In this document: piece after piece, positions 1 through 64,000 of the stretch | How the letters are laid out: each line of letters opens with the position of its first letter | Position numbering within the stretch: the first letter of the stretch is position 1 | Assembly: GCF_900116105.1 (NCBI RefSeq) | Contig: NZ_FPAC01000001.1 | Coordinates: forward strand, 2,098,862 to 2,162,861 | DNA: 64,000 nt | From: Paenibacillus sp. 453mf | GTDB lineage: Bacteria; Bacillota; Bacilli; Paenibacillales; Paenibacillaceae | Direction of reading: 5' to 3' | Position numbers and translations under genes: made by a program | The notes under the pieces: model-generated | Database searches by the model: none | Told to the model about the DNA's origin: nothing | Seen by the model: the letters and a program-made list of their open reading frames with translations, nothing else

Positions 1-49
1 GCATAGGAGATAATGGATAAATATCTGCTATTTCTGTCTTGCTCATCAT
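1..49 (-). CDS. Start of the next NRPS subunit (cut by window edge)
   Basis: Only the first 16 codons are inside the window. They read MMSKTEIADIYPLSPM, which matches the usual N-terminus of a downstream NRPS subunit: a short acceptor docking stretch followed by the 'YPLSPMQ' opening of a condensation domain. An AAGGAG ribosome site lies 7 bases before the first ATG, and the gene begins 28 bases after the stop of the preceding NRPS, so both are probably one operon. The assembly line therefore continues to the left of this window, and the terminal modules and any thioesterase are not visible here. Confidence 0.75.
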   Translation of the reverse strand, partial: MMSKTEIADIYPLSPM

Positions 50-77
50 CCCTCAACTCCTTCTCATCTTATCGAAA

Positions 78-3000
78 TCAAAGCTCCTTGATGATATCCT
101 CGATGTCGTCCAGCTCATCAAAAGTCAAATCTGAATCTGTGTAATCACTAGGTGTATACTCTTCCTCTCGATCAATACAATGATTGATTAAAGATTTCAA
201 ATGAGAATTAAATTGCTCCAGCCTAAGATTTGCCGTGTTCTCCCCGATTACTTCAGGATTGTAGCGATAAGTTAGTTTAAACTTGCTCTTACTGATCACA
301 CAGTTCCATTCTTCGTGATGTGTCATCCTGTTCAGTGGGCTGATTAGCTCACCCATAGGCATCGGTGAAAAATGGTCATCTCGGTTATTCTCATGATTCT
401 CGAATTGACCTAGATAGTTAAATACAATGTCAGCGTTCGAGGCATTCAAGGCCTCCCCCATATCTGTAGTCAAATATTTGAGAACACCGTATCCCGCCCC
501 TTTGTTCGGAATGCTGCGAAGCATCTCTTTCATGTTTCTAAGCGTATCACCCAAGTCTTGTGAGGAAGAGAGGATTACAGGATATATGGAAGTAAACCAT
601 CCAATCGTGCGACTCAAATCTGACCCATCTACTAAATCTTCTCTCCCGTGCCCCTCCAGATGAATGAGTATCTCAGTCTCGTAAGTCATAGCAAGAGCTG
701 ATAGCAGCAGATCATTCACTTCTGTATGATAAGCTCGATGAACCTCGGTTAAGAGCTGCAGGGTTACCGCTGCATCCAGTTCCATGCTTAATGTTGCGCT
801 GTCTTTATATGTGCACGGTACCTGCTTACGACTATGAAGCGCTACAGCCCGTTCCTCTATTTCCTTCCAGTAAGATGCTTCTCTTTGATAATCCCCTCTC
901 GCTGCTTGAGCAGCAAGACGATGACTCCAGTCAAAATAAGTGTCTGTATTATCCAGGATATAAGGTTCTTCTCCAGCAAGCATAGCGTTATAAATTTGCA
1001 TTAAATCCTCGATGAGAATTCTCCAAGACACGCCATCAATAATTAAATGATGTATGGCAATGAGGAGATGATCTCCTTGATCTGTTCTGAATATCCCAAG
1101 CTTACACAGCATGCTAGCAATATCCATCTGCGAATGAATGGCAGTTGCCAAGTACTCCATTTGTGCATCGTAATCTGTATGTTCTTCAAGCTCAAACGTA
1201 TCCAGCGTATAGAACGGCCCTTGGTCCAAAGGGCATACGATTTGTTTAGTGACCGCATTCTCCTTGGTGAAGCGAATTCGAAGGGCATCATGTTCGGCAA
1301 TCAGCTGAGCAAAGGAATCACGAAGCACCTGCTCATTCCATCCTCGCGCGTTATACAGCATCATCGACTGATTAAAGTGTCCCTCATCAACAAAGTTCTG
1401 TTCGAAGAACCAAATTTGAATTGGAGTGAGTGGGATTTCGCCAACCATAAGTCGTGATGATTCTCTTTTAATCTCTGTCCGTTCAAGGTATAGGGCGCAC
1501 TCGGCGATCGTTGGATACAGCATTAAATGTTTAACCTGCAATTTCCACTTCAGCTTAGCAAGCTTCGATACAATTTGAATCGACCTGATGGAGTCTCCCC
1601 CGAGCGTAAAAAAGTTATCGTCCACACCCATTTGGGTAACACCAAGCACTTCTGACCATACTTCAGACAGAACAATTTCCTCCTCAGTCTGTGGAGCAAC
1701 GTAGCTTTCTTGAATTAGATCGAGATCTGGATCTGGCAAAGCGCGATGGTCCAGCTTTCCATTTCGCGTCAACGGAAGCTGCGCAATGAATATGAAATAT
1801 GATGGTATCATGTACTCAGGGACTCTTTCTTGTAGGAATCTCCTGACTTCCTGTGTTGATAGATTTGCAGAATTAACGAGATACGCACAAAGATAATGTC
1901 CTGTATCCGCCTTTCGAGCAATAACTACGGCCTCTTTCACCAAAGGGTGCTCCATGAGCCTGGTTTCAATTTCCCCTGGCTCGATCCGATGTCCACGAAT
2001 CTTGACCTGATGATCTATTCTTGAGATGAATTCCAGGCTTCCATCTGGCAGCCATTTTACCTTATCACCTGAACGGTACACTCTCGGTTCGTTTAATGAT
2101 GGTATAGATGCAAATCGGGTATGCGTCATTTCGGGTTCCCCGAGATATTCTTGCGCAAGTCCTTCCCCTGCAATATATAATTCCCCTGCTATTCCGATCG
2201 GCTGCAAATGTCCTTCCTCACTGACTACATAGGTCCTTGTATTGTGAATTGGCCGGCCAATGGGTACGGAATGCATGGTGTGAAGTGTTTCATCTACATT
2301 GTAGGTTGTCGCAAATACAGTGGTTTCCGTAGGCCCATAACCATTTGCAATCCGGTTCGCTCCCAAGTATTCATAAGCACTCTTCATATGAGGCTTTGAA
2401 GTCGCCTCTCCTCCGACGAATACCCGCTTTATATGTTTTAGTGACGTAACATCATAGTCAACCAAAGCGTTAAAGAGAGTTGTCGTTATGAAAAAGGAAG
2501 CTACGTGCTCCTTCTCTATTATTTCCGCTAGCTTAGCTATATCCAGAACATCTTCCTTTCGAATGACAATAAGTGTGCTTCCATTCAATAGTGAACCAAA
2601 AATTTCAAACGTTGACCCATCAAAAGCGTAATTGGACAACTGAAGAATCCGATCCTCTGGTGTAAGAACAACAAAGCCGTTATTAATCGAAGTCTTGACT
2701 ACATTTTGATGCGTTGTTACAACACCTTTGGGCTCCCCTGTTGAACCAGAGGTATACATGATATAGGCAGGCATGTCTGGGTGAATCAGCACTATATCAC
2801 CATTAATTGCTTCACTGTTACTCCAATGAAGTGGCTCTAGAGGTGCATATACACCATTAAAACCATTTATGATGGTGCCACTAGGAGCCGCCAAGATCGT
2901 AGCACCACTGTTGTTTAACATATAAGCAGCACGTTCATCAGGATATGAAGGATCGATTGGTACATAAGCACCGCCTGCCCGCAGAATCCCTAATATGCCC

Positions 3001-6000
3001 ACTATCATTTCTATCGAACGCTCTGCGCGTAATCCGACGGCTGTACCCGGACGCAGACCTTTATCAATCAACACTGCAGCAAACTGTCTGGTCAGTCGGT
3101 TAAGCTCCGAGTAGGTCAAAGACTCTTCATTAAAATGAACAGCTGCATGATCCGGTCTTGATAATGCCTGTTCCTCAAACAACTCTATAATATTTTTCGA
3201 GCGAGGGTACGAGGCGCCTGTATTGTTAAAGCATTCGAGAATTTGCTTCTCTTCTTCAACGGTAATTAATTTGAGCTGGTGTAACTGCCCTTTTGGCTGC
3301 GAAGTCATTTGATCCAAGATATGAACAAAATGCTGTGTCATTCGATCGATCTGTTCTGCCTGGTACAGCTCCGTACTATACTCCACGGTCATCTTTAACA
3401 GACCATCATTATCATGAACTGCCCAGGTCATATCGAATTTGGCCGTACGGGTCGCCCATTCTAATGACTCAATATCCAACTGACTTAGATGAGCTGCTTC
3501 GGGCTTAGCATCTTGAAGCACAAACATGGTATCGAATAGTGGATTTCTGCCTGGGTCTCTATTCATACGAAGCTTCTCAATAAGTTCGTCCAATGGATAT
3601 GCTCCGTGTTCAAAAGCCTGCAGGGTTGCTGTGCGAATAAGTTTAATCCATTCATCGACCTCATAATGGCCTTCAACACAATTACGGAGTGCAATGGTAT
3701 TAACAAACATCCCGGCAATAGAAGCCGTATCCGAATGATACCTTCCGGCAACCGGTGTACCTACCACAATATCTTTCTCGGCCGTATATTTGGACAGGAG
3801 AACGTTGTATCCGGCAAGAAGCACCATAAACAACGTGGAATTTGTCCGAGTTGATAACTCCTTGAGCCGCTTGTACAGTTGAGAATCAAGTTCAAATGAG
3901 TACACTGCTCCCTCAAATCCTCTTCTCACCGGTCTTCTTCCTTCGGTTAGAATGTCGATTACTGCTGGGGACTCCTTAAATTTGCTAACCCAGAACTGTT
4001 CACTCGCCAAATAATCCGGTTCCGAACGCCTATGATTATGCCAGGTTGCATAATCCTTAAATTGAATAGACATTGGCTCTAACGCTTGACCTTCATATAA
4101 CTTAATTAAGTCTTGATAGAGGATACCTGTTGATATTCCATCAGAAGCAATATGGTGAGTATCTAATAGCAGTACATACTCATCATTAGACAAGTCATAT
4201 AAACCAGCACGAATGAGTGGTGCTTCACTTAGATCGAAAGGACGTATAAATTCCCCTAAACAGGACTCGATATAAATATCTGAGGACAATCCTTGCGTAT
4301 TTTCACCTCTAATAAGTTCAAATTCAATCTCATTTATAGAATGAATTCGCTGCCTGACTTCACCGTCGTCCATTCCATAGCTGGTTCGCAGCGATTCATG
4401 ACGATGAATCAGCTTTCTAAGTGCAAGCTCCAAACGCTCTACAATTAATTTACCTTTCATTTTCATAACAATGGGCATATTGTAGCTGTTATTCGTCTCC
4501 TCAAACTGCTCTATTAGATACAGTCTTTTTTGCGCAGACGATACAGGATAGCTGACCTGTTCAGCTGCCATAGGAATCGGGTTATATTTTTGTTTGTGCC
4601 CTTTTTCTATAAGCCTGCTCATCTCCGCCAACGTTCCCGCGTTGAACAGCTCAGGTAAGGCAAGCTTAACTTCCCAGCGCTCATAGATGCGTGCTGCAAG
4701 CATCATTGCCTTTAGTGAATGTCCTCCAAGTAAGAAGAAGGAATCGGCAGATCCAACAGATTCTATACCCAGCAGATCGGACCAGAGATTAGCAAGCTCG
4801 ATTTCAATGTCGGTGACGGGTTCGACGTATGAAGAAGAAGCTGTCATGGCGGGCTCAGGCAGTGCTCTTCGATCCACTTTTCCGTTGTGCGTTAGCGGAA
4901 GCGATTCAAGCAATATAAACACGGAAGGAATCATGTATTCAGGCAGAATAGTTCTGAGCTCCTGTTTCCATCCCATCATCAATTCATCTTCGCTGAACCC
5001 AAATCGGGGATGGCAAACAACATAAGCCACAAGCATTGAAGTCCCATTCCGATCTCTATGCCCCTTAGCGACGGCTTCACTTACGCCAGGCAGAGAATTG
5101 ATCGCATTCTCAACCTCATCCGCTTCAATCCGGTTTCCTCTTATTTTTAACTGACCGTCAGCTCTGCTTATATAAGCCAGGTCTCCATTAGGCAGCCATT
5201 TTACGATATCGCCTGTTCGATAACTCCGCTCCTTCTCTTGGAAGACGTCTATAAACTTGCTGCTTGTCAGCTCTGGTTGACCTAAATATCCCTCTGCAAG
5301 GCCGTCACCTGCTATATAGAGCTCTCCCGGAATGCCTACTGGCTGAAGCTGATCATTTGCATTTACGACGTATAACCTAGTATTCTTTATCGGGCGTCCG
5401 ATTGGTATATTTCTAGTGATCTTAATGTAATGATCCACCGAATACATGGATGCAAATACGGTTGTTTCTGTAGGTCCATAGGCGTTAATCATCCTATGCT
5501 CTCCCAGTGTATCAAGTGCCTTTAATACATGCTGGTAAGAAGCAGCTTCACCACCGAATATGATCTTGCGCAGGCTCTTCAAGCTATCAAGATCATATTC
5601 TACCAATGTATTAAACAACGCCGTTGTCATAAATTGTACGGTGATGTTTTCATTTCTAATCGTAGAGGATAGTACAGAAACGTCCTGAAGCATTGTGCTT
5701 GGCAATAATACGAGCGTAGCTCCATTTAATAGTGTCCCAAAAATATCAAAGGTTGATCCATCAAATGCATAATTAGAGAGCTGCAGCATTCGATCTTCTG
5801 GGCCGAGCTCCACGTGACCGTTATTACAGCAAACATTTACGATACTCCTATGAGTCGTGATCACTCCTTTTGGCTGTCCCATTGACCCTGAAGTGTACAT
5901 GATATAGGCTGGGTCAGCGGCTGTTGCATATGTTCTCGTTGAAATGAATGAATCTTCAGCGTAGTCTGCCGGCTCAGACATGGATAGTACTGCCCCCATA

Positions 6001-9000
6001 AATTGTGGAATACACTTTCCTTCTTCCGCAATCAGCCACTTTGCCCCGCTGTTCTCCAGCATGAAATGGAGCCTTTCATCTGGGAAGCTTGGATCTAGCG
6101 GAACATACGAAGCCCCAACCTTCAATACCGCCAATATAGAAACGATCATTTGAGGATTTCGATCAGTGAGCAACCCGACATAGCCGCCATGACGTATACC
6201 TTGTCTCCACAAGTAGCCTGCCATTCGAATGACACGGTCGTTTAATTCCTTGTACGTAATCTGCTGTTCTTGATACTTCAGGGCTGTATGTCCTGGTTGT
6301 TCTTTTACTCTTCGTTCAAATAGATCGATTAATGACAGATTATCCGGATACAAGGCCTTCGTTTGATTCCATTGTTTGAATTGCTCATATTCTGGCGCCG
6401 ACAGCATTTCGAGATCTTTTATTTTCGTATTTCGGTGGATAAGCATTTCGTTTAGAAGTCGTTCATAGTGAACGGCCATTCTCTTAATAGAATCCTCATT
6501 CCATAGATCGGAACAATATTCAATCTCTGCCATCATTCGCCCTTCTTCTACTTGCCATGCCCAGGTCATATCAAATTTTGCTTGCTGGCCTCGCCATTTC
6601 ATTGGCCGAACATTTAAATCCGGCAAAGCCGTACTATTCAATTTCATATCCTGGAGAACAAAAAGCGTGTCAAACAATGGATTTCTACTCGGACTAAAAG
6701 GAATGTTGAGCTTTTCGGTTAGACTGCTAAGTGAATAATCCCCGTGTTCAAAGGCGTCTAGTATATAATGTTTAAGGTTAGTAATATATTCGACTGCTGT
6801 CTTTGCTGAATCCGCTCTAACCCGAAGCGGCAGTGTATTCACAAACATTCCTATCGTTTGTTGAGTATCCGCATGGTTACGCCCAGCAATCGGCGTTCCT
6901 ACAACAATATCTTCTTCCCCTGTATACCTCGACAGTAGGATGTTATAAGCAGCAAGGAGCAGTGTGAAGGGAGTAGTACTATACTTTTCAGCTTCCTGCT
7001 GTAGAAGATGATAACTCTTCTCACCGAGCTCAAACCGATATATACTTCCCTGCGAGCTTTTGACTGCTGGGCGCTGATTATCCATTGGCAGCTCCGCTGT
7101 CCCTGCAAAATCCGAGTACTCCGTAAGCCAAAATTGCTCACTTTCTTCATAAGCTTTATCTTTAATCCGTTCGCTCTTCCATACCGCGTAGTCTTTATAC
7201 TGAACTCTGACTGGTTTTAAAGGAAGCCCTTGATATAAAGTCATCAGCTCGTCGTATAGCAGCTCGGTAGAAACCCCATCTGAAATAATATGATGAGTAT
7301 CGAACGCCAAGTAATGAAGCTCGGGATGGACGGTTAATAGAGATACCCGTAAAAGTGGGGCATTCTCCAATTGAAAAGGCTTTACAAATCCTGTCATCCA
7401 TTTGTTTAGGTAATCCTGTATGTTAACTTCCTCTGATTGGTCTTCCACAATAGAACGGGAGATTTGCCAATCAAGCTTACTCATATCGTATATCTTTTGA
7501 GAAAACTGACCTGATTCCAAATGAATCGATGTTCGTAATGCCTCATGGCGTCCAATAATTCGAACAAAAGAAGCCTCCAGCCTAGCGATATCAACGATGC
7601 CTTCAAGCTCAAACAGCATTGGCATATTATAGCTGAGTACAGCTTCTTCATGCTGATATGCATAATAAATCTGCTTCTGAAGATCGGTTAAAGGATACTC
7701 TGGCTGCTCAGGTCCGGATTGAATAGCCATGTGAGGCTGCAGGTCTGACTGCTGAATCCAAGCAGACATATCTGCGAGAATCGGCATTTGAAAAATATCA
7801 GACAAAGACATTTTGACATTAAATGTTTGATGAATTTTGCCCACGAGCATCATTGCTCTAAGGGAATGACCACCAATCTCGAAGAAATGATCGTGAATTC
7901 CGATTTTGCTAATACCTAGAACTTCTTCCCATAAGCTGACCAGTACTTTCTGCGTTTCATTGGTTGCAGGGGCATAGTTATCACCTTGTTTCAGTTCCAG
8001 CCTCGGCAATACTCGTCGGTTCACCTTGCCATTGCTCGTTAGAGGAAGCTCTTCAAGCAGCATGAAAATCGTAGGAATCATATAATCTGGCAAGTAAGGT
8101 TTAAGTTCATTCTTCCAGCTGGCAATGGTAAAAGGTGTTAGTTTTAGCAGCCGTTTATCTTCAGCTACAACATATGCACCTAAATAGGAATGACCTTGTT
8201 CATCCGTATTGGCGACTACAATCGTCTCTTGAACTCCCTCTAGCATTCGAATTCGGGCTTCAATCTCACCTAGCTCAACACGATGTCCTCTGATTTTCAC
8301 TTGCAGATCGATTCGTTCGACAAATTCAAGACTTCCATCCGAGAGTAATTTCACCCAATCTCCTGTTTTGTATAAACGGGACGACGATAAATTTGGGTCT
8401 ACAATGAATCGCTCAGATGTGAGCTCTGGCCTGCCCAAATAAGCAAGTGCTACACCATCCCCGCCTATATATAATTCACCCGGTACCCCAATGGGCTGTC
8501 GTTTGCCCGATTTGTTTAACACATAGAGCAAGGTGTTATTTGTCGGACGGCCAATTGGAACGTGGGACGCTGAGCTGATCTCATGAAATGTCGAGAATAC
8601 AGTCGATTCGGTTGGACCATACATATGAATAAGACGTCCTTCGCCAAGTACATCGAGTGCTCTTCCCACATGATTCACAGATACCTTCTCTCCGCCAAAC
8701 AGCACTTTTCTGGTTCCCAAAAAGCAGCTCGGGTCGAAGTCAATAAGTGTATTGAACAAAGCTGTCGTTAGGAAAAGAACCGTGATGTGCTGACTCGAAA
8801 TCACATCTGCCAAAGCTACAGCATGTAGCATCTCTGTACGCTCTATCAAGACAAGTGATGCACCATGGAGTAATGCGCCGAATATATCAAACGTTGCACC
8901 GTCAAAGGCATAGTTAGAAGCCTGGAGAAAGCGATCACTATCTTTAATCTGCAAATAACCGTTATTTATCATCGTCTTTACAACGTTACGGTGTGTCGCC

Positions 9001-12000
9001 AAAACTCCCTTTGGCGTCCCTGTTGATCCAGAAGTATACATAATGTATAGAGGCTGTGTAGATTTGATCTGACGGTAGTTTTCTAGATTGGAGCTAGATT
9101 GACCTGACCACAGCGCCGTATCGTAGTGTACGATTTCTCCTTCATAACCAGATACTTCATATTCATCAGATGCAATAACCAGGTGGGCTTGACTATCTCC
9201 GAGCATGAACAGTATCCGATCCTTCGGGAAGGTTGGATCGAGCGGAACATAAACGCCACCAGCCTTTATCACTGCCAGAATGGACACGATCATATCCATT
9301 GAACGATTCATCAATAGTCCCACACGCTCTCCTGGACGCAATCCTTTCTCAGATATATACCTTGCTAATCGATTAGCAGCTTCGTTCAGTTCTCTGTAGG
9401 ACATTTTGCTCGTGCCCATGATTAGAGCGTCTGCTTCACTTCTGATCCTGCTTTGCTGCTCAAATAATTCAGCGATGTTCAGATGTGCAGGATAATCCAC
9501 GCTGGTCTTGTTCCATTCGTCAAGCTGCTCTGCCTCAGTCGATGTCAGCAGCTCCACATCTCCGATACTTAGATCTGGAAATTCAAGAAGCTGGCTAAGA
9601 ATATGGAAGTAGTGATGAGCAATTCTGTGGATCGTCTCTGCTGTCCATAGATCCGTCCGATACTCAATTCCGAGGTCCATCCCCTCCTCAGTTGAAGAAC
9701 AAATCCATGTCATATCAAATTTGGAAGTGCCCTGATCCCATTCTGAATAGTGCACACTAAGCTCCGTATTAGCCAGCTGCTCCATTCCCTGGTCTTGTAC
9801 AACAAACATCGTCTCAAACAACGGATGACGTCTATGATCAGTAGATAGAGAAAGTCGATTAATTAATTTCTGTAAAGGGTACGTTCCGTGCTCAAACGCA
9901 GACAGGACTTGTTTATGAACAGAATCCAGGTATTCCCGAACGAGCATTCCTGGATCAGGAGTCGTCCGAATCGCCAGTGTGTTTGCAAACATTCCTGTCA
10001 GACTCTCTTCTCCCACTGCTCCCCTTAACGAGAAAGGTGTGCCAACCACGATGTCATCTTCTCCTGAGTATTTGGCGAGTAGAACCTGGAATGCCGCCAT
10101 CATTATCATAAATAAGGTATCGTGACGAGCGGCAGAGATCTGCCGCAATTTACTCTCAAGCTCAGCAGGCATTTCGAAGCGCAGACGCTGACCCTTGAAG
10201 CTCCGATGTACGGGTCTAACATAATCCGTAGGAATATCGATGACCGCTGGCTCATGCTTAAATTTGGACAGCCAGTAACGCTCACTGCTTTCGTAGCCCT
10301 TCTCATCCATTTCCGATTCCCAAACCGCAAAATCTTTATACTGAATACGAAGTTCTGGCAGCTGTTGATTCTCGTATAATGCGATCAAGTCCTTCAGTAG
10401 AATATGAATAGACATCCCATCCGAGATAATATGATGCATATCTAACAGAAGAACGTGATGATCATCGGCAAATGTCATAAGACCTGCTCTAAAGAGAGGT
10501 GCCTGTCCCAGATCAAAAGGAACAATGAATTGACTTGCAATTCGTTTAACTGCCTCATCCGATAATTCATGATGCCTTAACATTTCCTGTTGTAATACGA
10601 ACGGTTCTAAAGCTTCCACTTGATGTACTCTTTGACATAGCTCACCATTTTGTATCTCAAAAGACGTTCTAAGCACCTCGTGTCTTCGAATGAGAGCTAG
10701 TAAGCTCTTCACAAGCTTTTCTATCTTAAGTTCGCCCTTTAATTCCACAGTGATGGGCATGTTATAGCTTGTCTCGGCATTCTCAAATTGCTGAACGATA
10801 TATAGCCGTTTTTGAATAGAAGAAGCAGGGTAGAGATCCTGCACAGCTGCTGGCTGAATCTTTAATATGTCAGTTTTCTGTTTAGAAACCATCCATTCAG
10901 CCATTTCTCGTATCGTCGGAAGCTTAAATACATCCTGTAATGAAATATTGATTTCTAAGTTTTTTTGTATCTTTGCCGCGAGCATCATCGCTTTGAGTGA
11001 ATGACCCCCGATTTCAAAGAAATGTTCATCGATACCTATTCTCTGAACATGGAGTATTTCTTCCCATAGCGAAATTAATTTCTCTTCTAATTCATTCGTA
11101 GGTGCTATATAACTGTCGTTTTCCAGTTTCTCAGGTGCAGGCAATGCCTTATGATCCAATTTTCCATTAGAGGTTTTTGGAAGTGTACTTAAAGTAATAA
11201 AAGTACTTGGTATCATATACTCGGGAAGCGTTTGTCGTAATTGTTTTTTCCACTTTTGCACACTGTAGTCGGTTCCTTCCGGAACAACATAAGCGCATAG
11301 GTAAGAATGTCCATGCTGGTCACGCTGAGCGGTAACTACCGCCTCTTTGATCGAATCCGTTTCGGCAAGCTTCCCTTGGATTTCTGTCAGCTCCACTCGA
11401 TTACCGCGAATTTTCACTTGCTGATCAATTCTGCCTCTGTATTCCAGTAATCCATCAGGAAGCCATCTTACTAAATCTCCTGTCCGATACATTCTTTGGC
11501 CTGGTTCAAAAGGACATGGGACAAAGCGTTCGTCAGTTAGGTCTTGCTGGCTCAGATAACCTTCAGCCAGCCCGTCGCCAGTAACACAGAGTTCACCAGG
11601 AACACCTACGGGCTGAAGCTGATCCGCTTGATTAAGAACGTAAACCTTTGTGTTATGGATGGGTTTCCCAATTGGCACTGTATCGTAAGCCAACAAACTC
11701 CCGTCTACTGAATATGTCGCTGCGAAGACGGTTGTTTCTGTAGGTCCATATCCATTGACCAATCTGTTCTCTCCGAGTACTTCAAGCGCTCTTGCAACAT
11801 GGCTTTTAGAGGCGGCTTCTCCTCCGAAGAATAGCTTTCTTACATATTTAAGGCTGTGAACATCCCAATCGACAAGTGTATTAAATAAGGCCGCCGTCAT
11901 GAAGCAAGATGTAATTTTCTGTGTGAGCATTGTTTTGGCCAGTTCTTGAACGTTTAGCATTTGTTGTCTAGAAATAAGGATGAGAGAAGCACCGTTTAAC

Positions 12001-13469
12001 ATGGCTCCAAAAATCTCATAGGTTGATCCATCAAAAGCATAATTGGATAGCTGTAATATACGATCTGACTCCTGTACGTCCATAAATCCGTTGTTAACCG
12101 AGGTTTTGACAATATTACGATGGGTTGTCACTACCCCTTTTGGCTTTCCAGTAGAACCCGAAGTATACATAATATATGCAGGGCACTCAGCTGAAATGGA
12201 ATAAGCCGGGATCAGAACCTCTGTCATCTCTTTTACATTATTTACGTCATCAATGGAAAGGATCTTTCCATCATAATCTTTTATAATTTGTTCTTTATCC
12301 GCAATAAGCCAACTTGCCTTGCTGTCGGTGAGAATATTGCTGATCCTTTCATTTGGAAAAGCAGGATCAATCGGGACATAGATACTGCCTGTTCTTAAGA
12401 TCGCGAATATAGAAATGATCATTTCCATCGAGCGATCGGCTAACATACCAATCGTGTCTCCGGATCTTACTCCCTTCTTCAGCAGAGCCGAAGCCACAGA
12501 TTCAATACGCTGATCAAGCTCTCTGTATGTTAGTTGCTCATCTCCCATAATAAGAGCTGGGTGATCTGGATACATCAATACTTGCTTCTTAAACAAGCTA
12601 ACAATAGAATCATTTCTCGGATATGCTGCAGTTGTGGCATTAAACTGCTCAAGCTTCTCTTTTTCTTCCATGGTCAATATTTTTGCCGTATCTAAGATAC
12701 TATCCGTCTGATGGATCATGCAATCCATAATCTTGAGATATACGTCAAAAAGCCGATCAGTGAAGTCCCTTTCGTACATGGATACCATCTTGACAGATAA
12801 TTCGCCAAGCGTTACTGAGACGCTAAAATCTAGTAAAGTGTTTGTTCTTTCGAAGCTAAAGGGCATAAAATCAAACAAACCTTCATTAAGTGTTTCGTAA
12901 ACATGGAAATCTATAAAATTGAAAGCAGTATCGAAGAATGGATTTTCCATGTTGCTTTGTTCTTCTTCCACAGCTTTTTGGATTTGAACTAAAGAAAGTC
13001 TTCCGTACTTTTTTAGTTCATTTTGCTTGACTTGAACGTACTGTACTACTTCTCCCCAACTCATACCTGGATGGAAAATCGTACGGAGCGGAACCGTATT
13101 TAAGAAGCATCCCAACATGCGAGCTCCATCTTGAGAGACTGGTCGACCATTTTCTACAAGGCCGATCAAGATATCATTTTCATATGAGAACATGTACAGT
13201 GAACTGATGTAGGCAGCTAAACATATGGATTTTACAGTGACTTTTTGCTGTTGTGCAGCTCTCTGCAAATGGTTATACCGATCTGAAGATAGTGTCTTGA
13301 TGGAAGTGCTTGATTCATTAACCTTGCTTAATCTTGGCTGTTCAGGGAATTCATATTTGCGATAATCACTCAGCTCAGCACGCCAGTAATCGAACATCTC
13401 TTGATTCGAAGAAAGGGCCAGCTGTTCAATTACATAATCTCTGTAGGTTGACTTTATGGGATTAAGCAA
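78..13469 (-). CDS. Giant NRPS subunit: (half C)-A-T-C-A-T-C-A-T-C-A-T-E-docking tail
   Basis: This 4463-residue nonribosomal peptide synthetase adds four amino acids. Approximate layout: C-terminal lobe of a condensation domain (1-270); A (285-790), T (800-870); C (885-1320), A (1340-1835), T (1845-1915); C (1930-2365), A (2385-2880), T (2890-2960); C (2975-3410), A (3425-3925), T (3935-4005); epimerization domain (4020-4430). Carrier motifs are GGHSL three times and GGDSI before the epimerase, as expected. The C domains carry HHIISDG, HHIISDG and HHIASDG; the E domain has HHLIIDGVSW and FNYLGQF. The last 30 residues (SDLTFDELDDIEDIIKEL) look like a donor COM docking domain. All four A domains have FDG(S/A)T at the A4 position. 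By eye, the specificity residues resemble aliphatic (Ile/Val/Leu) codes. The start is a TTG with a GGAGG site 9 bases upstream, overlapping the previous stop by 8 bases; it falls inside a C domain, so the break may be a frameshift. Confidence 0.93.
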   Translation of the reverse strand: MLNPIKSTYRDYVIEQLALSSNQEMFDYWRAELSDYRKYEFPEQPRLSKVNESSTSIKTLSSDRYNHLQRAAQQQKVTVKSICLAAYISSLYMFSYENDILIGLVENGRPVSQDGARMLGCFLNTVPLRTIFHPGMSWGEVVQYVQVKQNELKKYGRLSLVQIQKAVEEEQSNMENPFFDTAFNFIDFHVYETLNEGLFDFMPFSFERTNTLLDFSVSVTLGELSVKMVSMYERDFTDRLFDVYLKIMDCMIHQTDSILDTAKILTMEEKEKLEQFNATTAAYPRNDSIVSLFKKQVLMYPDHPALIMGDEQLTYRELDQRIESVASALLKKGVRSGDTIGMLADRSMEMIISIFAILRTGSIYVPIDPAFPNERISNILTDSKASWLIADKEQIIKDYDGKILSIDDVNNVKEMTEVLIPAYSISAECPAYIMYTSGSTGKPKGVVTTHRNIVKTSVNNGFMDVQESDRILQLSNYAFDGSTYEIFGAMLNGASLILISRQQMLNVQELAKTMLTQKITSCFMTAALFNTLVDWDVHSLKYVRKLFFGGEAASKSHVARALEVLGENRLVNGYGPTETTVFAATYSVDGSLLAYDTVPIGKPIHNTKVYVLNQADQLQPVGVPGELCVTGDGLAEGYLSQQDLTDERFVPCPFEPGQRMYRTGDLVRWLPDGLLEYRGRIDQQVKIRGNRVELTEIQGKLAETDSIKEAVVTAQRDQHGHSYLCAYVVPEGTDYSVQKWKKQLRQTLPEYMIPSTFITLSTLPKTSNGKLDHKALPAPEKLENDSYIAPTNELEEKLISLWEEILHVQRIGIDEHFFEIGGHSLKAMMLAAKIQKNLEINISLQDVFKLPTIREMAEWMVSKQKTDILKIQPAAVQDLYPASSIQKRLYIVQQFENAETSYNMPITVELKGELKIEKLVKSLLALIRRHEVLRTSFEIQNGELCQRVHQVEALEPFVLQQEMLRHHELSDEAVKRIASQFIVPFDLGQAPLFRAGLMTFADDHHVLLLDMHHIISDGMSIHILLKDLIALYENQQLPELRIQYKDFAVWESEMDEKGYESSERYWLSKFKHEPAVIDIPTDYVRPVHRSFKGQRLRFEMPAELESKLRQISAARHDTLFMIMMAAFQVLLAKYSGEDDIVVGTPFSLRGAVGEESLTGMFANTLAIRTTPDPGMLVREYLDSVHKQVLSAFEHGTYPLQKLINRLSLSTDHRRHPLFETMFVVQDQGMEQLANTELSVHYSEWDQGTSKFDMTWICSSTEEGMDLGIEYRTDLWTAETIHRIAHHYFHILSQLLEFPDLSIGDVELLTSTEAEQLDEWNKTSVDYPAHLNIAELFEQQSRIRSEADALIMGTSKMSYRELNEAANRLARYISEKGLRPGERVGLLMNRSMDMIVSILAVIKAGGVYVPLDPTFPKDRILFMLGDSQAHLVIASDEYEVSGYEGEIVHYDTALWSGQSSSNLENYRQIKSTQPLYIMYTSGSTGTPKGVLATHRNVVKTMINNGYLQIKDSDRFLQASNYAFDGATFDIFGALLHGASLVLIERTEMLHAVALADVISSQHITVLFLTTALFNTLIDFDPSCFLGTRKVLFGGEKVSVNHVGRALDVLGEGRLIHMYGPTESTVFSTFHEISSASHVPIGRPTNNTLLYVLNKSGKRQPIGVPGELYIGGDGVALAYLGRPELTSERFIVDPNLSSSRLYKTGDWVKLLSDGSLEFVERIDLQVKIRGHRVELGEIEARIRMLEGVQETIVVANTDEQGHSYLGAYVVAEDKRLLKLTPFTIASWKNELKPYLPDYMIPTIFMLLEELPLTSNGKVNRRVLPRLELKQGDNYAPATNETQKVLVSLWEEVLGISKIGIHDHFFEIGGHSLRAMMLVGKIHQTFNVKMSLSDIFQMPILADMSAWIQQSDLQPHMAIQSGPEQPEYPLTDLQKQIYYAYQHEEAVLSYNMPMLFELEGIVDIARLEASFVRIIGRHEALRTSIHLESGQFSQKIYDMSKLDWQISRSIVEDQSEEVNIQDYLNKWMTGFVKPFQLENAPLLRVSLLTVHPELHYLAFDTHHIISDGVSTELLYDELMTLYQGLPLKPVRVQYKDYAVWKSERIKDKAYEESEQFWLTEYSDFAGTAELPMDNQRPAVKSSQGSIYRFELGEKSYHLLQQEAEKYSTTPFTLLLAAYNILLSRYTGEEDIVVGTPIAGRNHADTQQTIGMFVNTLPLRVRADSAKTAVEYITNLKHYILDAFEHGDYSLSSLTEKLNIPFSPSRNPLFDTLFVLQDMKLNSTALPDLNVRPMKWRGQQAKFDMTWAWQVEEGRMMAEIEYCSDLWNEDSIKRMAVHYERLLNEMLIHRNTKIKDLEMLSAPEYEQFKQWNQTKALYPDNLSLIDLFERRVKEQPGHTALKYQEQQITYKELNDRVIRMAGYLWRQGIRHGGYVGLLTDRNPQMIVSILAVLKVGASYVPLDPSFPDERLHFMLENSGAKWLIAEEGKCIPQFMGAVLSMSEPADYAEDSFISTRTYATAADPAYIMYTSGSMGQPKGVITTHRSIVNVCCNNGHVELGPEDRMLQLSNYAFDGSTFDIFGTLLNGATLVLLPSTMLQDVSVLSSTIRNENITVQFMTTALFNTLVEYDLDSLKSLRKIIFGGEAASYQHVLKALDTLGEHRMINAYGPTETTVFASMYSVDHYIKITRNIPIGRPIKNTRLYVVNANDQLQPVGIPGELYIAGDGLAEGYLGQPELTSSKFIDVFQEKERSYRTGDIVKWLPNGDLAYISRADGQLKIRGNRIEADEVENAINSLPGVSEAVAKGHRDRNGTSMLVAYVVCHPRFGFSEDELMMGWKQELRTILPEYMIPSVFILLESLPLTHNGKVDRRALPEPAMTASSSYVEPVTDIEIELANLWSDLLGIESVGSADSFFLLGGHSLKAMMLAARIYERWEVKLALPELFNAGTLAEMSRLIEKGHKQKYNPIPMAAEQVSYPVSSAQKRLYLIEQFEETNNSYNMPIVMKMKGKLIVERLELALRKLIHRHESLRTSYGMDDGEVRQRIHSINEIEFELIRGENTQGLSSDIYIESCLGEFIRPFDLSEAPLIRAGLYDLSNDEYVLLLDTHHIASDGISTGILYQDLIKLYEGQALEPMSIQFKDYATWHNHRRSEPDYLASEQFWVSKFKESPAVIDILTEGRRPVRRGFEGAVYSFELDSQLYKRLKELSTRTNSTLFMVLLAGYNVLLSKYTAEKDIVVGTPVAGRYHSDTASIAGMFVNTIALRNCVEGHYEVDEWIKLIRTATLQAFEHGAYPLDELIEKLRMNRDPGRNPLFDTMFVLQDAKPEAAHLSQLDIESLEWATRTAKFDMTWAVHDNDGLLKMTVEYSTELYQAEQIDRMTQHFVHILDQMTSQPKGQLHQLKLITVEEEKQILECFNNTGASYPRSKNIIELFEEQALSRPDHAAVHFNEESLTYSELNRLTRQFAAVLIDKGLRPGTAVGLRAERSIEMIVGILGILRAGGAYVPIDPSYPDERAAYMLNNSGATILAAPSGTIINGFNGVYAPLEPLHWSNSEAINGDIVLIHPDMPAYIMYTSGSTGEPKGVVTTHQNVVKTSINNGFVVLTPEDRILQLSNYAFDGSTFEIFGSLLNGSTLIVIRKEDVLDIAKLAEIIEKEHVASFFITTTLFNALVDYDVTSLKHIKRVFVGGEATSKPHMKSAYEYLGANRIANGYGPTETTVFATTYNVDETLHTMHSVPIGRPIHNTRTYVVSEEGHLQPIGIAGELYIAGEGLAQEYLGEPEMTHTRFASIPSLNEPRVYRSGDKVKWLPDGSLEFISRIDHQVKIRGHRIEPGEIETRLMEHPLVKEAVVIARKADTGHYLCAYLVNSANLSTQEVRRFLQERVPEYMIPSYFIFIAQLPLTRNGKLDHRALPDPDLDLIQESYVAPQTEEEIVLSEVWSEVLGVTQMGVDDNFFTLGGDSIRSIQIVSKLAKLKWKLQVKHLMLYPTIAECALYLERTEIKRESSRLMVGEIPLTPIQIWFFEQNFVDEGHFNQSMMLYNARGWNEQVLRDSFAQLIAEHDALRIRFTKENAVTKQIVCPLDQGPFYTLDTFELEEHTDYDAQMEYLATAIHSQMDIASMLCKLGIFRTDQGDHLLIAIHHLIIDGVSWRILIEDLMQIYNAMLAGEEPYILDNTDTYFDWSHRLAAQAARGDYQREASYWKEIEERAVALHSRKQVPCTYKDSATLSMELDAAVTLQLLTEVHRAYHTEVNDLLLSALAMTYETEILIHLEGHGREDLVDGSDLSRTIGWFTSIYPVILSSSQDLGDTLRNMKEMLRSIPNKGAGYGVLKYLTTDMGEALNASNADIVFNYLGQFENHENNRDDHFSPMPMGELISPLNRMTHHEEWNCVISKSKFKLTYRYNPEVIGENTANLRLEQFNSHLKSLINHCIDREEEYTPSDYTDSDLTFDELDDIEDIIKEL

Positions 13470-15918
13470 TGACTTCTTCCTCCTTCAACATGCCGCATAA
13501 ATTTAATAACTCAGACATAAAGACAGCTACGCTCCAGCCATCGAGTATCGCATGATGAAAGATCCAGCCAATATACGTTTCTTCATTCGAAGTAAATAGT
13601 ACAATTCTCCATAGAGGCGCTTGATGAATATCAAAAGGCTGCTCACGATCTTTTATTAAATAATTCGTAATTTCCGATTCCACGTCCGAGGAGGTTAATC
13701 GTACTTCCCTCACTTCAAAATTGACTTGCTCACAAACATATTGAACAGGCACAGGAAAATCAGAGATATTGAAGCCTGTACGCAAAATAGAATGCCTGCT
13801 GGCTAGAACACTCATGATCTCATGTAGCTTAGAGGTTGTTACTTGAAGCCCATTAATACGGTATATGAATTGGTCGTGATACACCCCTTCGCCTTGATGC
13901 TTTATGTAGTGAAAGACCATGCCTTGTTGAATGTCGCTCATAGGGAACAGATCCAGAACGTGTTGTGGAAGAAATGAACGATATAACGGGTTTTCCATCC
14001 ATTCCTTTCTTTGTTCGATCAGCTTTGCTTTTATTATTCTTTTTTCTTCATCGATTGTATTCGTTACTTTACTGTTCCGAATCAAGCTTCTAATCGTTGG
14101 GTATTTATATAAATCAATGATTTCCATACTCGTACCAAGCTCTTTATTGGTCATACTTATAAGCTCGATTGCCCTGATCGAATCCCCGCCTAGTTCAAAA
14201 TAATTACTTTCTACACCCATATTGGTGTGATGAAGAAGCTCTTGCCAAATACGGAGCATATTTTCTTCCATGAGGCTCTCTGGCAGGACGAGCTCGGCTG
14301 TCTTATTCGACTCAGAAAGAGCACCGGGGGTCGGTAGTAACTTCACATCCACTTTATTGTTTGTAGTCATAGGTATCTCTTGCATGTGGAAAAAGTGAGC
14401 TGGAAGCATATACTGGGGAAGATGCAGTGACAAATGTTTTCTTAGATCCCCAGCTTGGTGAGAGCGTTCAGATACATAATAGGCGCACAATTTATCTTCA
14501 TTGAACCGGTCCTTTTTGACAGTTACGACTGCTTGCTGAACCCCATCGAATTGCAACAATCTGGATTCTATTTCACCTAATTCAATCCGATAGCCTCTAA
14601 TTTTAACCTGATGATCCATCCGGCCAAGATACTCTAGTTCACCATCCATATTCCAACGGGCTAAATCTCCTGTCCGATATAAACGCTTACCAGGAAGGAA
14701 AGGAAGCGTTACAAAACGAGCTTCTGTCAGTTCCGGCCGATTTATATATCCTCTTGCAACCCCATCTCCTGCGACATAGATCTCTCCCTCTACACCGATA
14801 GGCACAAGTTCACGTTTATCATCTACAATATAGATTTGAAGGGTAGGAATCGGTTTCCCAATCTTACTGGCACGACTGTTTATTTCTATCATACCTATCT
14901 CTTTATATGTGACGTGAACCGTTGTCTCCGTAATACCATACATATTAATCAGCTTCGTTTTCGGAAAATGCTGATTAAAGCTGGCTAACATTGCAGGCTG
15001 AAGCGCCTCACCACCAAAGATGACCGTCCGTACTTTAAGGCTGCTATTCTTAACCGTTAATGCGATCCTAGCCAGCTGATAAAATGCAGTGGGCGTCTGA
15101 TTGAGCACGGTTACCTGCTCTTCTTGCAACAAATGAAGAAATTTAGCCGGCTCACGGGACACAGCTTGTGGAACAATTACCAGAGTGCCGCCATACAATA
15201 GGGCTCCGTACATTTCCCAGACAGAAAAATCAAAGCAGAAAGAATGGAACAAAGTCCATACATCCTTCTCGCTAAAGTCAAATAAATTTCTATCATTAAA
15301 TAGAAGCCGTACAACATTCCGGTGCTCTATCATTACTCCCTTGGGTTGTCCTGTTGATCCGGAAGTATAGATGATGTAAGCAAGGTCTGAGGATGCACTC
15401 GTATGATGTTGAACGGCTGGCTGACTATAACCTGGCAAGATGGTGACATCGTTTGGATTTACGACAGGGATATCCAATCCTTCTGGAACCAGCGAAATAT
15501 CCTGAGCGATACATAGTACGGCTCCACTGTCCTTCAGCATGTAACTGATCCGGTCTTCAGGATACTCCGTGTCAATCGGCATATAAGCAGCGCCTGCTTT
15601 TAGTACAGCGAGAATTGAAATGACCATATCCATCGTTCTTGGACAGAGAATGCCTACAATTTGGTTTGGCGTTATACGTCTTGAACGAATAACCTCTGCT
15701 AATTCGTCCGCTCTGCTATTCAGCTCATCGTAGGTCAGCTGCTGATCTTCAAATTTGATAGCAATACGGCTGCCGGATTGTAGTACTTGTCTCTCGAACA
15801 AAGTCTGAATCGTCATCTCTGAGGGGTAATTAGCATGCGTATCGTTAAAATCATAAAGAAGTCTTCGCCTCTCCTGATCGGGCATGAAATTTAAACTAGA
15901 CAGTTTGATAATCAACAA
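13462..15918 (-). CDS. NRPS module: A (threonine-type)-T-(N-terminal half of C)
   Basis: This subunit has an adenylation domain (roughly residues 30-535), a carrier domain with the FELGGDSI motif, and the N-terminal lobe of a condensation domain with HHAILDG at its very end; it stops about 25 residues later. The matching C-terminal lobe is at the start of the next reading frame. Pocket residues read by eye from the A4-A5 region are D-F-W-N-I-G-M-V-H, which is the well-known threonine signature. The frame is open up to 16032, but codons above about 15920 duplicate the end of the upstream gene in another frame. In-frame starts are TTG at 15918 (behind GGAAGGGG) or ATG at 15885 (no ribosome site), and neither is convincing. 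The protein probably continues the upstream AL-T-C polypeptide through a one-base frame change. Start uncertain, identity certain. Confidence 0.88.
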   Translation of the reverse strand: MLIIKLSSLNFMPDQERRRLLYDFNDTHANYPSEMTIQTLFERQVLQSGSRIAIKFEDQQLTYDELNSRADELAEVIRSRRITPNQIVGILCPRTMDMVISILAVLKAGAAYMPIDTEYPEDRISYMLKDSGAVLCIAQDISLVPEGLDIPVVNPNDVTILPGYSQPAVQHHTSASSDLAYIIYTSGSTGQPKGVMIEHRNVVRLLFNDRNLFDFSEKDVWTLFHSFCFDFSVWEMYGALLYGGTLVIVPQAVSREPAKFLHLLQEEQVTVLNQTPTAFYQLARIALTVKNSSLKVRTVIFGGEALQPAMLASFNQHFPKTKLINMYGITETTVHVTYKEIGMIEINSRASKIGKPIPTLQIYIVDDKRELVPIGVEGEIYVAGDGVARGYINRPELTEARFVTLPFLPGKRLYRTGDLARWNMDGELEYLGRMDHQVKIRGYRIELGEIESRLLQFDGVQQAVVTVKKDRFNEDKLCAYYVSERSHQAGDLRKHLSLHLPQYMLPAHFFHMQEIPMTTNNKVDVKLLPTPGALSESNKTAELVLPESLMEENMLRIWQELLHHTNMGVESNYFELGGDSIRAIELISMTNKELGTSMEIIDLYKYPTIRSLIRNSKVTNTIDEEKRIIKAKLIEQRKEWMENPLYRSFLPQHVLDLFPMSDIQQGMVFHYIKHQGEGVYHDQFIYRINGLQVTTSKLHEIMSVLASRHSILRTGFNISDFPVPVQYVCEQVNFEVREVRLTSSDVESEITNYLIKDREQPFDIHQAPLWRIVLFTSNEETYIGWIFHHAILDGWSVAVFMSELLNLCGMLKEEEVIA

Positions 15919-18900
15919 CCCCTTCCAATATTGTTGTGTAAAAATCCAGCAGCCTCTCGATCGTCTCTCTCCGGTATAAATCCGTATTATATTCCATTCG
16001 CAGCTTGAGCACGTCAGACTCCTCATACACATGAAGTATTAGGTCATACTTTGAAGTATCGCCTGTTTCAATTTTCATATGGGCTGTGGTCTGTCCTAAC
16101 GCATATTGATGCGTAAATTCGTTTTGCAGCGTAAACATCACTTGAAGGGGAGAACGAAGTGAACCTGACTCTCTCTCTGAAATGTTGTTCAGCACCATTT
16201 CCAAAGGCACATCTTGGTGTTGATAAGCTCCAAGGGCTGTGTTTTTCACTTGATCCAGCAGTTCGTCAAATGTCATCTCATCCGCAATCTCTACTTTCAT
16301 AACGACTGTGTTCGCAAGGAAACCGATGAGTTTATCTGTATCTGGCCTGTTTCTATTCGCCATCACTGTCGTAATAGGTAGTTCTGCTTGTCCAGTGAAT
16401 CGATGGATCAGGTAAGAGTAGGTCGCGAACAAGAGCATAAAAAGTGTTGTGTTCGTTCGAGCTACTTTCTCGTAAGCCAGTTTGGTAACACGAGGGCTAA
16501 CGATTTTTTCGAGTGTATCCCCAGCAAATCTCGGATTTTCAGTTGATAGAGTATCAGATGGCACCTGCAAGGACATATTTTCTCCTTCTATGTGCTTTTT
16601 CCAATACTCTGCTTTACGATATAAAAATGAGGACGAGGTGTTCTCTAGCTCGGATTGCCATAAGATGTAATCAGAGTAGCTCACCGTTTCAGCCTGTTCC
16701 TCTATATTTCCGTGTAAATAGAGATGTATGAGTTCGTTCGTAAAAATCTCAACTGACCAGCCGTCTGACATAATATGATGCATGGACACAACCAGCGTAT
16801 GGTCTTCTATGCTATTAGCTAATAAAGTACAGCGAATGCAATGGTCATTGATAAGGTCAAAGCGTCTGTTTGCCTCGTTCTTAATGTATGTGTTACGGTG
16901 CAGCTCTCGTTCTTCCTCACTCCACTCTTTCAAATCTACAAATTGAACGTAAGGCACGACATGATCCTCGATATACTGATAGGGACTATTGTTATCCACA
17001 CCGAATCTAACTCGCAGTGCTTCATGTCGTCCGAATAAAGTTAGAAGACTTCCATAGAGTGTGTCATATTGAAGTTCACCTTGAAACCTGATAGAGAATG
17101 TGGAAGTGTAGAATGGGCTGTCCGGGACCATCATATGCAAGAACCATTGACTCTTTTGTTTAAGTGTCAGGGGCAGCCTCTCACTTTTATGAGATCGGAC
17201 GGGTATCGTTAAGAACTCCTCTTGCTCCTCTGCGTCACTCAACAACTCTAACAAGCCGGCTACTGTTGCCTGTTTAAAGAATTGTGCAGCAGTGATCTGA
17301 ATAGAATACCGTCTATAAATCATTGTGATCAGCTTGGACATTTTAAGAGAATCGCCACCTAGCTGAAAAAAATCCTCGTGTTCGGACAGTTCCGTTAAAC
17401 CTAGGACCTTACAGAAACAATCAGCCAAAAAGGCGGCCTTCTCTTCTGTATTCTGGTCCTTTCCTACTCCTTTTGCTTGAATACGGTATAATTCGATCCG
17501 GCTTGGATTGAGATGGTTCTCTTCCAATAAATTTCTTATGGCCAAATAAAGAGCAGATTCCGAAATTAATCCTTCATCTAAGGAGTACTGAACCCTCACC
17601 CGAGTATTTTCATCGATTGTATCGGTAATAGTCTCCTGTTCTTCTTGAATTTTTTCTATTAATCTACTCTTCTGTACACGTTCTTCTATTAACTGTTCCA
17701 ATTCATATAGCAGCTCGTCGTAACAACCCTGCATTAAATCACTCACAAGCTGCAGCCTCTGGATCTTGCCGGTAGGCGTACGGTGGAAATTCTCTCTCCT
17801 GACCGGAATTACATATCTCGGATAAACTCCAAACTGTCTTGAAATAACTCCTCTTAGATGTTGTATAAGTAAGATGCTGAAATCAGGTTCGTTGTGTATC
17901 GGACTAAAAAACAGTAATAGATGATCATTTCCATTCTCTCCTCCGGACATGCCAGCAGCAGCTACATATCCAGGAACGATTCCTTCGACTTCTTTCAAGG
18001 CAGCTTCAACTTCAAAGTTATATACATTCTTGGCGTTAATAATAAGAACATCTTTCTCTCTTCCAGTGAGGATAAGACTTCCGTTTTTTACAAAGCCAAG
18101 ATCACCTGTTTCAAACCATCCATTCTCTGTAAATGCTTCCTTCGTTGCAGCCTCATTCTTGTAGTAACTGTCAATGACTGTACTTCCTCTGAGATGCACT
18201 TTGCCAACCACGCCTTCACCAAGCTCAGATCCATTCGGATCCGAGATACGAAGCTCTACTCCTGGGATGACATTTCCAACCTCAGCAAAAGCTACGGACG
18301 TATTGCTGTCATTCCCTTCACCAAATATTAAATGATCCTCCAGGCTGTCTTTGCGAACGAAATATACTCCCGTTGATGGAGAGTCATCTAGTTGTTGTCC
18401 AAAGCATAAGCTTCCTGAAAATTCGGACATTCCATAAGCGGGAATAATGCAGTGATTACTTAATCCAAAACGAGCTAGTTTTCTTAGAAAGTTTTTCGCT
18501 GTCATCACTGAAATGGGCTGACCTACATTTAATAGGATTCTTACTGAAGACAAATCCCAATGATCATCAATACTTTCTTCGTTGAGTTGATTGATCTGAT
18601 CGTATCCAAAATTAGGAGACCAGGAAAAGGTCACCCGATGCAAGCTCATATCCTCCAGCCATACAGCCGGACGTGATAGAAAACGCTCAACAGGACTTAG
18701 AACTTGTTCGCTGCCGATCACCATGCCAAGAATATGGTTGGTTAGAAGACCTCCTGCATGATACAGTGGCATCCAATTTAAAGTGACTTCATTCTCAGTT
18801 AATTGTAAATGTCGCTGAATACCAATGATGTTGGATAATATATTTGAATTTCTGTAAGAAACGCACTTTGGAATGCCAGTTGTGCCTGAGGTGAATAGGA

Positions 18901-19618
18901 ACATAGCATAGTCCTCGGCATTCGCTGGATGACGATATGAAGAAGGGATGGATTGAAGCAAATCGTTCGTTGATACGATTCTGTCCGTCGCATGATGAAG
19001 TGGTTGATCGGTTACGATCAGTGGAGATTCGAGGAGAACTTGCACCTTCTCGAATTTTTTTCTTTCTGCGTGATTAGCTGAGAGCTGCAATGTGTTTTTC
19101 ATAGGTGCTGGGAGAAACCCGCCCATGATGCAGCTCCAGAAGAGGATAACAAAGTGATCAATTCTTTCGATCTGGAAAATGACTTTATCACCTGGTTTAA
19201 GCCCTTGAGCAACAAGTCCGCCAAGCATCCGCTCCGCCTGCAGTGATAACTCAGCGTAATTCGAAGTTATGATTTCGCCACTGTTTAAATAGTAATGAAT
19301 TTTTTTGGCGGGAAACTTAAGGACCGTTCGATCGAAAGCTTCAATTAAAGTATGCGGGTCACTCTCGTTCCAAGTTAACGGCTTCCCTATTAGAAGAGAT
19401 GAATGCTGCTCATTCGGTCCACTTAATTCCTCCCTCAACTTCACTGTCGGCTTGGAATATGTAAAATGCTCCCCCCTCGTTAGTAAAACGGAGGCTGGGT
19501 TACGGTTTGTATCATCTAAGCAGGCTAAACTGGTTTGTTTTTCATGGAGAGTTACCTTTACATTAGTTAGCTTATAAAGTTGTCGAATACGTTGTTCAAG
19601 CAAGCAGGCTAACATCAT
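15896..19618 (-). CDS. NRPS loading subunit: acyl/aryl-AMP ligase-T-C
   Basis: This 1240-residue protein opens the assembly line. Residues 1-90 are an unassigned leader. An AMP-ligase domain (about 95-640) follows, with FTSGTTGIPK (A3), WMPLYHAGG, YGMSE (A5), TGD (A7), GREKDVLIINAKN (A8) and TPTGK with the catalytic lysine (A10). A carrier domain (about 745-815, FQLGGDSLK) and a condensation domain (about 840-1235, MHHIMSDGWS) complete it. The WMPLxHxGG motif belongs to starter acyl-ligases of hybrid PKS/NRPS systems rather than amino-acid A domains, so it should load a carboxylic acid. Genes for 4-aminobenzoate synthesis lie directly upstream, making PABA the best candidate; a fatty or other aryl acid is the alternative. 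AGGAGG lies 9 bases before the ATG, and the gap to pabBC is 15 bases. The frame ends (TAG) exactly at the C-A linker and the next frame continues the protein. Confidence 0.88.
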   Translation of the reverse strand: MMLACLLEQRIRQLYKLTNVKVTLHEKQTSLACLDDTNRNPASVLLTRGEHFTYSKPTVKLREELSGPNEQHSSLLIGKPLTWNESDPHTLIEAFDRTVLKFPAKKIHYYLNSGEIITSNYAELSLQAERMLGGLVAQGLKPGDKVIFQIERIDHFVILFWSCIMGGFLPAPMKNTLQLSANHAERKKFEKVQVLLESPLIVTDQPLHHATDRIVSTNDLLQSIPSSYRHPANAEDYAMFLFTSGTTGIPKCVSYRNSNILSNIIGIQRHLQLTENEVTLNWMPLYHAGGLLTNHILGMVIGSEQVLSPVERFLSRPAVWLEDMSLHRVTFSWSPNFGYDQINQLNEESIDDHWDLSSVRILLNVGQPISVMTAKNFLRKLARFGLSNHCIIPAYGMSEFSGSLCFGQQLDDSPSTGVYFVRKDSLEDHLIFGEGNDSNTSVAFAEVGNVIPGVELRISDPNGSELGEGVVGKVHLRGSTVIDSYYKNEAATKEAFTENGWFETGDLGFVKNGSLILTGREKDVLIINAKNVYNFEVEAALKEVEGIVPGYVAAAGMSGGENGNDHLLLFFSPIHNEPDFSILLIQHLRGVISRQFGVYPRYVIPVRRENFHRTPTGKIQRLQLVSDLMQGCYDELLYELEQLIEERVQKSRLIEKIQEEQETITDTIDENTRVRVQYSLDEGLISESALYLAIRNLLEENHLNPSRIELYRIQAKGVGKDQNTEEKAAFLADCFCKVLGLTELSEHEDFFQLGGDSLKMSKLITMIYRRYSIQITAAQFFKQATVAGLLELLSDAEEQEEFLTIPVRSHKSERLPLTLKQKSQWFLHMMVPDSPFYTSTFSIRFQGELQYDTLYGSLLTLFGRHEALRVRFGVDNNSPYQYIEDHVVPYVQFVDLKEWSEEERELHRNTYIKNEANRRFDLINDHCIRCTLLANSIEDHTLVVSMHHIMSDGWSVEIFTNELIHLYLHGNIEEQAETVSYSDYILWQSELENTSSSFLYRKAEYWKKHIEGENMSLQVPSDTLSTENPRFAGDTLEKIVSPRVTKLAYEKVARTNTTLFMLLFATYSYLIHRFTGQAELPITTVMANRNRPDTDKLIGFLANTVVMKVEIADEMTFDELLDQVKNTALGAYQHQDVPLEMVLNNISERESGSLRSPLQVMFTLQNEFTHQYALGQTTAHMKIETGDTSKYDLILHVYEESDVLKLRMEYNTDLYRRETIERLLDFYTTILEGVVDYQTV

Positions 19619-19633
19619 TCAATGCTTCCTCCT

Positions 19634-21430
19634 TCAACTCAGCGTATAATTGAGTTCATGAATAACTTGATCGAGGCTTTCTTGTGTTATATCAATGGAG
19701 ATCCAGCCTCGAACACTATTAATAAGCCATATCTGCGATGCCTCAATTATATCCCGCATCGTAAGGACTCTTTCAACTACCAATCCGCTCTGGACAAGCT
19801 CGTTTCGAAGCGTACCTCCCAGAAGTCCACAATGAATCGGAGGAGTGAACTTCATATTATTGATTTCAAAAACGACATTCCCGGTTGTAAACTCTGTTAT
19901 TTCCCTATTTTCGTTCCACAGAAGAACATCATAGGCTTGTCCTCTTTTTTCGTAATGTTCATTATAGATCTCCCGATACGTTGTTTTATGATAAAGAAAA
20001 CGGTTAGCTGATGAAATCGGAGATTGAGCTAAAACGGCTTCATTCACACCATTTCTATTAGTAATAGGCTCGTTATTTATATTAAAGCTTCCGTTCTTGG
20101 ACAGCAGCAGTCTTGTTTTCCAGATCCCATCCTTATGCTGGGTTGAATGCTGTAAGAGTGCTTGCCTAATTAAATCCCAATTTCCTTCATACTCAAAATA
20201 AGCAGCAGAATTCTTCATTCTTTGAAGATGAGGGTCCAGCAAATCATATATTCCATTTTCGAGTCGGATTGATTCCAACAGCTGAAATTCCGGTCTAACT
20301 TCAGTTAATAGCAAAGCCTTTGTTCTAGCCTCTTGATATTCTTCCTCTGCTGTAGAGTCCCAAGTAATACCGCCACCCACACCATATTCAGCTTGATCTG
20401 TCCGGTGGTCTATCCAAACCGTTCTAATTGCAACATTAAATATAACCGATCCATCTGGATTGATTACGCCAATGGACCCGCAATAAATCTCTCTGGGGGT
20501 ATGCTCCAGTTCCTGTATAAGGTGCATCGTGCTGATTTTTGGAGCACCCGTGATGGATCCACACGGAAACAAAGCTTTAAAGGTATCAAATAGACCTGTA
20601 TCTTCCTTTATATTAGCCGTTACCGTAGAGGTCATTTGAAACAGTGTGTAATACTTCTCAATATCAAATAAGCTGGGTACATCTACACTCCCTGGCTCAG
20701 CGATAACTCCAAGATCGTTCCTCAACAGGTCTGTAATCATTACATTTTCCGCTCGATTCTTATCAGAATTACGTAACCATTCAGATAAAACCTTATCCTC
20801 TTCCAAGGTAACGCCGCGTCTAACGGTTCCTTTCATCGGGCGGGTTTCAATCTGTCTGCCTTTTTTCTTAAAGAACAATTCGGGAGAGGCACTCAGAATA
20901 CTAAAGTCTCCCATGTGAAGCATTGCTGAATAATCTGCTTGCTGGGCAAGACACAATCTTGTGTAGAAGTTATAAGGATTACCTTCAAATGAAGATCGGA
21001 GCCGCATGGTATAGTTAACTTGATATGTATCTCCACGTCTTATTGCTTCATGGATTTGACGTATGTGGTCATTGTATGTGGTTTCTTCTATGGTAGGACT
21101 CCACGCTGAGACCTCAAACTTCTCGCATTCAAAGTGAACTTCGCCGCCATGATCATGATCAAAAATTCCAAACCAGAGTAGAGGTAAAACGGTATTCTGA
21201 TGAACCCTGAATGCTGAATCAAATGCAGGGGCGGCTTCATAAGAAACATAGCCAGCTGCATAATATCCCTCTTTTGTGTACTGCTCAACTCTTTGTAATG
21301 CTTCTTTAACTTCTGAAACGTTCCTTGCCATAATAACTTCTCGTGGATTGCTAAATACTTTCCGTTGCTTACACTTCTCTTCATTTACGAAATCCAAAAT
21401 GATATAGGGATTGTCCTTATTAAAGTTCAT
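19634..21430 (-). CDS. pabBC: Fused aminodeoxychorismate synthase component I / 4-amino-4-deoxychorismate lyase (PabB-PabC)
   Basis: The 598-residue protein converts chorismate plus ammonia to aminodeoxychorismate (PabB part, about 30-380) and then to 4-aminobenzoate and pyruvate (PLP-dependent PabC part, about 385-598). The synthase part carries PMKGT; a lysine in this motif marks PabB, whereas anthranilate synthase has PIAGT. It also has the CGSITGAPK and GGGITWDS motifs. The lyase part shows YHKTTYREIY with the probable PLP lysine, and EFTTGNVVFE. It follows pabA by 33 bases (AGGAGG, then ATG) and precedes the NRPS loading gene by 15 bases, so it is in the NRPS operon and not in a folate operon. 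I infer that it supplies PABA to the starter ligase. An ordinary folate duplicate is the alternative. Confidence 0.92.
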   Translation of the reverse strand: MNFNKDNPYIILDFVNEEKCKQRKVFSNPREVIMARNVSEVKEALQRVEQYTKEGYYAAGYVSYEAAPAFDSAFRVHQNTVLPLLWFGIFDHDHGGEVHFECEKFEVSAWSPTIEETTYNDHIRQIHEAIRRGDTYQVNYTMRLRSSFEGNPYNFYTRLCLAQQADYSAMLHMGDFSILSASPELFFKKKGRQIETRPMKGTVRRGVTLEEDKVLSEWLRNSDKNRAENVMITDLLRNDLGVIAEPGSVDVPSLFDIEKYYTLFQMTSTVTANIKEDTGLFDTFKALFPCGSITGAPKISTMHLIQELEHTPREIYCGSIGVINPDGSVIFNVAIRTVWIDHRTDQAEYGVGGGITWDSTAEEEYQEARTKALLLTEVRPEFQLLESIRLENGIYDLLDPHLQRMKNSAAYFEYEGNWDLIRQALLQHSTQHKDGIWKTRLLLSKNGSFNINNEPITNRNGVNEAVLAQSPISSANRFLYHKTTYREIYNEHYEKRGQAYDVLLWNENREITEFTTGNVVFEINNMKFTPPIHCGLLGGTLRNELVQSGLVVERVLTMRDIIEASQIWLINSVRGWISIDITQESLDQVIHELNYTLS

Positions 21431-21463
21431 TAAACGGTAGCCTCCTATAAGTGCCGGTTAGTA

Positions 21464-22063
21464 TTAAACATACTTTAATTCTGTTGCTCGTTTCTGTACG
21501 GAATAGATTTGGAGAAAGTTGTTTAATATTTGTTTACCGTAGGGAGTAATAATGGATTCGGGATGAAACTGTACACCTTCGATATCATACTTCCGATGTC
21601 TAAGTGCCATGACTTCCCCTGCCTCAGACGTCGCCGTCACTTCGATATCATCTGGAACCTCATGATGAACGATTAGGGAATGATATCTTGCTACCGTCAG
21701 GGGGTTTGGAAGATTCTGAAAGAGACCTTTGCCCTCATGTTGGATAAGGGATGTTTTACCATGCATAGGTCGATCTGCAGGTCTGACTTCAGCCCCAAAG
21801 GCTTGTCCAATTGCTTGATGACCAAGGCAAACGCCGAGTATTGGAACTTTTCCAGCGAAGTAGTTGATGAGTTCTAGAGAGATTCCCGCATTCGAAGGAT
21901 TGGAAGGACCTGGAGAAATGACAATGTAATCTGGATTTAAAATTTCTAATGCATTTAATGTAATGGAATCATTTCTATATACTGTGACCTGTTGTCCAAG
22001 TTCAGATAAATACTGCACTAAGTTGTATGTGAATGAATCAAAGTTATCAATTATAGCAAGCAT
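21464..22063 (-). CDS. pabA: Aminodeoxychorismate synthase component II, glutamine amidotransferase
   Basis: This class I glutamine amidotransferase gives ammonia to PabB. The motifs are complete: IDNFDSFTYNL at the start, SPGPSNP, GVCLGHQ with the nucleophilic cysteine, and FHPES with the catalytic His and Glu. The length (199 residues) is normal for PabA/TrpG. Two ATGs lie close together. The upstream one touches the AGGAGG site, so the second, at 22063 and six bases after AGGAGG, is the likely start (protein begins MLAIIDN). It is the first gene of the NRPS operon. The lysine-type PabB next door makes this PabA rather than TrpG. Confidence 0.93.
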   Translation of the reverse strand: MLAIIDNFDSFTYNLVQYLSELGQQVTVYRNDSITLNALEILNPDYIVISPGPSNPSNAGISLELINYFAGKVPILGVCLGHQAIGQAFGAEVRPADRPMHGKTSLIQHEGKGLFQNLPNPLTVARYHSLIVHHEVPDDIEVTATSEAGEVMALRHRKYDIEGVQFHPESIITPYGKQILNNFLQIYSVQKRATELKYV

Positions 22064-22101
22064 ATACATCCTCCTATAGTTAGGATACCAATTGGGAACT
22101 T

Positions 22102-22119
22102 AGACTGACCGTCCGGTCT
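22102..22119. promoter_or_regulatory. TetR-type operator, copy 1 (perfect palindrome core)
   Basis: The stretch AGACTGACCGTCCGGTCT contains the perfect 12-base palindrome GACCGTCCGGTC. The AGACTGACnnnnCGGTCT shape is typical of TetR-family operators. It sits about 40 bases before the pabA start, where a bound repressor would block transcription. No TetR gene is in the window. Confidence 0.5.
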
Positions 22120-22170
22120 TTTAATGGGTAGAAATGTTTATTTCCTCTCTAATACTCACCTCCTATAATT

Positions 22171-22188
22171 AGACTGACTATTCGGTTT
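22171..22188. promoter_or_regulatory. TetR-type operator, copy 2 (degenerate)
   Basis: AGACTGACTATTCGGTTT repeats the left half of copy 1 exactly (AGACTGAC) and the right half with changes, 69 bases away. CTCCTATAATTAG next to it is also repeated beside copy 1 as CTCCTATAGTTAG, so the two operators look like products of a local duplication. Confidence 0.42.
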
Positions 22189-22384
22189 GTTAACATTCAT
22201 ATAATTCTAATATACTTGATATTATGTACTAATCTACTACAAATTACCTGAGAATGGTATCAGTATAGCACAAGAAATGTGAATATTTGTTATTATATTT
22301 AGTTTTTTCTGTAAAAATGTTCAAAATGGTAACACTGACCTATTGTTTAATACAGCTTTCGACATGTTAAGACAAGTGGCCGAT

Positions 22385-22693
22385 TTATCGTCCCGGCTTC
22401 GAACATGCTTTGATTAACGGATCTTGGAATGGAGGTTGGTAGATCCAATTTAGATAAGAGCTGATTTTCGGGTCACTTTTTAATGCTTCAATTGAAGTCA
22501 ACCCAAGAACAACAAGCTCTCTTCGTAAATAAATGGTGAATTTGCTTATGGCATGGAATACAGAGATTCCCGTTTCCTTATGACTTCCACCCAACTCACG
22601 GGGGGTTAGATGATGCACCGTTGTGACTGGGACGACCCGGTTGCATAGTTCACACTTCCTTAGATGATCCTTCATTTTCTTTTCATTACACAT
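22385..22693 (-). pseudogene. HNH endonuclease-like protein with two compensating indels
   Basis: The frame encodes a small zinc-finger HNH protein: CELC near the N-terminus, then VHHLTPRELGG, and a C-terminal region (SIEALKSDPKISSYLNWIYQ) as in small Bacillales HNH proteins. The middle reads TGISVFHAISKFTIYLR, which fits nothing. The neighbouring frame over the same bases reads NLCIPCHKQIHHLFTK, the expected second CxxCH half of the site. One indel near 22567 and another near 22522 therefore shift the frame out and back. As written, the protein lacks half of its metal site. ATG 22693 follows a weak AGGG site; the frame is open to 22795. It is either a decayed gene or a sequence error. Confidence 0.6.
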
Positions 22694-22890
22694 ACTATCC
22701 CTAAAAAAGGATGAAAAGGATGCTGGCGACAGACGAACTAGAGACGTATCGCATTTCATGCGGATAGATGAATTATACATTACATTGACTGTCAACGCTT
22801 GCAGACGGCAAGCAGATTAAAGAGAGATTGCTTCCTTATATTCTGGCAGTACAGCCTGCTACACTATCATAGCTTAAGTCCATCAAAGCT

Positions 22891-23156
22891 ATGCTCTATG
22901 AATCATCTACGCATATCTTCACTATGCCTACACAATCAGAATTCTGTGTAATCAAGAAAGCACTCGATCAAGACTTGAGTATGAATATGGAAAAAATGCT
23001 TCGATCTGTTCAGCAGCAAAGATTGACCCGATCGGGATCGGTTCTATTGCTCGCTCAAGGGATCGTAACTGGAATGAGGAAGAATGGTCCCGCATCTATC
23101 CCACCGTGCAATTACAAGTCCATGTAAATTCCAACTTCGTCGGCGATGACATGTAA
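22891..23156 (+). pseudogene. Remnant of a Ger(x)C-family spore germination protein
   Basis: In one plus-strand frame (23025-23156) the translation reads DPIGIGSIARSRDRNWNEEE, then WSRIYPTVQLQVHVN. This fits the C-terminus of GerAC-type germinant receptor lipoproteins: a 'DP(I/L)G(I/L)G' stretch, a Trp-rich segment, then alternating hydrophobic residues. The preceding helical part (SMNMEKMLRSVQQQRL) is in another frame, so a frameshift lies near 23020. No N-terminal part, signal peptide or gerA/gerB partner is nearby, so I read it as the decayed 3' end of a gerC-like gene. Moderately sure of family, confident that it is not intact. Confidence 0.45.
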
Positions 23157-23185
23157 TATGAATAGGCCTCATGCTGACGAATATT

Positions 23186-24404
23186 TTATTTAAGTTTTCC
23201 TAGATTTTTGTTGCGCAATAATTGATTAACACGCTCCGAGCTGACCAGCATGAGCAATATAAACAGCAATACGACAGCTGGGAATAGGCTGATTCCGAAG
23301 TTTGTTGCGATAAATCCGAATATAGGCGGAAGAAACGTGGTCCCTGTATAGGCAACGGCCATTTGGTACCCGATTAATTTTGCAGCATGCTCCTTGCCGA
23401 ACCTCGCTGGCGTCTCATGAATAAACCCGGGGTAGATCGGAGCAAATCCGAGACCAATGAGAACGAAGCCTGCAAGAAGGAACACCTCAGGAAGCGGGAG
23501 CAATAAGCACAAGCCGCCAATAACCGCTATGAGATGACCGGCAAGAATTAATACACGGTTGCTTAATTTCATTGTTATAAATCCGGTAATGAAGCGGCCG
23601 ATGGTAATCCCGCCATAATAGAGGGATATCCATACTGCAGCGGTATCTGCCGGTATATTTCTTTCACCTACCAGATAACTTGCGCCCCATAAACCAACGG
23701 TCATCTCTACACCACAGTATAATAAGAACGCAATAAGTGTATATTTAACACCTGTCATCCGAAGGGGATGTTGCGGTGTGGTAGGCATAATCTGATTTGA
23801 GGGAGACATTTCTTCAATATTCTCTTGGTCCTTCTTCCGGTCTGATTGATGCAGCTGGGCGACTTTTTTCCACAGAGGAAGTGTGATGAAGAGCAAGAGA
23901 ACAAGACTAAACTGAATCATTGAAACGGCGAAATACCCATCTCTCCATGAACCCTGCTCAGCGATATAATAAGACATGATGATGGGACCGCCGGTTGCTC
24001 CAATTCCCCAGAAGCAATGCAGCCAGCTCATATGGCGGGCTTTATAATTCGCTGCTACATAGTGATTCAGAGCTGAGTCGACTGCGCCTGCTCCCAGACC
24101 ACGGAATGGCCAGAATAATCAGCCAAGCAAGTGAAGGTGCAAAAGAAAAGCCGATCAGTGCACCTGCAGTCAGGATACAGCTGAACAGAGTAATCTTGCC
24201 TGTTCCAAAAGCCTGGATTAACCAGCCGCTCGCGAGACTCGATACGATTGTCCCTGCAGCAATAATCATCGACAGCAGCCCTGCTGACTCAAATGATGCT
24301 CTAATATCGGGCTGCATGACTGGCCATGCTGCGCCAAGCATGGAATCCGGCAGCCCCAGACTAATAAATGCTAAATAGATAATAATCAAAAACCAAGTTG
24401 CCAT
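23186..24404 (-). pseudogene. MFS (sugar-type) transporter broken by a frameshift
   Basis: Two adjacent frames form one major-facilitator transporter. The N-terminal frame (24042-24404, starting MATWFLIIIYLAF) covers about four membrane helices and runs into nonsense after SLAWLIILAIP. The C-terminal frame (23186-24031) starts MSWLHCFWGIGATGGP. Between them the correct third frame reads GLGAGAVDSALNHYVAANYK, a highly conserved MFS segment, so a single indel at about 24095-24100 separates the halves. The next gene upstream is a ROK regulator 50 bases away, so this was probably a carbohydrate transporter controlled by it. It is either a recent mutation or a sequence error. Confidence 0.8.
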
Positions 24405-24454
24405 TTCACCATCCCTTTCTAAGCTGTCATTAGCTAAGTTCTGTGTACTTGGGC

Positions 24455-25435
24455 TCAAAGCTCGCTGAGAGCCAGCCATTTCAAGCCATCCGCATAATCT
24501 CGAGCCACAGATTGTTCAAAGACAAGCTCAGGACAAGTCGGAATCGAATGTCTTGTAAGATAGTTGTTCCATTCTGTCAGGAACGCTTCTTGATCGAGCT
24601 GCTCCTTGTATATAACAATCATATCGGGTGCCAAGACCGCGTTCACACTCTGTAAAATGCGGCACGCGATTTCATGAAAAGCTTCCACATTGAGCGGTTT
24701 AGTCCAATCCACATCTACAGGAAGATATTTAATTTCCCCTGCCATTCCATTCTTTCCCTTAATGACTCCTCCATTTAGATACGTACCCATACCAGGCGGA
24801 TACTTCTCCGGAAAATAAATGCCTACAATGCACTGATCATCAGCTGCTTGTTCCCGGTAAGCATATCCGCTTATGGCTGCATTTACATCGTTCTCTACAA
24901 CAACCGGTAGTCCATAGGTAGATTCAAGCTGCTCTGTCAATCGCATCCCATACAGCAGCTCATGACTTGTAACTGTAATCACCCCGTCAACCGATTGACC
25001 TGGAATTCCGATCCCGATGACTTTAATAGACTCAAATTCTTCTATCAATCGATCTATACATTGGAATAAGATGTCAGGGTTAAAATTCTGATAAACATAT
25101 CTCTCCTGCTTTAATATTTCTTCATTAAGGTTCACGACACTAGCGTTGATCACATCTTCACTCTGCTCTTCCACCATATGAAGCACAAGTGCCAGACTAT
25201 AGTTATAATTGTACCGATAGGTAAGAGCTGGCCTGCCGCCGCTAGATACCTGGTTCTCCTCTTCAAACAGCTCTCCGCAGTGTACCAAATGCTTCACAAG
25301 CGAGTTAATCGTGACAACACTTAGCCCTGTCTTATGGGCAAGCTGTGGCTTGGTGGCGCTTCCACTCTGTTTCATCACTCGCCGAATCATATTTAGATTC
25401 ATCTGCTTCATTAAGTTTACACTCGCTTTTTCCAT
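24455..25435 (-). CDS. ROK-family transcriptional regulator (NagC/XylR type)
   Basis: The 326-residue protein has an N-terminal winged helix (about 10-75; KPQLAHKTGLSVVTINSLVKHL is the recognition region) and a ROK sugar-kinase-like body (GIGIPGQSVDG, VVENDVNAAISGY, GMAGEIKYLP). ROK repressors sense a sugar or sugar phosphate and usually regulate the adjacent transporter, here the broken MFS gene 50 bases downstream. Start ATG 25435 follows AGGTGA at good distance; an in-frame ATG 18 bases upstream has no ribosome site. Its promoter overlaps an inverted repeat, suggesting autoregulation. Ligand unknown. Confidence 0.85.
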   Translation of the reverse strand: MEKASVNLMKQMNLNMIRRVMKQSGSATKPQLAHKTGLSVVTINSLVKHLVHCGELFEEENQVSSGGRPALTYRYNYNYSLALVLHMVEEQSEDVINASVVNLNEEILKQERYVYQNFNPDILFQCIDRLIEEFESIKVIGIGIPGQSVDGVITVTSHELLYGMRLTEQLESTYGLPVVVENDVNAAISGYAYREQAADDQCIVGIYFPEKYPPGMGTYLNGGVIKGKNGMAGEIKYLPVDVDWTKPLNVEAFHEIACRILQSVNAVLAPDMIVIYKEQLDQEAFLTEWNNYLTRHSIPTCPELVFEQSVARDYADGLKWLALSEL

Positions 25436-25458
25436 ACTCTTCACCTGCCGCATACTTA

Positions 25459-25514
25459 ATAAATAATCTTTATAAAGTCTCTTTATTTATAGACTGCTAT
25501 TAAAGTCATGTCAA
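25459..25514 (-). promoter_or_regulatory. Promoter of the ROK gene with overlapping inverted repeats
   Basis: On the minus strand TTGACA (25509-25514) and TATAAA (25486-25491) are separated by 17 bases, a near-ideal sigma-A promoter. ATAAATAA (25459-25466) is mirrored by TTATTTAT (25483-25490), and CTTTATAAAG (25468-25477) lies between them. This would place an operator over the -10 and the start of transcription, fitting autorepression by the ROK protein. Confidence 0.55.
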
Positions 25515-25639
25515 TACTTATTATGTAATAAGAAGGCTATACTATAATCTCCGGCAAATAATCCTCCTCACCTCTATTAACTGAATGTAGTTTTTCTGTC
25601 TAAAATATCGCAAATAAAACGCAAATCCATGTAGAAAAT

Positions 25640-25683
25640 ATAACAAAATAAGCTATCCCTTCGTATGAACACTCGGGATAGCT
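25640..25683 (-). terminator. Rho-independent terminator of the siderophore-uptake operon
   Basis: AGCTATCCC (25651-25659) pairs with GGGATAGCT (25675-25683). Read on the minus strand, the hairpin is followed by TATTTTGTTATATTTT. It lies 22 bases after the stop of the fused permease gene. Confidence 0.8.
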
Positions 25684-25704
25684 TTGTATTCTGCCAATTT
25701 GCTG

Positions 25705-27810
25705 TTACTTTCGTTTCAGCTTATTGGTTTGACTCATCAAATATAACAAATACGGTGTTCCGAGTAATGCAGTTACAATACCGGAAGGCAATTCCTTTGG
25801 AATGATCACCACTCTCCCGATCAAATCTGCACCAGCCAGGAGTATGCCGCCGATCAAAGCAGCGATCACCATTGACTTCCGATGATTGGAGCCAACCAGC
25901 ATCCTCGCCGCATGAGGTGCAAGTAAACCGATGAATCCAACTGAACCCACATTTGCGGCTGCAATAGAAGCAAGAAGTACAGCGATAATGGCGACATAGA
26001 TGCGGGTGTTCCGCACATGAAGCCCTAGACCTGTTGATGTATCCTCGCTGAAGGTCAGCAGATCCACCCTTCTGCCCAGCCATGCTGCGAGCGGCAGTAG
26101 AATCAGGATTGCCGGAAGAATACGCATGACCTCTGTCCAGCTTCGATTGTAGGTGCTGCCTGCCATCCATGACAAGGCAGGTGCAACGTCAAGCTCTGCA
26201 TGGATAATCATTAAATTAATAATAGCCGATCCAAAAGCAGCCACAGCGATCCCGACGAGTGTAAGTACCGTAGGATGAAGCCCCCGTCTCCAGGATACCC
26301 CATAGACAATCGCAGCAGAGATGATTCCGCCAATCACCGCACCGACTGGAATCCAATTCGCAGATAGAGCCGGAAAACTAACCATAATCAGCAGTGCTCC
26401 AGCTCCTGCGCCACTGGTAACCCCGACGACCTGAGGATCACCCAACGGATTACGAACGGCATTTTGCAGCAAGCATCCACTGACGGCAATCGCCATACCT
26501 GACAATCCAGCAGTCAGGAGCCTGGGCAGCCTGTTATCCAGCAGAATTGAGCGATACATTTCGTCACCGCCTCCGGTGAATAATGCTGCTGCTTCCGCAA
26601 ATGGGATGTACAGGCTTCCATTCATCAGACTGACTATCCATACAAGCACCAACAATGCACTGAAAATACCAACAAGTAATGGATACGACATACGACGCAG
26701 GCTGGTCCCTGTCATCATGGAGCTGCCAGAACTATCACTGCTGCCAATCATGGATCGGGATACACGCAAGGCAAGCCAAATGAGACAAGGAGCTCCGATC
26801 ATTGCCGTTATCGCGCCAACCGGCAATTCTCCGTATGCATCGACGAAGGTGCGGGAGATCGTATCAGCACCTACTAACAGCGCTGCACCCCATAGTGCAG
26901 CAAGCGGGATTAATCCCCCGTGCCGGTTCACTCCAGACAAACGCACAAGATGGGGTGCAACGAGTCCGATAAATCCGATTGGACCGACCACACTTACCGT
27001 TACACAAGCTAACAATACGGAAGCACCCATGGCAAGAAAGCGAATCGCCCCTACTTTTTGTCCGATGGAACGTGCGGATTCCTCATTCAGTGTTAGCACG
27101 TCCCATTGCCGTACTCCCAAGATCAGCACGATGAGTCCGCCTATAATCCAGGGCCATGTAAAAGCGACTCCGTCCCAGTCATTCTGAATCAGCGAACCCG
27201 AGCCCCATAAAAAAATACCTTGCGTTGTCTGCTGATTCAGCAGCAGCAGCGCACTTGTAATCGAGGATAACACAAGCGTTACGATCATTCCTGACAAGGC
27301 AATCCGAAGCGGTGAACCTTTTGTTTTGCCCGCAAGCGCAAACACGGACAGGGCAGCTAAAGTTCCTCCGATGACGGCAAAGGGTAGAGCATATAAATGC
27401 TGGAGTCCAGGCCAGAAGATCATTCCTGCGACGACAGCCAGATAAGCTCCGGCATTCACCCCAAGCGTCGTCTCCGATGCGAGCGGATTTCGTGTAACGG
27501 TTTGCATCAGCACACCTGATACGGCAAGTGCAGCCCCCGCAAAGAGTCCTATCACCGTTCTTGGCAGCCGAACACTGCGGATCATATGATGCTCTGCCAG
27601 GTCCTGAGGAGATAGCAGTGCCTGCACTACTGTCTTGACGGATATATCTGCTAAACCTTGAGTCAGGCTGAGAAATGTTAGTAATAACAGCGATACAACT
27701 CCTGCAATTAGCATCCATAACGGCTTCCAGCCCCTCCCCGATGAGACGGAGGGGACTGGATGAATGCTTGCAGGCTCAGTAGATTGAGCTTGATATTTCC
27801 CTAGATTCAT
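25705..27810 (-). CDS. Fused double FecCD-type iron-siderophore ABC permease
   Basis: At 701 residues this is twice the usual FecCD permease length: two complete permease halves (about 30-355 and 375-698) in one chain, as in E. coli FhuB. Each half shows the family marks: GAALAVSGVLMQTVTRNPLA and GMAIAVSGCLLQNAVRNPLG near the start, then GFIGLVAPH and GFIGLLAPH before the last helices. It moves ferric siderophore across the membrane with the binding protein encoded just upstream; the two genes overlap by four bases (ATGA). No ABC ATPase follows, since a terminator comes directly after, so a FhuC/YusV-like ATPase encoded elsewhere must energise it. The Fur box upstream implies iron repression. 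Confidence 0.93.
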   Translation of the reverse strand: MNLGKYQAQSTEPASIHPVPSVSSGRGWKPLWMLIAGVVSLLLLTFLSLTQGLADISVKTVVQALLSPQDLAEHHMIRSVRLPRTVIGLFAGAALAVSGVLMQTVTRNPLASETTLGVNAGAYLAVVAGMIFWPGLQHLYALPFAVIGGTLAALSVFALAGKTKGSPLRIALSGMIVTLVLSSITSALLLLNQQTTQGIFLWGSGSLIQNDWDGVAFTWPWIIGGLIVLILGVRQWDVLTLNEESARSIGQKVGAIRFLAMGASVLLACVTVSVVGPIGFIGLVAPHLVRLSGVNRHGGLIPLAALWGAALLVGADTISRTFVDAYGELPVGAITAMIGAPCLIWLALRVSRSMIGSSDSSGSSMMTGTSLRRMSYPLLVGIFSALLVLVWIVSLMNGSLYIPFAEAAALFTGGGDEMYRSILLDNRLPRLLTAGLSGMAIAVSGCLLQNAVRNPLGDPQVVGVTSGAGAGALLIMVSFPALSANWIPVGAVIGGIISAAIVYGVSWRRGLHPTVLTLVGIAVAAFGSAIINLMIIHAELDVAPALSWMAGSTYNRSWTEVMRILPAILILLPLAAWLGRRVDLLTFSEDTSTGLGLHVRNTRIYVAIIAVLLASIAAANVGSVGFIGLLAPHAARMLVGSNHRKSMVIAALIGGILLAGADLIGRVVIIPKELPSGIVTALLGTPYLLYLMSQTNKLKRK

Positions 27811-28838
27811 TGTGTAAGCAAATCAGCTGTTTTCTGTGCCATAACCTGAGCGGATAAGGGGCCGCCGTATGGCCACATATCGCCGCCAAGCGCATATACA
27901 CGATTTTCTTTAACGAAATTCAGTCCATTCCAGACCGGATTATCCTTCAGCTGATTATCGATGACATTATCACTCTCTTGAATAATATGAAGGAAATTGG
28001 CATCCTGTAGAGCTGGCAGAGCTTCTACATCCGTCGTTGTAAAGCCATAAACCTCAAATTGGCTAGGCTTATATGCATTTGTCAAGCCGATGTGTTCCAA
28101 AATCTTGACCGCAAGTGAATTATCCGTGGATATGCGGAAGGTCACTGCATTTTGGTTGCTGAAACCCATCGCAAGTGCAAATGGACGTTCTGTCATACCT
28201 GCTGATTCCAACTTGGCTTTGGAGTCAGCATAGGTTTGATCCAGCTCACTAAGTACTTTTTCCGCTTCGTCTTTCTTGTCGAGAACGTCTGCGATCGTAT
28301 TAAATGTACTCAGCATCTCTTCATACTGATCTCCTTCACCTTCAGCAGGATAAGGGTCAAACACAAGTATTGGAGCGATTTTGGTGTAAGCTTCATAATT
28401 GGATCCGAGATTGGATTTGAGCCCAATGATGAGGTCAGGCTTCAGTGATGCAATAATTTCCAGGTTCGGCTCCTGACGCGTACCTACATCCGTCACATCA
28501 GCACCAATCTCAACAGGAATATCAACCCATGTATTCATTCCTTCAATGTCGGCAATCCCAACAGGCTGAACACCAAGCGCCATCACATCTTCAGCATATA
28601 ACCACTCAAGAGCAACCACACGCTGTGGTACACCCGTAATTTCCGTTTCCCCAAGCACATGTTTAATCGTTCGCGTCTGCGGCTCGCTCGTATTGCTATC
28701 TGCACTCTGTGCAGGCTGGTTCGTCGACTCTCCAGACCCGGAGGTCTCATTGACAGCGGTGCCTGAACCCCCTCCACAACCAGCAAGTACCAGAGCAAAC
28801 ATCAAAACAATGAACACCAAACTCTTTGCATTATGCAC
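27807..28838 (-). CDS. Iron-siderophore ABC transporter substrate-binding lipoprotein
   Basis: This 343-residue cluster A-3 (FecB/FhuD-like) binding protein starts with a signal peptide and the lipobox LAGC (cysteine about 21), then a Ser/Thr/Gly-rich linker to about residue 55. The mature part has PQRVVALEW, a helix-backbone two-lobe fold, PDLIIGLKSN, and a C-terminal lobe with RVYALGGDMWPYGGP. It would capture ferric siderophore outside the membrane and pass it to the fused permease (4-base overlap). The start is GTG at 28838, seven bases behind GGGGG. Ligand type (hydroxamate or catecholate) cannot be told from sequence alone. Confidence 0.92.
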   Translation of the reverse strand: MHNAKSLVFIVLMFALVLAGCGGGSGTAVNETSGSGESTNQPAQSADSNTSEPQTRTIKHVLGETEITGVPQRVVALEWLYAEDVMALGVQPVGIADIEGMNTWVDIPVEIGADVTDVGTRQEPNLEIIASLKPDLIIGLKSNLGSNYEAYTKIAPILVFDPYPAEGEGDQYEEMLSTFNTIADVLDKKDEAEKVLSELDQTYADSKAKLESAGMTERPFALAMGFSNQNAVTFRISTDNSLAVKILEHIGLTNAYKPSQFEVYGFTTTDVEALPALQDANFLHIIQESDNVIDNQLKDNPVWNGLNFVKENRVYALGGDMWPYGGPLSAQVMAQKTADLLTQ

Positions 28839-28897
28839 TGCATTTCCCCCTATAACCTATATGTATTTTGTAATAACTGCTAGATGATAATCACTAT

Positions 28898-28912
28898 TGA
28901 TAATAATTATCA
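28898..28912. promoter_or_regulatory. Fur box
   Basis: TGATAATAATTATCA is a perfect 7-1-7 Bacillus-type Fur box, flanked by further TGATAATC and TTATCATCA half-sites. It lies 60 bases before the GTG of the binding-protein gene, so the uptake operon should be derepressed under iron starvation. Confidence 0.85.
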
Positions 28913-29020
28913 TTATCATCATTGATTACAATAATAGATACTCCCCTAGATTATGTCAATAAAAATTCATATTGGTATCACCGACAAATGAATCGTATCC
29001 ATGATCACTCTGATATCAAA

Positions 29021-29063
29021 AAGCAGGCCCCCCTCAGGAGTTTACCTGATGTTAGGCCTGCTT
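29021..29063 (-). terminator. Terminator downstream of the PAS kinase gene
   Basis: AAGCAGGCC (29021-29029) pairs with GGCCTGCTT (29055-29063), with a further CAGG/CCTG pairing inside. On the minus strand a TTTTTG run follows. It lies 22 bases past the kinase stop codon. T-rich bases on the other side could let it work in both directions. Confidence 0.8.
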
Positions 29064-29084
29064 TCCCTATTTTTATTCCTCATT

Positions 29085-30986
29085 TTAGATATGTTCCAGC
29101 TCCAGCAAAAACTGAAATGTCGAGCCCTTCCCTTCGATACTTTGAACACTGATGCTGCCGCCCATAAGCTCAAGGAGACGTTTAGTTATGGCTAGTCCTA
29201 ATCCCGTTCCTCCGTAATTACGGCTAATCTCGGGATCTAATTGAGAGAAGGATTGAAACAACAATCGTTCCTTATGCTTCGGTATGCCGATTCCTGTGTC
29301 TTGAACCTGTACCATCAGCAGCACTCGCTTGCGGCCAGGTATATGAATCGATTCAGCTCGGATCAACACCTCACCAGATTCCGTGAATTTCACACCATTG
29401 CTGATTAAATTGATGAGAATCTGTCTTATTTTTGCTTCATCACCGATCAAACTGTGCGGTATTCTGTTATCACATTCCTTCGTTAGCGTGATTCCCTTAT
29501 TTCTTGCCTGTGCACTGAAGAGATTGGTCACTTCATCTAACACATCATGAAAACAAAATGAGGAATGCCGAACCTCTACCTGGCTGGTTTCCAGCTTGCT
29601 CAGATTAAGAATATTATTCAATGTTTGAATAAGTGAATCACTGCTGCTGAGTATAATTTCCATATAGCTGAGCTGTTCTTCATTAAGCTTCGTATCGGCG
29701 AGAAGTGATGCCATCCCCATAATAGCGTTCATTGGTGTTCGTATTTCATGGCTCATGATGGATAAGAACTCGGATTTTTCCTTCTCCGCCCTCTCTGCCT
29801 CATCCTTTGCCTTCCTAATTTCGTTGATTGAAGTCATATCCCTAAGAACCACGACAGAACCTTTTTTCTCCTGCTCTATAATGGAATGCACTTGATATTC
29901 AGCAATAAAGGTACTGCCATCTTCTTTTCCGAAGAGTGCCTCTTGAACACAAGTGTCCCCTTCATTTGACAGAATCGCTTTGTGGATCGGCATTTGATTC
30001 TTGTCGTATGGATAGTAATTCTCATTAATTTGAACAAAATAATCCGTCAGCCGCGATCCGATCACCGCATGCTCGTTCATTGTGATCAGCTCTGCACCCG
30101 CTTTGTTTAAATACAGTATCCGTCCCTCCGGATCAACACCGAAGATCGCATCCTTAACCGTATTAAGAATTAATTCAAGCTGTTTGCCCAGATTTTCAAT
30201 CTGCTTCAGATACACGGTGCTCTCCGTCGTATCTGCGGTAATACCATAAACACCTACTACACTGCCATTCATCATGATAGGAACATTAATTACGTGCGCT
30301 TCGAAGACATGACCGGATTTGCGCAGCATTTTGATATTATATTCTTGGGGGATTCCTTTGGCTGCTTGTGAAAAATGATAGTGGGTTTTCTGCAAACTGT
30401 CTGTATGAATCAATACTGAAAAATGACCTGTCAACAGCTCCTCTTGTGTATGCCCTGTTAACGCACATTGACCCTCATTAACTCTAATCAAATTACCATT
30501 TAGATCCAATGAGGCTACACCGAGCGGATTGTATTTAAATAAAGATTTATATTCCTGCAGTTCTCGTTCCAGATCTTCAGGCTCTGTATGCTGTACCTTG
30601 CTCACTGGACTATTCAATGGAGAAGGGACAAGCTGTACGACGGCATAACCTTCTTCTGCTTCCAGAAGGCTGATCCACATTTCCGCTGTGCAGACACCCC
30701 CTTGCTGATTCACCACTTGAACACGGCGGCTTGCTGACGTTTCGTCATGTACCCTTAGCTCCTGAACAATAAGGTCAAAATTAAATTTAGTACGATCCGA
30801 ATTTACGATGATATCACATAATGTCAGGGTTGATTCCTCGCGATCACTGCTTACACCCAGCCAGTTCTCCATGGCCTTATTCACTCTGACGAAAGCTCCA
30901 TCTTTTTCCAACACAAGAGCACAGGGGATTGGAGATCTGTAGAACAGACTTTCCCAATGCTTGCTTTTTTTAAATAAGTCAGACAT
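29085..30986 (-). CDS. Cytoplasmic sensor histidine kinase with three PAS domains
   Basis: The 633-residue protein has PAS domains at about 10-120, 145-262 and 268-385, then a HisKA domain with SHEIRTPMNAI (phospho-acceptor histidine about residue 412) and a HATPase domain with N box INLISNGVKF, DTGIGIP and GGTGLGLAI. There are no membrane segments, so it senses an internal signal. No receiver domain is fused and no response regulator gene is adjacent, so it is an orphan kinase that may feed a distant regulator or a sporulation-type phosphorelay. ATG 30986 follows AAGGGGG at good spacing. The input signal is unknown. Confidence 0.9.
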   Translation of the reverse strand: MSDLFKKSKHWESLFYRSPIPCALVLEKDGAFVRVNKAMENWLGVSSDREESTLTLCDIIVNSDRTKFNFDLIVQELRVHDETSASRRVQVVNQQGGVCTAEMWISLLEAEEGYAVVQLVPSPLNSPVSKVQHTEPEDLERELQEYKSLFKYNPLGVASLDLNGNLIRVNEGQCALTGHTQEELLTGHFSVLIHTDSLQKTHYHFSQAAKGIPQEYNIKMLRKSGHVFEAHVINVPIMMNGSVVGVYGITADTTESTVYLKQIENLGKQLELILNTVKDAIFGVDPEGRILYLNKAGAELITMNEHAVIGSRLTDYFVQINENYYPYDKNQMPIHKAILSNEGDTCVQEALFGKEDGSTFIAEYQVHSIIEQEKKGSVVVLRDMTSINEIRKAKDEAERAEKEKSEFLSIMSHEIRTPMNAIMGMASLLADTKLNEEQLSYMEIILSSSDSLIQTLNNILNLSKLETSQVEVRHSSFCFHDVLDEVTNLFSAQARNKGITLTKECDNRIPHSLIGDEAKIRQILINLISNGVKFTESGEVLIRAESIHIPGRKRVLLMVQVQDTGIGIPKHKERLLFQSFSQLDPEISRNYGGTGLGLAITKRLLELMGGSISVQSIEGKGSTFQFLLELEHI

Positions 30987-31100
30987 TAAGTTCCCCCTTA
31001 TTTTACAAGAACTATACTATTAATAACCGGAAGCAGCGGAGTTCAAAACGAAGAAATACAAATGAATATAGTGATTTTTCATACAAAGACTGTATATAGG

Positions 31101-31123
31101 AAAAGACAGCCTATTCGGCTGCC
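31101..31123 (-). terminator. Terminator overlapping the end of the Bcr/CflA gene
   Basis: GACAGCC (31105-31111) pairs with GGCTGCC (31117-31123). On the minus strand the hairpin contains the stop codon of the transporter gene and is followed by TTTTCC. Confidence 0.65.
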
Positions 31124-32334
31124 TCACTCTTTATATTTACCTTATTCTCACCGGTTAGCTTCGTAAATAAGAATGCTCCCAGGCAGGCTGTAACGAATAA
31201 TATAGCACCCATGGGTACTGCCGTCGTTTCATCAATACCGACGAGAGGAGATACGGCTGAGCCAATTAGCAACGGCACCAATCCTAATACCGCACTCGCG
31301 CTTCCCGCTCGATGTCCTTGATGCTCCATCGCTAGCGTGAAGGTGCTTGTAGCAACAATCCCGATGGTAATCATATAGATGAAGATACAAATAACAACAA
31401 GGAATAAAGGGCCACGAAGCGCAGTCGTGATCAAGAGCAGCAGTGTAGCACTAACAGCTATCCAAACCCCAATTCTAAGCAGTGTTCGCTCAGGAACAAT
31501 ACCGCCAAAACGGCCAATCAGAAAGCTACCGAAGATGATCGCAATCCCGTTAATGCCGAACAGAATACTGAACACCTGGGGTGACACACCATAGATTTCC
31601 TGGTAAACGAATGGCGTTCCTGAGACGTAGGCAAAGCTTCCGCCATGAACAAACCCAACGGTAAGAGCATATCCGATGAATACCCGGTCCTTGAACAATT
31701 CTCCCATCGTTTTCACAGAATGTCCAAGCGAACTTGGCATTCTTTTCTCTGGAGGCAGCGTTTCTTTGAGACGCATCCCTATGATCAGCACGATAAAGAG
31801 TCCAAACAAACTGAGAAAATAGAAGATCGATTGCCAGTTCGCTGATGGAATGAGCAGGATAGCTCCACCAGACATTGGGGCCACCATCGGAGCTACAGCA
31901 TTAATGACCGATAGCAATGCAAAAAACTTCGTGAGCTCTCTGCCGTCAAACACGTCACGCACCACCGCACGTGAGATAACAAGTCCCGCAGCAGCGGTAA
32001 AGCCTTGAAGGAACCTTGCCACAATAAGCATTGTAATATTAGGCGCCAGCGCACAAAATAGCGAGGACAATGCAAATAAACTGAGTGAAATCAGGAGCGG
32101 GACCTTTCGCCCGCGGGCATCACTAATGGGACCCACGATAACCTGACCTATAGCAAGACCAATCAAGCAAGAAGTTAAGCTTAACTGGACAAGTGAAGCT
32201 CTCGCACCCAGATCCTCGCCAATCTCGGGGAAGCTGGGAAGGTACATATCGATATTGAATGGTCCTAATATTCCGAGCAAGCTCAACAGAAATGCTAAGG
32301 CTAGCCGCTCTTTACCGGTTGGATTGTGCAGCAT
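31111..32334 (-). CDS. Bcr/CflA-family multidrug efflux MFS transporter
   Basis: This 407-residue drug:proton antiporter of the DHA1 type is predicted to have 12 helices. It carries the Bcr/CflA opening NIDMYLPSFPEI, the loop 2-3 motif GPISDARGRKVPL, and helix 4-5 motif ARFLQGFTAAAGLVISRAVVRD. Substrates of the family include bicyclomycin, chloramphenicol and other small molecules; none can be assigned here. Start ATG 32334 has AGGTG ten bases upstream. The 150-base leader contains a possible 16-codon peptide and hairpin, which may make expression drug-inducible. Confidence 0.9.
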   Translation of the reverse strand: MLHNPTGKERLALAFLLSLLGILGPFNIDMYLPSFPEIGEDLGARASLVQLSLTSCLIGLAIGQVIVGPISDARGRKVPLLISLSLFALSSLFCALAPNITMLIVARFLQGFTAAAGLVISRAVVRDVFDGRELTKFFALLSVINAVAPMVAPMSGGAILLIPSANWQSIFYFLSLFGLFIVLIIGMRLKETLPPEKRMPSSLGHSVKTMGELFKDRVFIGYALTVGFVHGGSFAYVSGTPFVYQEIYGVSPQVFSILFGINGIAIIFGSFLIGRFGGIVPERTLLRIGVWIAVSATLLLLITTALRGPLFLVVICIFIYMITIGIVATSTFTLAMEHQGHRAGSASAVLGLVPLLIGSAVSPLVGIDETTAVPMGAILFVTACLGAFLFTKLTGENKVNIKSEAAE

Positions 32335-32385
32335 GCGTAGTAAACACCTATTTTCTTAGGAAATTTAGCTTATGTTGTTTCGGTC

Positions 32386-32436
32386 TTAAAATAACAAGCC
32401 ACTGGCTTGTCCCTCTGTAGATGCATGCACAAGCAT
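32386..32436 (-). CDS. Possible leader peptide before the efflux pump (MLVHASTEGQASGLLF)
   Basis: A 16-codon frame begins at ATG 32436 behind a weak GGAA site and ends 51 bases before the pump start. Its second half contains ACAAGCC-AGT-GGCTTGT (32394-32410), a hairpin followed by TATTTTAAG. A short frame that overlaps a hairpin before a drug pump resembles translation- or transcription-attenuation leaders such as those of erm or bmr genes. Its existence is an inference from layout only. Confidence 0.3.
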   Translation of the reverse strand: MLVHASTEGQASGLLF

Positions 32437-32564
32437 GAGATTCCGAAAAAGACAAAGCTCTGAACATTATAAGCATTCCTTGCCTATTTGTTAAGTCATT
32501 TCTTTAACGTTGACGATTGATCCTCACAGGTTATCGTGTGATCAAGCATTGTAAATATAGAAAA

Positions 32565-32588
32565 AAGTCGCCAAAAAAAGGCGACTTC
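32565..32588 (-). terminator. Terminator of the solute-binding lipoprotein gene
   Basis: AAGTCGCC (32565-32572) and GGCGACTT (32580-32587) form a hairpin followed on the minus strand by TTTTTTC. It ends about 55 bases after the stop codon, so the gene is transcribed alone. Confidence 0.85.
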
Positions 32589-32642
32589 GTAATCCATTCA
32601 TCGTATTTCAAACGACTAACAACCCTCTTATTTCCTTGTAAC

Positions 32643-34337
32643 TTATTCTACATCCTTACCCGTCCATAATCTGACCCGCTCTTTAATCCATTCTGTATAT
32701 TGCTGCTCCATCTCAACTGCGTCTTCTTTATCCAGTTCAGCTAGCATATTGTCATAAATCGCATCGAATTGATCCGGAGTTGCAATGATCGCTTCAGGAA
32801 TGCGCTTCTGAATAATGTCCTGCGTTTTTTGGTAGATGACATTGTAATTTCCGCTGTCAGTTGGGATCGGCATATTGTATGCTGCTCCCCACTCTTTAAC
32901 CGGGAATTCATCTTCGGATGGGAATAGTTCCTTCCAGGTACTGATTCCATAGCCTGCAAGCACTTCCTTCTCAACCTCTGAATAACCCTCTTGTATCTGC
33001 TCCGGGAAATTCGTCGTGAAATAGTTATCCGTCGAATCCTTCACTCCGTCACCATAATGCGCTCCAAATATATTGTAGAGACCAATTCCGGTTTCTTTGG
33101 TAAAGTTACTGTTGTCGTTGTTCTTCCGTTCCTGAATATCTGCTGGAATCTTGCGTACCCCATCCTCTACAACATAATGCTCACCCTCGATACCCCAATT
33201 TCTTAAGATCTGTCCTTCCTCGGAGGACATCCAGTCTAAGAACTTGATTGCACGCACCGGGTCTTCCGCATCAACCGTTATACCAATACCATATCCATCA
33301 AAGCCCATTGGCTGAAAATCCGCACGTTTGAAGGACTCATCCAACGTAACTGGATAAAATCCATAAGTGTTTTCGTCTAGACCCGCGCTTTTGAGCGCAT
33401 TCTCTGCATCGCTGAATCCCCAGTTTGGATCGAAGAGAGACAGCACACGACCACTAGCGATCTTGGCCTTGTATTGATCATCCTTCTGAACAAAGCTTTC
33501 TTTATCAATTAGACCATCATTCCACAGCTTGTTTAACCAACTGAAATATTCCTTCTCTTCAGGACGCTTGTAATGAAGCTGCGCTTCATAAGTCTCAGGA
33601 TCAATAAAATACTCTCCATCACCAGGACCACCGGTAGCCATAACCGCCGGGTCTGTCACGGTAATCATCCGACGCCATCCATCTGCGCTAAGTGTAAGTG
33701 GGATGGTCGGCTGACCGTCTTCTGTAGTTGGGTGCAGCTCATAGTACTCTCTAATCACATTCTCGTAATCCTCTATAGTCTTGATCTCGGGATACCCAAG
33801 CTCTTTGACAACACGGTGCTGAATAGCAACCCCATTAGTAGCATCAAAATACGTCTGGTCAATGGCACCGTTGGTTGGAAGCCAGTAAATGGATGGATCG
33901 TCATTGCTGTATTTCAAGCGATTATAATGTTCTCCATACGCCTCTTTTATGTTCGGTGCGTGCTCCTCAATTAGCTCTGTAAGATCGAGCATGGCTCCAG
34001 CTTCGACGAGTCTGGACAAATTCCCTTTAGGAAAGATTAAATCGGGATAATCGCCGCTTGCAGCCATGAGTGAAATCCGGTCATTTCCGCCACCGCTGGA
34101 GATATCATATTCCGCTTCGATGGTTACACCCGTCATTTCAGTAATTTTTTGTCCTACTGCATCCTGCATTCTGTTCCAATTGGGACTGGCATCTGCCCCG
34201 AAGAATGTAAATGTAATGGGCCCATTCTCATCTGAACTCGCGGGTGCATCACTTTCCGTGGAGCTGCCGCATCCAGCAGCTAGGAGTAAACTGCTTGCCA
34301 GAAGCCATGCTCCTATTTTCTTGCCATTTGGTCTCAT
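32643..34337 (-). CDS. Extracellular solute-binding lipoprotein (family 1, LipO/YtcQ-like)
   Basis: The 564-residue carbohydrate-type ABC binding protein has a signal peptide with lipobox AAGC (cysteine about 23) and an acidic Ser-rich linker. The mature domain starts ITFTFFGADASPNW and contains EYDISSGGGNDRISLMAASGDYPDL, typical of large Paenibacillus binding proteins. No permease genes are beside it and a terminator follows, so it is an orphan binding protein using permeases encoded elsewhere. The divergent AraC gene and the GH43 enzyme nearby suggest a plant-polysaccharide oligosaccharide ligand. A near-perfect cre-like sequence lies upstream. GGGGG about 10 bases before the ATG serves as ribosome site. 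Confidence 0.88.
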   Translation of the reverse strand: MRPNGKKIGAWLLASSLLLAAGCGSSTESDAPASSDENGPITFTFFGADASPNWNRMQDAVGQKITEMTGVTIEAEYDISSGGGNDRISLMAASGDYPDLIFPKGNLSRLVEAGAMLDLTELIEEHAPNIKEAYGEHYNRLKYSNDDPSIYWLPTNGAIDQTYFDATNGVAIQHRVVKELGYPEIKTIEDYENVIREYYELHPTTEDGQPTIPLTLSADGWRRMITVTDPAVMATGGPGDGEYFIDPETYEAQLHYKRPEEKEYFSWLNKLWNDGLIDKESFVQKDDQYKAKIASGRVLSLFDPNWGFSDAENALKSAGLDENTYGFYPVTLDESFKRADFQPMGFDGYGIGITVDAEDPVRAIKFLDWMSSEEGQILRNWGIEGEHYVVEDGVRKIPADIQERKNNDNSNFTKETGIGLYNIFGAHYGDGVKDSTDNYFTTNFPEQIQEGYSEVEKEVLAGYGISTWKELFPSEDEFPVKEWGAAYNMPIPTDSGNYNVIYQKTQDIIQKRIPEAIIATPDQFDAIYDNMLAELDKEDAVEMEQQYTEWIKERVRLWTGKDVE

Positions 34338-34418
34338 CCTCTAAAATCCCCCTATTTCTTATGGAATTGCTCCTTCTACATTATTAACGACGAATAGCAC
34401 CGTTTCTAATTCTGTAGA

Positions 34419-34432
34419 TGAATGCGTTTACA
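34419..34432 (-). promoter_or_regulatory. cre-like catabolite-repression site
   Basis: On the minus strand TGTAAACGCATTCA matches the CcpA consensus TGWAANCGNTNWCA at all but one defined position. It is 82 bases before the binding-protein start and inside the divergent promoter region shared with the araC-type gene, so CcpA repression of one or both is plausible. Confidence 0.45.
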
Positions 34433-34539
34433 TCATTTCAATTAAAAGTATATGGAATTCTAAGAATGCAAACCTTGATTTTTCAGTCAGCAATATAGGA
34501 TGATATAGACATGATAACGAACTGCTCGGTGGTGGTATT

Positions 34540-35406
34540 TTGAGTAAGGTCCAATTAAACTGGTTCACAAATGATGAAGAATTTCCCTTCTTTATTCAAT
34601 ATGGCGGTCATGACGAAGATACGTCCTTGCACAGGCATAACGATTTCTCAGAGCTGGTCATCGTCCTTCAGGGTCATGCAACCCATGTGGTCAATAATGA
34701 GGTATCCTTTATCAAGAAGGGATATGTTTTTGTAATTAACGGTGAGACCATTCACGGATACAAAGATCCTCAGGATTTCAAAATATGCAATATTATGTAC
34801 AAGCCTGATTTGTTAACCTACATTGGTTCTGATCTGAACGCCTCTAAAGGTTATCAAGCGCTGTTTGTATTGGAGCCTCTCTATCGGAACATTCAGTCGA
34901 ATGAGAGTAAATTGTACATGTCTCTCACCAATTTGGAATATGTCTCATCACTGATTACTGCCATGATGAATGAATATAAAAATAAACATCCGGGCTATAA
35001 AACAATGCTCACCTCCCGACTTATCGAGCTTGTTGTGTACTTATCCCGTCAGTATGAGAGCAGTGATACCGATACAGACAGCCATGTCATGCATTTGGCT
35101 ACGGCTGTATCCTACATTGAAGACCATTATTTGGAGGCAATAACTCTTGAGGAGATTGCAGAACATTCTGATATCTCAGTAAGGCATTTAAACCGGATCT
35201 TTAAATCCTATTACCAAACCTCACCCATGGCATACCTGCAGCGTCTAAGGTTAGAGCGGGCCTGCCAATTATTAAGATTAACCCGACTCCCGATTACGCA
35301 AATTTCATTTCAATCCGGATTTAATGACAGTAATTATTTCGCTAGACAGTTTAAAAAAGCATATGGAATGTCGCCAAAAGCATTCAGGCAAAGTGAACCA
35401 TCCTGA
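34540..35406 (+). CDS. AraC-family transcriptional regulator
   Basis: The 288-residue regulator has an N-terminal cupin sensor (about 15-100, with HRHNDFSELVIVLQG and a metal/sugar pocket-like HxH) and a C-terminal double helix-turn-helix (about 185-285; LEEIAEHSDISVRHLNRIFK and the AraC signature ending GFNDSNYFARQFKKAYGMSPKAFR). Its layout resembles RhaR/RhaS. It is the only intact plus-strand gene in the window and is divergent from the solute-binding lipoprotein, which it most likely controls in response to a sugar. The start is TTG at 34540 behind GGTGGTGG. A terminator follows. Confidence 0.88.
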   Translation: MSKVQLNWFTNDEEFPFFIQYGGHDEDTSLHRHNDFSELVIVLQGHATHVVNNEVSFIKKGYVFVINGETIHGYKDPQDFKICNIMYKPDLLTYIGSDLNASKGYQALFVLEPLYRNIQSNESKLYMSLTNLEYVSSLITAMMNEYKNKHPGYKTMLTSRLIELVVYLSRQYESSDTDTDSHVMHLATAVSYIEDHYLEAITLEEIAEHSDISVRHLNRIFKSYYQTSPMAYLQRLRLERACQLLRLTRLPITQISFQSGFNDSNYFARQFKKAYGMSPKAFRQSEPS

Positions 35407-35442
35407 TTTTTTAGAGAATTGAATAATGCGGATTATACAAAT

Positions 35443-35485
35443 AGAGATAGCTCGACATCAGTTTTGATGTCAACCTATCTCTTTT
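35443..35485 (+). terminator. Terminator of the araC-type gene (possibly bidirectional)
   Basis: AGAGATAG (35443-35450) pairs with CTATCTCT (35475-35482), and the inner arms GACATCA/TGATGTC extend the stem; TTTT follows on the plus strand. It lies between the converging araC-type gene and GH43 gene. Confidence 0.8.
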
Positions 35486-35558
35486 GTCATCTTAATCTAC
35501 AGTTTTACATTCAGTAGTGCTGGATGTTCTGCTACTAGAGTCTTCTTCCTTCTCTTCT

Positions 35559-37076
35559 CTATTCATCCTTCGGTTCATATTCATACCAATCGAAGTAGGA
35601 AGGTCCAGAATGACCAGCAAGACTTGCCGCGTACATAGCAATCATGACACCAGTAAAACCGCCAGCTACTTCGGTAGATAGAAAGGCCGTCTCTGCCGTT
35701 CCAGCTGTTACAGTAACTACACCATCCGCATCTCGAAAGGAAAAGGTGAAGGATTCTCGATCGGTTTGAATCTCAAGCTGAACAGGTCCTGGAGGGCAGT
35801 CATAGGACACTTCGACTTTCAAGGAACCTACGGTTCTTCTGAACAGAATCTTCTTGCATCCTTTCACCGAAGTAATCGCCAGCTCATAATGGTATTTCTC
35901 ATTCATATAAACGGTAAGTCCTGACTCATCTCCATCTTCAGCCGGATCAAACTCAATTGAAGTGGCTACTCTGCTATTAAAATGACTGAGCCGGCGCCCT
36001 ATGAATGCCGGAGATCCCACATTATCGAGTGTAACCGAGTCTCCTCGGAGCACCAGATATCCTGTCCGTTCTGACAATGACCAGCTATCCGGCCTCGGAT
36101 TACGTAGAAAAATCCAGTCCACACCAAGCTCAGCCTCATCGAATTCATCCCTGATGGGCTTTCTTGGCAACGGCTCCCCTATAAATTCCGGTGCATCCAT
36201 AATAGGTTCAATTCGTCCGCCTTCACCGATCATCGGCCACTGATCCTTGGTCCAAGTCACGGGTGCGAGGAATACCTCTCTTCCTAAATGATGCCGCATA
36301 GGGTAAGAAGCTGGCCTAACGCCAAGAAGCACAGCCCACCAGCTGCCGTCATGAGCTTCAATAATATCCGCATGGCCTGTAGCGTGAATGCTGCTCTTCA
36401 GACTGCGATGGGATAGAATCGGATTATGGGGACAAGCTTCGAAAGGGCCGTAAGGCTCCTTGCTTCTTGCGATCGTCTCCATATGCCCGTACTCCGTCCC
36501 CCCCTCAGCAAGCATCAAATAGTAATAATCGCCGATTTGATACAAATGAGGGGCTTCCGGGTATGCACCTCCTGTCCCCTTCCAAATTAGACGACTGTCT
36601 GTGAGCATTTCTCCTGTTTCTATGTCAATCTTACATTGATAGATTCCGTCTCCCTGATCTCCTGTACGGGTTGATTGAAAATATACGGTGCCATCCCTGT
36701 CAAATAAAAGGGAAGGATCAATGCCATCTTGGGCTACAAGGATAGGGTCAGACCAGCTGCCCGCAGGGTTCTGGGTCTTCACATAGAAATTGCCGATGCT
36801 GCCTACGTTTGTGGTCACCATATAGAACCAGCCCTCGTGATATCGGAGTGTAGGAGCAAATATACCGCATGAGCTAGGTACATCCCTCAATGGAAGCTGC
36901 TGCTCTGTAGTGAGCACATGTCCAAGCTGTTTCCAATTCACAAGATCATTACTATGGAATATCGGTACACCTGGAAAGTATTGAAATGAGCTAGTGACCA
37001 AATAGTAGTCTTCGCCCACTCTGCAAATGCTCGGATCAGGATGAAATCCGGAAATAACGGGGTTTGTGTACTGCAT
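35559..37076 (-). CDS. Glycoside hydrolase family 43, beta-xylosidase-like
   Basis: This 505-residue enzyme should cleave xylo-oligosaccharides or arabinoxylan fragments. The five-blade propeller domain (1-300) shows NPVISGFHPDPSICR with the general-base Asp, GIDPSLLFD with the pKa-modulating Asp, and YPEAPHL with the acid Glu. The C-terminal beta-sandwich (about 320-505) is usual in GH43 xylosidases (XynB type). There is no signal peptide, so it works in the cytoplasm on imported oligosaccharides, consistent with the binding protein nearby. ATG 37076 (MQYTNP) is eight bases from GGAG and preferred; the frame is open to GTG 37085. No xylose isomerase or kinase is adjacent. Confidence 0.92.
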   Translation of the reverse strand: MQYTNPVISGFHPDPSICRVGEDYYLVTSSFQYFPGVPIFHSNDLVNWKQLGHVLTTEQQLPLRDVPSSCGIFAPTLRYHEGWFYMVTTNVGSIGNFYVKTQNPAGSWSDPILVAQDGIDPSLLFDRDGTVYFQSTRTGDQGDGIYQCKIDIETGEMLTDSRLIWKGTGGAYPEAPHLYQIGDYYYLMLAEGGTEYGHMETIARSKEPYGPFEACPHNPILSHRSLKSSIHATGHADIIEAHDGSWWAVLLGVRPASYPMRHHLGREVFLAPVTWTKDQWPMIGEGGRIEPIMDAPEFIGEPLPRKPIRDEFDEAELGVDWIFLRNPRPDSWSLSERTGYLVLRGDSVTLDNVGSPAFIGRRLSHFNSRVATSIEFDPAEDGDESGLTVYMNEKYHYELAITSVKGCKKILFRRTVGSLKVEVSYDCPPGPVQLEIQTDRESFTFSFRDADGVVTVTAGTAETAFLSTEVAGGFTGVMIAMYAASLAGHSGPSYFDWYEYEPKDE

Positions 37077-37306
37077 ACGATGCACTCCAATCCATCTTTT
37101 TTACTTTGATTGTTCATATGTACACCATTTTATTTTATTTACATTTCATAAACCTTGATTAATAAGTCCTCACTTTAGCACAATTTAGACGAACATTAAT
37201 TATTCCTGATTTAGCAGCTCCTTATAAAAAGAAATAATGAATATATTTTTATACCATGTTAGATTCATCAATGAACAAAATAGACTCAAGGAAAGGAAGT
37301 TATAAC

Positions 37307-37434
37307 ATGAATACCCTTATATCGAAAAAAGCGGATATCAAATAGATCATAAACCGGTTATAGAAAGATATGTTGGTTATATGATAATCAACGATCGATG
37401 TGAAATCTGTGTGCCTATAAGACAAAAGGCTTAA
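37307..37434 (+). pseudogene. Small unknown gene interrupted in an A-run
   Basis: Behind a GGAAG ribosome site, ATG 37307 opens a frame reading MNTLISKKADIK and a stop. If the run of six A at 37325-37330 were seven, the frame would continue as SGYQIDHKPVIERYVGYMII, then NDRCEICVPIRQKA, ending at TAA 37434. That would be a 42-residue protein with a CEIC pair. The continuation looks like real protein and the fix is a single homopolymer base, so it is either a sequence error or a fresh frameshift. I do not recognise the family. The rest of 37086-37306 is AT-rich and holds only the GH43 promoter region. Confidence 0.35.
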
Positions 37435-37440
37435 GAAAAC

Positions 37441-37471
37441 AAAAAAAGCGGCCGCCTAAGCGAGCCGCCTT
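37441..37471 (-). terminator. Terminator of the VOC-family gene
   Basis: GCGGC (37448-37452) pairs with GCCGC (37464-37468), with A/G-T extension at the base; on the minus strand TTTTTTTG follows. It lies 17 bases after the VOC stop codon. Confidence 0.75.
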
Positions 37472-37487
37472 CTCTTACTATATGTTA

Positions 37488-37874
37488 TTATGATTTACTA
37501 ACTTCCATAACCGCAAAATAATTCTCTTCATCATCTGAGAAGTTAAACACTCTGCCCGTTGGCATGGTCACGATCTCACCAACCGTAATCTTATTGCTGG
37601 ATAAATGTGAGTATAGATGATCTAAATCCTCTGTGAAAAACATAAGCGAAGGAGTGCCCAGATGTAGGCCGGGAGACATTTGAGCAACCGTTTCCTTATC
37701 ATGCAATATGATGCTCGTTTCGGACTCCTTGGATGGTGCAATTTCAATCCATCTCATGCCGTGCTCATTATTTTGTTCTGAGATGACATGGAAGCCTGCT
37801 TTTTCAGTCCAAAATTTCACGGCACCATCTTGGTCATTCACATACAGCATAATCTGGCCTATTCTACTAATCAT
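37488..37874 (-). CDS. VOC-family (glyoxalase/bleomycin-resistance fold) protein
   Basis: This single-domain protein of 128 residues has two beta-alpha-beta-beta-beta repeats: IGQIMLYVNDQDGAVKFWTEKAGF opens the first and PSLMFFTEDLDHLYSHL the second. RWIEIAP and the C-terminal YFAVMEV strand carry possible metal ligands. Members include glyoxalases, antibiotic-binding proteins and dioxygenases, so the activity cannot be assigned. It is a single gene with its own terminator and a weak GGGAG ribosome site. It has no obvious link to its neighbours. Confidence 0.8.
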   Translation of the reverse strand: MISRIGQIMLYVNDQDGAVKFWTEKAGFHVISEQNNEHGMRWIEIAPSKESETSIILHDKETVAQMSPGLHLGTPSLMFFTEDLDHLYSHLSSNKITVGEIVTMPTGRVFNFSDDEENYFAVMEVSKS

Positions 37875-37957
37875 CGTACCGTTCCCGCTCCCTTATAGAA
37901 AATGAATTCAACCCTATTATTCGCCTTATAGGAATAGAATCCCTCTATCTAACCCAG

Positions 37958-38428
37958 CTAAAGAGATTTAATATACCATGCATCACAAGCAAAATGCTCC
38001 GTTTCCATCAGAGGCTTCGTTAAGGCTTTAAATCCGTTCTTCTGATAGAACTTGTTGGCAGCAACCATATTGTTAAAGGTTTCAAGATAACATTCATTGT
38101 AGTGCAATCTGGCGTACTCCAAAGCGACTTCCAGCAGCTCACTTGCTGCTCCAGTACCGCGCGCTTCCTTGTACGCATACATTTTTTGCAGCTCGCATAT
38201 ATGTGGAAATCCACTGATGGGTCCGATGCCGCAGCCAGCTATAATCTTGGAATCCACCTCAACAACCCAATATTTAGAGCCTTCGTGGTTGTATAGATGG
38301 TAGAAATCTCCCAAATTCGGATCCGTCCACGCGGTCCCCGGTTTGTTCGCTCCAAATTCAATCAGACAGGTTCTGATCAAATCCTCAACTTGCTTATTAT
38401 CTCTCTCTTCAATCTCTCTTAATAACAT
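37958..38428 (-). CDS. GNAT-family N-acetyltransferase
   Basis: This 156-residue protein has the acetyl-CoA-binding GNAT fold: IAGCGIG in strand 4, then LQKMYAYKEARGTGAASELL as the motif A pyrophosphate loop (the usual Q/RxxGxG/A is slightly altered to ARGTGAA), and YLETFNNMVAANKFYQKNGF as motif B with the conserved FYxKxGF. The substrate is unknown. Single gene between the VOC protein and the purine operon. The 220 bases between it and pucE contain no recognisable gene or clear terminator. Confidence 0.85.
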   Translation of the reverse strand: MLLREIEERDNKQVEDLIRTCLIEFGANKPGTAWTDPNLGDFYHLYNHEGSKYWVVEVDSKIIAGCGIGPISGFPHICELQKMYAYKEARGTGAASELLEVALEYARLHYNECYLETFNNMVAANKFYQKNGFKALTKPLMETEHFACDAWYIKSL

Positions 38429-38651
38429 GAAGTAAACTCTCCTATATGCATGGATTAATTGGATAATTCATTCTTTTCGATTGACTGCTCTGCTATGTAT
38501 CATAGTGCAATTCGCATGATCAGACAATGCACCAAGTTATCTTCATGCCATTTTCAAGACCAATTGACCAGGACTACGCGGATAGGATAAGACGTCTTTC
38601 CAGTTTCCATTGCCAAACGCACCCAGAAAAAAATAAAGTCGTCCAGCTATT

Positions 38652-39164
38652 CTACTCGACCGAAGCTTGATCCGTCTTCGCAGCTTTCGCACAGGCTGCC
38701 TGCTGTACAGCTCGGACAATCCCCCCGTACCCGGTACAACGGCACAAATTGCCGCATAGTGCCTTCTCAATTTGCTCCAGACTCGGATCAGGATGAGCAT
38801 CCAGCAATATTTTTGTAGTCAAAATCATGCCTGGTGTGCAATATCCACACTGGAATCCCCCTTCATCAATAAAGGCCTGCTGTATGGGATGAAGCTCATC
38901 CGCATTAGAAGGTGCGAGACCTTCAATCGTAACGATCTGCTGATGGTCACATTGATAAGCCATAAGCAGGCAGGAGTTTACCGGCTCATCATTCAAGAGT
39001 ACCATGCAGGCTCCACAGCGACCGATCTCACATGCTATTTTCGTACCTGTCAACTGAAGACGATCCCGGAGGATAGTCACCAGTCTTTCGGTTGCCGGAA
39101 CCGTCAGCTGAACATCAGTTCCGTTAATCGTACAGCTCCACTCGATCATTTCATTTCCCATCAT
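38652..39164 (-). CDS. pucE: Xanthine dehydrogenase, [2Fe-2S] subunit
   Basis: The 170-residue electron-transfer subunit of xanthine dehydrogenase carries electrons from the molybdenum site to FAD. The plant-type cluster motif CEIGRCGAC plus a downstream Cys lies in the N-terminal ferredoxin domain, and the second cluster uses CGYC and CRC in the C-terminal helical domain. It is the last gene of the purine operon and overlaps pucD by four bases. The order pucA-B-C-D-E is the same as in B. subtilis. Confidence 0.94.
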   Translation of the reverse strand: MMGNEMIEWSCTINGTDVQLTVPATERLVTILRDRLQLTGTKIACEIGRCGACMVLLNDEPVNSCLLMAYQCDHQQIVTIEGLAPSNADELHPIQQAFIDEGGFQCGYCTPGMILTTKILLDAHPDPSLEQIEKALCGNLCRCTGYGGIVRAVQQAACAKAAKTDQASVE

Positions 39165-41452
39165 GATGGCTGCACTCCTTCCTTCGTGTCGCTGAATATG
39201 GACCTGATCAGCTGCTCTCTCTGAATGGGCAGCCTATTGAGCCAAATCCCGGTTGCCTGATATATGGCACTGACAATAGCAGGTGCCAAGGCAACCGACC
39301 CGATTTCTCCGATTCCCCTAGGACCAAATGGATCATTTTCCGGCAAATTCTCAATAGCTTCTACATCCAGTCTTTTTTGCATATCTTGAATGGTTGGAAT
39401 GAGATACGTGTCCAGGTTCGTCGTCATATATTCACTATTCTCCATGATCGTATCTTCCATAAGAGTAAACCCGAGAGCCATCCCGCTGCCGCCTTCTATC
39501 TGGCCCACATATCCCATCGGATTCATAACCGGACCCGCAGCTACGACATGTCTGATGTCTTCAACCTTAACTTGACCTGACAAGGTGTTCACCTCAACTT
39601 CGGCCATAACCGCTGCATACGTATATAAATAATGTCCACCGACGACTTCGTCCGGTGTTGTTGGGTAGTCAAATTTGGTATCAAAAGTGAGCTCTTCGGC
39701 TGACGCAAGTTGTGTAATTTCTTGAAACGATATGACCCTATGTTTATCCTGCTCATTCTCCTGGCCCAAGCGCCATATTCCCCCTGGACCGGTTACAAGC
39801 TCATGTGCAGGAATACCGATCGCTTCACTGGTTAGCAGAATTAATTTATCTTGGAAAGGTGTTTTTAACCGCTGCAATGCCATCCAAGCCATCGTTGTAG
39901 AACGTGACGCTGTACTGGAACCGCTATGTGGTACACGATCCGTATCCCCTATTACGATCTCAAGATCCTCCCTGATGCAGTTAAACAGCTCACACAGCAT
40001 AATTTCCAGCGTTGATACGAGCCCCTGCCCAAACTCCTCGTAGCTAAAAGCAGCTTCGATCTTGCCTTCCTCATTCAGCCTTAATCTGCCTCCTGCTGGA
40101 TCAGGTATGCCATAACCCAGACCCGCACCGTGCATCGCAATGGCAGCTCCCTTCCCTTTATGAATCCAAGGGGGAAGCTCTGTACGCTCCTCTTGTATCC
40201 ATAGATCGGAATGATGAACAGCTTCCCATACTTCCTGTAGACCGTTTGTAACCAGAATTTGCTGACCCAGTGGTCCCGGATCACCGTTACTTCTGAGGTT
40301 CCGTCTTCTGAGCTCCCATGGATCTATTCCCAGCTGTGCAGCGGCACGATCCATCTGACCTTCCATAGCAAAGATTGCCTGATTTCCGCCAAACCCTCTG
40401 AACTCACCCGAAACCCCATTATTGGTATATACCGAGAGTCCTTCTACATCCACATGAGGAATCGCATAGGGCCCCATGGAATGCTCTGTCGCAAAGCTTA
40501 ATACAGGTGCGCCAAGTGTCGCATATGCTCCTGTATCGGCCATAATTCGTACACGGTGAGCTGTAATCATTCCTTCCTTTGTAAATCCGGTCTCCATCTC
40601 AATCTTCATCGGATGCCGCTTCAAGCCGGCACGCACAGACTCTTTGCGAGAATTATGAATTTTGACTGGGCGTTTGGTTCTAAGAGCAAGAAGCGAGCCA
40701 TAGGGCTGAACATTCAGCTCATCCTTGCCCCCAAACGATCCCCCGATTGGACTGGAGACGACCCGAATCATTTCCTCATCCATATTTAATATTCGTGATA
40801 ACTGCATTCTGTCTTTGTAGCCATGCTGAGTAGGTGCATACACACTGAGTCTGCCGTTCTCCTCCGGAACGAACAATCCACCCTCTGTTTCCATATAAGT
40901 GTGCATTTGACGAGGGGTATAGTATGTCTCCTTGATGATATGCTCCGTCACTCTGAATGCAGCTGATGCATCCCCCCGCTTCACTTCTGTACGATGTAAA
41001 ATGTTGCCATGCGGGTGTAGCTTAGGCGCATCTGGTGCAATCGCTGCTTCTGGTGAGCTGAGTGGTGACAGCACTTCATATTCGACCCTGATCAGCTTAA
41101 GGGCAGCTTCCGCAATTTGTGGAGTATCTGCGGCGACCGCTGCGATTGCATCTCCTGTATAGCGAACGAATTCATCACAGAAGACAGGCTGGTCAGGGGT
41201 AGCAATACCGAAGGCGTTCATTCCAGGAATATCTTTATGCGTAAGCACTGCTTGCACACCAGGGAGCTCTATGGCAGCGGCTGTATCTATACTCCCTATC
41301 CTTGCATAGGGATGTATGCTCCGAAGTACCCTTCCATACAGCATACCGGGAAGAGATTTGTCTGTTAAATATTGAAGCGTGCCTGTTACTTTTTCTTTGC
41401 CATCTGGGCGGGTATACCATCTCTTTCCGCTGTTTTCCTTGTTTAGCAGCAT
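39161..41452 (-). CDS. pucD: Xanthine dehydrogenase, molybdopterin-binding catalytic subunit
   Basis: The 763-residue catalytic subunit hydroxylates hypoxanthine and xanthine to urate. The a/b hammerhead domain (about 20-125) is followed by the molybdopterin-binding domains with GGSFGGKDE, EFRGFGGNQAIFAMEGQMD, SSTASRSTT and the C-terminal RGIGEIGS, which holds the active-site glutamate. Length is normal for the family. It lies between pucC (27-base gap) and pucE (4-base overlap). Other molybdenum hydroxylases share this fold, but the uricase and ureide genes in the same operon point to xanthine. Confidence 0.93.
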   Translation of the reverse strand: MLLNKENSGKRWYTRPDGKEKVTGTLQYLTDKSLPGMLYGRVLRSIHPYARIGSIDTAAAIELPGVQAVLTHKDIPGMNAFGIATPDQPVFCDEFVRYTGDAIAAVAADTPQIAEAALKLIRVEYEVLSPLSSPEAAIAPDAPKLHPHGNILHRTEVKRGDASAAFRVTEHIIKETYYTPRQMHTYMETEGGLFVPEENGRLSVYAPTQHGYKDRMQLSRILNMDEEMIRVVSSPIGGSFGGKDELNVQPYGSLLALRTKRPVKIHNSRKESVRAGLKRHPMKIEMETGFTKEGMITAHRVRIMADTGAYATLGAPVLSFATEHSMGPYAIPHVDVEGLSVYTNNGVSGEFRGFGGNQAIFAMEGQMDRAAAQLGIDPWELRRRNLRSNGDPGPLGQQILVTNGLQEVWEAVHHSDLWIQEERTELPPWIHKGKGAAIAMHGAGLGYGIPDPAGGRLRLNEEGKIEAAFSYEEFGQGLVSTLEIMLCELFNCIREDLEIVIGDTDRVPHSGSSTASRSTTMAWMALQRLKTPFQDKLILLTSEAIGIPAHELVTGPGGIWRLGQENEQDKHRVISFQEITQLASAEELTFDTKFDYPTTPDEVVGGHYLYTYAAVMAEVEVNTLSGQVKVEDIRHVVAAGPVMNPMGYVGQIEGGSGMALGFTLMEDTIMENSEYMTTNLDTYLIPTIQDMQKRLDVEAIENLPENDPFGPRGIGEIGSVALAPAIVSAIYQATGIWLNRLPIQREQLIRSIFSDTKEGVQPS

Positions 41453-41479
41453 TAAGCTTCACTCCTTCTCCCATGACTA

Positions 41480-42379
41480 CTATTTCAAGGACTTCCATAA
41501 GCCCGATACAATCAGATTAGAAGCCGACTGCTTGCGATAAGATTCTGAGGCGTACAGATCTGTGAAGGTCATAAATTCAGCTTCAATCGTTTCCGCAAGC
41601 TTGGATAAAGAGGATGCGTTCATCTTGTGGCCGCGCAGCAATGCTTCACTTTCTCTAAGCCTCATCGCGTGACCTGAGCCCCCGCCTGCTGCAATAGCTA
41701 TGGAATCCCACTCCCCTGCCTCATTCATTAATCCATGTACAGCGACGGTCACAAGTGATGGGGTAAAGGCTTCTCTCCTGCCAATCTTGTGGAAGAAGGA
41801 TACAGGCTGGTATTTCTGTCCGTTCGTATTCTTCTTCGTTTCTTTAGGTATATAGATGTTCAGCAGCAGATCCGATGCATTACGCTGTCCTGTTCTCCAC
41901 TCCTCGAGCCAGGACTCAAGACTCTTTTCTTCAAGCCCGTTCTCGGTTATCCATAGCAGTGAAGCATCATAGACGAGAAGTGCTGGAATGGTATCCCCCA
42001 CACCCGAAGCGACATTGCCGCCGATTGTGGCTAGATTCCGTATAGAGGGAGCGGCAATGACTTCGGCTGCATCTTGAATGAGCCGGAAGCTGTCCTGAAT
42101 CTGAGGATGCTCGCTACATGTCCGGAGCTTGCACATGGCACCAATACTCAGCTTCTCTGGATCTTCTGATATATTACGGATCTCCTGAATTCGATCCAGA
42201 CTGATCAGATGATCGGGCATCAGCGCTGTGCCCATCTCCCACTGTGTTCGCAGAAGCGTGGTTCCCGAAGCCCAGACATAACCTGCATGTAATTTTTCTG
42301 CCACAGTCCTCGCTTCATATATATTGGCAGGCTGCCAAACCGTCGGATACGTTATTGGATTATGCTCATTCAATGACAT
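41480..42379 (-). CDS. pucC: Xanthine dehydrogenase, FAD-binding subunit
   Basis: The 299-residue flavin subunit passes electrons from the iron-sulfur centres to NAD. It has the PCMH-type FAD domain (VWASGTTLLRTQ; SIRNLATIGGNVASG for the pyrophosphate) and the CO-dehydrogenase flavoprotein C-terminal domain (about 190-299). GGGGG lies ten bases before the ATG. Confidence 0.93.
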   Translation of the reverse strand: MSLNEHNPITYPTVWQPANIYEARTVAEKLHAGYVWASGTTLLRTQWEMGTALMPDHLISLDRIQEIRNISEDPEKLSIGAMCKLRTCSEHPQIQDSFRLIQDAAEVIAAPSIRNLATIGGNVASGVGDTIPALLVYDASLLWITENGLEEKSLESWLEEWRTGQRNASDLLLNIYIPKETKKNTNGQKYQPVSFFHKIGRREAFTPSLVTVAVHGLMNEAGEWDSIAIAAGGGSGHAMRLRESEALLRGHKMNASSLSKLAETIEAEFMTFTDLYASESYRKQSASNLIVSGLWKSLK

Positions 42380-42456
42380 TGAAGTACCCCCTTTAGCTTC
42401 CTATGTATCTTTATAGAGAGATCACCTGAATGCAGAAATGTACTGGCTACCTGCCT

Positions 42457-43056
42457 TCAGTGCAGCTTTTGCTTGATTACAGCAAGCTCTTCCTTTGTAT
42501 CCGCATCTAGAAACACATCCTTCTCAAAAGAAATGCCGATTCCTTGATAAGAGCTGCTTCGCAGCAATTTTCTGGCTCCTTCATCCCCTTTGAGCTGCAT
42601 CATAGCTTCAAACATTGTACTGCTGAACAAAATGGGCGGCTTAAGCTCGTCAAGGTCTTTGGCTGCTACATAATCAAGCTCAGGAGAAGATATAAAGCAT
42701 GCAATCAATTGATTGATGTGAACCTGTTGAATGAGGGGCTGGTCTGCTAGCAGTATCATCGCACACGCTGCCCCATATTCCTTCACGGTACAAATCCCTT
42801 GCCTAAGTGAATAAGCCATTCCATTCCGGGCTTCTTGGCACACGGATATATATACCTTCTGCTCTTCGGCTGTCTTCACCCATGTCAGCGGATCATCTGG
42901 TCTAACAACCACGACGATGAAGTCCAGCTCAGAAGCAATTGCAGTATGAAGTACCGCGGTTCCCATAGTCATCCCTTCCATCAGAGGAAGATTCACCTTG
43001 GGTTCACCCATTCGCTGACTGCTTCCTGCAGCCAGAATGATTCCTGCCTTCCGCAT
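42457..43056 (-). CDS. pucB: MobA-like nucleotidyltransferase for the molybdenum cofactor (PucB)
   Basis: The 199-residue protein transfers CMP or GMP to molybdopterin or otherwise prepares cofactor for xanthine dehydrogenase. It shows IILAAGSSQRMGEPK (nucleotide-binding loop), MILLADQPL with the metal-binding Asp, and FLDADTKEEL near the end. Start ATG 43056 follows AAGGAGGAG; upstream in-frame codons lie inside pucA and are not expected to be used. It overlaps the end of pucA by 53 bases, so translation is coupled. Confidence 0.9.
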   Translation of the reverse strand: MRKAGIILAAGSSQRMGEPKVNLPLMEGMTMGTAVLHTAIASELDFIVVVVRPDDPLTWVKTAEEQKVYISVCQEARNGMAYSLRQGICTVKEYGAACAMILLADQPLIQQVHINQLIACFISSPELDYVAAKDLDELKPPILFSSTMFEAMMQLKGDEGARKLLRSSSYQGIGISFEKDVFLDADTKEELAVIKQKLH

Positions 43057-44095
43057 CTGCCTTCTCCTCCTTACCGGCCCCCCATTGTTGACCTCGCTTA
43101 ACTGAAATAAGCTCTGCGGCAATGGCAATCGCAATTTCCTCAGGACCTTCTGATCCAATGGCTAGGCCCACCGGTGCGTGAAGACGAGGCAAGGCCGGTA
43201 GCCCTTCAATCAATTTGGAAGTTCTCGTACGGGAACCCAAAATACCTAAATAGGCGTAAGACATATTTATATTTGTATCTGTATCAGCAGCCGACAACAA
43301 TTCAAGGAAGGTCCGTTCATGTGGATAGTGATGACTAATCAGCAAAATATAATCTTGGCTTGATACTTTGAGACGTGGATAGATGTCATTTGGAAAACCG
43401 ACCAAGAGCTCTGCACCCGGAAATCGTTCTGCGGTGACTAACGCTTCACGCCAATCCGCTACCACTACACGAAACCCGGACGCCAGTGCCATGCGAACGA
43501 CAGGAATCGTGTCATTCCCCGCACCGATTACAATAAGCCTAGGCTTCGGTGTGTAGGTATGAGAGTACAGCCACGCCCCACTGTGCCACTCTTGAGCTGC
43601 GGGGCTTAGATAGCTGGTTATTTTGGCACGTGATTTGGAAGGTTCGCTATTCATATGAGGGATGCATTGAACGGAATAGTCTCGAATTCCCCCCACTTCG
43701 CCAGAGCAGGTTCTACGCAAATCAACTTGGATTCCGCGATCTAGCAGCCCTCCCATTTCCAGCAGTATCTGCTTCAATGCAGCATCGACGGGCTCCAACA
43801 GAATGTGGAGCAAACCGCCGCAGCCCATATTTTCGCCCCAAGAGAGATCATCATCCGGGCGCATATCGTAGACGATTTTTTGTGGCAGTCCTGTAGACAT
43901 TACATGCTCTGCATGCAAGGAGAGATCGGTCTCTATACATCCAGGACTAATGCTTCCATACATGAGCCCCTGTTCTGCGAACAGCATAGATACACCTTGC
44001 TTACGGTAGGCATGACCTTCTACATATACAGCGGTAGCAAGCACAAGCTTCGTTTCAGTGGACTGAACCAGCTTGCAGATATCATGCATATCCAT
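43004..44095 (-). CDS. pucA: XdhC/CoxI-family xanthine dehydrogenase maturation protein (PucA)
   Basis: This 363-residue accessory protein binds the molybdenum cofactor, helps its sulfuration and inserts it into PucD. The N-terminal XdhC domain has ATAVYVEGHAYRKQGVSMLF, GCIETDL and GCGG; the C-terminal Rossmann domain has LIVIGAGNDTIPVVRMA and YLGILGSRTRT. The tail beyond about 345 is encoded over the start of pucB and is probably not functional. First of the five pucABCDE genes. A 150-base gap with a strong hairpin separates it from the deaminase gene. Confidence 0.92.
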   Translation of the reverse strand: MDMHDICKLVQSTETKLVLATAVYVEGHAYRKQGVSMLFAEQGLMYGSISPGCIETDLSLHAEHVMSTGLPQKIVYDMRPDDDLSWGENMGCGGLLHILLEPVDAALKQILLEMGGLLDRGIQVDLRRTCSGEVGGIRDYSVQCIPHMNSEPSKSRAKITSYLSPAAQEWHSGAWLYSHTYTPKPRLIVIGAGNDTIPVVRMALASGFRVVVADWREALVTAERFPGAELLVGFPNDIYPRLKVSSQDYILLISHHYPHERTFLELLSAADTDTNINMSYAYLGILGSRTRTSKLIEGLPALPRLHAPVGLAIGSEGPEEIAIAIAAELISVKRGQQWGAGKEEKADAEGRNHSGCRKQSANG

Positions 44096-44153
44096 ACCGA
44101 ATCCCTCCTAATGATATTGGTTGCACAAAGCTGACATGGCTTCAGAATGCATA

Positions 44154-44181
44154 AATACGAGCGGCAGCTGCCGCCCGTATT
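44154..44181. repeat. 28-base inverted repeat inside the purine operon
   Basis: AATACG-A-GCGGCAGCTGCCGC-C-CGTATT is an almost perfect palindrome between the deaminase gene and pucA. Its GC-rich core would form a very stable RNA hairpin, but there is no T-run, so it is not a standard terminator. GCATAAT (44210-44216) with ATTATGC (44229-44235) makes a second, weaker hairpin in the same gap. Either could be an RNA processing or stabilising element that sets the level of pucABCDE. Confidence 0.55.
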
Positions 44182-44246
44182 CGGGACAATCCATGTGGCT
44201 CTGGAGTTCGCATAATATACGAAATTGAATTATGCAAGCTCTGGAA

Positions 44247-45581
44247 TTATGAAATATGCTTATTTCTTTTCAATAATCTGGCTATACTTTGATCTGCTTC
44301 TCTCAGAACAATGCCCCTGTCGATGGTCTTGACCATCCGATTCTCAAGAACAATCTGACCATCAATGATCACTGTTTCGACATTGCTTCTCGTGGCTGAG
44401 TAGACAACTCGGGAATAGATATCAACCTCATGAGATGGATACGTATGAAAATCATTCAGATCGAGCAGAACCAGATCTGCCTTCTTCCCAACCTCAAGGC
44501 TTCCAATCTCTTTGGCCAGACCGAGCACTTCAGCACCGCCCATTGTAGCCATGAGAAGCACCGTTCTCGCATCCATGACCGTCGGTCCATGCTCTACTTT
44601 ATGGATGAGTGCTGTATATCGCATCTCCTGGAACATATCCAGATTGTTATTACAAGGAGCACCGTCCGCACCAATGCCTACGTGAACCTGTCGGTTCAAC
44701 AGATCCGGTATATCAGCGATACCGGAGGACAGCTTCATATTCGAGCCTGGACAATGCGTTACCTTGACATCCCGTTTGCGAATAATCTCCTTCTCTTCTT
44801 CACTTAGCCACACACAATGTGCAAGGATTAACCTTTGATTCGCCAGTCCAATGTGATCCAGATATACGACGTTGCGCATGCCCCGCTCATTCTCGACAAG
44901 CTCAATTTCCCCTTGATTCTCCGAAGCATGGGTATGCACCTTCACATTATATTGTGCAGACAGATCACGAACTTCGGTCAAGAGCTCCTCTGTACATGAC
45001 ACAACAAATCTCGGGCAGAAGGCATATTGGATCCTTCCTCCGCCAAATCCGTTCCATTTCTCAAGCAAAGCGACGCTCTGCTGCACGGAATCCGCTGTTG
45101 TCTCTTGCAGCGGCAGCGGTACCTCATCACCGTGATCCATCATGACCTTTCCAGAGAGGGCTCTGATTCCACTCTGTGCAATGGCTTGAAATGCAGATTC
45201 TGTATGGTGAACGGTCTCCATATCCAGAATGGTGGTCGTCCCGCTGGCTATCAGCTCACCCAGCCCGAGCAGAGCCGAATAATAGACCGACTCCTCATCA
45301 TGCGCTGCTTCCAGCGGCCAGATCCGCTTGCGAAGCCAATCCATGAGCTCCAGATCGTCCGCTCTTCCACGGAACAAGGTTTGGCACAGATGGATATGTG
45401 TTTGTATGAATCCAGGCAGAAGTGCTTTGCCTTGGGCATCAATGATTTGATCAGCTGCAACCTCAATACTTGCAGCAATTTCTTTGATCCGGTTATCTTC
45501 TATTAATAAATCACCTTCCAGCACTTCTTCATTCGGATTCATGGTGACGATTTGAGCCCCTTTAATGAGGATCGTTCCCAT
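44247..45581 (-). CDS. Amidohydrolase, guanine/8-oxoguanine deaminase-like
   Basis: The 444-residue metal-dependent deaminase is of the ATZ/TRZ (cytosine-deaminase-like) type. Metal and catalytic motifs are QTHIHLCQTLFRG, KVHTHASEN, ILAHCVWLSEEE, VTHCPGSNMKL and GIGADGAPCNN. The 'ADDLELMDWLRKRIWPLE' segment is shared with 5'-deoxyadenosine/SAH deaminases and with SsnA-type enzymes, so substrate assignment by motif alone is open. Position between pucA and ureide genes argues for guanine to xanthine, which would feed xanthine dehydrogenase. No classical gde/guaD gene is seen in the window. Confidence 0.8.
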   Translation of the reverse strand: MGTILIKGAQIVTMNPNEEVLEGDLLIEDNRIKEIAASIEVAADQIIDAQGKALLPGFIQTHIHLCQTLFRGRADDLELMDWLRKRIWPLEAAHDEESVYYSALLGLGELIASGTTTILDMETVHHTESAFQAIAQSGIRALSGKVMMDHGDEVPLPLQETTADSVQQSVALLEKWNGFGGGRIQYAFCPRFVVSCTEELLTEVRDLSAQYNVKVHTHASENQGEIELVENERGMRNVVYLDHIGLANQRLILAHCVWLSEEEKEIIRKRDVKVTHCPGSNMKLSSGIADIPDLLNRQVHVGIGADGAPCNNNLDMFQEMRYTALIHKVEHGPTVMDARTVLLMATMGGAEVLGLAKEIGSLEVGKKADLVLLDLNDFHTYPSHEVDIYSRVVYSATRSNVETVIIDGQIVLENRMVKTIDRGIVLREADQSIARLLKRNKHIS

Positions 45582-45643
45582 ATGACGACCTCCCTTGATC
45601 TAGATTCATATGCTCGGGTGCTCTTCACAAATCAATTGATCTC

Positions 45644-47239
45644 TTACCATCCGATGGCAGCGCCGTCGCCGCGCGGATCAGCAGCCCCGCTTCGCAATCC
45701 GTTCTCTTGAATCAGAATTCCCTGGGCCTGACCCATCAGATCATCCCATGGACCGAGGGCACGTACTTTATGTCCCATCTCTTCGAGCTCACTTAATATG
45801 GCATCATCAAATCTCTGTTCCAGCTTCAGTTCATCCCCTTCTTCTCCCCAAGTGCGCCCATACACCCAGCGAGGCAGACCGATGGCTTCTTGAACGGATA
45901 AGTTGTAATCCAGCACAGCAGTGAGGAGTGACAGCTGGGTTTGCGGCTGTCCTTCACCGCCTTGGGTCCCCAACAGCAGGTATGGCTTATCGTTTTTGAA
46001 TACCATTCCAGGCATCAAGGTATGGAAGGAGCGTTTGGCTGGTTCCAGTACATTTGCTTCACTTGGATCAAGAGAGAAGAAGGAACCTCTGTTCTGCAAG
46101 ACGATGCCGGTACCCTCTGCCATATAACCAGAGCCAAAGTCGAAATAGAGGCTTTGAATAAAGGAAACTGCGTTTCCTTCACGGTCCACAACCGCTGCAT
46201 AGGCCGTATCCTGACCCATTGCTTTGGAAAGTGTCGGCTCCGCCTTATTCGGATGCTGTTCGATCTCCTGCCATAGCTTATCGGCATATGGCTTAGACAA
46301 TAATTTGTCCAGAGGAATCTCTCTAAAATCCGGGTCTGTTAAATATCGATCACGATCTCGGAAAGCCTTCTTCGTCACTTCTGTCATGAGATGATAATAA
46401 GTACTGGAAATGCGTTCGACAGAGGATAGCTCCGTATGCTCAAGCATGTTCAACATCATCAGCACAGAGAAGCCTTGCGAGTTCGGAGGCATTTGATATA
46501 CATCAAAACCTCGATAATCTGTAGATACAGGGGTTACCCATTCACCGGCATGATTCTCAAAATCCTCTTTTTGCAGAAAGCCTCCATCCTTCTTCACGGC
46601 ATTCGTAATCTGATCCGCAAGTGCCCCCTTATAGAAGACGTCCTTCCCGCCGCTTTGCAGTAATTTAAGCGATGCTGCCAGCTCTTGCTGAACAAGAATG
46701 TCGCCTTCCTCGATCAGTTCTCCATCCTTTAAAAATACGGATGATAGTCCTTGATCCGCCCGGATGAACTCCTCATCCTTGACCAGCCATTCTCTCAAAT
46801 TGCGAGATACCGGACATCCGTTCTCCGCATAGAAGACTGCAGGAGCGAGCAGCTCGGACCACGCGAGCTTTCCGAACTTCTGAGAAACTTCCCACCAGGC
46901 ATCCACCATCCCTGGCACCGTCAACGCACTCAGCACGCCGCGCTGCGGAATCGATTTAAGCTGCATTTGTTCAAACATTTCTCTGGTCAGCATACCAGGT
47001 GAGCGGCCTGAACCGTTGTATCCAGATAACTTCCCTGATTCTGCATTATAAGTCAGAAAAAAAGAATCGCCACCCAGTCCAGTCATATGTGGATACACAA
47101 CAGCCAGGGCAGCACTTACTGCAATCGCTGCATCATAAGCATTACCGCCATCTGCCAACATTCTCGCACCCGCACTACTGGCTAGATAATGTGGTGAGGT
47201 AACCATAACTTCCATACCTACAGGCATTTGATTCAGCAT
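45644..47239 (-). CDS. Gamma-glutamyltransferase-family Ntn hydrolase, HpxW/YwrD-like
   Basis: This 531-residue GGT-fold proenzyme has the family opening VTSPHYLASSAGARMLADGGNAYDAAIA and GLGGDSFFL. The self-cleavage threonine is in MGQDTAYAAVVDREGNAVSF, followed by GTQGGEGQPQTQ. There is no signal peptide, unlike secreted glutathione-degrading GGTs. The relatives I recall are B. subtilis YwrD and Klebsiella HpxW, an oxamate amidohydrolase of the uric-acid pathway. It overlaps pucG by seven bases, and pucG makes oxalurate, the precursor of oxamate, so an oxamate amidohydrolase role is a reasonable guess. The start-codon neighbourhood is tightly coupled. Family sure, substrate inferred. Confidence 0.85.
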   Translation of the reverse strand: MLNQMPVGMEVMVTSPHYLASSAGARMLADGGNAYDAAIAVSAALAVVYPHMTGLGGDSFFLTYNAESGKLSGYNGSGRSPGMLTREMFEQMQLKSIPQRGVLSALTVPGMVDAWWEVSQKFGKLAWSELLAPAVFYAENGCPVSRNLREWLVKDEEFIRADQGLSSVFLKDGELIEEGDILVQQELAASLKLLQSGGKDVFYKGALADQITNAVKKDGGFLQKEDFENHAGEWVTPVSTDYRGFDVYQMPPNSQGFSVLMMLNMLEHTELSSVERISSTYYHLMTEVTKKAFRDRDRYLTDPDFREIPLDKLLSKPYADKLWQEIEQHPNKAEPTLSKAMGQDTAYAAVVDREGNAVSFIQSLYFDFGSGYMAEGTGIVLQNRGSFFSLDPSEANVLEPAKRSFHTLMPGMVFKNDKPYLLLGTQGGEGQPQTQLSLLTAVLDYNLSVQEAIGLPRWVYGRTWGEEGDELKLEQRFDDAILSELEEMGHKVRALGPWDDLMGQAQGILIQENGLRSGAADPRGDGAAIGW

Positions 47240-48486
47240 GAAATTTCCTCCTTATTAACCACAGAGTATACATCCAGTGCGGCCTGAACCGCTTCACCAG
47301 CCGGCAAGCGATACCCTTCGCGGATGAGGACAGCCTCCAGAGCTCCCAAGGTGTGGAGCACATTTTTCTGATTACAGCTGAAGCCCATCGTTCCAATTCT
47401 CCATATTTTCCCTTTCAATGGACCGAAGGAACTGGCAATCTCGATTCCGAATTCATGTAGCAATCTGCTGCGAACAACTTCTCCATCAACACCCTCTGGG
47501 ATATTAATGCAAGTTACGCATGGGAGCTTGCTCTCTTCATTACCGAACAATGTGAGGCCCATCCCTTTAATTCCTTGCACGAGAGCTCTGGCATTAAGTT
47601 CATGTCTTAGGAACCTTGCTTCAAGACCTTCTTCCAGCAAAATTCTGAGTCCTTCATGAAGAGCGTACAGCATGGATGTCGCTTCCGTGTGATGATTCAG
47701 CCTTGCAGCACTCCAGTAATCCTGAATCTGGCTCAGATCAAAATAGTTGCTTCGAATCATCTGTCCATCATTCGCAAGTTCAATATTAGCGGGGTCTCTT
47801 AGTCCTCGCTCAACTCGTTTACGTGACAAGAGCTTATACTCGATTCGGTCATTATAAGTAATCGGAGCCATGCCTGAAGGAACAGAGATACACTTCTGTG
47901 TACCTCCCATAACAGCATCGAGCATCCAGTTATCTGTCTCTACCGGTACGCCGCCAATGGTAGCGACCGCATCAACAACAATTAGAATATCAAGCTCTCT
48001 GCAAGTTCTGCCTATCTCTGCGAGTGGCTGCATCTGCCCTGTAGAGGTCTCTCCATGCACCATTGCAACAATACCTGGCTTATGCTCATGAATCGCTTGG
48101 ATCACCGTCTCTGGATCAAATACACCGCCCCACTCCGTCTCTATATAGACGACGTCTGCTCCGCAGCGTTCCGCAATTTCAACCAGCAGGTGTCCGAATC
48201 TGCCATAGATCGGAACCAGCACTTTATCACCAGGCTGTATAATGCTTACAAGCACCGCTTCCAGTCCAGATCTGGACGTACCGTCTACCGGATAACTCCA
48301 CTGATTATTCGTTTGAAATACATCCCTGACCAAGTCCATCGTTTCATTCATTAAGGACGTAAATTCGGGATCAAATTGACCCAATATAGGAAATGACATG
48401 GCTCGGAGTACACGTGGATCTACCTCCACAGGTCCCGGCGTCATGATTGTTCGAAGTGAAGGGTTTAGTTCCTTATATTTCTTCAT
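47233..48486 (-). CDS. pucG: (S)-ureidoglycine-glyoxylate aminotransferase
   Basis: The 417-residue class V PLP aminotransferase is of the alanine-glyoxylate aminotransferase type. It has TPGPVEVDPRVLRAM at the N-terminus, VDAVATIGG (PLP-contacting Asp) and GGTQKCIS with the Schiff-base lysine. In ureide degradation PucG transfers the amino group of ureidoglycine to glyoxylate, giving oxalurate (N-carbamoyl-2-oxoglycine) and glycine. Placement between allantoate amidohydrolase (14-base overlap) and the HpxW-like gene supports this role over serine- or alanine-glyoxylate activity. Confidence 0.92.
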   Translation of the reverse strand: MKKYKELNPSLRTIMTPGPVEVDPRVLRAMSFPILGQFDPEFTSLMNETMDLVRDVFQTNNQWSYPVDGTSRSGLEAVLVSIIQPGDKVLVPIYGRFGHLLVEIAERCGADVVYIETEWGGVFDPETVIQAIHEHKPGIVAMVHGETSTGQMQPLAEIGRTCRELDILIVVDAVATIGGVPVETDNWMLDAVMGGTQKCISVPSGMAPITYNDRIEYKLLSRKRVERGLRDPANIELANDGQMIRSNYFDLSQIQDYWSAARLNHHTEATSMLYALHEGLRILLEEGLEARFLRHELNARALVQGIKGMGLTLFGNEESKLPCVTCINIPEGVDGEVVRSRLLHEFGIEIASSFGPLKGKIWRIGTMGFSCNQKNVLHTLGALEAVLIREGYRLPAGEAVQAALDVYSVVNKEEISC

Positions 48487-49771
48487 CTGTCTTCCCCCTG
48501 TAGCCGTATTGATACAGCAGCTCTATGAGCACTTTAAATCCTTGATCGATCTGTTCGCGTGACGTATACTCCAGCGGATTGTGACTGATCCCGTCCTTGC
48601 TGGGCACAAAGATCATTGCAACATTGCATATGCTCGCAAATATCTGGGCATCGTGTCCGGCTCCGCTTGGCATTTTCCGATAACTGAGCTCTAATTGCTC
48701 ACATATATCTACGGTTTTCTCTACCCATTCTGGATTCATTGGCGTCGGTTCAACAGATAGATGCTCCTCTGAACGGGCAATTAGCTCATATGAATCTGCA
48801 ATAGCTTGAATTCGTTGTAAGATGAGCTCTGTAAATTCATGAAGGATAACTTGATCCGTATGTCTGATATCCAGTGTAAATTCGACCGTTCCCGGTACCA
48901 CATTCACTGCTCCAGGGAATACTTCTACATTGCCGACGGTTGCTACCAGCGGATCACCATAAGCTATCGCAAGTTTCCTTACTTCGCTAATCATCTCGGC
49001 TGCTCCTGCCAAAGCATCCTTTCGATAAGACATTGGCGTCGTGCCTGCATGATTGGCCTCACCATGAACCGTGATATCAATTCGCTTCTGCCCAACAATT
49101 CCGGTCACGACGCCAATGGACGTATTCGTTCGTTCCAGTACCGAGCCCTGCTCAATGTGGAGCTCCACATAACCAGCAGGTGCTAGGATTCCAGAAGTGT
49201 GTCCTGAACCAGGTCCAAACCCCACTCCTTCAGCAGCCTGCTGCAATGTTATTCCGTCAGCGTCTTTAAGTCCTCCGGTTACATTCCAGCAGCTAAGCCC
49301 AGTTATGCTCCTTGATCCCCAAAAAGCAAAAGGAAATCGACTGCCTTCTTCTTCGCTAAGTGATAAGGCTACCAATGAACGATGTGGATCTCCGTATCTT
49401 TCCTTCAAATACAGCAATGCGGCTATGCCTGCTGCTACACCCAGCGCACCGTCAAACTTGCCGCCAGATTGAACAGTATCAATATGAGATCCGGTATACA
49501 GCGGAGCATCGTTCTCTGTTCCCTGCAAGCATCCATATAGATTACCAGCTTCATCAAACGATACAGCAAGCCCTCGTTCCTCCATGAATTTCGCCAAATG
49601 ATGCTGCGCCTTCAGCCAAGAAGGAGAGTACAGCAGCCTAGTGCAGCCTCCCGCCTCACTGGCGGACATTTCTTCTAAATCATCCAGCAGTTTATGTAGA
49701 AGAGTTGAATATGCCTCGAACGCTTCTTCCTGAAGCAACGGCAATGATGTAATATCAGCAGAATCAGGCAT
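48473..49771 (-). CDS. pucF: Allantoate amidohydrolase
   Basis: The 432-residue M20-family binuclear metallohydrolase converts allantoate to ureidoglycine, ammonia and CO2. Metal ligands are visible in TGSHIDTVQSGGKFDG, EEEGSRFP and the C-terminal HNPLEYT; the dimerisation domain carries GEANHAGTTPM. ATG 49771 follows AGGAGG by eight bases and overlaps the allantoinase stop by eight bases; in-frame codons up to 49795 are less likely. N-carbamoyl-amino-acid hydrolases are close relatives, but the operon fixes the assignment. Confidence 0.93.
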   Translation of the reverse strand: MPDSADITSLPLLQEEAFEAYSTLLHKLLDDLEEMSASEAGGCTRLLYSPSWLKAQHHLAKFMEERGLAVSFDEAGNLYGCLQGTENDAPLYTGSHIDTVQSGGKFDGALGVAAGIAALLYLKERYGDPHRSLVALSLSEEEGSRFPFAFWGSRSITGLSCWNVTGGLKDADGITLQQAAEGVGFGPGSGHTSGILAPAGYVELHIEQGSVLERTNTSIGVVTGIVGQKRIDITVHGEANHAGTTPMSYRKDALAGAAEMISEVRKLAIAYGDPLVATVGNVEVFPGAVNVVPGTVEFTLDIRHTDQVILHEFTELILQRIQAIADSYELIARSEEHLSVEPTPMNPEWVEKTVDICEQLELSYRKMPSGAGHDAQIFASICNVAMIFVPSKDGISHNPLEYTSREQIDQGFKVLIELLYQYGYRGKTDEEI

Positions 49772-51176
49772 ATATATCTCCTCCTTTGCTTGCAATCGTC
49801 TTCCTTACTCCAGCCGGAAGGAATCTTCCCGGCTTCTGCTCTATTAATCCCGTAACATCATTGTAGACTAGAATGCCCCGGCTGAATGTACCTTTAATTC
49901 GGCACGAGAAGCTTCTGTTCAGATAGGGTGATTGCGGATGGCGGTAACGTATTTCCTCCTCGGAAAGTACATAACCTTGATTGAAATCGACGATAGCGAA
50001 GTCTGCATCTTTGCCAATCTGAATTTCTCCCTTGGTTCCAGCTAATCCGAATCTTGCCGCTGGATTTGCTGAGAGCAGTCTTGCAATTGTCGTCAGTGGA
50101 ATGCCTCTCTTGACATACCCTTCGTCAAGCATAAGAAGCAAAGTGCTCTGAGCACCAGCGATACCTCCCCAGATCTCGAAGAAATTATCGGTTTCTTTCA
50201 TAGAAGGAGGGCACGGTGAATGATCCGAGGCGATGATATCAATCTGTTCACGCTCTATAGCTTCCCACAGCTCTTCCTGCTCTGTAACGCTTCTCAGCGG
50301 AGGCGCACATTTTGCAATGGCTCCTCGTTCAAGCACGTCCTCCTCGTTCAAGACCAGGTAATGGGGACAAGTCTCTACGGTGACATCCAGTCCGTTCATC
50401 TTCGCGGTCTGTATAAGCTCAACGGCACGCCGTGTACTAATATGTACAAAGTGAAGTGGACAGCCGGTCTCTTTGGCATAGACTAATGCTCTTTGAACGG
50501 CTTCAATCTCCGCTTCGGGTGGACGCGAGTCCAGGTAATCTCTTGCAGAGACATAGCCCTGCGATTGCTTGGCGTATGACAATGCGCTGGTCATCTCATC
50601 ACTCTCAGCATGAAGTGCTAACACCCCGCCGATCTCGGCAATGCGCTTCATTCCCTTAATCAGGGTCTGATCATTCGCACGTGTAAAGATTTCTTCCCCT
50701 TCACCACCCGGCTCAGACATAAAAGCCTTGAAGCCGGCCGCACCAGCGTTTGCAAGAGGTGCTAGTTCATCTAGATTACCTTGAACCAAACCACCCCAAA
50801 AAGCATAATCCACATAACTGTGATCCTTCGCCCGCGCCTCCTTCAGCTCCCAGCCACGCATTGTAGTCGTCGGAGGCACACCATTCAGCGGCATATCTAT
50901 ATAAGTTGTAATGCCACCCACTGCCAGAGATGCAGAGCCTGTCTCGAATCCTTCCCATGAAGCCAGTCCCGGTTCATTGAAGTGGACATGCGCATCGATT
51001 GCCCCCGGCATAACGACAAGACCTGCTGCATCATATATCGTCGTATCCCCATCTGGAATCAATTGCGGCTCAATCGCGATAATGACTCCGTCATTAATGC
51101 CGATATCCATCTTCTCTACTCCATGCGGCAATACAACTTGACCGCCTTGGATAATGATCTCATAATGTGATTTCAT
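49764..51176 (-). CDS. pucH: Allantoinase
   Basis: The 470-residue cyclic amidohydrolase opens allantoin to allantoate. Active-site features: DAHVHFNEPG (two metal His), AGAAGFKAFMSEP with the carboxylated lysine, FVHISTRRA, VETCPHYLVL and ASDHSP with the catalytic Asp. It lies in the ureide part of the operon, coupled to pucF. Dihydropyrimidinase is the nearest alternative and is excluded by context. Confidence 0.94.
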   Translation of the reverse strand: MKSHYEIIIQGGQVVLPHGVEKMDIGINDGVIIAIEPQLIPDGDTTIYDAAGLVVMPGAIDAHVHFNEPGLASWEGFETGSASLAVGGITTYIDMPLNGVPPTTTMRGWELKEARAKDHSYVDYAFWGGLVQGNLDELAPLANAGAAGFKAFMSEPGGEGEEIFTRANDQTLIKGMKRIAEIGGVLALHAESDEMTSALSYAKQSQGYVSARDYLDSRPPEAEIEAVQRALVYAKETGCPLHFVHISTRRAVELIQTAKMNGLDVTVETCPHYLVLNEEDVLERGAIAKCAPPLRSVTEQEELWEAIEREQIDIIASDHSPCPPSMKETDNFFEIWGGIAGAQSTLLLMLDEGYVKRGIPLTTIARLLSANPAARFGLAGTKGEIQIGKDADFAIVDFNQGYVLSEEEIRYRHPQSPYLNRSFSCRIKGTFSRGILVYNDVTGLIEQKPGRFLPAGVRKTIASKGGDIYA

Positions 51177-51236
51177 CAGAAGCCCTCCCTTAAAGACGCA
51201 TAGCTTATCTATAGCTGAGGCATCTGCCGTCTTATG

Positions 51237-51593
51237 TTAACTCCCTCTATAAGTGCTGTAGCCTCCAGGTGAAACCAGCAGCGGGACATGATAATGTTCC
51301 TCTCCGTTTGCAACAAAGAATCGCAGCGGAATTACATCCCAAATCGAGCGGATTCCCGTTTCATTCAAAAATGATTCAAAATACTCTCGCACATAAAACC
51401 GGAGCTCATAAGTTCCGCTTGTCAGCTCTTCCTCGAGAAAGGGAGCATCTATTCTTCCGTCATCATTCGTTAGCGCTGACACCAGGTATTTCGCTTCACC
51501 TGTGCTCTCAATGAAATAGAGCTCAACTTTCATGCTTCTTCCCGGTATACCTCTGCTTGTGTCCAACACATGGGTCGTCAGTTTGCCTGCCAT
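51237..51593 (-). CDS. pucM: 5-hydroxyisourate hydrolase (transthyretin-like)
   Basis: This 118-residue protein hydrolyses 5-hydroxyisourate, the unstable product of uricase, to OHCU. It shows LTTHVLDTSRGIPG (catalytic His), the conserved Arg in the centre, and ends in the diagnostic YSTYRGS tail. It directly follows the uricase gene, with no gap between stop and start. Confidence 0.95.
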   Translation of the reverse strand: MAGKLTTHVLDTSRGIPGRSMKVELYFIESTGEAKYLVSALTNDDGRIDAPFLEEELTSGTYELRFYVREYFESFLNETGIRSIWDVIPLRFFVANGEEHYHVPLLVSPGGYSTYRGS

Positions 51594-52577
51594 CTATACA
51601 CTTCCTGCTTCTTGAGGCTTGTTCTCATAAGCAGCAAGATCCTCCTGAGTCATAGAGAAGCCTTGGAAGCCATAAGGTGGGCGCGGTTCAGTAAATACGG
51701 AACCAGGACCTTCATCTACGGTTTCTACAATCGTTTCCCATGTACGGTTATTGGACTCAAACGATACTGCTTCCAGCTGACTGAAGTTTTTCAAGATCCG
51801 AAGACCGATAAGATAGATTAGATATTGAATGGATGGAGAGTTATTCTCATGAAAAACGGTTGCTGCAATATCGCGGATTTGTTCTGCGTCAACGTAATTC
51901 TGACGGGTATCATCAAGTCCGTCAGCCGGATTCTTGTATTTCCAATGGATATCGAGGAAGATAAACAGCGGTCTGTCAGAAGTTTCGGGTAATGTTGTAT
52001 ATTCATCGCGGACAAAACCTGCAAATCCGCTGCCTTTCACTTTAATAAGCCGTAGATTTTTCACACTGCTCTGGGCGTAGGTTAATTCAATATTCTCGCC
52101 GCTTCGCTCTACCTCTACACTCGCTCCTGCACTTTCGTTGTGCGAGTATTTGAAGACGAGATCGCTTGGGGCAATGCCATCAGGAGAGCCAATCTGGACA
52201 TTTTCGAATGGCACTTGTGTAGCGTTCATACGCACTCCGGTCATCTGCGGATAAGTCTCAATGAAACGGCGGCTTGCATACTCCAAGAAACCTTCTACCG
52301 TAGCTCCGGTGTAGTGAGCGGCATGTCTCAATATAAAATTCTTCATTGAATCCGTTGCAACAACGAGGGAATTGTCACCCTCTGTAAAAGAGGTAAGAAA
52401 ATCCTCGCCCTTCACCGCAACTTTAATATTCATTCCGAACAGAACATTTTCTCTGCCGCGAAAAGGAGATTCAGGAACGACCGTAATCCCTGTGAGCGGT
52501 TTAGCATAGGAACGGAACACCCACACATCTCCCTTGCCGTAATACATCGTTCTGGATTCCAGCTGCTCTCTTGTCAT
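51594..52577 (-). CDS. pucL: Urate oxidase (uricase)
   Basis: The 327-residue cofactor-free oxidase converts urate to 5-hydroxyisourate. It has two T-fold halves. Catalytic residues are visible in MYYGKGDVWVF (Lys), VVATDSMKN (Thr-Asp), SIQYLIYLIGLRIL (Gln) and AATVFHENN (His). In B. subtilis PucL is fused to OHCU decarboxylase; here the two are separate adjacent genes. ATG 52577 is preferred (GGAGAGG just before it, five bases after the uraD stop); the frame is open to 52616. Confidence 0.94.
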   Translation of the reverse strand: MTREQLESRTMYYGKGDVWVFRSYAKPLTGITVVPESPFRGRENVLFGMNIKVAVKGEDFLTSFTEGDNSLVVATDSMKNFILRHAAHYTGATVEGFLEYASRRFIETYPQMTGVRMNATQVPFENVQIGSPDGIAPSDLVFKYSHNESAGASVEVERSGENIELTYAQSSVKNLRLIKVKGSGFAGFVRDEYTTLPETSDRPLFIFLDIHWKYKNPADGLDDTRQNYVDAEQIRDIAATVFHENNSPSIQYLIYLIGLRILKNFSQLEAVSFESNNRTWETIVETVDEGPGSVFTEPRPPYGFQGFSMTQEDLAAYENKPQEAGSV

Positions 52578-52582
52578 CTTGA

Positions 52583-53101
52583 TTACCTCTCCTCTTCCAT
52601 ATGTTCTTTCATCCATGCGTCAAGCCGGTACCAGCTGATGAGATATACTTCTCGAAGAGCTGTATCAAATTCCGTCTCATAGCTGTTATGAACACGTTCT
52701 TTGATCGCAGCGATGATCTCGTCCGCCGATTTCCCTTTCACCGCAATGATGAATGGGAACTCAAAGGTCTGCGTATACTTCTGATTCAATTCGGACAGTA
52801 TACTGTGCTGTACCTCCGACAACGTTTGAAGTCCAGCTCCCGCTTGTTCTTGGACAGAATGATTGCTCATCGCGATTCTGGCTCCCAAATCCGGATGGTT
52901 TCGCAGAAGGATCAGCTTCCGTTCCGTATCCGCCGATTCGACGGTGCTCTTCATTTGTTCGTGTAGTTGAACCATCGAAGTGAATGGCTTCTTGCTGTAC
53001 GACTCCTCTGCAACCCAAGGTGAATGTTCGAATAAAGTGCCGAAGGCTTCTGTGAACAGTTCTTTAGTATAAGAGTTAACATCATCTATTGATAATTTCA
53101 G
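52583..53101 (-). CDS. uraD: OHCU decarboxylase with a probable CTG start
   Basis: The enzyme turns 2-oxo-4-hydroxy-4-carboxy-5-ureidoimidazoline into S-allantoin. The first ATG in frame (52975) would leave out the essential front part: the bases upstream read VNSYTKELFTEAFGTLFEHS, then PWVAEESYSKKPFTS, which contains the EHSPWVAE active-site motif. In-frame codons go up to CTG 53101, which is seven bases behind GGAGGTG, and an in-frame TGA lies just before it. No ATG, GTG or TTG is available in that stretch, so CTG 53101 gives a normal-length protein of 172 residues. The C-terminal half has RNHPDLGARIAMS and EFPFIIAVKGKS. First gene of the purine operon. Confidence 0.85.
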   Translation of the reverse strand: MKLSIDDVNSYTKELFTEAFGTLFEHSPWVAEESYSKKPFTSMVQLHEQMKSTVESADTERKLILLRNHPDLGARIAMSNHSVQEQAGAGLQTLSEVQHSILSELNQKYTQTFEFPFIIAVKGKSADEIIAAIKERVHNSYETEFDTALREVYLISWYRLDAWMKEHMEEER

Positions 53102-53134
53102 AAAGACTCACCTCCGGATCGAATTTATATGAGC

Positions 53135-53164
53135 ATTGTAGTGTGCGAAGTAGCCATGTGACAA
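53135..53164 (-). promoter_or_regulatory. Sigma-A promoter of the purine operon
   Basis: On the minus strand TTGTCA (53159-53164) and TACAAT (53135-53140) are 18 bases apart, and the -10 ends 34 bases before the CTG start of uraD. The suboptimal -35 and spacing fit an activator-dependent promoter. Confidence 0.6.
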
Positions 53165-53174
53165 TATAAATCAC

Positions 53175-53199
53175 GCGATTTTGTTATATAAAATAACGC
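53175..53199. promoter_or_regulatory. 25-base near-palindrome upstream of the purine promoter, candidate PucR site
   Basis: GCG and CGC flank TTTTGTTATATAAAATAA, giving an imperfect 25-base dyad that ends about 10 bases upstream of the -35 element. PucR activates puc promoters in B. subtilis from upstream sites, so this is a good position for PucR binding. The exact B. subtilis PucR box sequence was not found. Confidence 0.4.
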
Positions 53200-53253
53200 A
53201 AGCCATATCCTTTGTGTCTCATGCACGTATGGATTGTTACATTTTCACAACAG

Positions 53254-54861
53254 TTACTTATGCACTCCCTGATCCTGAAGAAATTTGCGGAAGGTAAAAA
53301 CAAGCTTGAGCTTAAGCAGATCATTCGATTTTTTGAAATCCATTTGCAGCAGACTGCTTATTTTGTCCATTCGGTAAGTCACGGTGTTACGGTGCACAAA
53401 GAGCTGCTTCGCAGCCTCATTGATAAGTCCGTCATTCTCAATAAACGCTTCAAGAGTGTTCATTAACACCTGTGTCGGATCTCCATCCTTCACTAAGAGA
53501 GGTTCGAGCACTTTGTTGCAGTATGTCTCCATAATGGATTCAGGAACATGCTGAAACACATAGGCGAATTCGAGCATCTCAAATTGCAGCGCTGTATCCT
53601 GCATTCCGAACCGGCTGGCGATCGCCCGTGTATCGAGGCACTCCTGGAATGCTTCACGCAGTGATTTGGGCTCATGCTTCATCTTGCTGATCCAGAATCT
53701 CGGTCCTGCACCTCCCGGCTTCCTTCCCCCTATCAAATCTTCAAATCGCGAAGTTAGAAACCTAGAGAGCTCTTCACCGTAATCTTTGTCCGCCGGACAT
53801 GCATAAATGGATAGAATTCCCTCATCCATCTGAATATGGTGTGATGCAGTCAGCTGCATCATCGGATTATACTGAAGCTCCCGATGCACCTGCTTGATCA
53901 GCTTCCCTTCCACATATCCCTCAGACTCGATTGTCGTCAGCACACATTGATAGGTCCCCGAATCCTGAAACAATTGAACCCCCAGCCCTTCCGACCTGCG
54001 GATCAGCTCTTCACAGCCCAGCTTGCGGTCCAAATACTGCTTCACGATTACTCTAATCTCATCCTGAACGGTGGGATTAATGTGCTCCCGATAGGTCATA
54101 TCCATATAAAATGCAAGCACCTCGGAAGCCTGCTGGAACAGCTCCTCCTCAGCCTTAAGTCCGTACGCCCCATCTGTGTAAATTAACAAGAATCCATAAT
54201 CCTCGTCCTTTTGCATAACAGGCACACGATAACAGCTTCCATGGTCCCATTTGACGCGGTGCATTACATTTTTGAAGGGCCAGCCCTGCTGGATATTCGT
54301 ATCCTTCATTTCTTCGCTAACATACAGCATATGGCCACGGGAACCGATCACTGCAATGGGGTAATTCAGGACGGCAGCTAATTTCGAGAAAACATCGTTC
54401 TTCTGGTCCTGTTCAAGCGCAAACTGCATAAGTCGCTTCTGCTTATTTACAACGGTCTCCAGTGTTCGTGTATTCCGTTCATATTCGGCCTTAAACAAGG
54501 CATTCATCTGATCTGAAAAAGTAAATTGAAAGGGGAGTTCAAGCAGCGGTAGTTGAAGCGCATCCGCTTCCTCAATGATCTGTGCAGGAATGTTCTGCCA
54601 GAATCTGCCCAGCTTTACACCGAGTCCTGCACAGCCTCTATCATTCAACCGGCGCAGCAGCTTAACCGCATCATCCTCGCTGTCCTTCATGACAAAAGCG
54701 GTGGTGAATAACATCTCGCCCGACTTGATCCAATCTGCAATATCAGGTGCATCCATGACATTCACTGACTTGAGTGTCCGCATGGTCCCTTCAGCACCCG
54801 CAACAAGCTTTGCTTCCGAAAGCGGATATATGGATAAGGCTTCTTTTACCGTTAACTGCAT
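53254..54861 (-). CDS. pucR: PucR-family regulator of purine catabolism
   Basis: This 535-residue regulator has an N-terminal PucR ligand-sensing domain (about 5-125, VKEALSIYPLSEAKLVAG and NVMDAPDIADWIKSGEMLFTT), a central GGDEF-like/linker region and a C-terminal HTH_30 domain (about 470-530, LINEAAKQLFVHRNTVTYRMDKI). In B. subtilis PucR turns on puc genes when nitrogen is limiting and ureides are present. The gene lies immediately upstream of the puc operon in the same orientation, separated by 150 bases that contain a promoter and a dyad. No terminator is obvious in between. Confidence 0.92.
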   Translation of the reverse strand: MQLTVKEALSIYPLSEAKLVAGAEGTMRTLKSVNVMDAPDIADWIKSGEMLFTTAFVMKDSEDDAVKLLRRLNDRGCAGLGVKLGRFWQNIPAQIIEEADALQLPLLELPFQFTFSDQMNALFKAEYERNTRTLETVVNKQKRLMQFALEQDQKNDVFSKLAAVLNYPIAVIGSRGHMLYVSEEMKDTNIQQGWPFKNVMHRVKWDHGSCYRVPVMQKDEDYGFLLIYTDGAYGLKAEEELFQQASEVLAFYMDMTYREHINPTVQDEIRVIVKQYLDRKLGCEELIRRSEGLGVQLFQDSGTYQCVLTTIESEGYVEGKLIKQVHRELQYNPMMQLTASHHIQMDEGILSIYACPADKDYGEELSRFLTSRFEDLIGGRKPGGAGPRFWISKMKHEPKSLREAFQECLDTRAIASRFGMQDTALQFEMLEFAYVFQHVPESIMETYCNKVLEPLLVKDGDPTQVLMNTLEAFIENDGLINEAAKQLFVHRNTVTYRMDKISSLLQMDFKKSNDLLKLKLVFTFRKFLQDQGVHK

Positions 54862-54883
54862 TGGAACACACCTCTTTCATATC

Positions 54884-54927
54884 TAACATATTATGTAATG
54901 TTAAACCGAGTATTGTTAACTATTATA
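54884..54927 (-). promoter_or_regulatory. Promoter of pucR with a 20-base palindrome
   Basis: An extended -10, TGTTATAAT, sits at 54922-54930 on the minus strand. Just downstream TAACAT (54884-54889) and ATGTTA (54898-54903) form a dyad that would lie over the start of transcription, a typical place for negative autoregulation. Confidence 0.4.
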
Positions 54928-54973
54928 ACATCAAAATGCACTTTGGGAATATACAACAATAAATATTTTTCTC

Positions 54974-55014
54974 CAAAAAAAAGAACGACCCTCCATCCAC
55001 ATCTAGAGTCGTTC
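54974..55014 (-). terminator. Terminator after the YdcZ pair
   Basis: GAACGAC (54983-54989) pairs with GTCGTTC (55008-55014) and is followed on the minus strand by TTTTTTTT. It ends the small transporter operon before pucR. Confidence 0.85.
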
Positions 55015-55054
55015 CTGTTCTATATTTATTTTGGTTCTATGGATAACAGAACTG

Positions 55055-55525
55055 TTATTCGGATACCCTGCCCCTCTTCTTATCCCCCAATCGTTCACCG
55101 TATTTAAACAGCAGGATCCCTCCGATGATGACCAGAACACCCAGCATTTTGTTTACTGAAAAATCGATTTTTTCCAGTCCGAACAGTCCTAACGAATCAA
55201 ACAGCACGGCAAAGCCAAGCTGAGAGGTGAGTGTAATCGACGTTGAGAAGGTCGGACCGAGCAGCTTAACCCCTTGCATGAGGCTATACACAACCGCTAC
55301 TCCAATCATTCCACTGAACCAGTACCAAGGCTTCATATGCTGAAGCTCGAACGTATCTGCCCCTTCAAAGATGAGGCTGGCAGTCAAGGCAGCGATCGCT
55401 CCAAGTCCCAGCACAATGGTAGTTGTCAGCCAAGAGCCGGTGTGCTCGTTCATTTTGCTATTAAAGATCACCTGCAGACTTACGAATGCTCCGGCAACCA
55501 GAGCCAATATAATTCCAAGTGCCAT
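55055..55525 (-). CDS. DMT-superfamily membrane protein, YdcZ/DUF606 family (second of pair)
   Basis: This 156-residue hydrophobic protein has five predicted helices and opens MALGIILALVAGAFVSLQVIFNSKMNEHTGSW, the usual DUF606 start in which a helix is followed by a conserved N-x-x-(L/M) segment. ATG 55525 follows AAAGGAAAT; the frame is open to 55639 but the extra residues are hydrophilic and overlap the upstream gene. It is paired with the next gene, which has the same fold, and such pairs probably form a heterodimer. Transport substrate unknown. Confidence 0.85.
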   Translation of the reverse strand: MALGIILALVAGAFVSLQVIFNSKMNEHTGSWLTTTIVLGLGAIAALTASLIFEGADTFELQHMKPWYWFSGMIGVAVVYSLMQGVKLLGPTFSTSITLTSQLGFAVLFDSLGLFGLEKIDFSVNKMLGVLVIIGGILLFKYGERLGDKKRGRVSE

Positions 55526-55548
55526 AATAATATAATTTCCTTTCTGCT

Positions 55549-55974
55549 TTACAGCTTTAATATGATGACACCCGATATCATCATCGCTATGCCTATTAAG
55601 CCGGGAAGCGTAATTTTCCGTTTCATCACACCAAACCACCCGTTTGTATCAACAAGATAAGTAAGACTAAGCTGGGCAATCAGCAGTGCTGATATGGTCA
55701 ACGTAACCCCTACCTGTTGAATGGCAGATACTTCACTAAAAATGATAATCGCCCCCATAGCTCCACCGGTTATATAGAGCGGCTTCACATTCTTCAGCTC
55801 TTTCCAGCTCCGATCACGTATGAGCATAAGAATGAATAAAGCTAGAATAAATCCAGTTAGCTGTGTAATGGTTGCAGCCTGCCATGTCCCTACATCGGTA
55901 CTGATCTTTGCGTTGGCGATTCCTTGCAGTGTAATACAGGCTCCTCCCAATGCTGCATATAAAATACCTTTCAC
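55549..55974 (-). CDS. DMT-superfamily membrane protein, YdcZ/DUF606 family (first of pair)
   Basis: A 141-residue, five-helix protein starting MKGILYAALGGACITLQGIANAKISTDVGTWQ, similar in plan to its downstream partner (23-base gap). Paired small transporters of this kind resemble heteromeric SMR pumps. A 14-base perfect palindrome lies in its promoter region. Position next to the purine genes hints at, but does not prove, a role in ureide or purine movement. Confidence 0.85.
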   Translation of the reverse strand: MKGILYAALGGACITLQGIANAKISTDVGTWQAATITQLTGFILALFILMLIRDRSWKELKNVKPLYITGGAMGAIIIFSEVSAIQQVGVTLTISALLIAQLSLTYLVDTNGWFGVMKRKITLPGLIGIAMMISGVIILKL

Positions 55975-56061
55975 TTGCCGTGTTCCCCTTTCGTCGTTAC
56001 GTGTAGCTTACTTTGTTGAAGCTGACTGTTACTATTAAATAACACGGTGAAGCATTAGAAA

Positions 56062-56075
56062 AGGACATATGTCCT
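56062..56075. promoter_or_regulatory. Perfect 14-base palindrome before the YdcZ pair
   Basis: AGGACATATGTCCT is self-complementary and lies about 88 bases upstream of the first YdcZ gene. There is no T-run beside it, so an operator is more likely than a terminator. The binding protein is unknown. Confidence 0.4.
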
Positions 56076-56083
56076 CAAAATAA

Positions 56084-56133
56084 AAAAACACAGATAACCG
56101 TATCGTATCTAGGATACCGTTATCTGTGTTTTT
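56084..56133. terminator. Long bidirectional terminator after the cnt-like operon
   Basis: ACACAGATAAC and GTTATCTGTGT form the outer stem, continued by CGTATC/GATACC. There is an A-run on the left and a T-run on the right, so it can stop transcripts from either side. It lies 27 bases after the MFS stop. Confidence 0.85.
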
Positions 56134-56159
56134 CGAACCCTATATATATCTGCTCTCCT

Positions 56160-57362
56160 CTATACACTTAGAGATGAGTTCTTCGGAGTCTTCTCCATTT
56201 GCTTCTTGCTGACCCCTACCACAAGCACTGCTGCAAGTGCCAGTACCGTACAAACAGCAAACATCGCTTGGTAAGATAGAGACTGGATTACAATCCCCAT
56301 AACGAGCCCGCCTAAAGAATACCCAAGGTCATACGAGGACATGAATAGCCCCATTAGTACGTATCTTGATTCCACAGGCAGCACAAAAGACAAATATGTC
56401 GTCAGTGTCGGATAAAGCAGTGCAACAGCAATTCCGTTAAAGATGGCAGAGATGTATACTAAGCCTCCAATTGAATCCATCAGCACGAGCAGTAGCGATC
56501 CTGCGGCGGCACATAGAAGCATGGATGAGATCAGAGCCGTATTCCAGCTTCCATCAGAAGGGATCTTTTTGCGCAGTACAAATCTGCAGCCGACAACGAC
56601 AATACCTTGAATCATAAGATACAGACCGGCACTGCCTGCTCCACTTGACACCATGTATAGCGGAAGAAAGGTTGCCGTCGCTCCAAAGATACAAGACCCT
56701 AGAAGCATGACGATTGAACTGACCAGAAGCGGTCTGCTCTTTCCAATCATCCCAAATGACTTAAACATCTCTGTTAACGTATAAGATTTCTTGTGTTTCG
56801 TCTGCTTTGGAAGTGAAACGCTGAAGCCGACCAAAAGGGTTAGTGCCCCGATAGAGATGACAACGAGTGTATAGATCCAGCCCATTCCGCTCTCCCATAC
56901 CTCCATTGCTACGATGGGTACAAACAAAGAGGGAACCATGGTGAAGAGTGTGTACATGGACATGCCCTGAGCACGGTCTTTGTCTGCAAGCTGTTCAACA
57001 ATGCCTGTCTGCATCGTCATGGAGAAGAAAGCCGTTCCTGCTCCTTGCAGCGCTCGCAGCCATATAAACCCTTCTGCTCCACTGAAGGTATACAAGACGA
57101 GACATAGAACGTGAACAAGCAACAAGCCTCTCATTACAGCCAAAGGTCCATATTTTCCCATGAGCTGTCCCGCATAGGGACGCAGAAACATACATGTCAG
57201 CATGTATGCCCCCATCATAAGACCTATTTCGGCTTGTCCGATGCCTTCGGCTTCACTTTGAAGCGGCAGAATAATGGTCAGTAAGGAATTAGCTGCAAAG
57301 AATAGAAACGCTAAAATATAAAAACGAATAAATGATATCGAAAGAGGCTTAAGCTGACTCAA
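56160..57362 (-). CDS. MFS exporter at the end of the cnt-like operon (CntE-like)
   Basis: This 400-residue transporter has 12 predicted helices, with FRPYAGQLMGKYG-like motif A in loop 2-3 (here LRPYAGQLMGKYGPLAVM) and LRALQGAGTAFFSMTMQTGIVE in helix 4-5. In S. aureus the last gene of cntABCDFE is an MFS protein that secretes the metallophore staphylopine. Gene order and the family match here, so export of a nicotianamine-like metallophore is the best guess. Generic drug efflux is the alternative. It follows the ATPase gene by 33 bases. Confidence 0.75.
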   Translation of the reverse strand: MSQLKPLSISFIRFYILAFLFFAANSLLTIILPLQSEAEGIGQAEIGLMMGAYMLTCMFLRPYAGQLMGKYGPLAVMRGLLLVHVLCLVLYTFSGAEGFIWLRALQGAGTAFFSMTMQTGIVEQLADKDRAQGMSMYTLFTMVPSLFVPIVAMEVWESGMGWIYTLVVISIGALTLLVGFSVSLPKQTKHKKSYTLTEMFKSFGMIGKSRPLLVSSIVMLLGSCIFGATATFLPLYMVSSGAGSAGLYLMIQGIVVVGCRFVLRKKIPSDGSWNTALISSMLLCAAAGSLLLVLMDSIGGLVYISAIFNGIAVALLYPTLTTYLSFVLPVESRYVLMGLFMSSYDLGYSLGGLVMGIVIQSLSYQAMFAVCTVLALAAVLVVGVSKKQMEKTPKNSSLSV

Positions 57363-57395
57363 GTGCCTGTCTTCCTCCTTTACACATAAAAGACC

Positions 57396-58157
57396 TTAAA
57401 AAATTGAAATCAGCTCTTTAGTATAGTCATGTCGTTCCTCAGAGAACAACCGATCAAGACCGAAATGATCAACAATTTTCCCTTCTCTCATTACCATAAT
57501 ACGTTGACTCATTTGGGCCACAGCAGCTAAATCGTGAGAGATAAATAGGTAAGACAGATTTAAGGTCTGGCGGAGTTCTGTCAATAAAGAAAGAACCGCA
57601 CCTTGAGAGATGACATCAAGACTTGCGGTAGGTTCATCTAATACAATCAACTCCGGTTCGATACTTATGGCACGTGCAATGGTCACACGCTGACGCTGTC
57701 CGCCACTCAATTCATGCGGATACTGATTGGCAAGCTTCTCAGGTAATTCGACTGCTTCGAGAAGCTGCTTAACATAGGCTTCCTTAGAAGTATAGGTAAA
57801 ATGCTGAAGATTAAGCTTTTTATGATATTGCTCGTAAGGATCTATTAGCGAATCTTTTACTTTTATTTTTGGATTCAAAGCAGCAGAAGGGTTTTGAAAA
57901 ACGATCTGCATCTTTTGCCGAAAAGGCTGCAGCTTGCGTTCATTAAGATTCTCAATAGCTTCATCCTTGAAATAGATTGAACCATCGCTGATTGGTTCAA
58001 TTCGAAGCAAACAGCGGGCAAGCGTACTTTTACCACAACCGCTTTCACCAACCAAGCCTAAACATTCCCCCTGATTCAGCTCAAAAGAGATGTTGTCTAC
58101 TGCCGTTTTTTCTCCCTCATAAGATTTAGTTAATTGTTTAACAGTAAGCAGCTTCAT
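57396..58157 (-). CDS. Opp/Nik-type ABC transporter ATPase, CntF-like
   Basis: A 253-residue ATPase with Walker A GESGCGKST, Q-loop VFQNPSAALNP, signature LSGGQRQRV, Walker B LIVLDEPTASLD and switch His in FISHDLAAV. It is the NikE/OppF-type half of a two-ATPase importer. It overlaps its partner gene by four bases (ATGA). The C-terminal oligopeptide-type extension is short. Confidence 0.88.
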   Translation of the reverse strand: MKLLTVKQLTKSYEGEKTAVDNISFELNQGECLGLVGESGCGKSTLARCLLRIEPISDGSIYFKDEAIENLNERKLQPFRQKMQIVFQNPSAALNPKIKVKDSLIDPYEQYHKKLNLQHFTYTSKEAYVKQLLEAVELPEKLANQYPHELSGGQRQRVTIARAISIEPELIVLDEPTASLDVISQGAVLSLLTELRQTLNLSYLFISHDLAAVAQMSQRIMVMREGKIVDHFGLDRLFSEERHDYTKELISIF

Positions 58158-58951
58158 ATGATGACCCCCTCCTGCAAGTGATTAGAAACGCTGCGCTGAA
58201 GTGTCGGAGCGGCCTTGATTAGTTCTTTAGTATATGCATGCTGTGGTTCAAAAAGGATCTGGTCTTTCTTACCTGATTCAATGATCTGCCCTTCCTTCAT
58301 CACAGCTAGATGGTTCGCATATCGTCTGACATGACGCCAATCGTGTGTAATAAATAGTATGGCGAATCCGATCTCTTTTTGTCGTCTTGCCAGCAATTCA
58401 AGAATTTTATGTCCAGAGATACTATCAAGTGCCGTAGTAATTTCATCCGCAATAATTAAATCTGGTGACAGCAGAAGTGCTGTTGCAATAGATACACGTT
58501 GAAGCTGCCCACCGCTTAATTGAAATGGATATCGCTTCAAGAGAGAACCATTTAAACCAACAGAATTTAGTGCTTCCAAGGTGTTATTCATCCGAGTGGA
58601 TGCATCTGAAATTCCATGAATCTTCTGATATTCTTCAAAGTGCTGCCCGATGGTTCTAAATGGAGTGAAGGAGCCTTGATAATCTTGAAAAATATATGAT
58701 ATTTTCTTACCCCGAAGGGATCTCATCTCTCTATTTGTCAAAGACATAAGATCCTGTTGTTTAAAATGAATATTCCCATGTACCTGCAAGTTAGCCGGAA
58801 GCATTCGACCAATTGCATGAGAGAGCAAAGTTTTTCCACTCCCGCTTTGACCAACTAGTGCAAACCATTCCCCCTCACGGATAGAAAGGGATACATGATC
58901 GACAAGCTTCTTTTCTTTGCTGCTTACTGAAACTTGCTTAATCGAAAGCAT
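58154..58951 (-). CDS. Opp/Nik-type ABC transporter ATPase, CntD-like
   Basis: A 265-residue ATPase with Walker A GQSGSGKT, IFQDYQGSFTP, signature LSGGQLQRV, Walker B LIIADEITTALD and ITHDWRH. The Walker B aspartate-glutamate pair and switch histidine are present, so it should hydrolyse ATP. The QDYQGSFTP Q-loop is typical of the first ATPase of nickel/metallophore importers. One base separates it from the permease gene. Confidence 0.88.
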   Translation of the reverse strand: MLSIKQVSVSSKEKKLVDHVSLSIREGEWFALVGQSGSGKTLLSHAIGRMLPANLQVHGNIHFKQQDLMSLTNREMRSLRGKKISYIFQDYQGSFTPFRTIGQHFEEYQKIHGISDASTRMNNTLEALNSVGLNGSLLKRYPFQLSGGQLQRVSIATALLLSPDLIIADEITTALDSISGHKILELLARRQKEIGFAILFITHDWRHVRRYANHLAVMKEGQIIESGKKDQILFEPQHAYTKELIKAAPTLQRSVSNHLQEGVII

Positions 58952-58952
58952 A

Positions 58953-59798
58953 TTATCCCACCTCTTTCTTCACGTCGAAATAGTCGCGCAAATAGTCGCC
59001 GAGCATATTGGTTAGCAGTACCGCAAGTACAATCGATAAACCAGGAAACAGCATAAGCTCTGGTTTGGATTGGAAATAAGGCCGTGAATCATTTAACATA
59101 GCTCCCCATTCCGGAATAGGAGGCTGAGCTCCGAGTCCGATATAAGAAAAAGCAGAAATAAGCAAAATGATCTTACCCAAATCAAGACTAGCAAGGACGA
59201 GAACATGTCCCACAATGTGAGGGAACAGATGCTTACGCATGATTTTGGATGATGACAGCCCATTCGTTTTAGCAATGAGAATATAATCTTTTTGAGACTC
59301 GGATAATACTGTACTTCTTACGAGGCGAGCGTAGCTTACCCATTTTACCATAACAATTGCAAGAACAAGGTTGTTAATGCCTGCGCCGAGCAATCCACTA
59401 AGGACAATAGCGACAATCGTGTCTGGTAAAGCTAGAAATCCATCAGCTATCCGCATAAAAATACGATCAACCATTCCACGTTTAAATCCTGAAATAAGTC
59501 CAAAAGGAATTCCGATCAAAAGGGAAACCAATAATGCGAGGAGGCTGAATCCAATCGTTTGCTGAGCACCTAGTAATATCCGGGTAAGAACATCCCTGCC
59601 AAGCTGATCTGTACCAAATGGATGCTGTAGACTCATTCCCTGTAGACGCTGATCCAGGTTGGTTAATGTAGGATCATGCCGTAAGAATAAGAAAGCATAG
59701 ATGGTAAGAAAAAGGATGAGGAGTAAGCTCACTATTGCTACTCCCCCTTGCCACACACGCTTTTTAGATCTTGGCAATTGTAGAGTCAAGCCTTTCAT
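58953..59798 (-). CDS. Opp/Nik-type ABC permease, CntC-like
   Basis: This 281-residue inner-membrane permease is of the DppC/NikC type: an N-terminal helix, then HPFGTDQLGRDVLTRILLGAQ, and the EAA loop FPHIVGHVLVLASLDLGKIIL followed by GLGAQPPIPEWGAML, a conserved DppC ending. It forms the channel with the upstream permease, whose stop overlaps its start by one base. Confidence 0.9.
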   Translation of the reverse strand: MKGLTLQLPRSKKRVWQGGVAIVSLLLILFLTIYAFLFLRHDPTLTNLDQRLQGMSLQHPFGTDQLGRDVLTRILLGAQQTIGFSLLALLVSLLIGIPFGLISGFKRGMVDRIFMRIADGFLALPDTIVAIVLSGLLGAGINNLVLAIVMVKWVSYARLVRSTVLSESQKDYILIAKTNGLSSSKIMRKHLFPHIVGHVLVLASLDLGKIILLISAFSYIGLGAQPPIPEWGAMLNDSRPYFQSKPELMLFPGLSIVLAVLLTNMLGDYLRDYFDVKKEVG

Positions 59799-60742
59799 TA
59801 GTAAGTCTCCCTTTCTTTAAGCTTCATTTCAGGATTTAAATAACGATAAGATAAATCCACGAATGTATTCACAATAAATACAGTGACCGCCATAATTAAA
59901 ATGTAACCTTGAATTAAGGGATAATCACGCTGACGTATCGCATCCACAACAAGCTTACCAACCCCTGGATAGGCAAATAATACTTCAATAACGACAACTC
60001 CTCCAATCAGACTTCCGAGACTAACTCCGAAAAAAGTGATGACTGGAGGGAGACTATGGCGAAATGCATGCATAAAAAATATTCTCAGCTCCGACAATCC
60101 ACGCCCTCTTGCTGCACGGATAAAATCCTGGCTGAGCGACTCTAGCAAGCTCGAACGAAGCAGGCGTACATATACGCTAGAGATAGCTAGACCGAGAGTT
60201 AGTGAAGGCAGGATCAGAGTGATCCAGCCGTCTCTTCCCATGGTCGGAAGCCAGTGAAGACGTACACCAAACAAATCAATGAAGATGAGACCCAACCAAA
60301 AACTAGGAACAGCTGCTCCAAGAATGGAGAGAACCCGACTTAAATGGTCAATCCAGCTATTCCGGTAAAGTGCCGATAGAGAACCCAGAGGAATGGCAAC
60401 AATCAGCATTACAATCAAGGCTCCAACAGCTAATTCTAGTGTTGCCGGAACACCGGTTAGAATGACCTCCATTACGGGTTGACCGGTAATATAGGAGTTG
60501 CCGAAATCAAGCTGTATGAAATTAAGCAGCCATTGTCCGTATTGAACAAGCAGCGGTTCATTAAATCCCATTTCCTCTCGTAAAGCGTCAACCTGCTCCT
60601 GGCTTACAGATAATTCATCCACATTGAGGATGGTGAGTACCGGATCGCCAGGTGCAAGCCGAATAAATAAAAAGCTGATAAATGTAATAAATAATAAAAA
60701 GAATAATATCTCGGATAATTTTCGAGCTAGAATTCGAAGCAT
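59798..60742 (-). CDS. Opp/Nik-type ABC permease, CntB-like
   Basis: This 314-residue DppB/NikB-type permease starts MLRILARKLSEILFFLLFITFISFLFIRLAPGDP and has DFGNSYITGQPV, FIRAARGRGLSE in the EAA loop and FAYPGVGKLVVDAIRQRDYPLIQ. It is coupled directly to the binding-protein gene upstream (adjacent stop and start). Confidence 0.9.
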   Translation of the reverse strand: MLRILARKLSEILFFLLFITFISFLFIRLAPGDPVLTILNVDELSVSQEQVDALREEMGFNEPLLVQYGQWLLNFIQLDFGNSYITGQPVMEVILTGVPATLELAVGALIVMLIVAIPLGSLSALYRNSWIDHLSRVLSILGAAVPSFWLGLIFIDLFGVRLHWLPTMGRDGWITLILPSLTLGLAISSVYVRLLRSSLLESLSQDFIRAARGRGLSELRIFFMHAFRHSLPPVITFFGVSLGSLIGGVVVIEVLFAYPGVGKLVVDAIRQRDYPLIQGYILIMAVTVFIVNTFVDLSYRYLNPEMKLKERETY

Positions 60743-62326
60743 TTAATTCACATCCAACTTGTTTGTAATCATGTAGTATTCACTCCGAGTAGTCACCCAA
60801 TTTTTCACTTTATCTTCGTTGTAGGCAACGATCGTCGAAGGGTGCAGTACAAACGAATTTATCACATTCTCGTGGACATAGTCAGCAGCTTGCTCTGCCA
60901 ATGCCGCACGTTCTTCCTGATTGACCGTTCGGTTAAGTTCATCAATAATAGCCGTCAGCTCAGGCTCCTCAGTACCGCTAAAGTTGAGGGCGCCAGTAGG
61001 ATGATAGGTTGCATTTAGATAGTACCCAGCGTCCCCCCGAGGGGCTGTAAGATTACTATATGTCGCAAGATCCCAATCTCGGTTTGAAGCCATATATTCC
61101 TCAGGAACATCGATTTGACGAATTTCAACCTCAATTCCTATTTGTTTGGCGTCAGATTGAAACACTTGAGCTATTAACGGCAAGTCCGCTCTTGCACTAT
61201 AGGTTAGCAGGGTGAATTTAAGCGGTTCACCGTCTTTTTGCATAACACCATCAACGAGAGAATATCCCGCTTTTTTCAAATGCTCGACCGCGATTTCTGC
61301 TCCTGTTTCACTTGGTTCGTAGGTTGGGGCAAAAGGCAGTGACGGTAAAAATGGTCCAACGGCTGGTTCTGCATGACCTAATAAAATACTATCGACAAGC
61401 TTTTGGCGATTAATCAGGGCATCTACGGCACGTCGCACATTGATATCCTGAAGACTCTCTCGCTCCATATTCATTGTCATCTGATGAACACGGAATGTTG
61501 CAGTAGACTCAACTTTAATTCCACCCTGAGCCTCAAGTGATTCTAAACTTTCCGTCTCCGGACGATACACAATATCAACTTGACCGGATTGCAAAGCTAG
61601 TGTTCTGGCATTAGCATCCTCATTAAACGAAAACGTAACAGAATCTAGCTTTGAAGCACCATCCCAATAACCCTCAAAGCGCTCTAGCTCAAGCTTGCTG
61701 CCTGGAGCAAAGGATTGTAATACAAATGGGCCGGTTCCTACAGGATTGTTAATAAAATCTGTCTCTGTTACATCAATGATCGAGACATTAGGATTTACTA
61801 GTTCAGATACAAACTCTGGGAATGGCTCTTTGGTTGTAATCTCGAGTAGGTATCCTTCAGCTTTGATTGTATCTATTTTAAGTGCATTCTGTATTGCAAC
61901 ATTTTCATTCATTGCCCGCTCAAGGGAAGCCTTCACTGCTGCTGCATCCATTGGATTACCATTGTGAAACTTAATATTTTCTCTTAGCTTAATTGTCCAA
62001 TGCTGACCATCCTCGCCTTCCCAGCTTTCAGCAAGCCAGGGAGCAACAGTCAGATTTTCTTCATCAAGACGCACTAGAGTTTCTGTGATTCCCGCTCTTA
62101 AAGGAACGTAGCTTGAATCCACATGAGGATCTAACGAGTTCGTTGAAAAATTGTATAGAAAATGGAGATGTTTGTCTCCCTCGCTGCTGCTTTGTGAGGT
62201 GGAAGAACAAGCACTGATCAAACAAATACATATTAACAACATACTTATCTTAAGAAGGTAAGTTCTTGTATTAGTTTTGTATTTATTAGAATTCAGATGA
62301 TTCAAATTGCTCTGTTTCGGTTTCAT
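60743..62326 (-). CDS. Nickel/metallophore-type ABC substrate-binding lipoprotein, CntA-like
   Basis: The 527-residue SBP family 5 protein has a basic N-terminus, a hydrophobic signal segment and lipobox ISAC (cysteine about 40). SLDPHVDSSYVPLRAGITETLVRLDE is the conserved opening of NikA/CntA-like proteins, in place of the peptide-type start; WTIKLRENIKFHNGNPMDAAAVKASLER follows. In S. aureus CntA binds metal-staphylopine complexes. Two Zur boxes upstream support zinc or a zinc-metallophore as cargo. ATG 62326 follows AAAGGAG. Nickel alone or oligopeptide import are alternatives. Confidence 0.85.
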   Translation of the reverse strand: MKPKQSNLNHLNSNKYKTNTRTYLLKISMLLICICLISACSSTSQSSSEGDKHLHFLYNFSTNSLDPHVDSSYVPLRAGITETLVRLDEENLTVAPWLAESWEGEDGQHWTIKLRENIKFHNGNPMDAAAVKASLERAMNENVAIQNALKIDTIKAEGYLLEITTKEPFPEFVSELVNPNVSIIDVTETDFINNPVGTGPFVLQSFAPGSKLELERFEGYWDGASKLDSVTFSFNEDANARTLALQSGQVDIVYRPETESLESLEAQGGIKVESTATFRVHQMTMNMERESLQDINVRRAVDALINRQKLVDSILLGHAEPAVGPFLPSLPFAPTYEPSETGAEIAVEHLKKAGYSLVDGVMQKDGEPLKFTLLTYSARADLPLIAQVFQSDAKQIGIEVEIRQIDVPEEYMASNRDWDLATYSNLTAPRGDAGYYLNATYHPTGALNFSGTEEPELTAIIDELNRTVNQEERAALAEQAADYVHENVINSFVLHPSTIVAYNEDKVKNWVTTRSEYYMITNKLDVN

Positions 62327-62420
62327 AGAATGATTCTCCTTTTAGTATCGGTATTATAATTGGGAACTGCAGCACGCTTATTGACCTACTATCCTATTGA
62401 ACAGATCGTGCGTTATGTAT

Positions 62421-62448
62421 AAGAGGTGACTGCGTAAGATACCTCCTT
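62421..62448. other. Hairpin containing a strong Shine-Dalgarno sequence in the cnt leader
   Basis: AAGAGGT (62421-62427) and ACCTCCTT (62441-62448) can pair, leaving a 13-base loop. On the minus strand this contains AAGGAGGT, yet no ATG, GTG or TTG follows at a usable distance. It may be a leftover of a lost gene or a structured leader. Confidence 0.3.
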
Positions 62449-62488
62449 ATTAATGCATTGTATCTGTAGCAGTTCGTGTTATGCCATT

Positions 62489-62503
62489 TCGTAACTATTA
62501 CGA
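62489..62503. promoter_or_regulatory. Zur box 1
   Basis: TCGTAACTATTACGA differs from the Bacillus Zur consensus TCGTAATNATTACGA by one base. It lies about 27 bases upstream of a TACAAT -10-like element (62457-62462) of the cnt-like operon, so it covers the -35 region. Confidence 0.75.
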
Positions 62504-62521
62504 ACAACAGAAATTAATTTA

Positions 62522-62536
62522 TCGTAATCTTTACGA
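62522..62536. promoter_or_regulatory. Zur box 2
   Basis: TCGTAATCTTTACGA also differs from the Zur consensus by one base. Its centre is 33 bases from the centre of box 1, about three helical turns, so two Zur dimers could bind the same face of the DNA. Repression when zinc is sufficient is expected. Confidence 0.75.
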
Positions 62537-62578
62537 TTTGTCAATTACTATTTTCTAAATCTTCTCCTGTTCCCATGC

Positions 62579-62609
62579 AAAAAAAGCCAGAGAACAATTC
62601 TCTGGCTTT
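62579..62609 (-). terminator. Terminator of the fumarase gene
   Basis: AAAGCCAGAGAA (62583-62594) and TTCTCTGGCTTT (62598-62609) form a perfect 12-base stem with a three-base loop, followed by T on the minus strand. It lies 20 bases past the fumC stop. Confidence 0.92.
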
Positions 62610-62628
62610 GGTTCGATGATATCAATGA

Positions 62629-64000
62629 TTATGCTTTTGGTGCGATCATTTTGGCTGGAACGACATACTCCTCGAACTGTTCTTCTGTCAGCAGTCCTGT
62701 TTCCAGAGCTGCTTCCTTTAAGGAGAGGCCTTTCTTATGCGCCAGCTTGGCAATGCTCGCCGCGTTCTCATATCCGATGTGTGGATTAAGCGCGGTCACC
62801 AGCATTAGTGAGTTATTCAGATTATGTTCAATCTGTGAACGGTTCGGTTCGATTCCGATTGCACATTTGTCATTGAATGCAATAATCGAGTCCGCCAGCA
62901 ATTGAACAGACTGCAAGAAATTATAGATAATGACCGGCTTAAATACATTCAGCTCAAAATTTCCTTGGCTTGCAGCAAAACCAATTGCCGCATCATTCCC
63001 CATAACCTGAGTTACAACCATGGTCAGCGCTTCGCTCTGTGTCGGGTTCACTTTACCTGGCATGATCGAGCTGCCCGGCTCATTCTCAGGAATCGTAATT
63101 TCACCAAGCCCACTGCGCGGACCGCTCGCAAGCCAGCGAACATCATTAGCAATCTTCATCAGATCAGCCGCTAAAGCCTTAACTGCACCATGAGTATATA
63201 CGACTTCATCATGACTCGTCAGGGCATGGAATTTATTCGGAGCTGAGACAAAATCTTTACCCGTAATGCTGCTTATTTCGGCAGCTGTCATTTCACCAAA
63301 TTTAGGATGAGCATTAATACCCGTACCAACAGCTGTTCCGCCGATGGCCAGCTCTTTCATGGATTCAACACTGGTCTTGATCATTCGCTCGCTCTTTGCC
63401 AGCATCGCTTCCCAGCCGCTTATTTCTTGACCTAATGTTATTGGAGTTGCATCCTGCAAATGAGTTCGGCCTATCTTGATAATGTCCTGAAACTGTTCCG
63501 CTTTATTGCGGAATGTTTCTTTAAGCACGGAGATGGCAGGAAGGAGCTGATCTTCCACTGCCAATACACCTGCGACGTGTAGTGCTGTTGGGAACGTGTC
63601 ATTAGAGCTCTGAGACATATTCACATGGTCATTCGGATGAAGCCTTTCCTCTTTGCCCTGCTCAGCAAGCCACTTATTACCTAGATTGGCAATTACTTCG
63701 TTTGTGTTCATGTTGGATTGTGTACCGCTTCCGGTCTGCCACACAACCAATGGGAAATGATCATCAATGCGCCCCGCAAGAATCTCATCCGCTGCATAAC
63801 GAATCGCCGCTGCTTTGTCTTCAGACAATTTACCAAGCTTCAAGTTGCTCTCAGCCGCACTTTTTTTCAATATGGCAAAAGCCCGGATCACTTCTATTGG
63901 CATCTTCTCTTGCCCGATCGGAAAGTTCTCCTTGCTGCGCTGTGTTTGTGCGCCCCATAATCGGTCAGCAGGCACCTTCATTTCACCCAATGTGTCTTTC
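62629..64000 (-). CDS. fumC: Fumarate hydratase, class II (5' end outside window)
   Basis: This TCA-cycle enzyme interconverts fumarate and malate. At least 457 codons are visible; the frame reads through the right edge as [22 protein letters not shown], so the true start is a few codons outside (fumarases usually open with about ten residues before this). Key features: [48 protein letters not shown] and the class signature [13 protein letters not shown] with the catalytic serine. Aspartase is the nearest relative, but the sequence fits FumC. Monocistronic, as a terminator follows directly. Confidence 0.94.

Follow-up and report, generated by a model that had tools for sequence, protein, structure and literature searches.

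Pab genes at the head of an NRPS operon

The window (the whole stretch of 64,000 nucleotides that was analysed) carries, on its - strand, a single operon in which pab genes run into nonribosomal peptide synthetase (NRPS) genes. The upstream end of this operon holds the following features.

22107..22118, - strand: GACCGGACGGTC, an inverted repeat with 5-bp half-sites before pabA, a candidate operator for the TetR/QacR-like regulator encoded in the cluster
21464..22063, - strand: pabA, glutamine amidotransferase subunit of aminodeoxychorismate synthase (Pfam GATase, E 4.7e-62; alternative ORF start 22069)
19634..21430, - strand: pabBC, fused aminodeoxychorismate synthase component I and lyase, predicted to form 4-aminobenzoate (PABA) (Pfam PF00425 and PF01063)
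15896..19618, - strand: g1, loading subunit AL-T-C (AMP-ligase, carrier and condensation domains), 1240 aa (Pfam AMP-binding, PP-binding, Condensation)

Gaps of 33 bases (pabA to pabBC) and 15 bases (pabBC to g1) separate the three genes. PabBC matched Chorismate_bind (E 3.7e-87) and Aminotran_4 (E 7.2e-30) in Pfam, and exceeded the TIGR00553 pabB cut-off (363.8 vs 328.4 bits). The GVCLGHQ and QFHPES motifs of the pabA product, as well as the RPMKGT motif and PLP-Lys region of PabBC, are present in all nine related clusters. The products thus possess the GATase, chorismate-binding and class IV aminotransferase-fold domains of PabA, PabB and PabC, respectively, with catalytic residues. The earlier note had claimed pabA, a fused pabB-pabC of the lysine type and an AL-T-C subunit in one operon, and the Pfam matches, the TIGR00553 score and the intergenic distances confirm this arrangement.

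A search for this synteny, which the earlier note had proposed for BGC databases, recovered the order pabA-pabBC-AL.T.C-A.T.C_N-C_C in 9/9 full-length homologues among 394 family genomes, representing three genera; the pab genes were missing from none of the nine clusters. Since this order is kept while the AL-T-C proteins of the nine genomes retain only 50-81% identity to that of the window, a chance arrangement is unlikely. Ten additional PabBC-like matches lie outside the nine clusters. Five of their neighbourhoods were read (G127, G146, G014, the second copy in G268, and G256:C1) and were rejected as NRPS starters, there being no NRPS motif within 19 kb; G260, G256:C6, G270, G261 and G309 were left out of this reading.

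A second, folate-type locus lies elsewhere in the genome. Its pabA and dihydropteroate synthase scored above NCBIfam cut-offs, its pabC-like lyase fell slightly under (296.2 vs 308), and its pabB/trpE-like enzyme, which is taken as the folate PabB on the basis of its neighbour genes, reached no PabB or TrpE cut-off. The genome also contains a trp operon (trpE and trpD above cut-off), and has three chorismate-binding enzymes in all. Since a folate-type locus and a trp operon are present, the NRPS-linked pab copy is additional, being neither linked to folate genes nor the sole source of PABA. This agrees with the earlier note, which had placed these genes outside a folate operon and had named a sole pab locus as the case to check. 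Moreover, a PabBC-like match at E <= 1e-110 was absent from 377/394 family genomes, indicating that this type of PabBC is not required for folate in the family. The enzyme of the folate-type locus carries the alanine-type motif PIAGT, so that the lysine motif favours PabB, but its absence does not rule PabB out. With an alanine-type enzyme below the PabB and TrpE cut-offs in that locus, the lysine motif was dropped as sole proof of PabB.

Upstream of pabA, the template GACNGNNCNGTC is matched exactly; in 83.6 kb of the window genome (G000) it has only one other exact match, which precedes the TetR gene located downstream of the NRPS genes. The same exact pair is found in G065. The repeat before pabA has one mismatch in G004, G070, G029 and G115, and was not found at this position in G263, G271 or G268. 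Sites with at most one mismatch to the template number 28 in the 83.6 kb of G000, and one-mismatch sites are therefore weak. A neighbouring MFS-like gene (23186-24479) lies in two ORFs in the window genome.

The AMP-ligase of the loading subunit

Three domains were delimited within g1.

17660..19399, - strand: AL domain, 6ULW/McyG-like (phmmer against PDB chains)
17240..17431, - strand: T (carrier) domain, putative holder of PABA (Pfam PP-binding, residues 730-793)
15914..17182, - strand: C domain, expected to join PABA to Thr (Pfam Condensation, residues 813-1235)

Motifs A3, A8, A10 Lys, GGDS and HHxxxDG of g1 are present in 9/9 clusters. The closest solved relatives of the AL are the 6ULW/6ULX adenylation domain and the McyG loading A domain (PDB 4R0M), with phmmer scores of 388-394 and 319 bits, respectively, vs 172-173 bits for the best PKS ligase and 138 bits for the fatty-acyl-AMP ligase (FAAL) 3PBK. 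By sequence, the AL thus scored far nearer to 6ULW/6ULX and McyG than to the FAALs; the earlier note had advised comparing the ligase pocket with fatty-acid-specific and other starter ligases. These scores bear on whether the line instead makes an ordinary lipopeptide, its AL being a FAAL and its pab genes merely raising folate. Although the 25 best of the 101 NCBIfam matches to g1 include fatty-acid ligase subfamilies, the ones shown there all fell below their cut-offs. Given FAAL scores less than half of those to 6ULW and McyG, a separate folate-type locus, and pab genes in every cluster, we regard the lipopeptide as very improbable.

We take the substrates of 6ULW/6ULX and McyG to be keto acids and phenylpropanoids, not PABA. 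Unlike 6ULW, which is presumably accompanied by a ketoreductase, g1 contained no ketoreductase detectable by Pfam. A pseudo-Asub-like flank is suspected around the AL, as we assume to be the case for 6ULW.

The nine pab-linked ALs formed one clade with support of 100/100 in two trees, against 3 and 7 outside rows, respectively. The first tree retained 12 of 18 tried rows (6 outside rows were lost to single-strand reading and a narrow motif), and the second retained 16 of 19 (G581, G733 and G691 were lost to the motif), so that G581 is present in neither. The pab motif was not found at the outside AL loci of G581, G733, G121 and G526 (13-20 kb each). Since G581 encodes an AL-T-C relative (35%) with no pab genes in view, the AL-T-C architecture alone is no mark of PABA; no further member was found among 10 genomes of the G581 family. 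What is common to all nine clusters is a set of PABA genes next to an AL-T starter. All nine other A domains of the assembly line carry amino-acid-type codes, which leaves the AL as the likely PABA loader of the line.

Two gene breaks and a split condensation domain

Two out-of-frame NRPS gene breaks, which the earlier note did not mention, lie inside 13462..22063 and are kept in 9/9 clusters. The genes and features on either side of them are as follows.

15896..15925, - strand: junction 1, gene break between C and A with a change of frame; AAGGGG, resembling a ribosome-binding site, precedes TTG TTG ATT ATC in the g2 frame; stop TAG
13462..15918, - strand: g2, A(Thr)-T-C(N-half) (Pfam; start codon uncertain, 15918-15907)
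13465..13977, - strand: C_N, which supplies the N-terminal half of the split condensation domain and contains HHAILDG (of its 171 residues, 3-168 align with 5-173 of SrfA-C, 2VSQ)
13462..13486, - strand: junction 2, which cuts the condensation domain; SD GAAGGAGGA at 13478-13486, g3 TTG at 13467-13469, g2 stop TAA at 13462-13464
12675..13469, - strand: C_C, the C-terminal counterpart of C_N in the split condensation domain (residue 3 matches 178 of 2VSQ; residue 8 matches 189 of McyA, 8JBR)
78..13469, - strand: g3, C_C-(A-T-C)x3-A-T-E, with four hydrophobic A domains and a COM-like tail (TPSD) (Pfam, A-domain codes)
153-1442, - strand: E domain of g3, the only E domain within the window

At junction 1, AAGG[AG]GTTGT is present in 9/9 clusters and in G581, and the clusters have no normally spaced canonical start codon in common. 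The ORF caller's ATG for g2, at 16032, falls within g1 and is probably unused. At junction 2, the g3 start overlaps the g2 stop by 8 nt. The start is TTG in four and GTG in five of the nine clusters, while the stop varies between TAA, TAG and TGA. The SD/anti-SD duplex at this junction amounts to -11.5 to -12.4 kcal/mol in 9/9 split clusters, vs -2.5 to -7.9 kcal/mol at the same site in 10/11 unsplit relatives and -12.0 kcal/mol in the remaining one (G283). Since 4/9 genomes have a further in-frame start (GTG or ATG) 24-27 nt upstream, the overlapping start is only a candidate g3 start in those genomes.

The two ORFs at junction 2 jointly make up one gapless C domain, with C_C starting directly ahead of the C4-like motif YRDYV; an alignment of the fused domain served only for viewing the break. 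In three genome pairs, dN/dS was 0.14/0.28/0.24 for C_N and 0.08/0.15/0.20 for C_C; the next intact C domain gave 0.15/0.22/0.17. By these sequence measures, each half is complete and evolves under purifying selection. Outside relatives were unsplit in 11/11 cases examined. No match to C_N above 34% identity was found in G581, whose contig ends there.

It is conceivable that both breaks are programmed +1 frameshifts, which would yield longer NRPS chains. The offset is indeed +1 at both junctions in 9/9 clusters, the two C-domain halves align gaplessly with SrfA-C and McyA, and GGG_G stands at junction 1 in 7/9 clusters and in G581. However, junction 2 has a TTG or GTG start, an SD at initiation spacing and any of three stops, none of which a slip needs, and a comparable SD is absent from all unsplit relatives but G283. 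At junction 1, the GGA_G of G263 and G271 spoils the slip yet improves the SD. Frameshifting at junction 2 is accordingly disfavoured by the conserved start and SD and the variable stop; a slip is less improbable at junction 1, but frameshifting at both junctions is unlikely. The split MFS-like gene nearby would suit decay or sequencing error, with a cluster that is dead in the window genome. The breaks nevertheless occupy identical positions in nine genomes, which rules out sequencing error as their cause, and dN/dS of the halves (0.08-0.28) compares with 0.15-0.22 for the next intact C domain, making a dead cluster exceedingly improbable.

Predicted product and comparison with known systems

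The A domain of g2 has the code DFWNIGMVH in 9/9 clusters, which we take to mean threonine. It is followed in module order by four and then four more hydrophobic modules, the last NRPS gene (g4) lying beyond the window. The earlier note had expected threonine, several hydrophobic residues and one D-configured residue; the codes and the single E domain of the window uphold this. A terminal C domain closes g4, in which no thioesterase domain was found. The predicted chain is PABA-Thr-(hydrophobic)8, with one epimerase and a terminal C domain, and without an integrated thioesterase.

This ending would also suit PABA as the tail of the product. The AL would then load a different small acid, whether keto, hydroxy or aryl, and release by the terminal C domain would transfer the peptide to the free PABA amine. 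The kinship of the AL to 6ULW and McyG points the same way. In contrast, the pab genes directly precede the AL gene in 9/9 clusters (by 15 bases in G000), at the opposite end from the terminal C domain, and a PABA tail is, on balance, unlikely, if not negligibly so.

We instead favour, with fair confidence, a dedicated NRPS start that makes and loads PABA, followed by a second C domain made as two halves that would have to reassemble. Based on family and intact motifs, PabA/PabB would convert chorismate to aminodeoxychorismate, and PabC would convert this to PABA. The AL would then adenylate PABA and place it on the g1 T domain, and the g1 C domain would couple PABA to the Thr carried by g2. 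The chain would then be extended by eight more modules, whose codes suggest hydrophobic residues, with the fifth residue after PABA epimerised. Release may occur by the terminal C domain and/or a stand-alone thioesterase, perhaps as a ring via the Thr hydroxyl. The second C domain would assemble from the products of overlapping, translationally coupled genes, and its halves may double as the g2-g3 subunit contact. More tentatively, the split C domain could be a natural docking device joining g2 and g3, cut in the XUC region, with the PABA amine or Thr hydroxyl as nucleophile for ring closure by the terminal C domain, in a hydrophobic PABA-nonapeptide class not found in the literature searched.

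These findings suggest that nine genomes from three related genera encode a family of hydrophobic, PABA-capped peptides that is still unexplored, and for which labelled PABA would offer a built-in feeding handle. A search of open PMC papers found no PABA peptide from Paenibacillus; the hit in PMC7829367 was a lanthipeptide PabA.

Candicidin/FR-008 is made by a PABA-primed polyketide synthase with dedicated PABA genes, in which PABA is loaded by a starter domain of the carboxylic-acid ligase type. The Paenibacillus line resembles it in principle, by description and not by ligase sequence, in combining PABA genes with a ligase starter, and differs in being an NRPS and in having PabC fused to PabB. 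Albicidin contains PABA building blocks, and in albicidin, cystobactamids and lapcin PABA is used by A-domain modules within aryl chains. Unlike these, the Paenibacillus line is predicted to have one PABA cap ahead of nine amino acids. PABA building blocks are likewise present in the NRPS-made cystobactamids (PMC7966384) and in lapcin (PMC8837603).

As for the split C domain, the bulbiferamide NRPS of Microbulbifer has C domains split over two polypeptides in producing strains (PMC10616845). The likeness is one of description, not of sequence or break site, and that cluster, unlike the Paenibacillus line, makes a ureidopeptide. With this precedent, the Paenibacillus case is new and widely conserved, not the first. 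Corallorazine biosynthesis involves an A domain split on two ORFs that was active in vitro once the halves were mixed (PMC11342130), whereas in Paenibacillus the split domain is a C domain. Engineered XU/XUC cuts are placed in the C-A linker and within the C domain (PMC11546977, PMC10212144, PMC10443035). The two natural breaks fall in these same two regions, which NRPS engineering uses to recombine modules; the comparison is of regions, not of the exact XUC residue. Whereas the engineered pieces described there are mostly re-fused, the Paenibacillus halves stay separate. This conserved split offers a natural way to learn whether a condensation domain remains functional once cut into two chains.

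Gene order and distribution of the cluster

The genome of Paenibacillus sp. 453mf (G000; 5.24 Mb, with the window at C9:2098862-2162861) carries the nonribosomal peptide synthetase (NRPS) cluster listed below, the last gene of which lies beyond the window.

Genes of the cluster (window positions)
21464-22063, minus strand: pabA
19634-21430, minus strand: pabBC
15896-19618, minus strand: g1, starter subunit with AMP-ligase (AL), T and C domains
13462 to about 15918, minus strand: g2, A and T domains and the N-half of a C domain
78-13469, minus strand: g3, 4463-aa NRPS
beyond the window, after g3: g4, 4655-aa NRPS with four A and five C domains

A domain search found no thioesterase domain in g4, which is followed by genes for a TetR-like protein, an MFS protein and a stand-alone, type II-like thioesterase. 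Since all 13 PF00668 matches in the G000 genome, one weak partial match excepted, fall in this cluster, it is the sole recognisable NRPS locus of G000.

Matches to g1 at E <= 1e-120 occurred in 11 of 394 family genomes, 2 being ligase-only (G121, G218) and 9 full-length (G000, G065 of the same genus, G263, G271, G268, G004, G070, G029 and G115), with homologues 50-81% identical to G000 g1. The order pabA-pabBC-g1-g2-g3-g4 was kept in all nine clusters, g4 being incomplete in four because the fetched stretch or contig ends. Among 398 genomes drawn from across the class, the next-best g1 relatives were those of G581 (35%) and G733 (33%), with no pab motifs near them in the 13 kb read. The nine pab-linked ligases formed a single clade (100/100) against three outside sequences, and again against seven in a second tree. 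In these trees, G268 (genus g9) clustered with G115 (genus g3), apart from G263 and G271 (also genus g9), which paired weakly with G000 and G065 (genus g1); these groupings hint that the cluster moved between genera.

Among six clusters (G000, G065, G004, G263, G268 and G115), ORF lists differ in the sizes of ORFs 5' of pabA, which suggests that pabA is the border. Upstream in the window, an MFS-like gene (23186-24479) adjoining a ROK-family regulator lies in two ORFs (281 and 145 aa) and looks broken, and 25705-28838 encodes an FhuD-like binding protein along with a permease for hydroxamate siderophores that scores above cut-off as FhuB-type. The GC-richer stretch 39161-51176 encodes a molybdenum hydroxylase large subunit, two amidohydrolases and a gamma-glutamyltranspeptidase, perhaps for purine or ureide catabolism.

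The operator-like repeats GACCGGACGGTC, 5' of pabA, and GACTGACCAGTC, 5' of the TetR gene, were the only two exact template sites in 83.6 kb of G000, and G065 has the same pair. A one-mismatch repeat precedes pabA in four of the nine genomes; three have none there, and the stretch preceding the fifth gene in G004, G070 and G029 showed no such site. Sites with up to one mismatch are common (28 in the 83.6 kb), hence weak as indicators.

PABA supply and the predicted product

The GATase motifs of PabA, RPMKGT of PabB and the PLP-lysine region of PabC were kept in 9/9 clusters, and cluster PabBC scored above the TIGR00553 pabB cut-off, bearing out the earlier note's reading of the lysine-type motif as PABA-type. 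That note had also held that these genes are not a folate operon; they are not the only pab locus, as G000 has a folate-type pab locus elsewhere, along with trp genes. Besides cluster PabBC, G000 encodes two chorismate-binding enzymes, while four other genomes tested have 4 (G065), 3, 3 and 3 such enzymes. The first of the two in G000 is a TrpE above cut-off, adjoining a TrpD above cut-off. The second, with the motif PIAGT, lies ahead of genes for PabA and dihydropteroate synthase, both of which clear their cut-offs, and for a PabC-like lyase that narrowly misses its own. Because it reached no PabB or TrpE cut-off (458.9 vs 517.7 for TrpE, its best; 393 vs 408.6 and 310.8 vs 328.4 for PabB models), its folate-PabB role was assigned from these neighbours. 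A PabBC-like match at E <= 1e-110 was absent from 377/394 family genomes, so cluster-type PabBC is no general folate requirement.

G256 has a pabA-pabBC pair in a different locus (L062 8519-10885); judged by eye, its neighbours include ABC transporters, a methyltransferase and a gene of the nucleotidyltransferase type, and the locus may serve a further pathway that uses PABA. G127 (L058 8607-12109) and G146 (L059 8940-11682) each have a PabBC-like gene near what looks by eye to be a His-rich, metal-binding-like protein.

The best PDB relatives of the AL were 6ULW/6ULX (394 and 388 bits) and McyG 4R0M (319), vs 171-173 bits for 7R7E-G and 138 for the FAAL 3PBK; the scores do not point to a fatty-acid preference. 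As 6ULW presumably selects keto acids and McyG phenylpropanoids, these scores place the AL in a branch for small or aromatic acids, not with lipopeptide FAALs, and PABA is a plausible substrate judging by sequence. Excerpts of one paper mention a phenylalanyl adenylate for 4R0M (PMC11751314).

Codes were read for 79 A domains, the final K being supplied by the script and not read; one domain (G268) was cut by the end of the stretch, and the list is short by one each in G263 and G115 (contig end; motif missed). Nine were DFWNIGMVH, which we take to specify Thr, and the 69 remaining were all DG[FY]F-type, presumably for hydrophobic residues, except two, both in G115. With the single E domain, which closes g3, these codes predict a chain PABA-Thr-X4-X4 with residue 5 in D form, in agreement with the earlier proposal of Thr followed by hydrophobic residues, one D-configured. 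In G000 g4, the printed 70-residue core stretches of A domains 3 and 4 (L005, about 7400-11600) are identical, a sign of recent module duplication.

Out-of-frame borders and the split condensation domain

Both gene borders (g1/g2 and g2/g3) are out of frame by +1 in 9/9 clusters. The g2/g3 border, at 13462, splits a condensation domain between HHAILDG and a C4-like YRDYV. The upstream half (C_N) aligned with SrfA-C (2VSQ) up to residue 173 at query 168/171 and the downstream half (C_C) from 178 at query 3; with McyA (8JBR) they aligned up to 176 at query 166 and from 189 at query 8. Because the halves map to neighbouring residues, no residues were lost or added.

A possible g3 start at the same site, TTG (4) or GTG (5), overlaps the g2 stop (TAA, TAG or TGA) by 8 nt. 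It is the sole start codon past the upstream in-frame stop in five genomes; G004, G070, G029 and G268 have an extra in-frame start 24-27 nt upstream. All nine have an SD of -11.5 to -12.4 kcal/mol ending 5-8 nt upstream of the start, a background value of -9.5 kcal/mol being reached by 1% of 500 random sites in one g3. At the equivalent place in 11 unsplit relatives, G283 stood at -12.0 and the other ten between -2.5 and -7.9. The synonymous difference between G000 and G065 dropped to 0.22 in the last 15 g2 codons and 0.10 in the last 12 g1 codons, vs 0.36-0.57 further up, though these stretches are short. In three genome pairs, dN/dS of C_N and C_C was similar to the value for an intact C domain. 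C_C had 43 matches outside the nine clusters; in all 11 with loci given (34-43% identity) the ORF is continuous, with no stop at the split site. The simplest reading is that the split arose once in the ancestor of the cluster family and was retained. No other C domain broken over two ORFs was found in G000 or G065; for G268, the list covers 98/133 candidates and misses its own split halves.

The g1/g2 border is less clear. Here the frame-0 end of g1 reads LEGVV[DE][YH]..., the following frame gives L[LS]xIKLSSLN, and AAGG[AG]GTTGT is kept in 9/9 clusters and in G581 (AAAGGGGTTGTTCAAAATTAAA). G581, which belongs to a different family, shares this out-of-frame C|A border, placed behind an AL-T-C subunit (L071 13126-13419); its contig ends there, with no pab motif in view. 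In G733, C to A is continuous in a single ORF. Translation of g2 may start at a TTG near the SD, or at an AUU/AUC nine bases past it. Alternatively, the ribosome could slip by +1 on GGG_G, a sequence standing at the border in 7/9 clusters, although G263 and G271 have GGA_G.

Proposed assembly and known systems

In the most likely course, PabA and PabBC would convert chorismate to PABA, which the AL would load onto the g1 T domain for the g1 C domain, with g2, to form PABA-Thr. We infer that C_N and C_C reassemble and pass the chain to g3, which would add four hydrophobic residues and epimerise the last. The TPSD tail of g3 may make a COM-type contact with g4 (cf. excerpts of PMC11546977), which would add four further hydrophobic residues before its terminal C domain releases the product, which may be cyclic; the stand-alone thioesterase would act as editor. 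The PABA-primed NRPS proposed in the earlier note (13462..22063) stands as a gene finding, with loading of PABA by the AL predicted from sequence; the conserved split of a condensation domain adds a second result of similar interest. No publication on this cluster or on a Paenibacillus PABA peptide was found in the open PMC literature.

By analogy, the cluster would follow the same principle as candicidin/FR-008, which we take to have its own PABA genes and an AL starter. As a PABA-containing peptide, the predicted product resembles albicidin, which contains PABA. On the same ground it resembles the cystobactamids (PMC7966384) and lapcin (PMC8837603), as excerpts describe them. Precedents for the split domain, in excerpts of the respective papers, are the bulbiferamide synthetase, with C domains "split between two polypeptides" (PMC10616845), and the corallorazine synthetase, with a split A domain active on mixing both halves (PMC11342130). 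According to excerpts of PMC10443035, an NRPS divided at its C-A linker still gave about 30% of the yield once synthetic zippers had brought the pieces together again. The natural breaks described here, in the C-A linker and inside a C domain, fall in the regions of the engineered XU and XUC cuts, as excerpts of PMC11546977, PMC10212144 and PMC10443035 present them.
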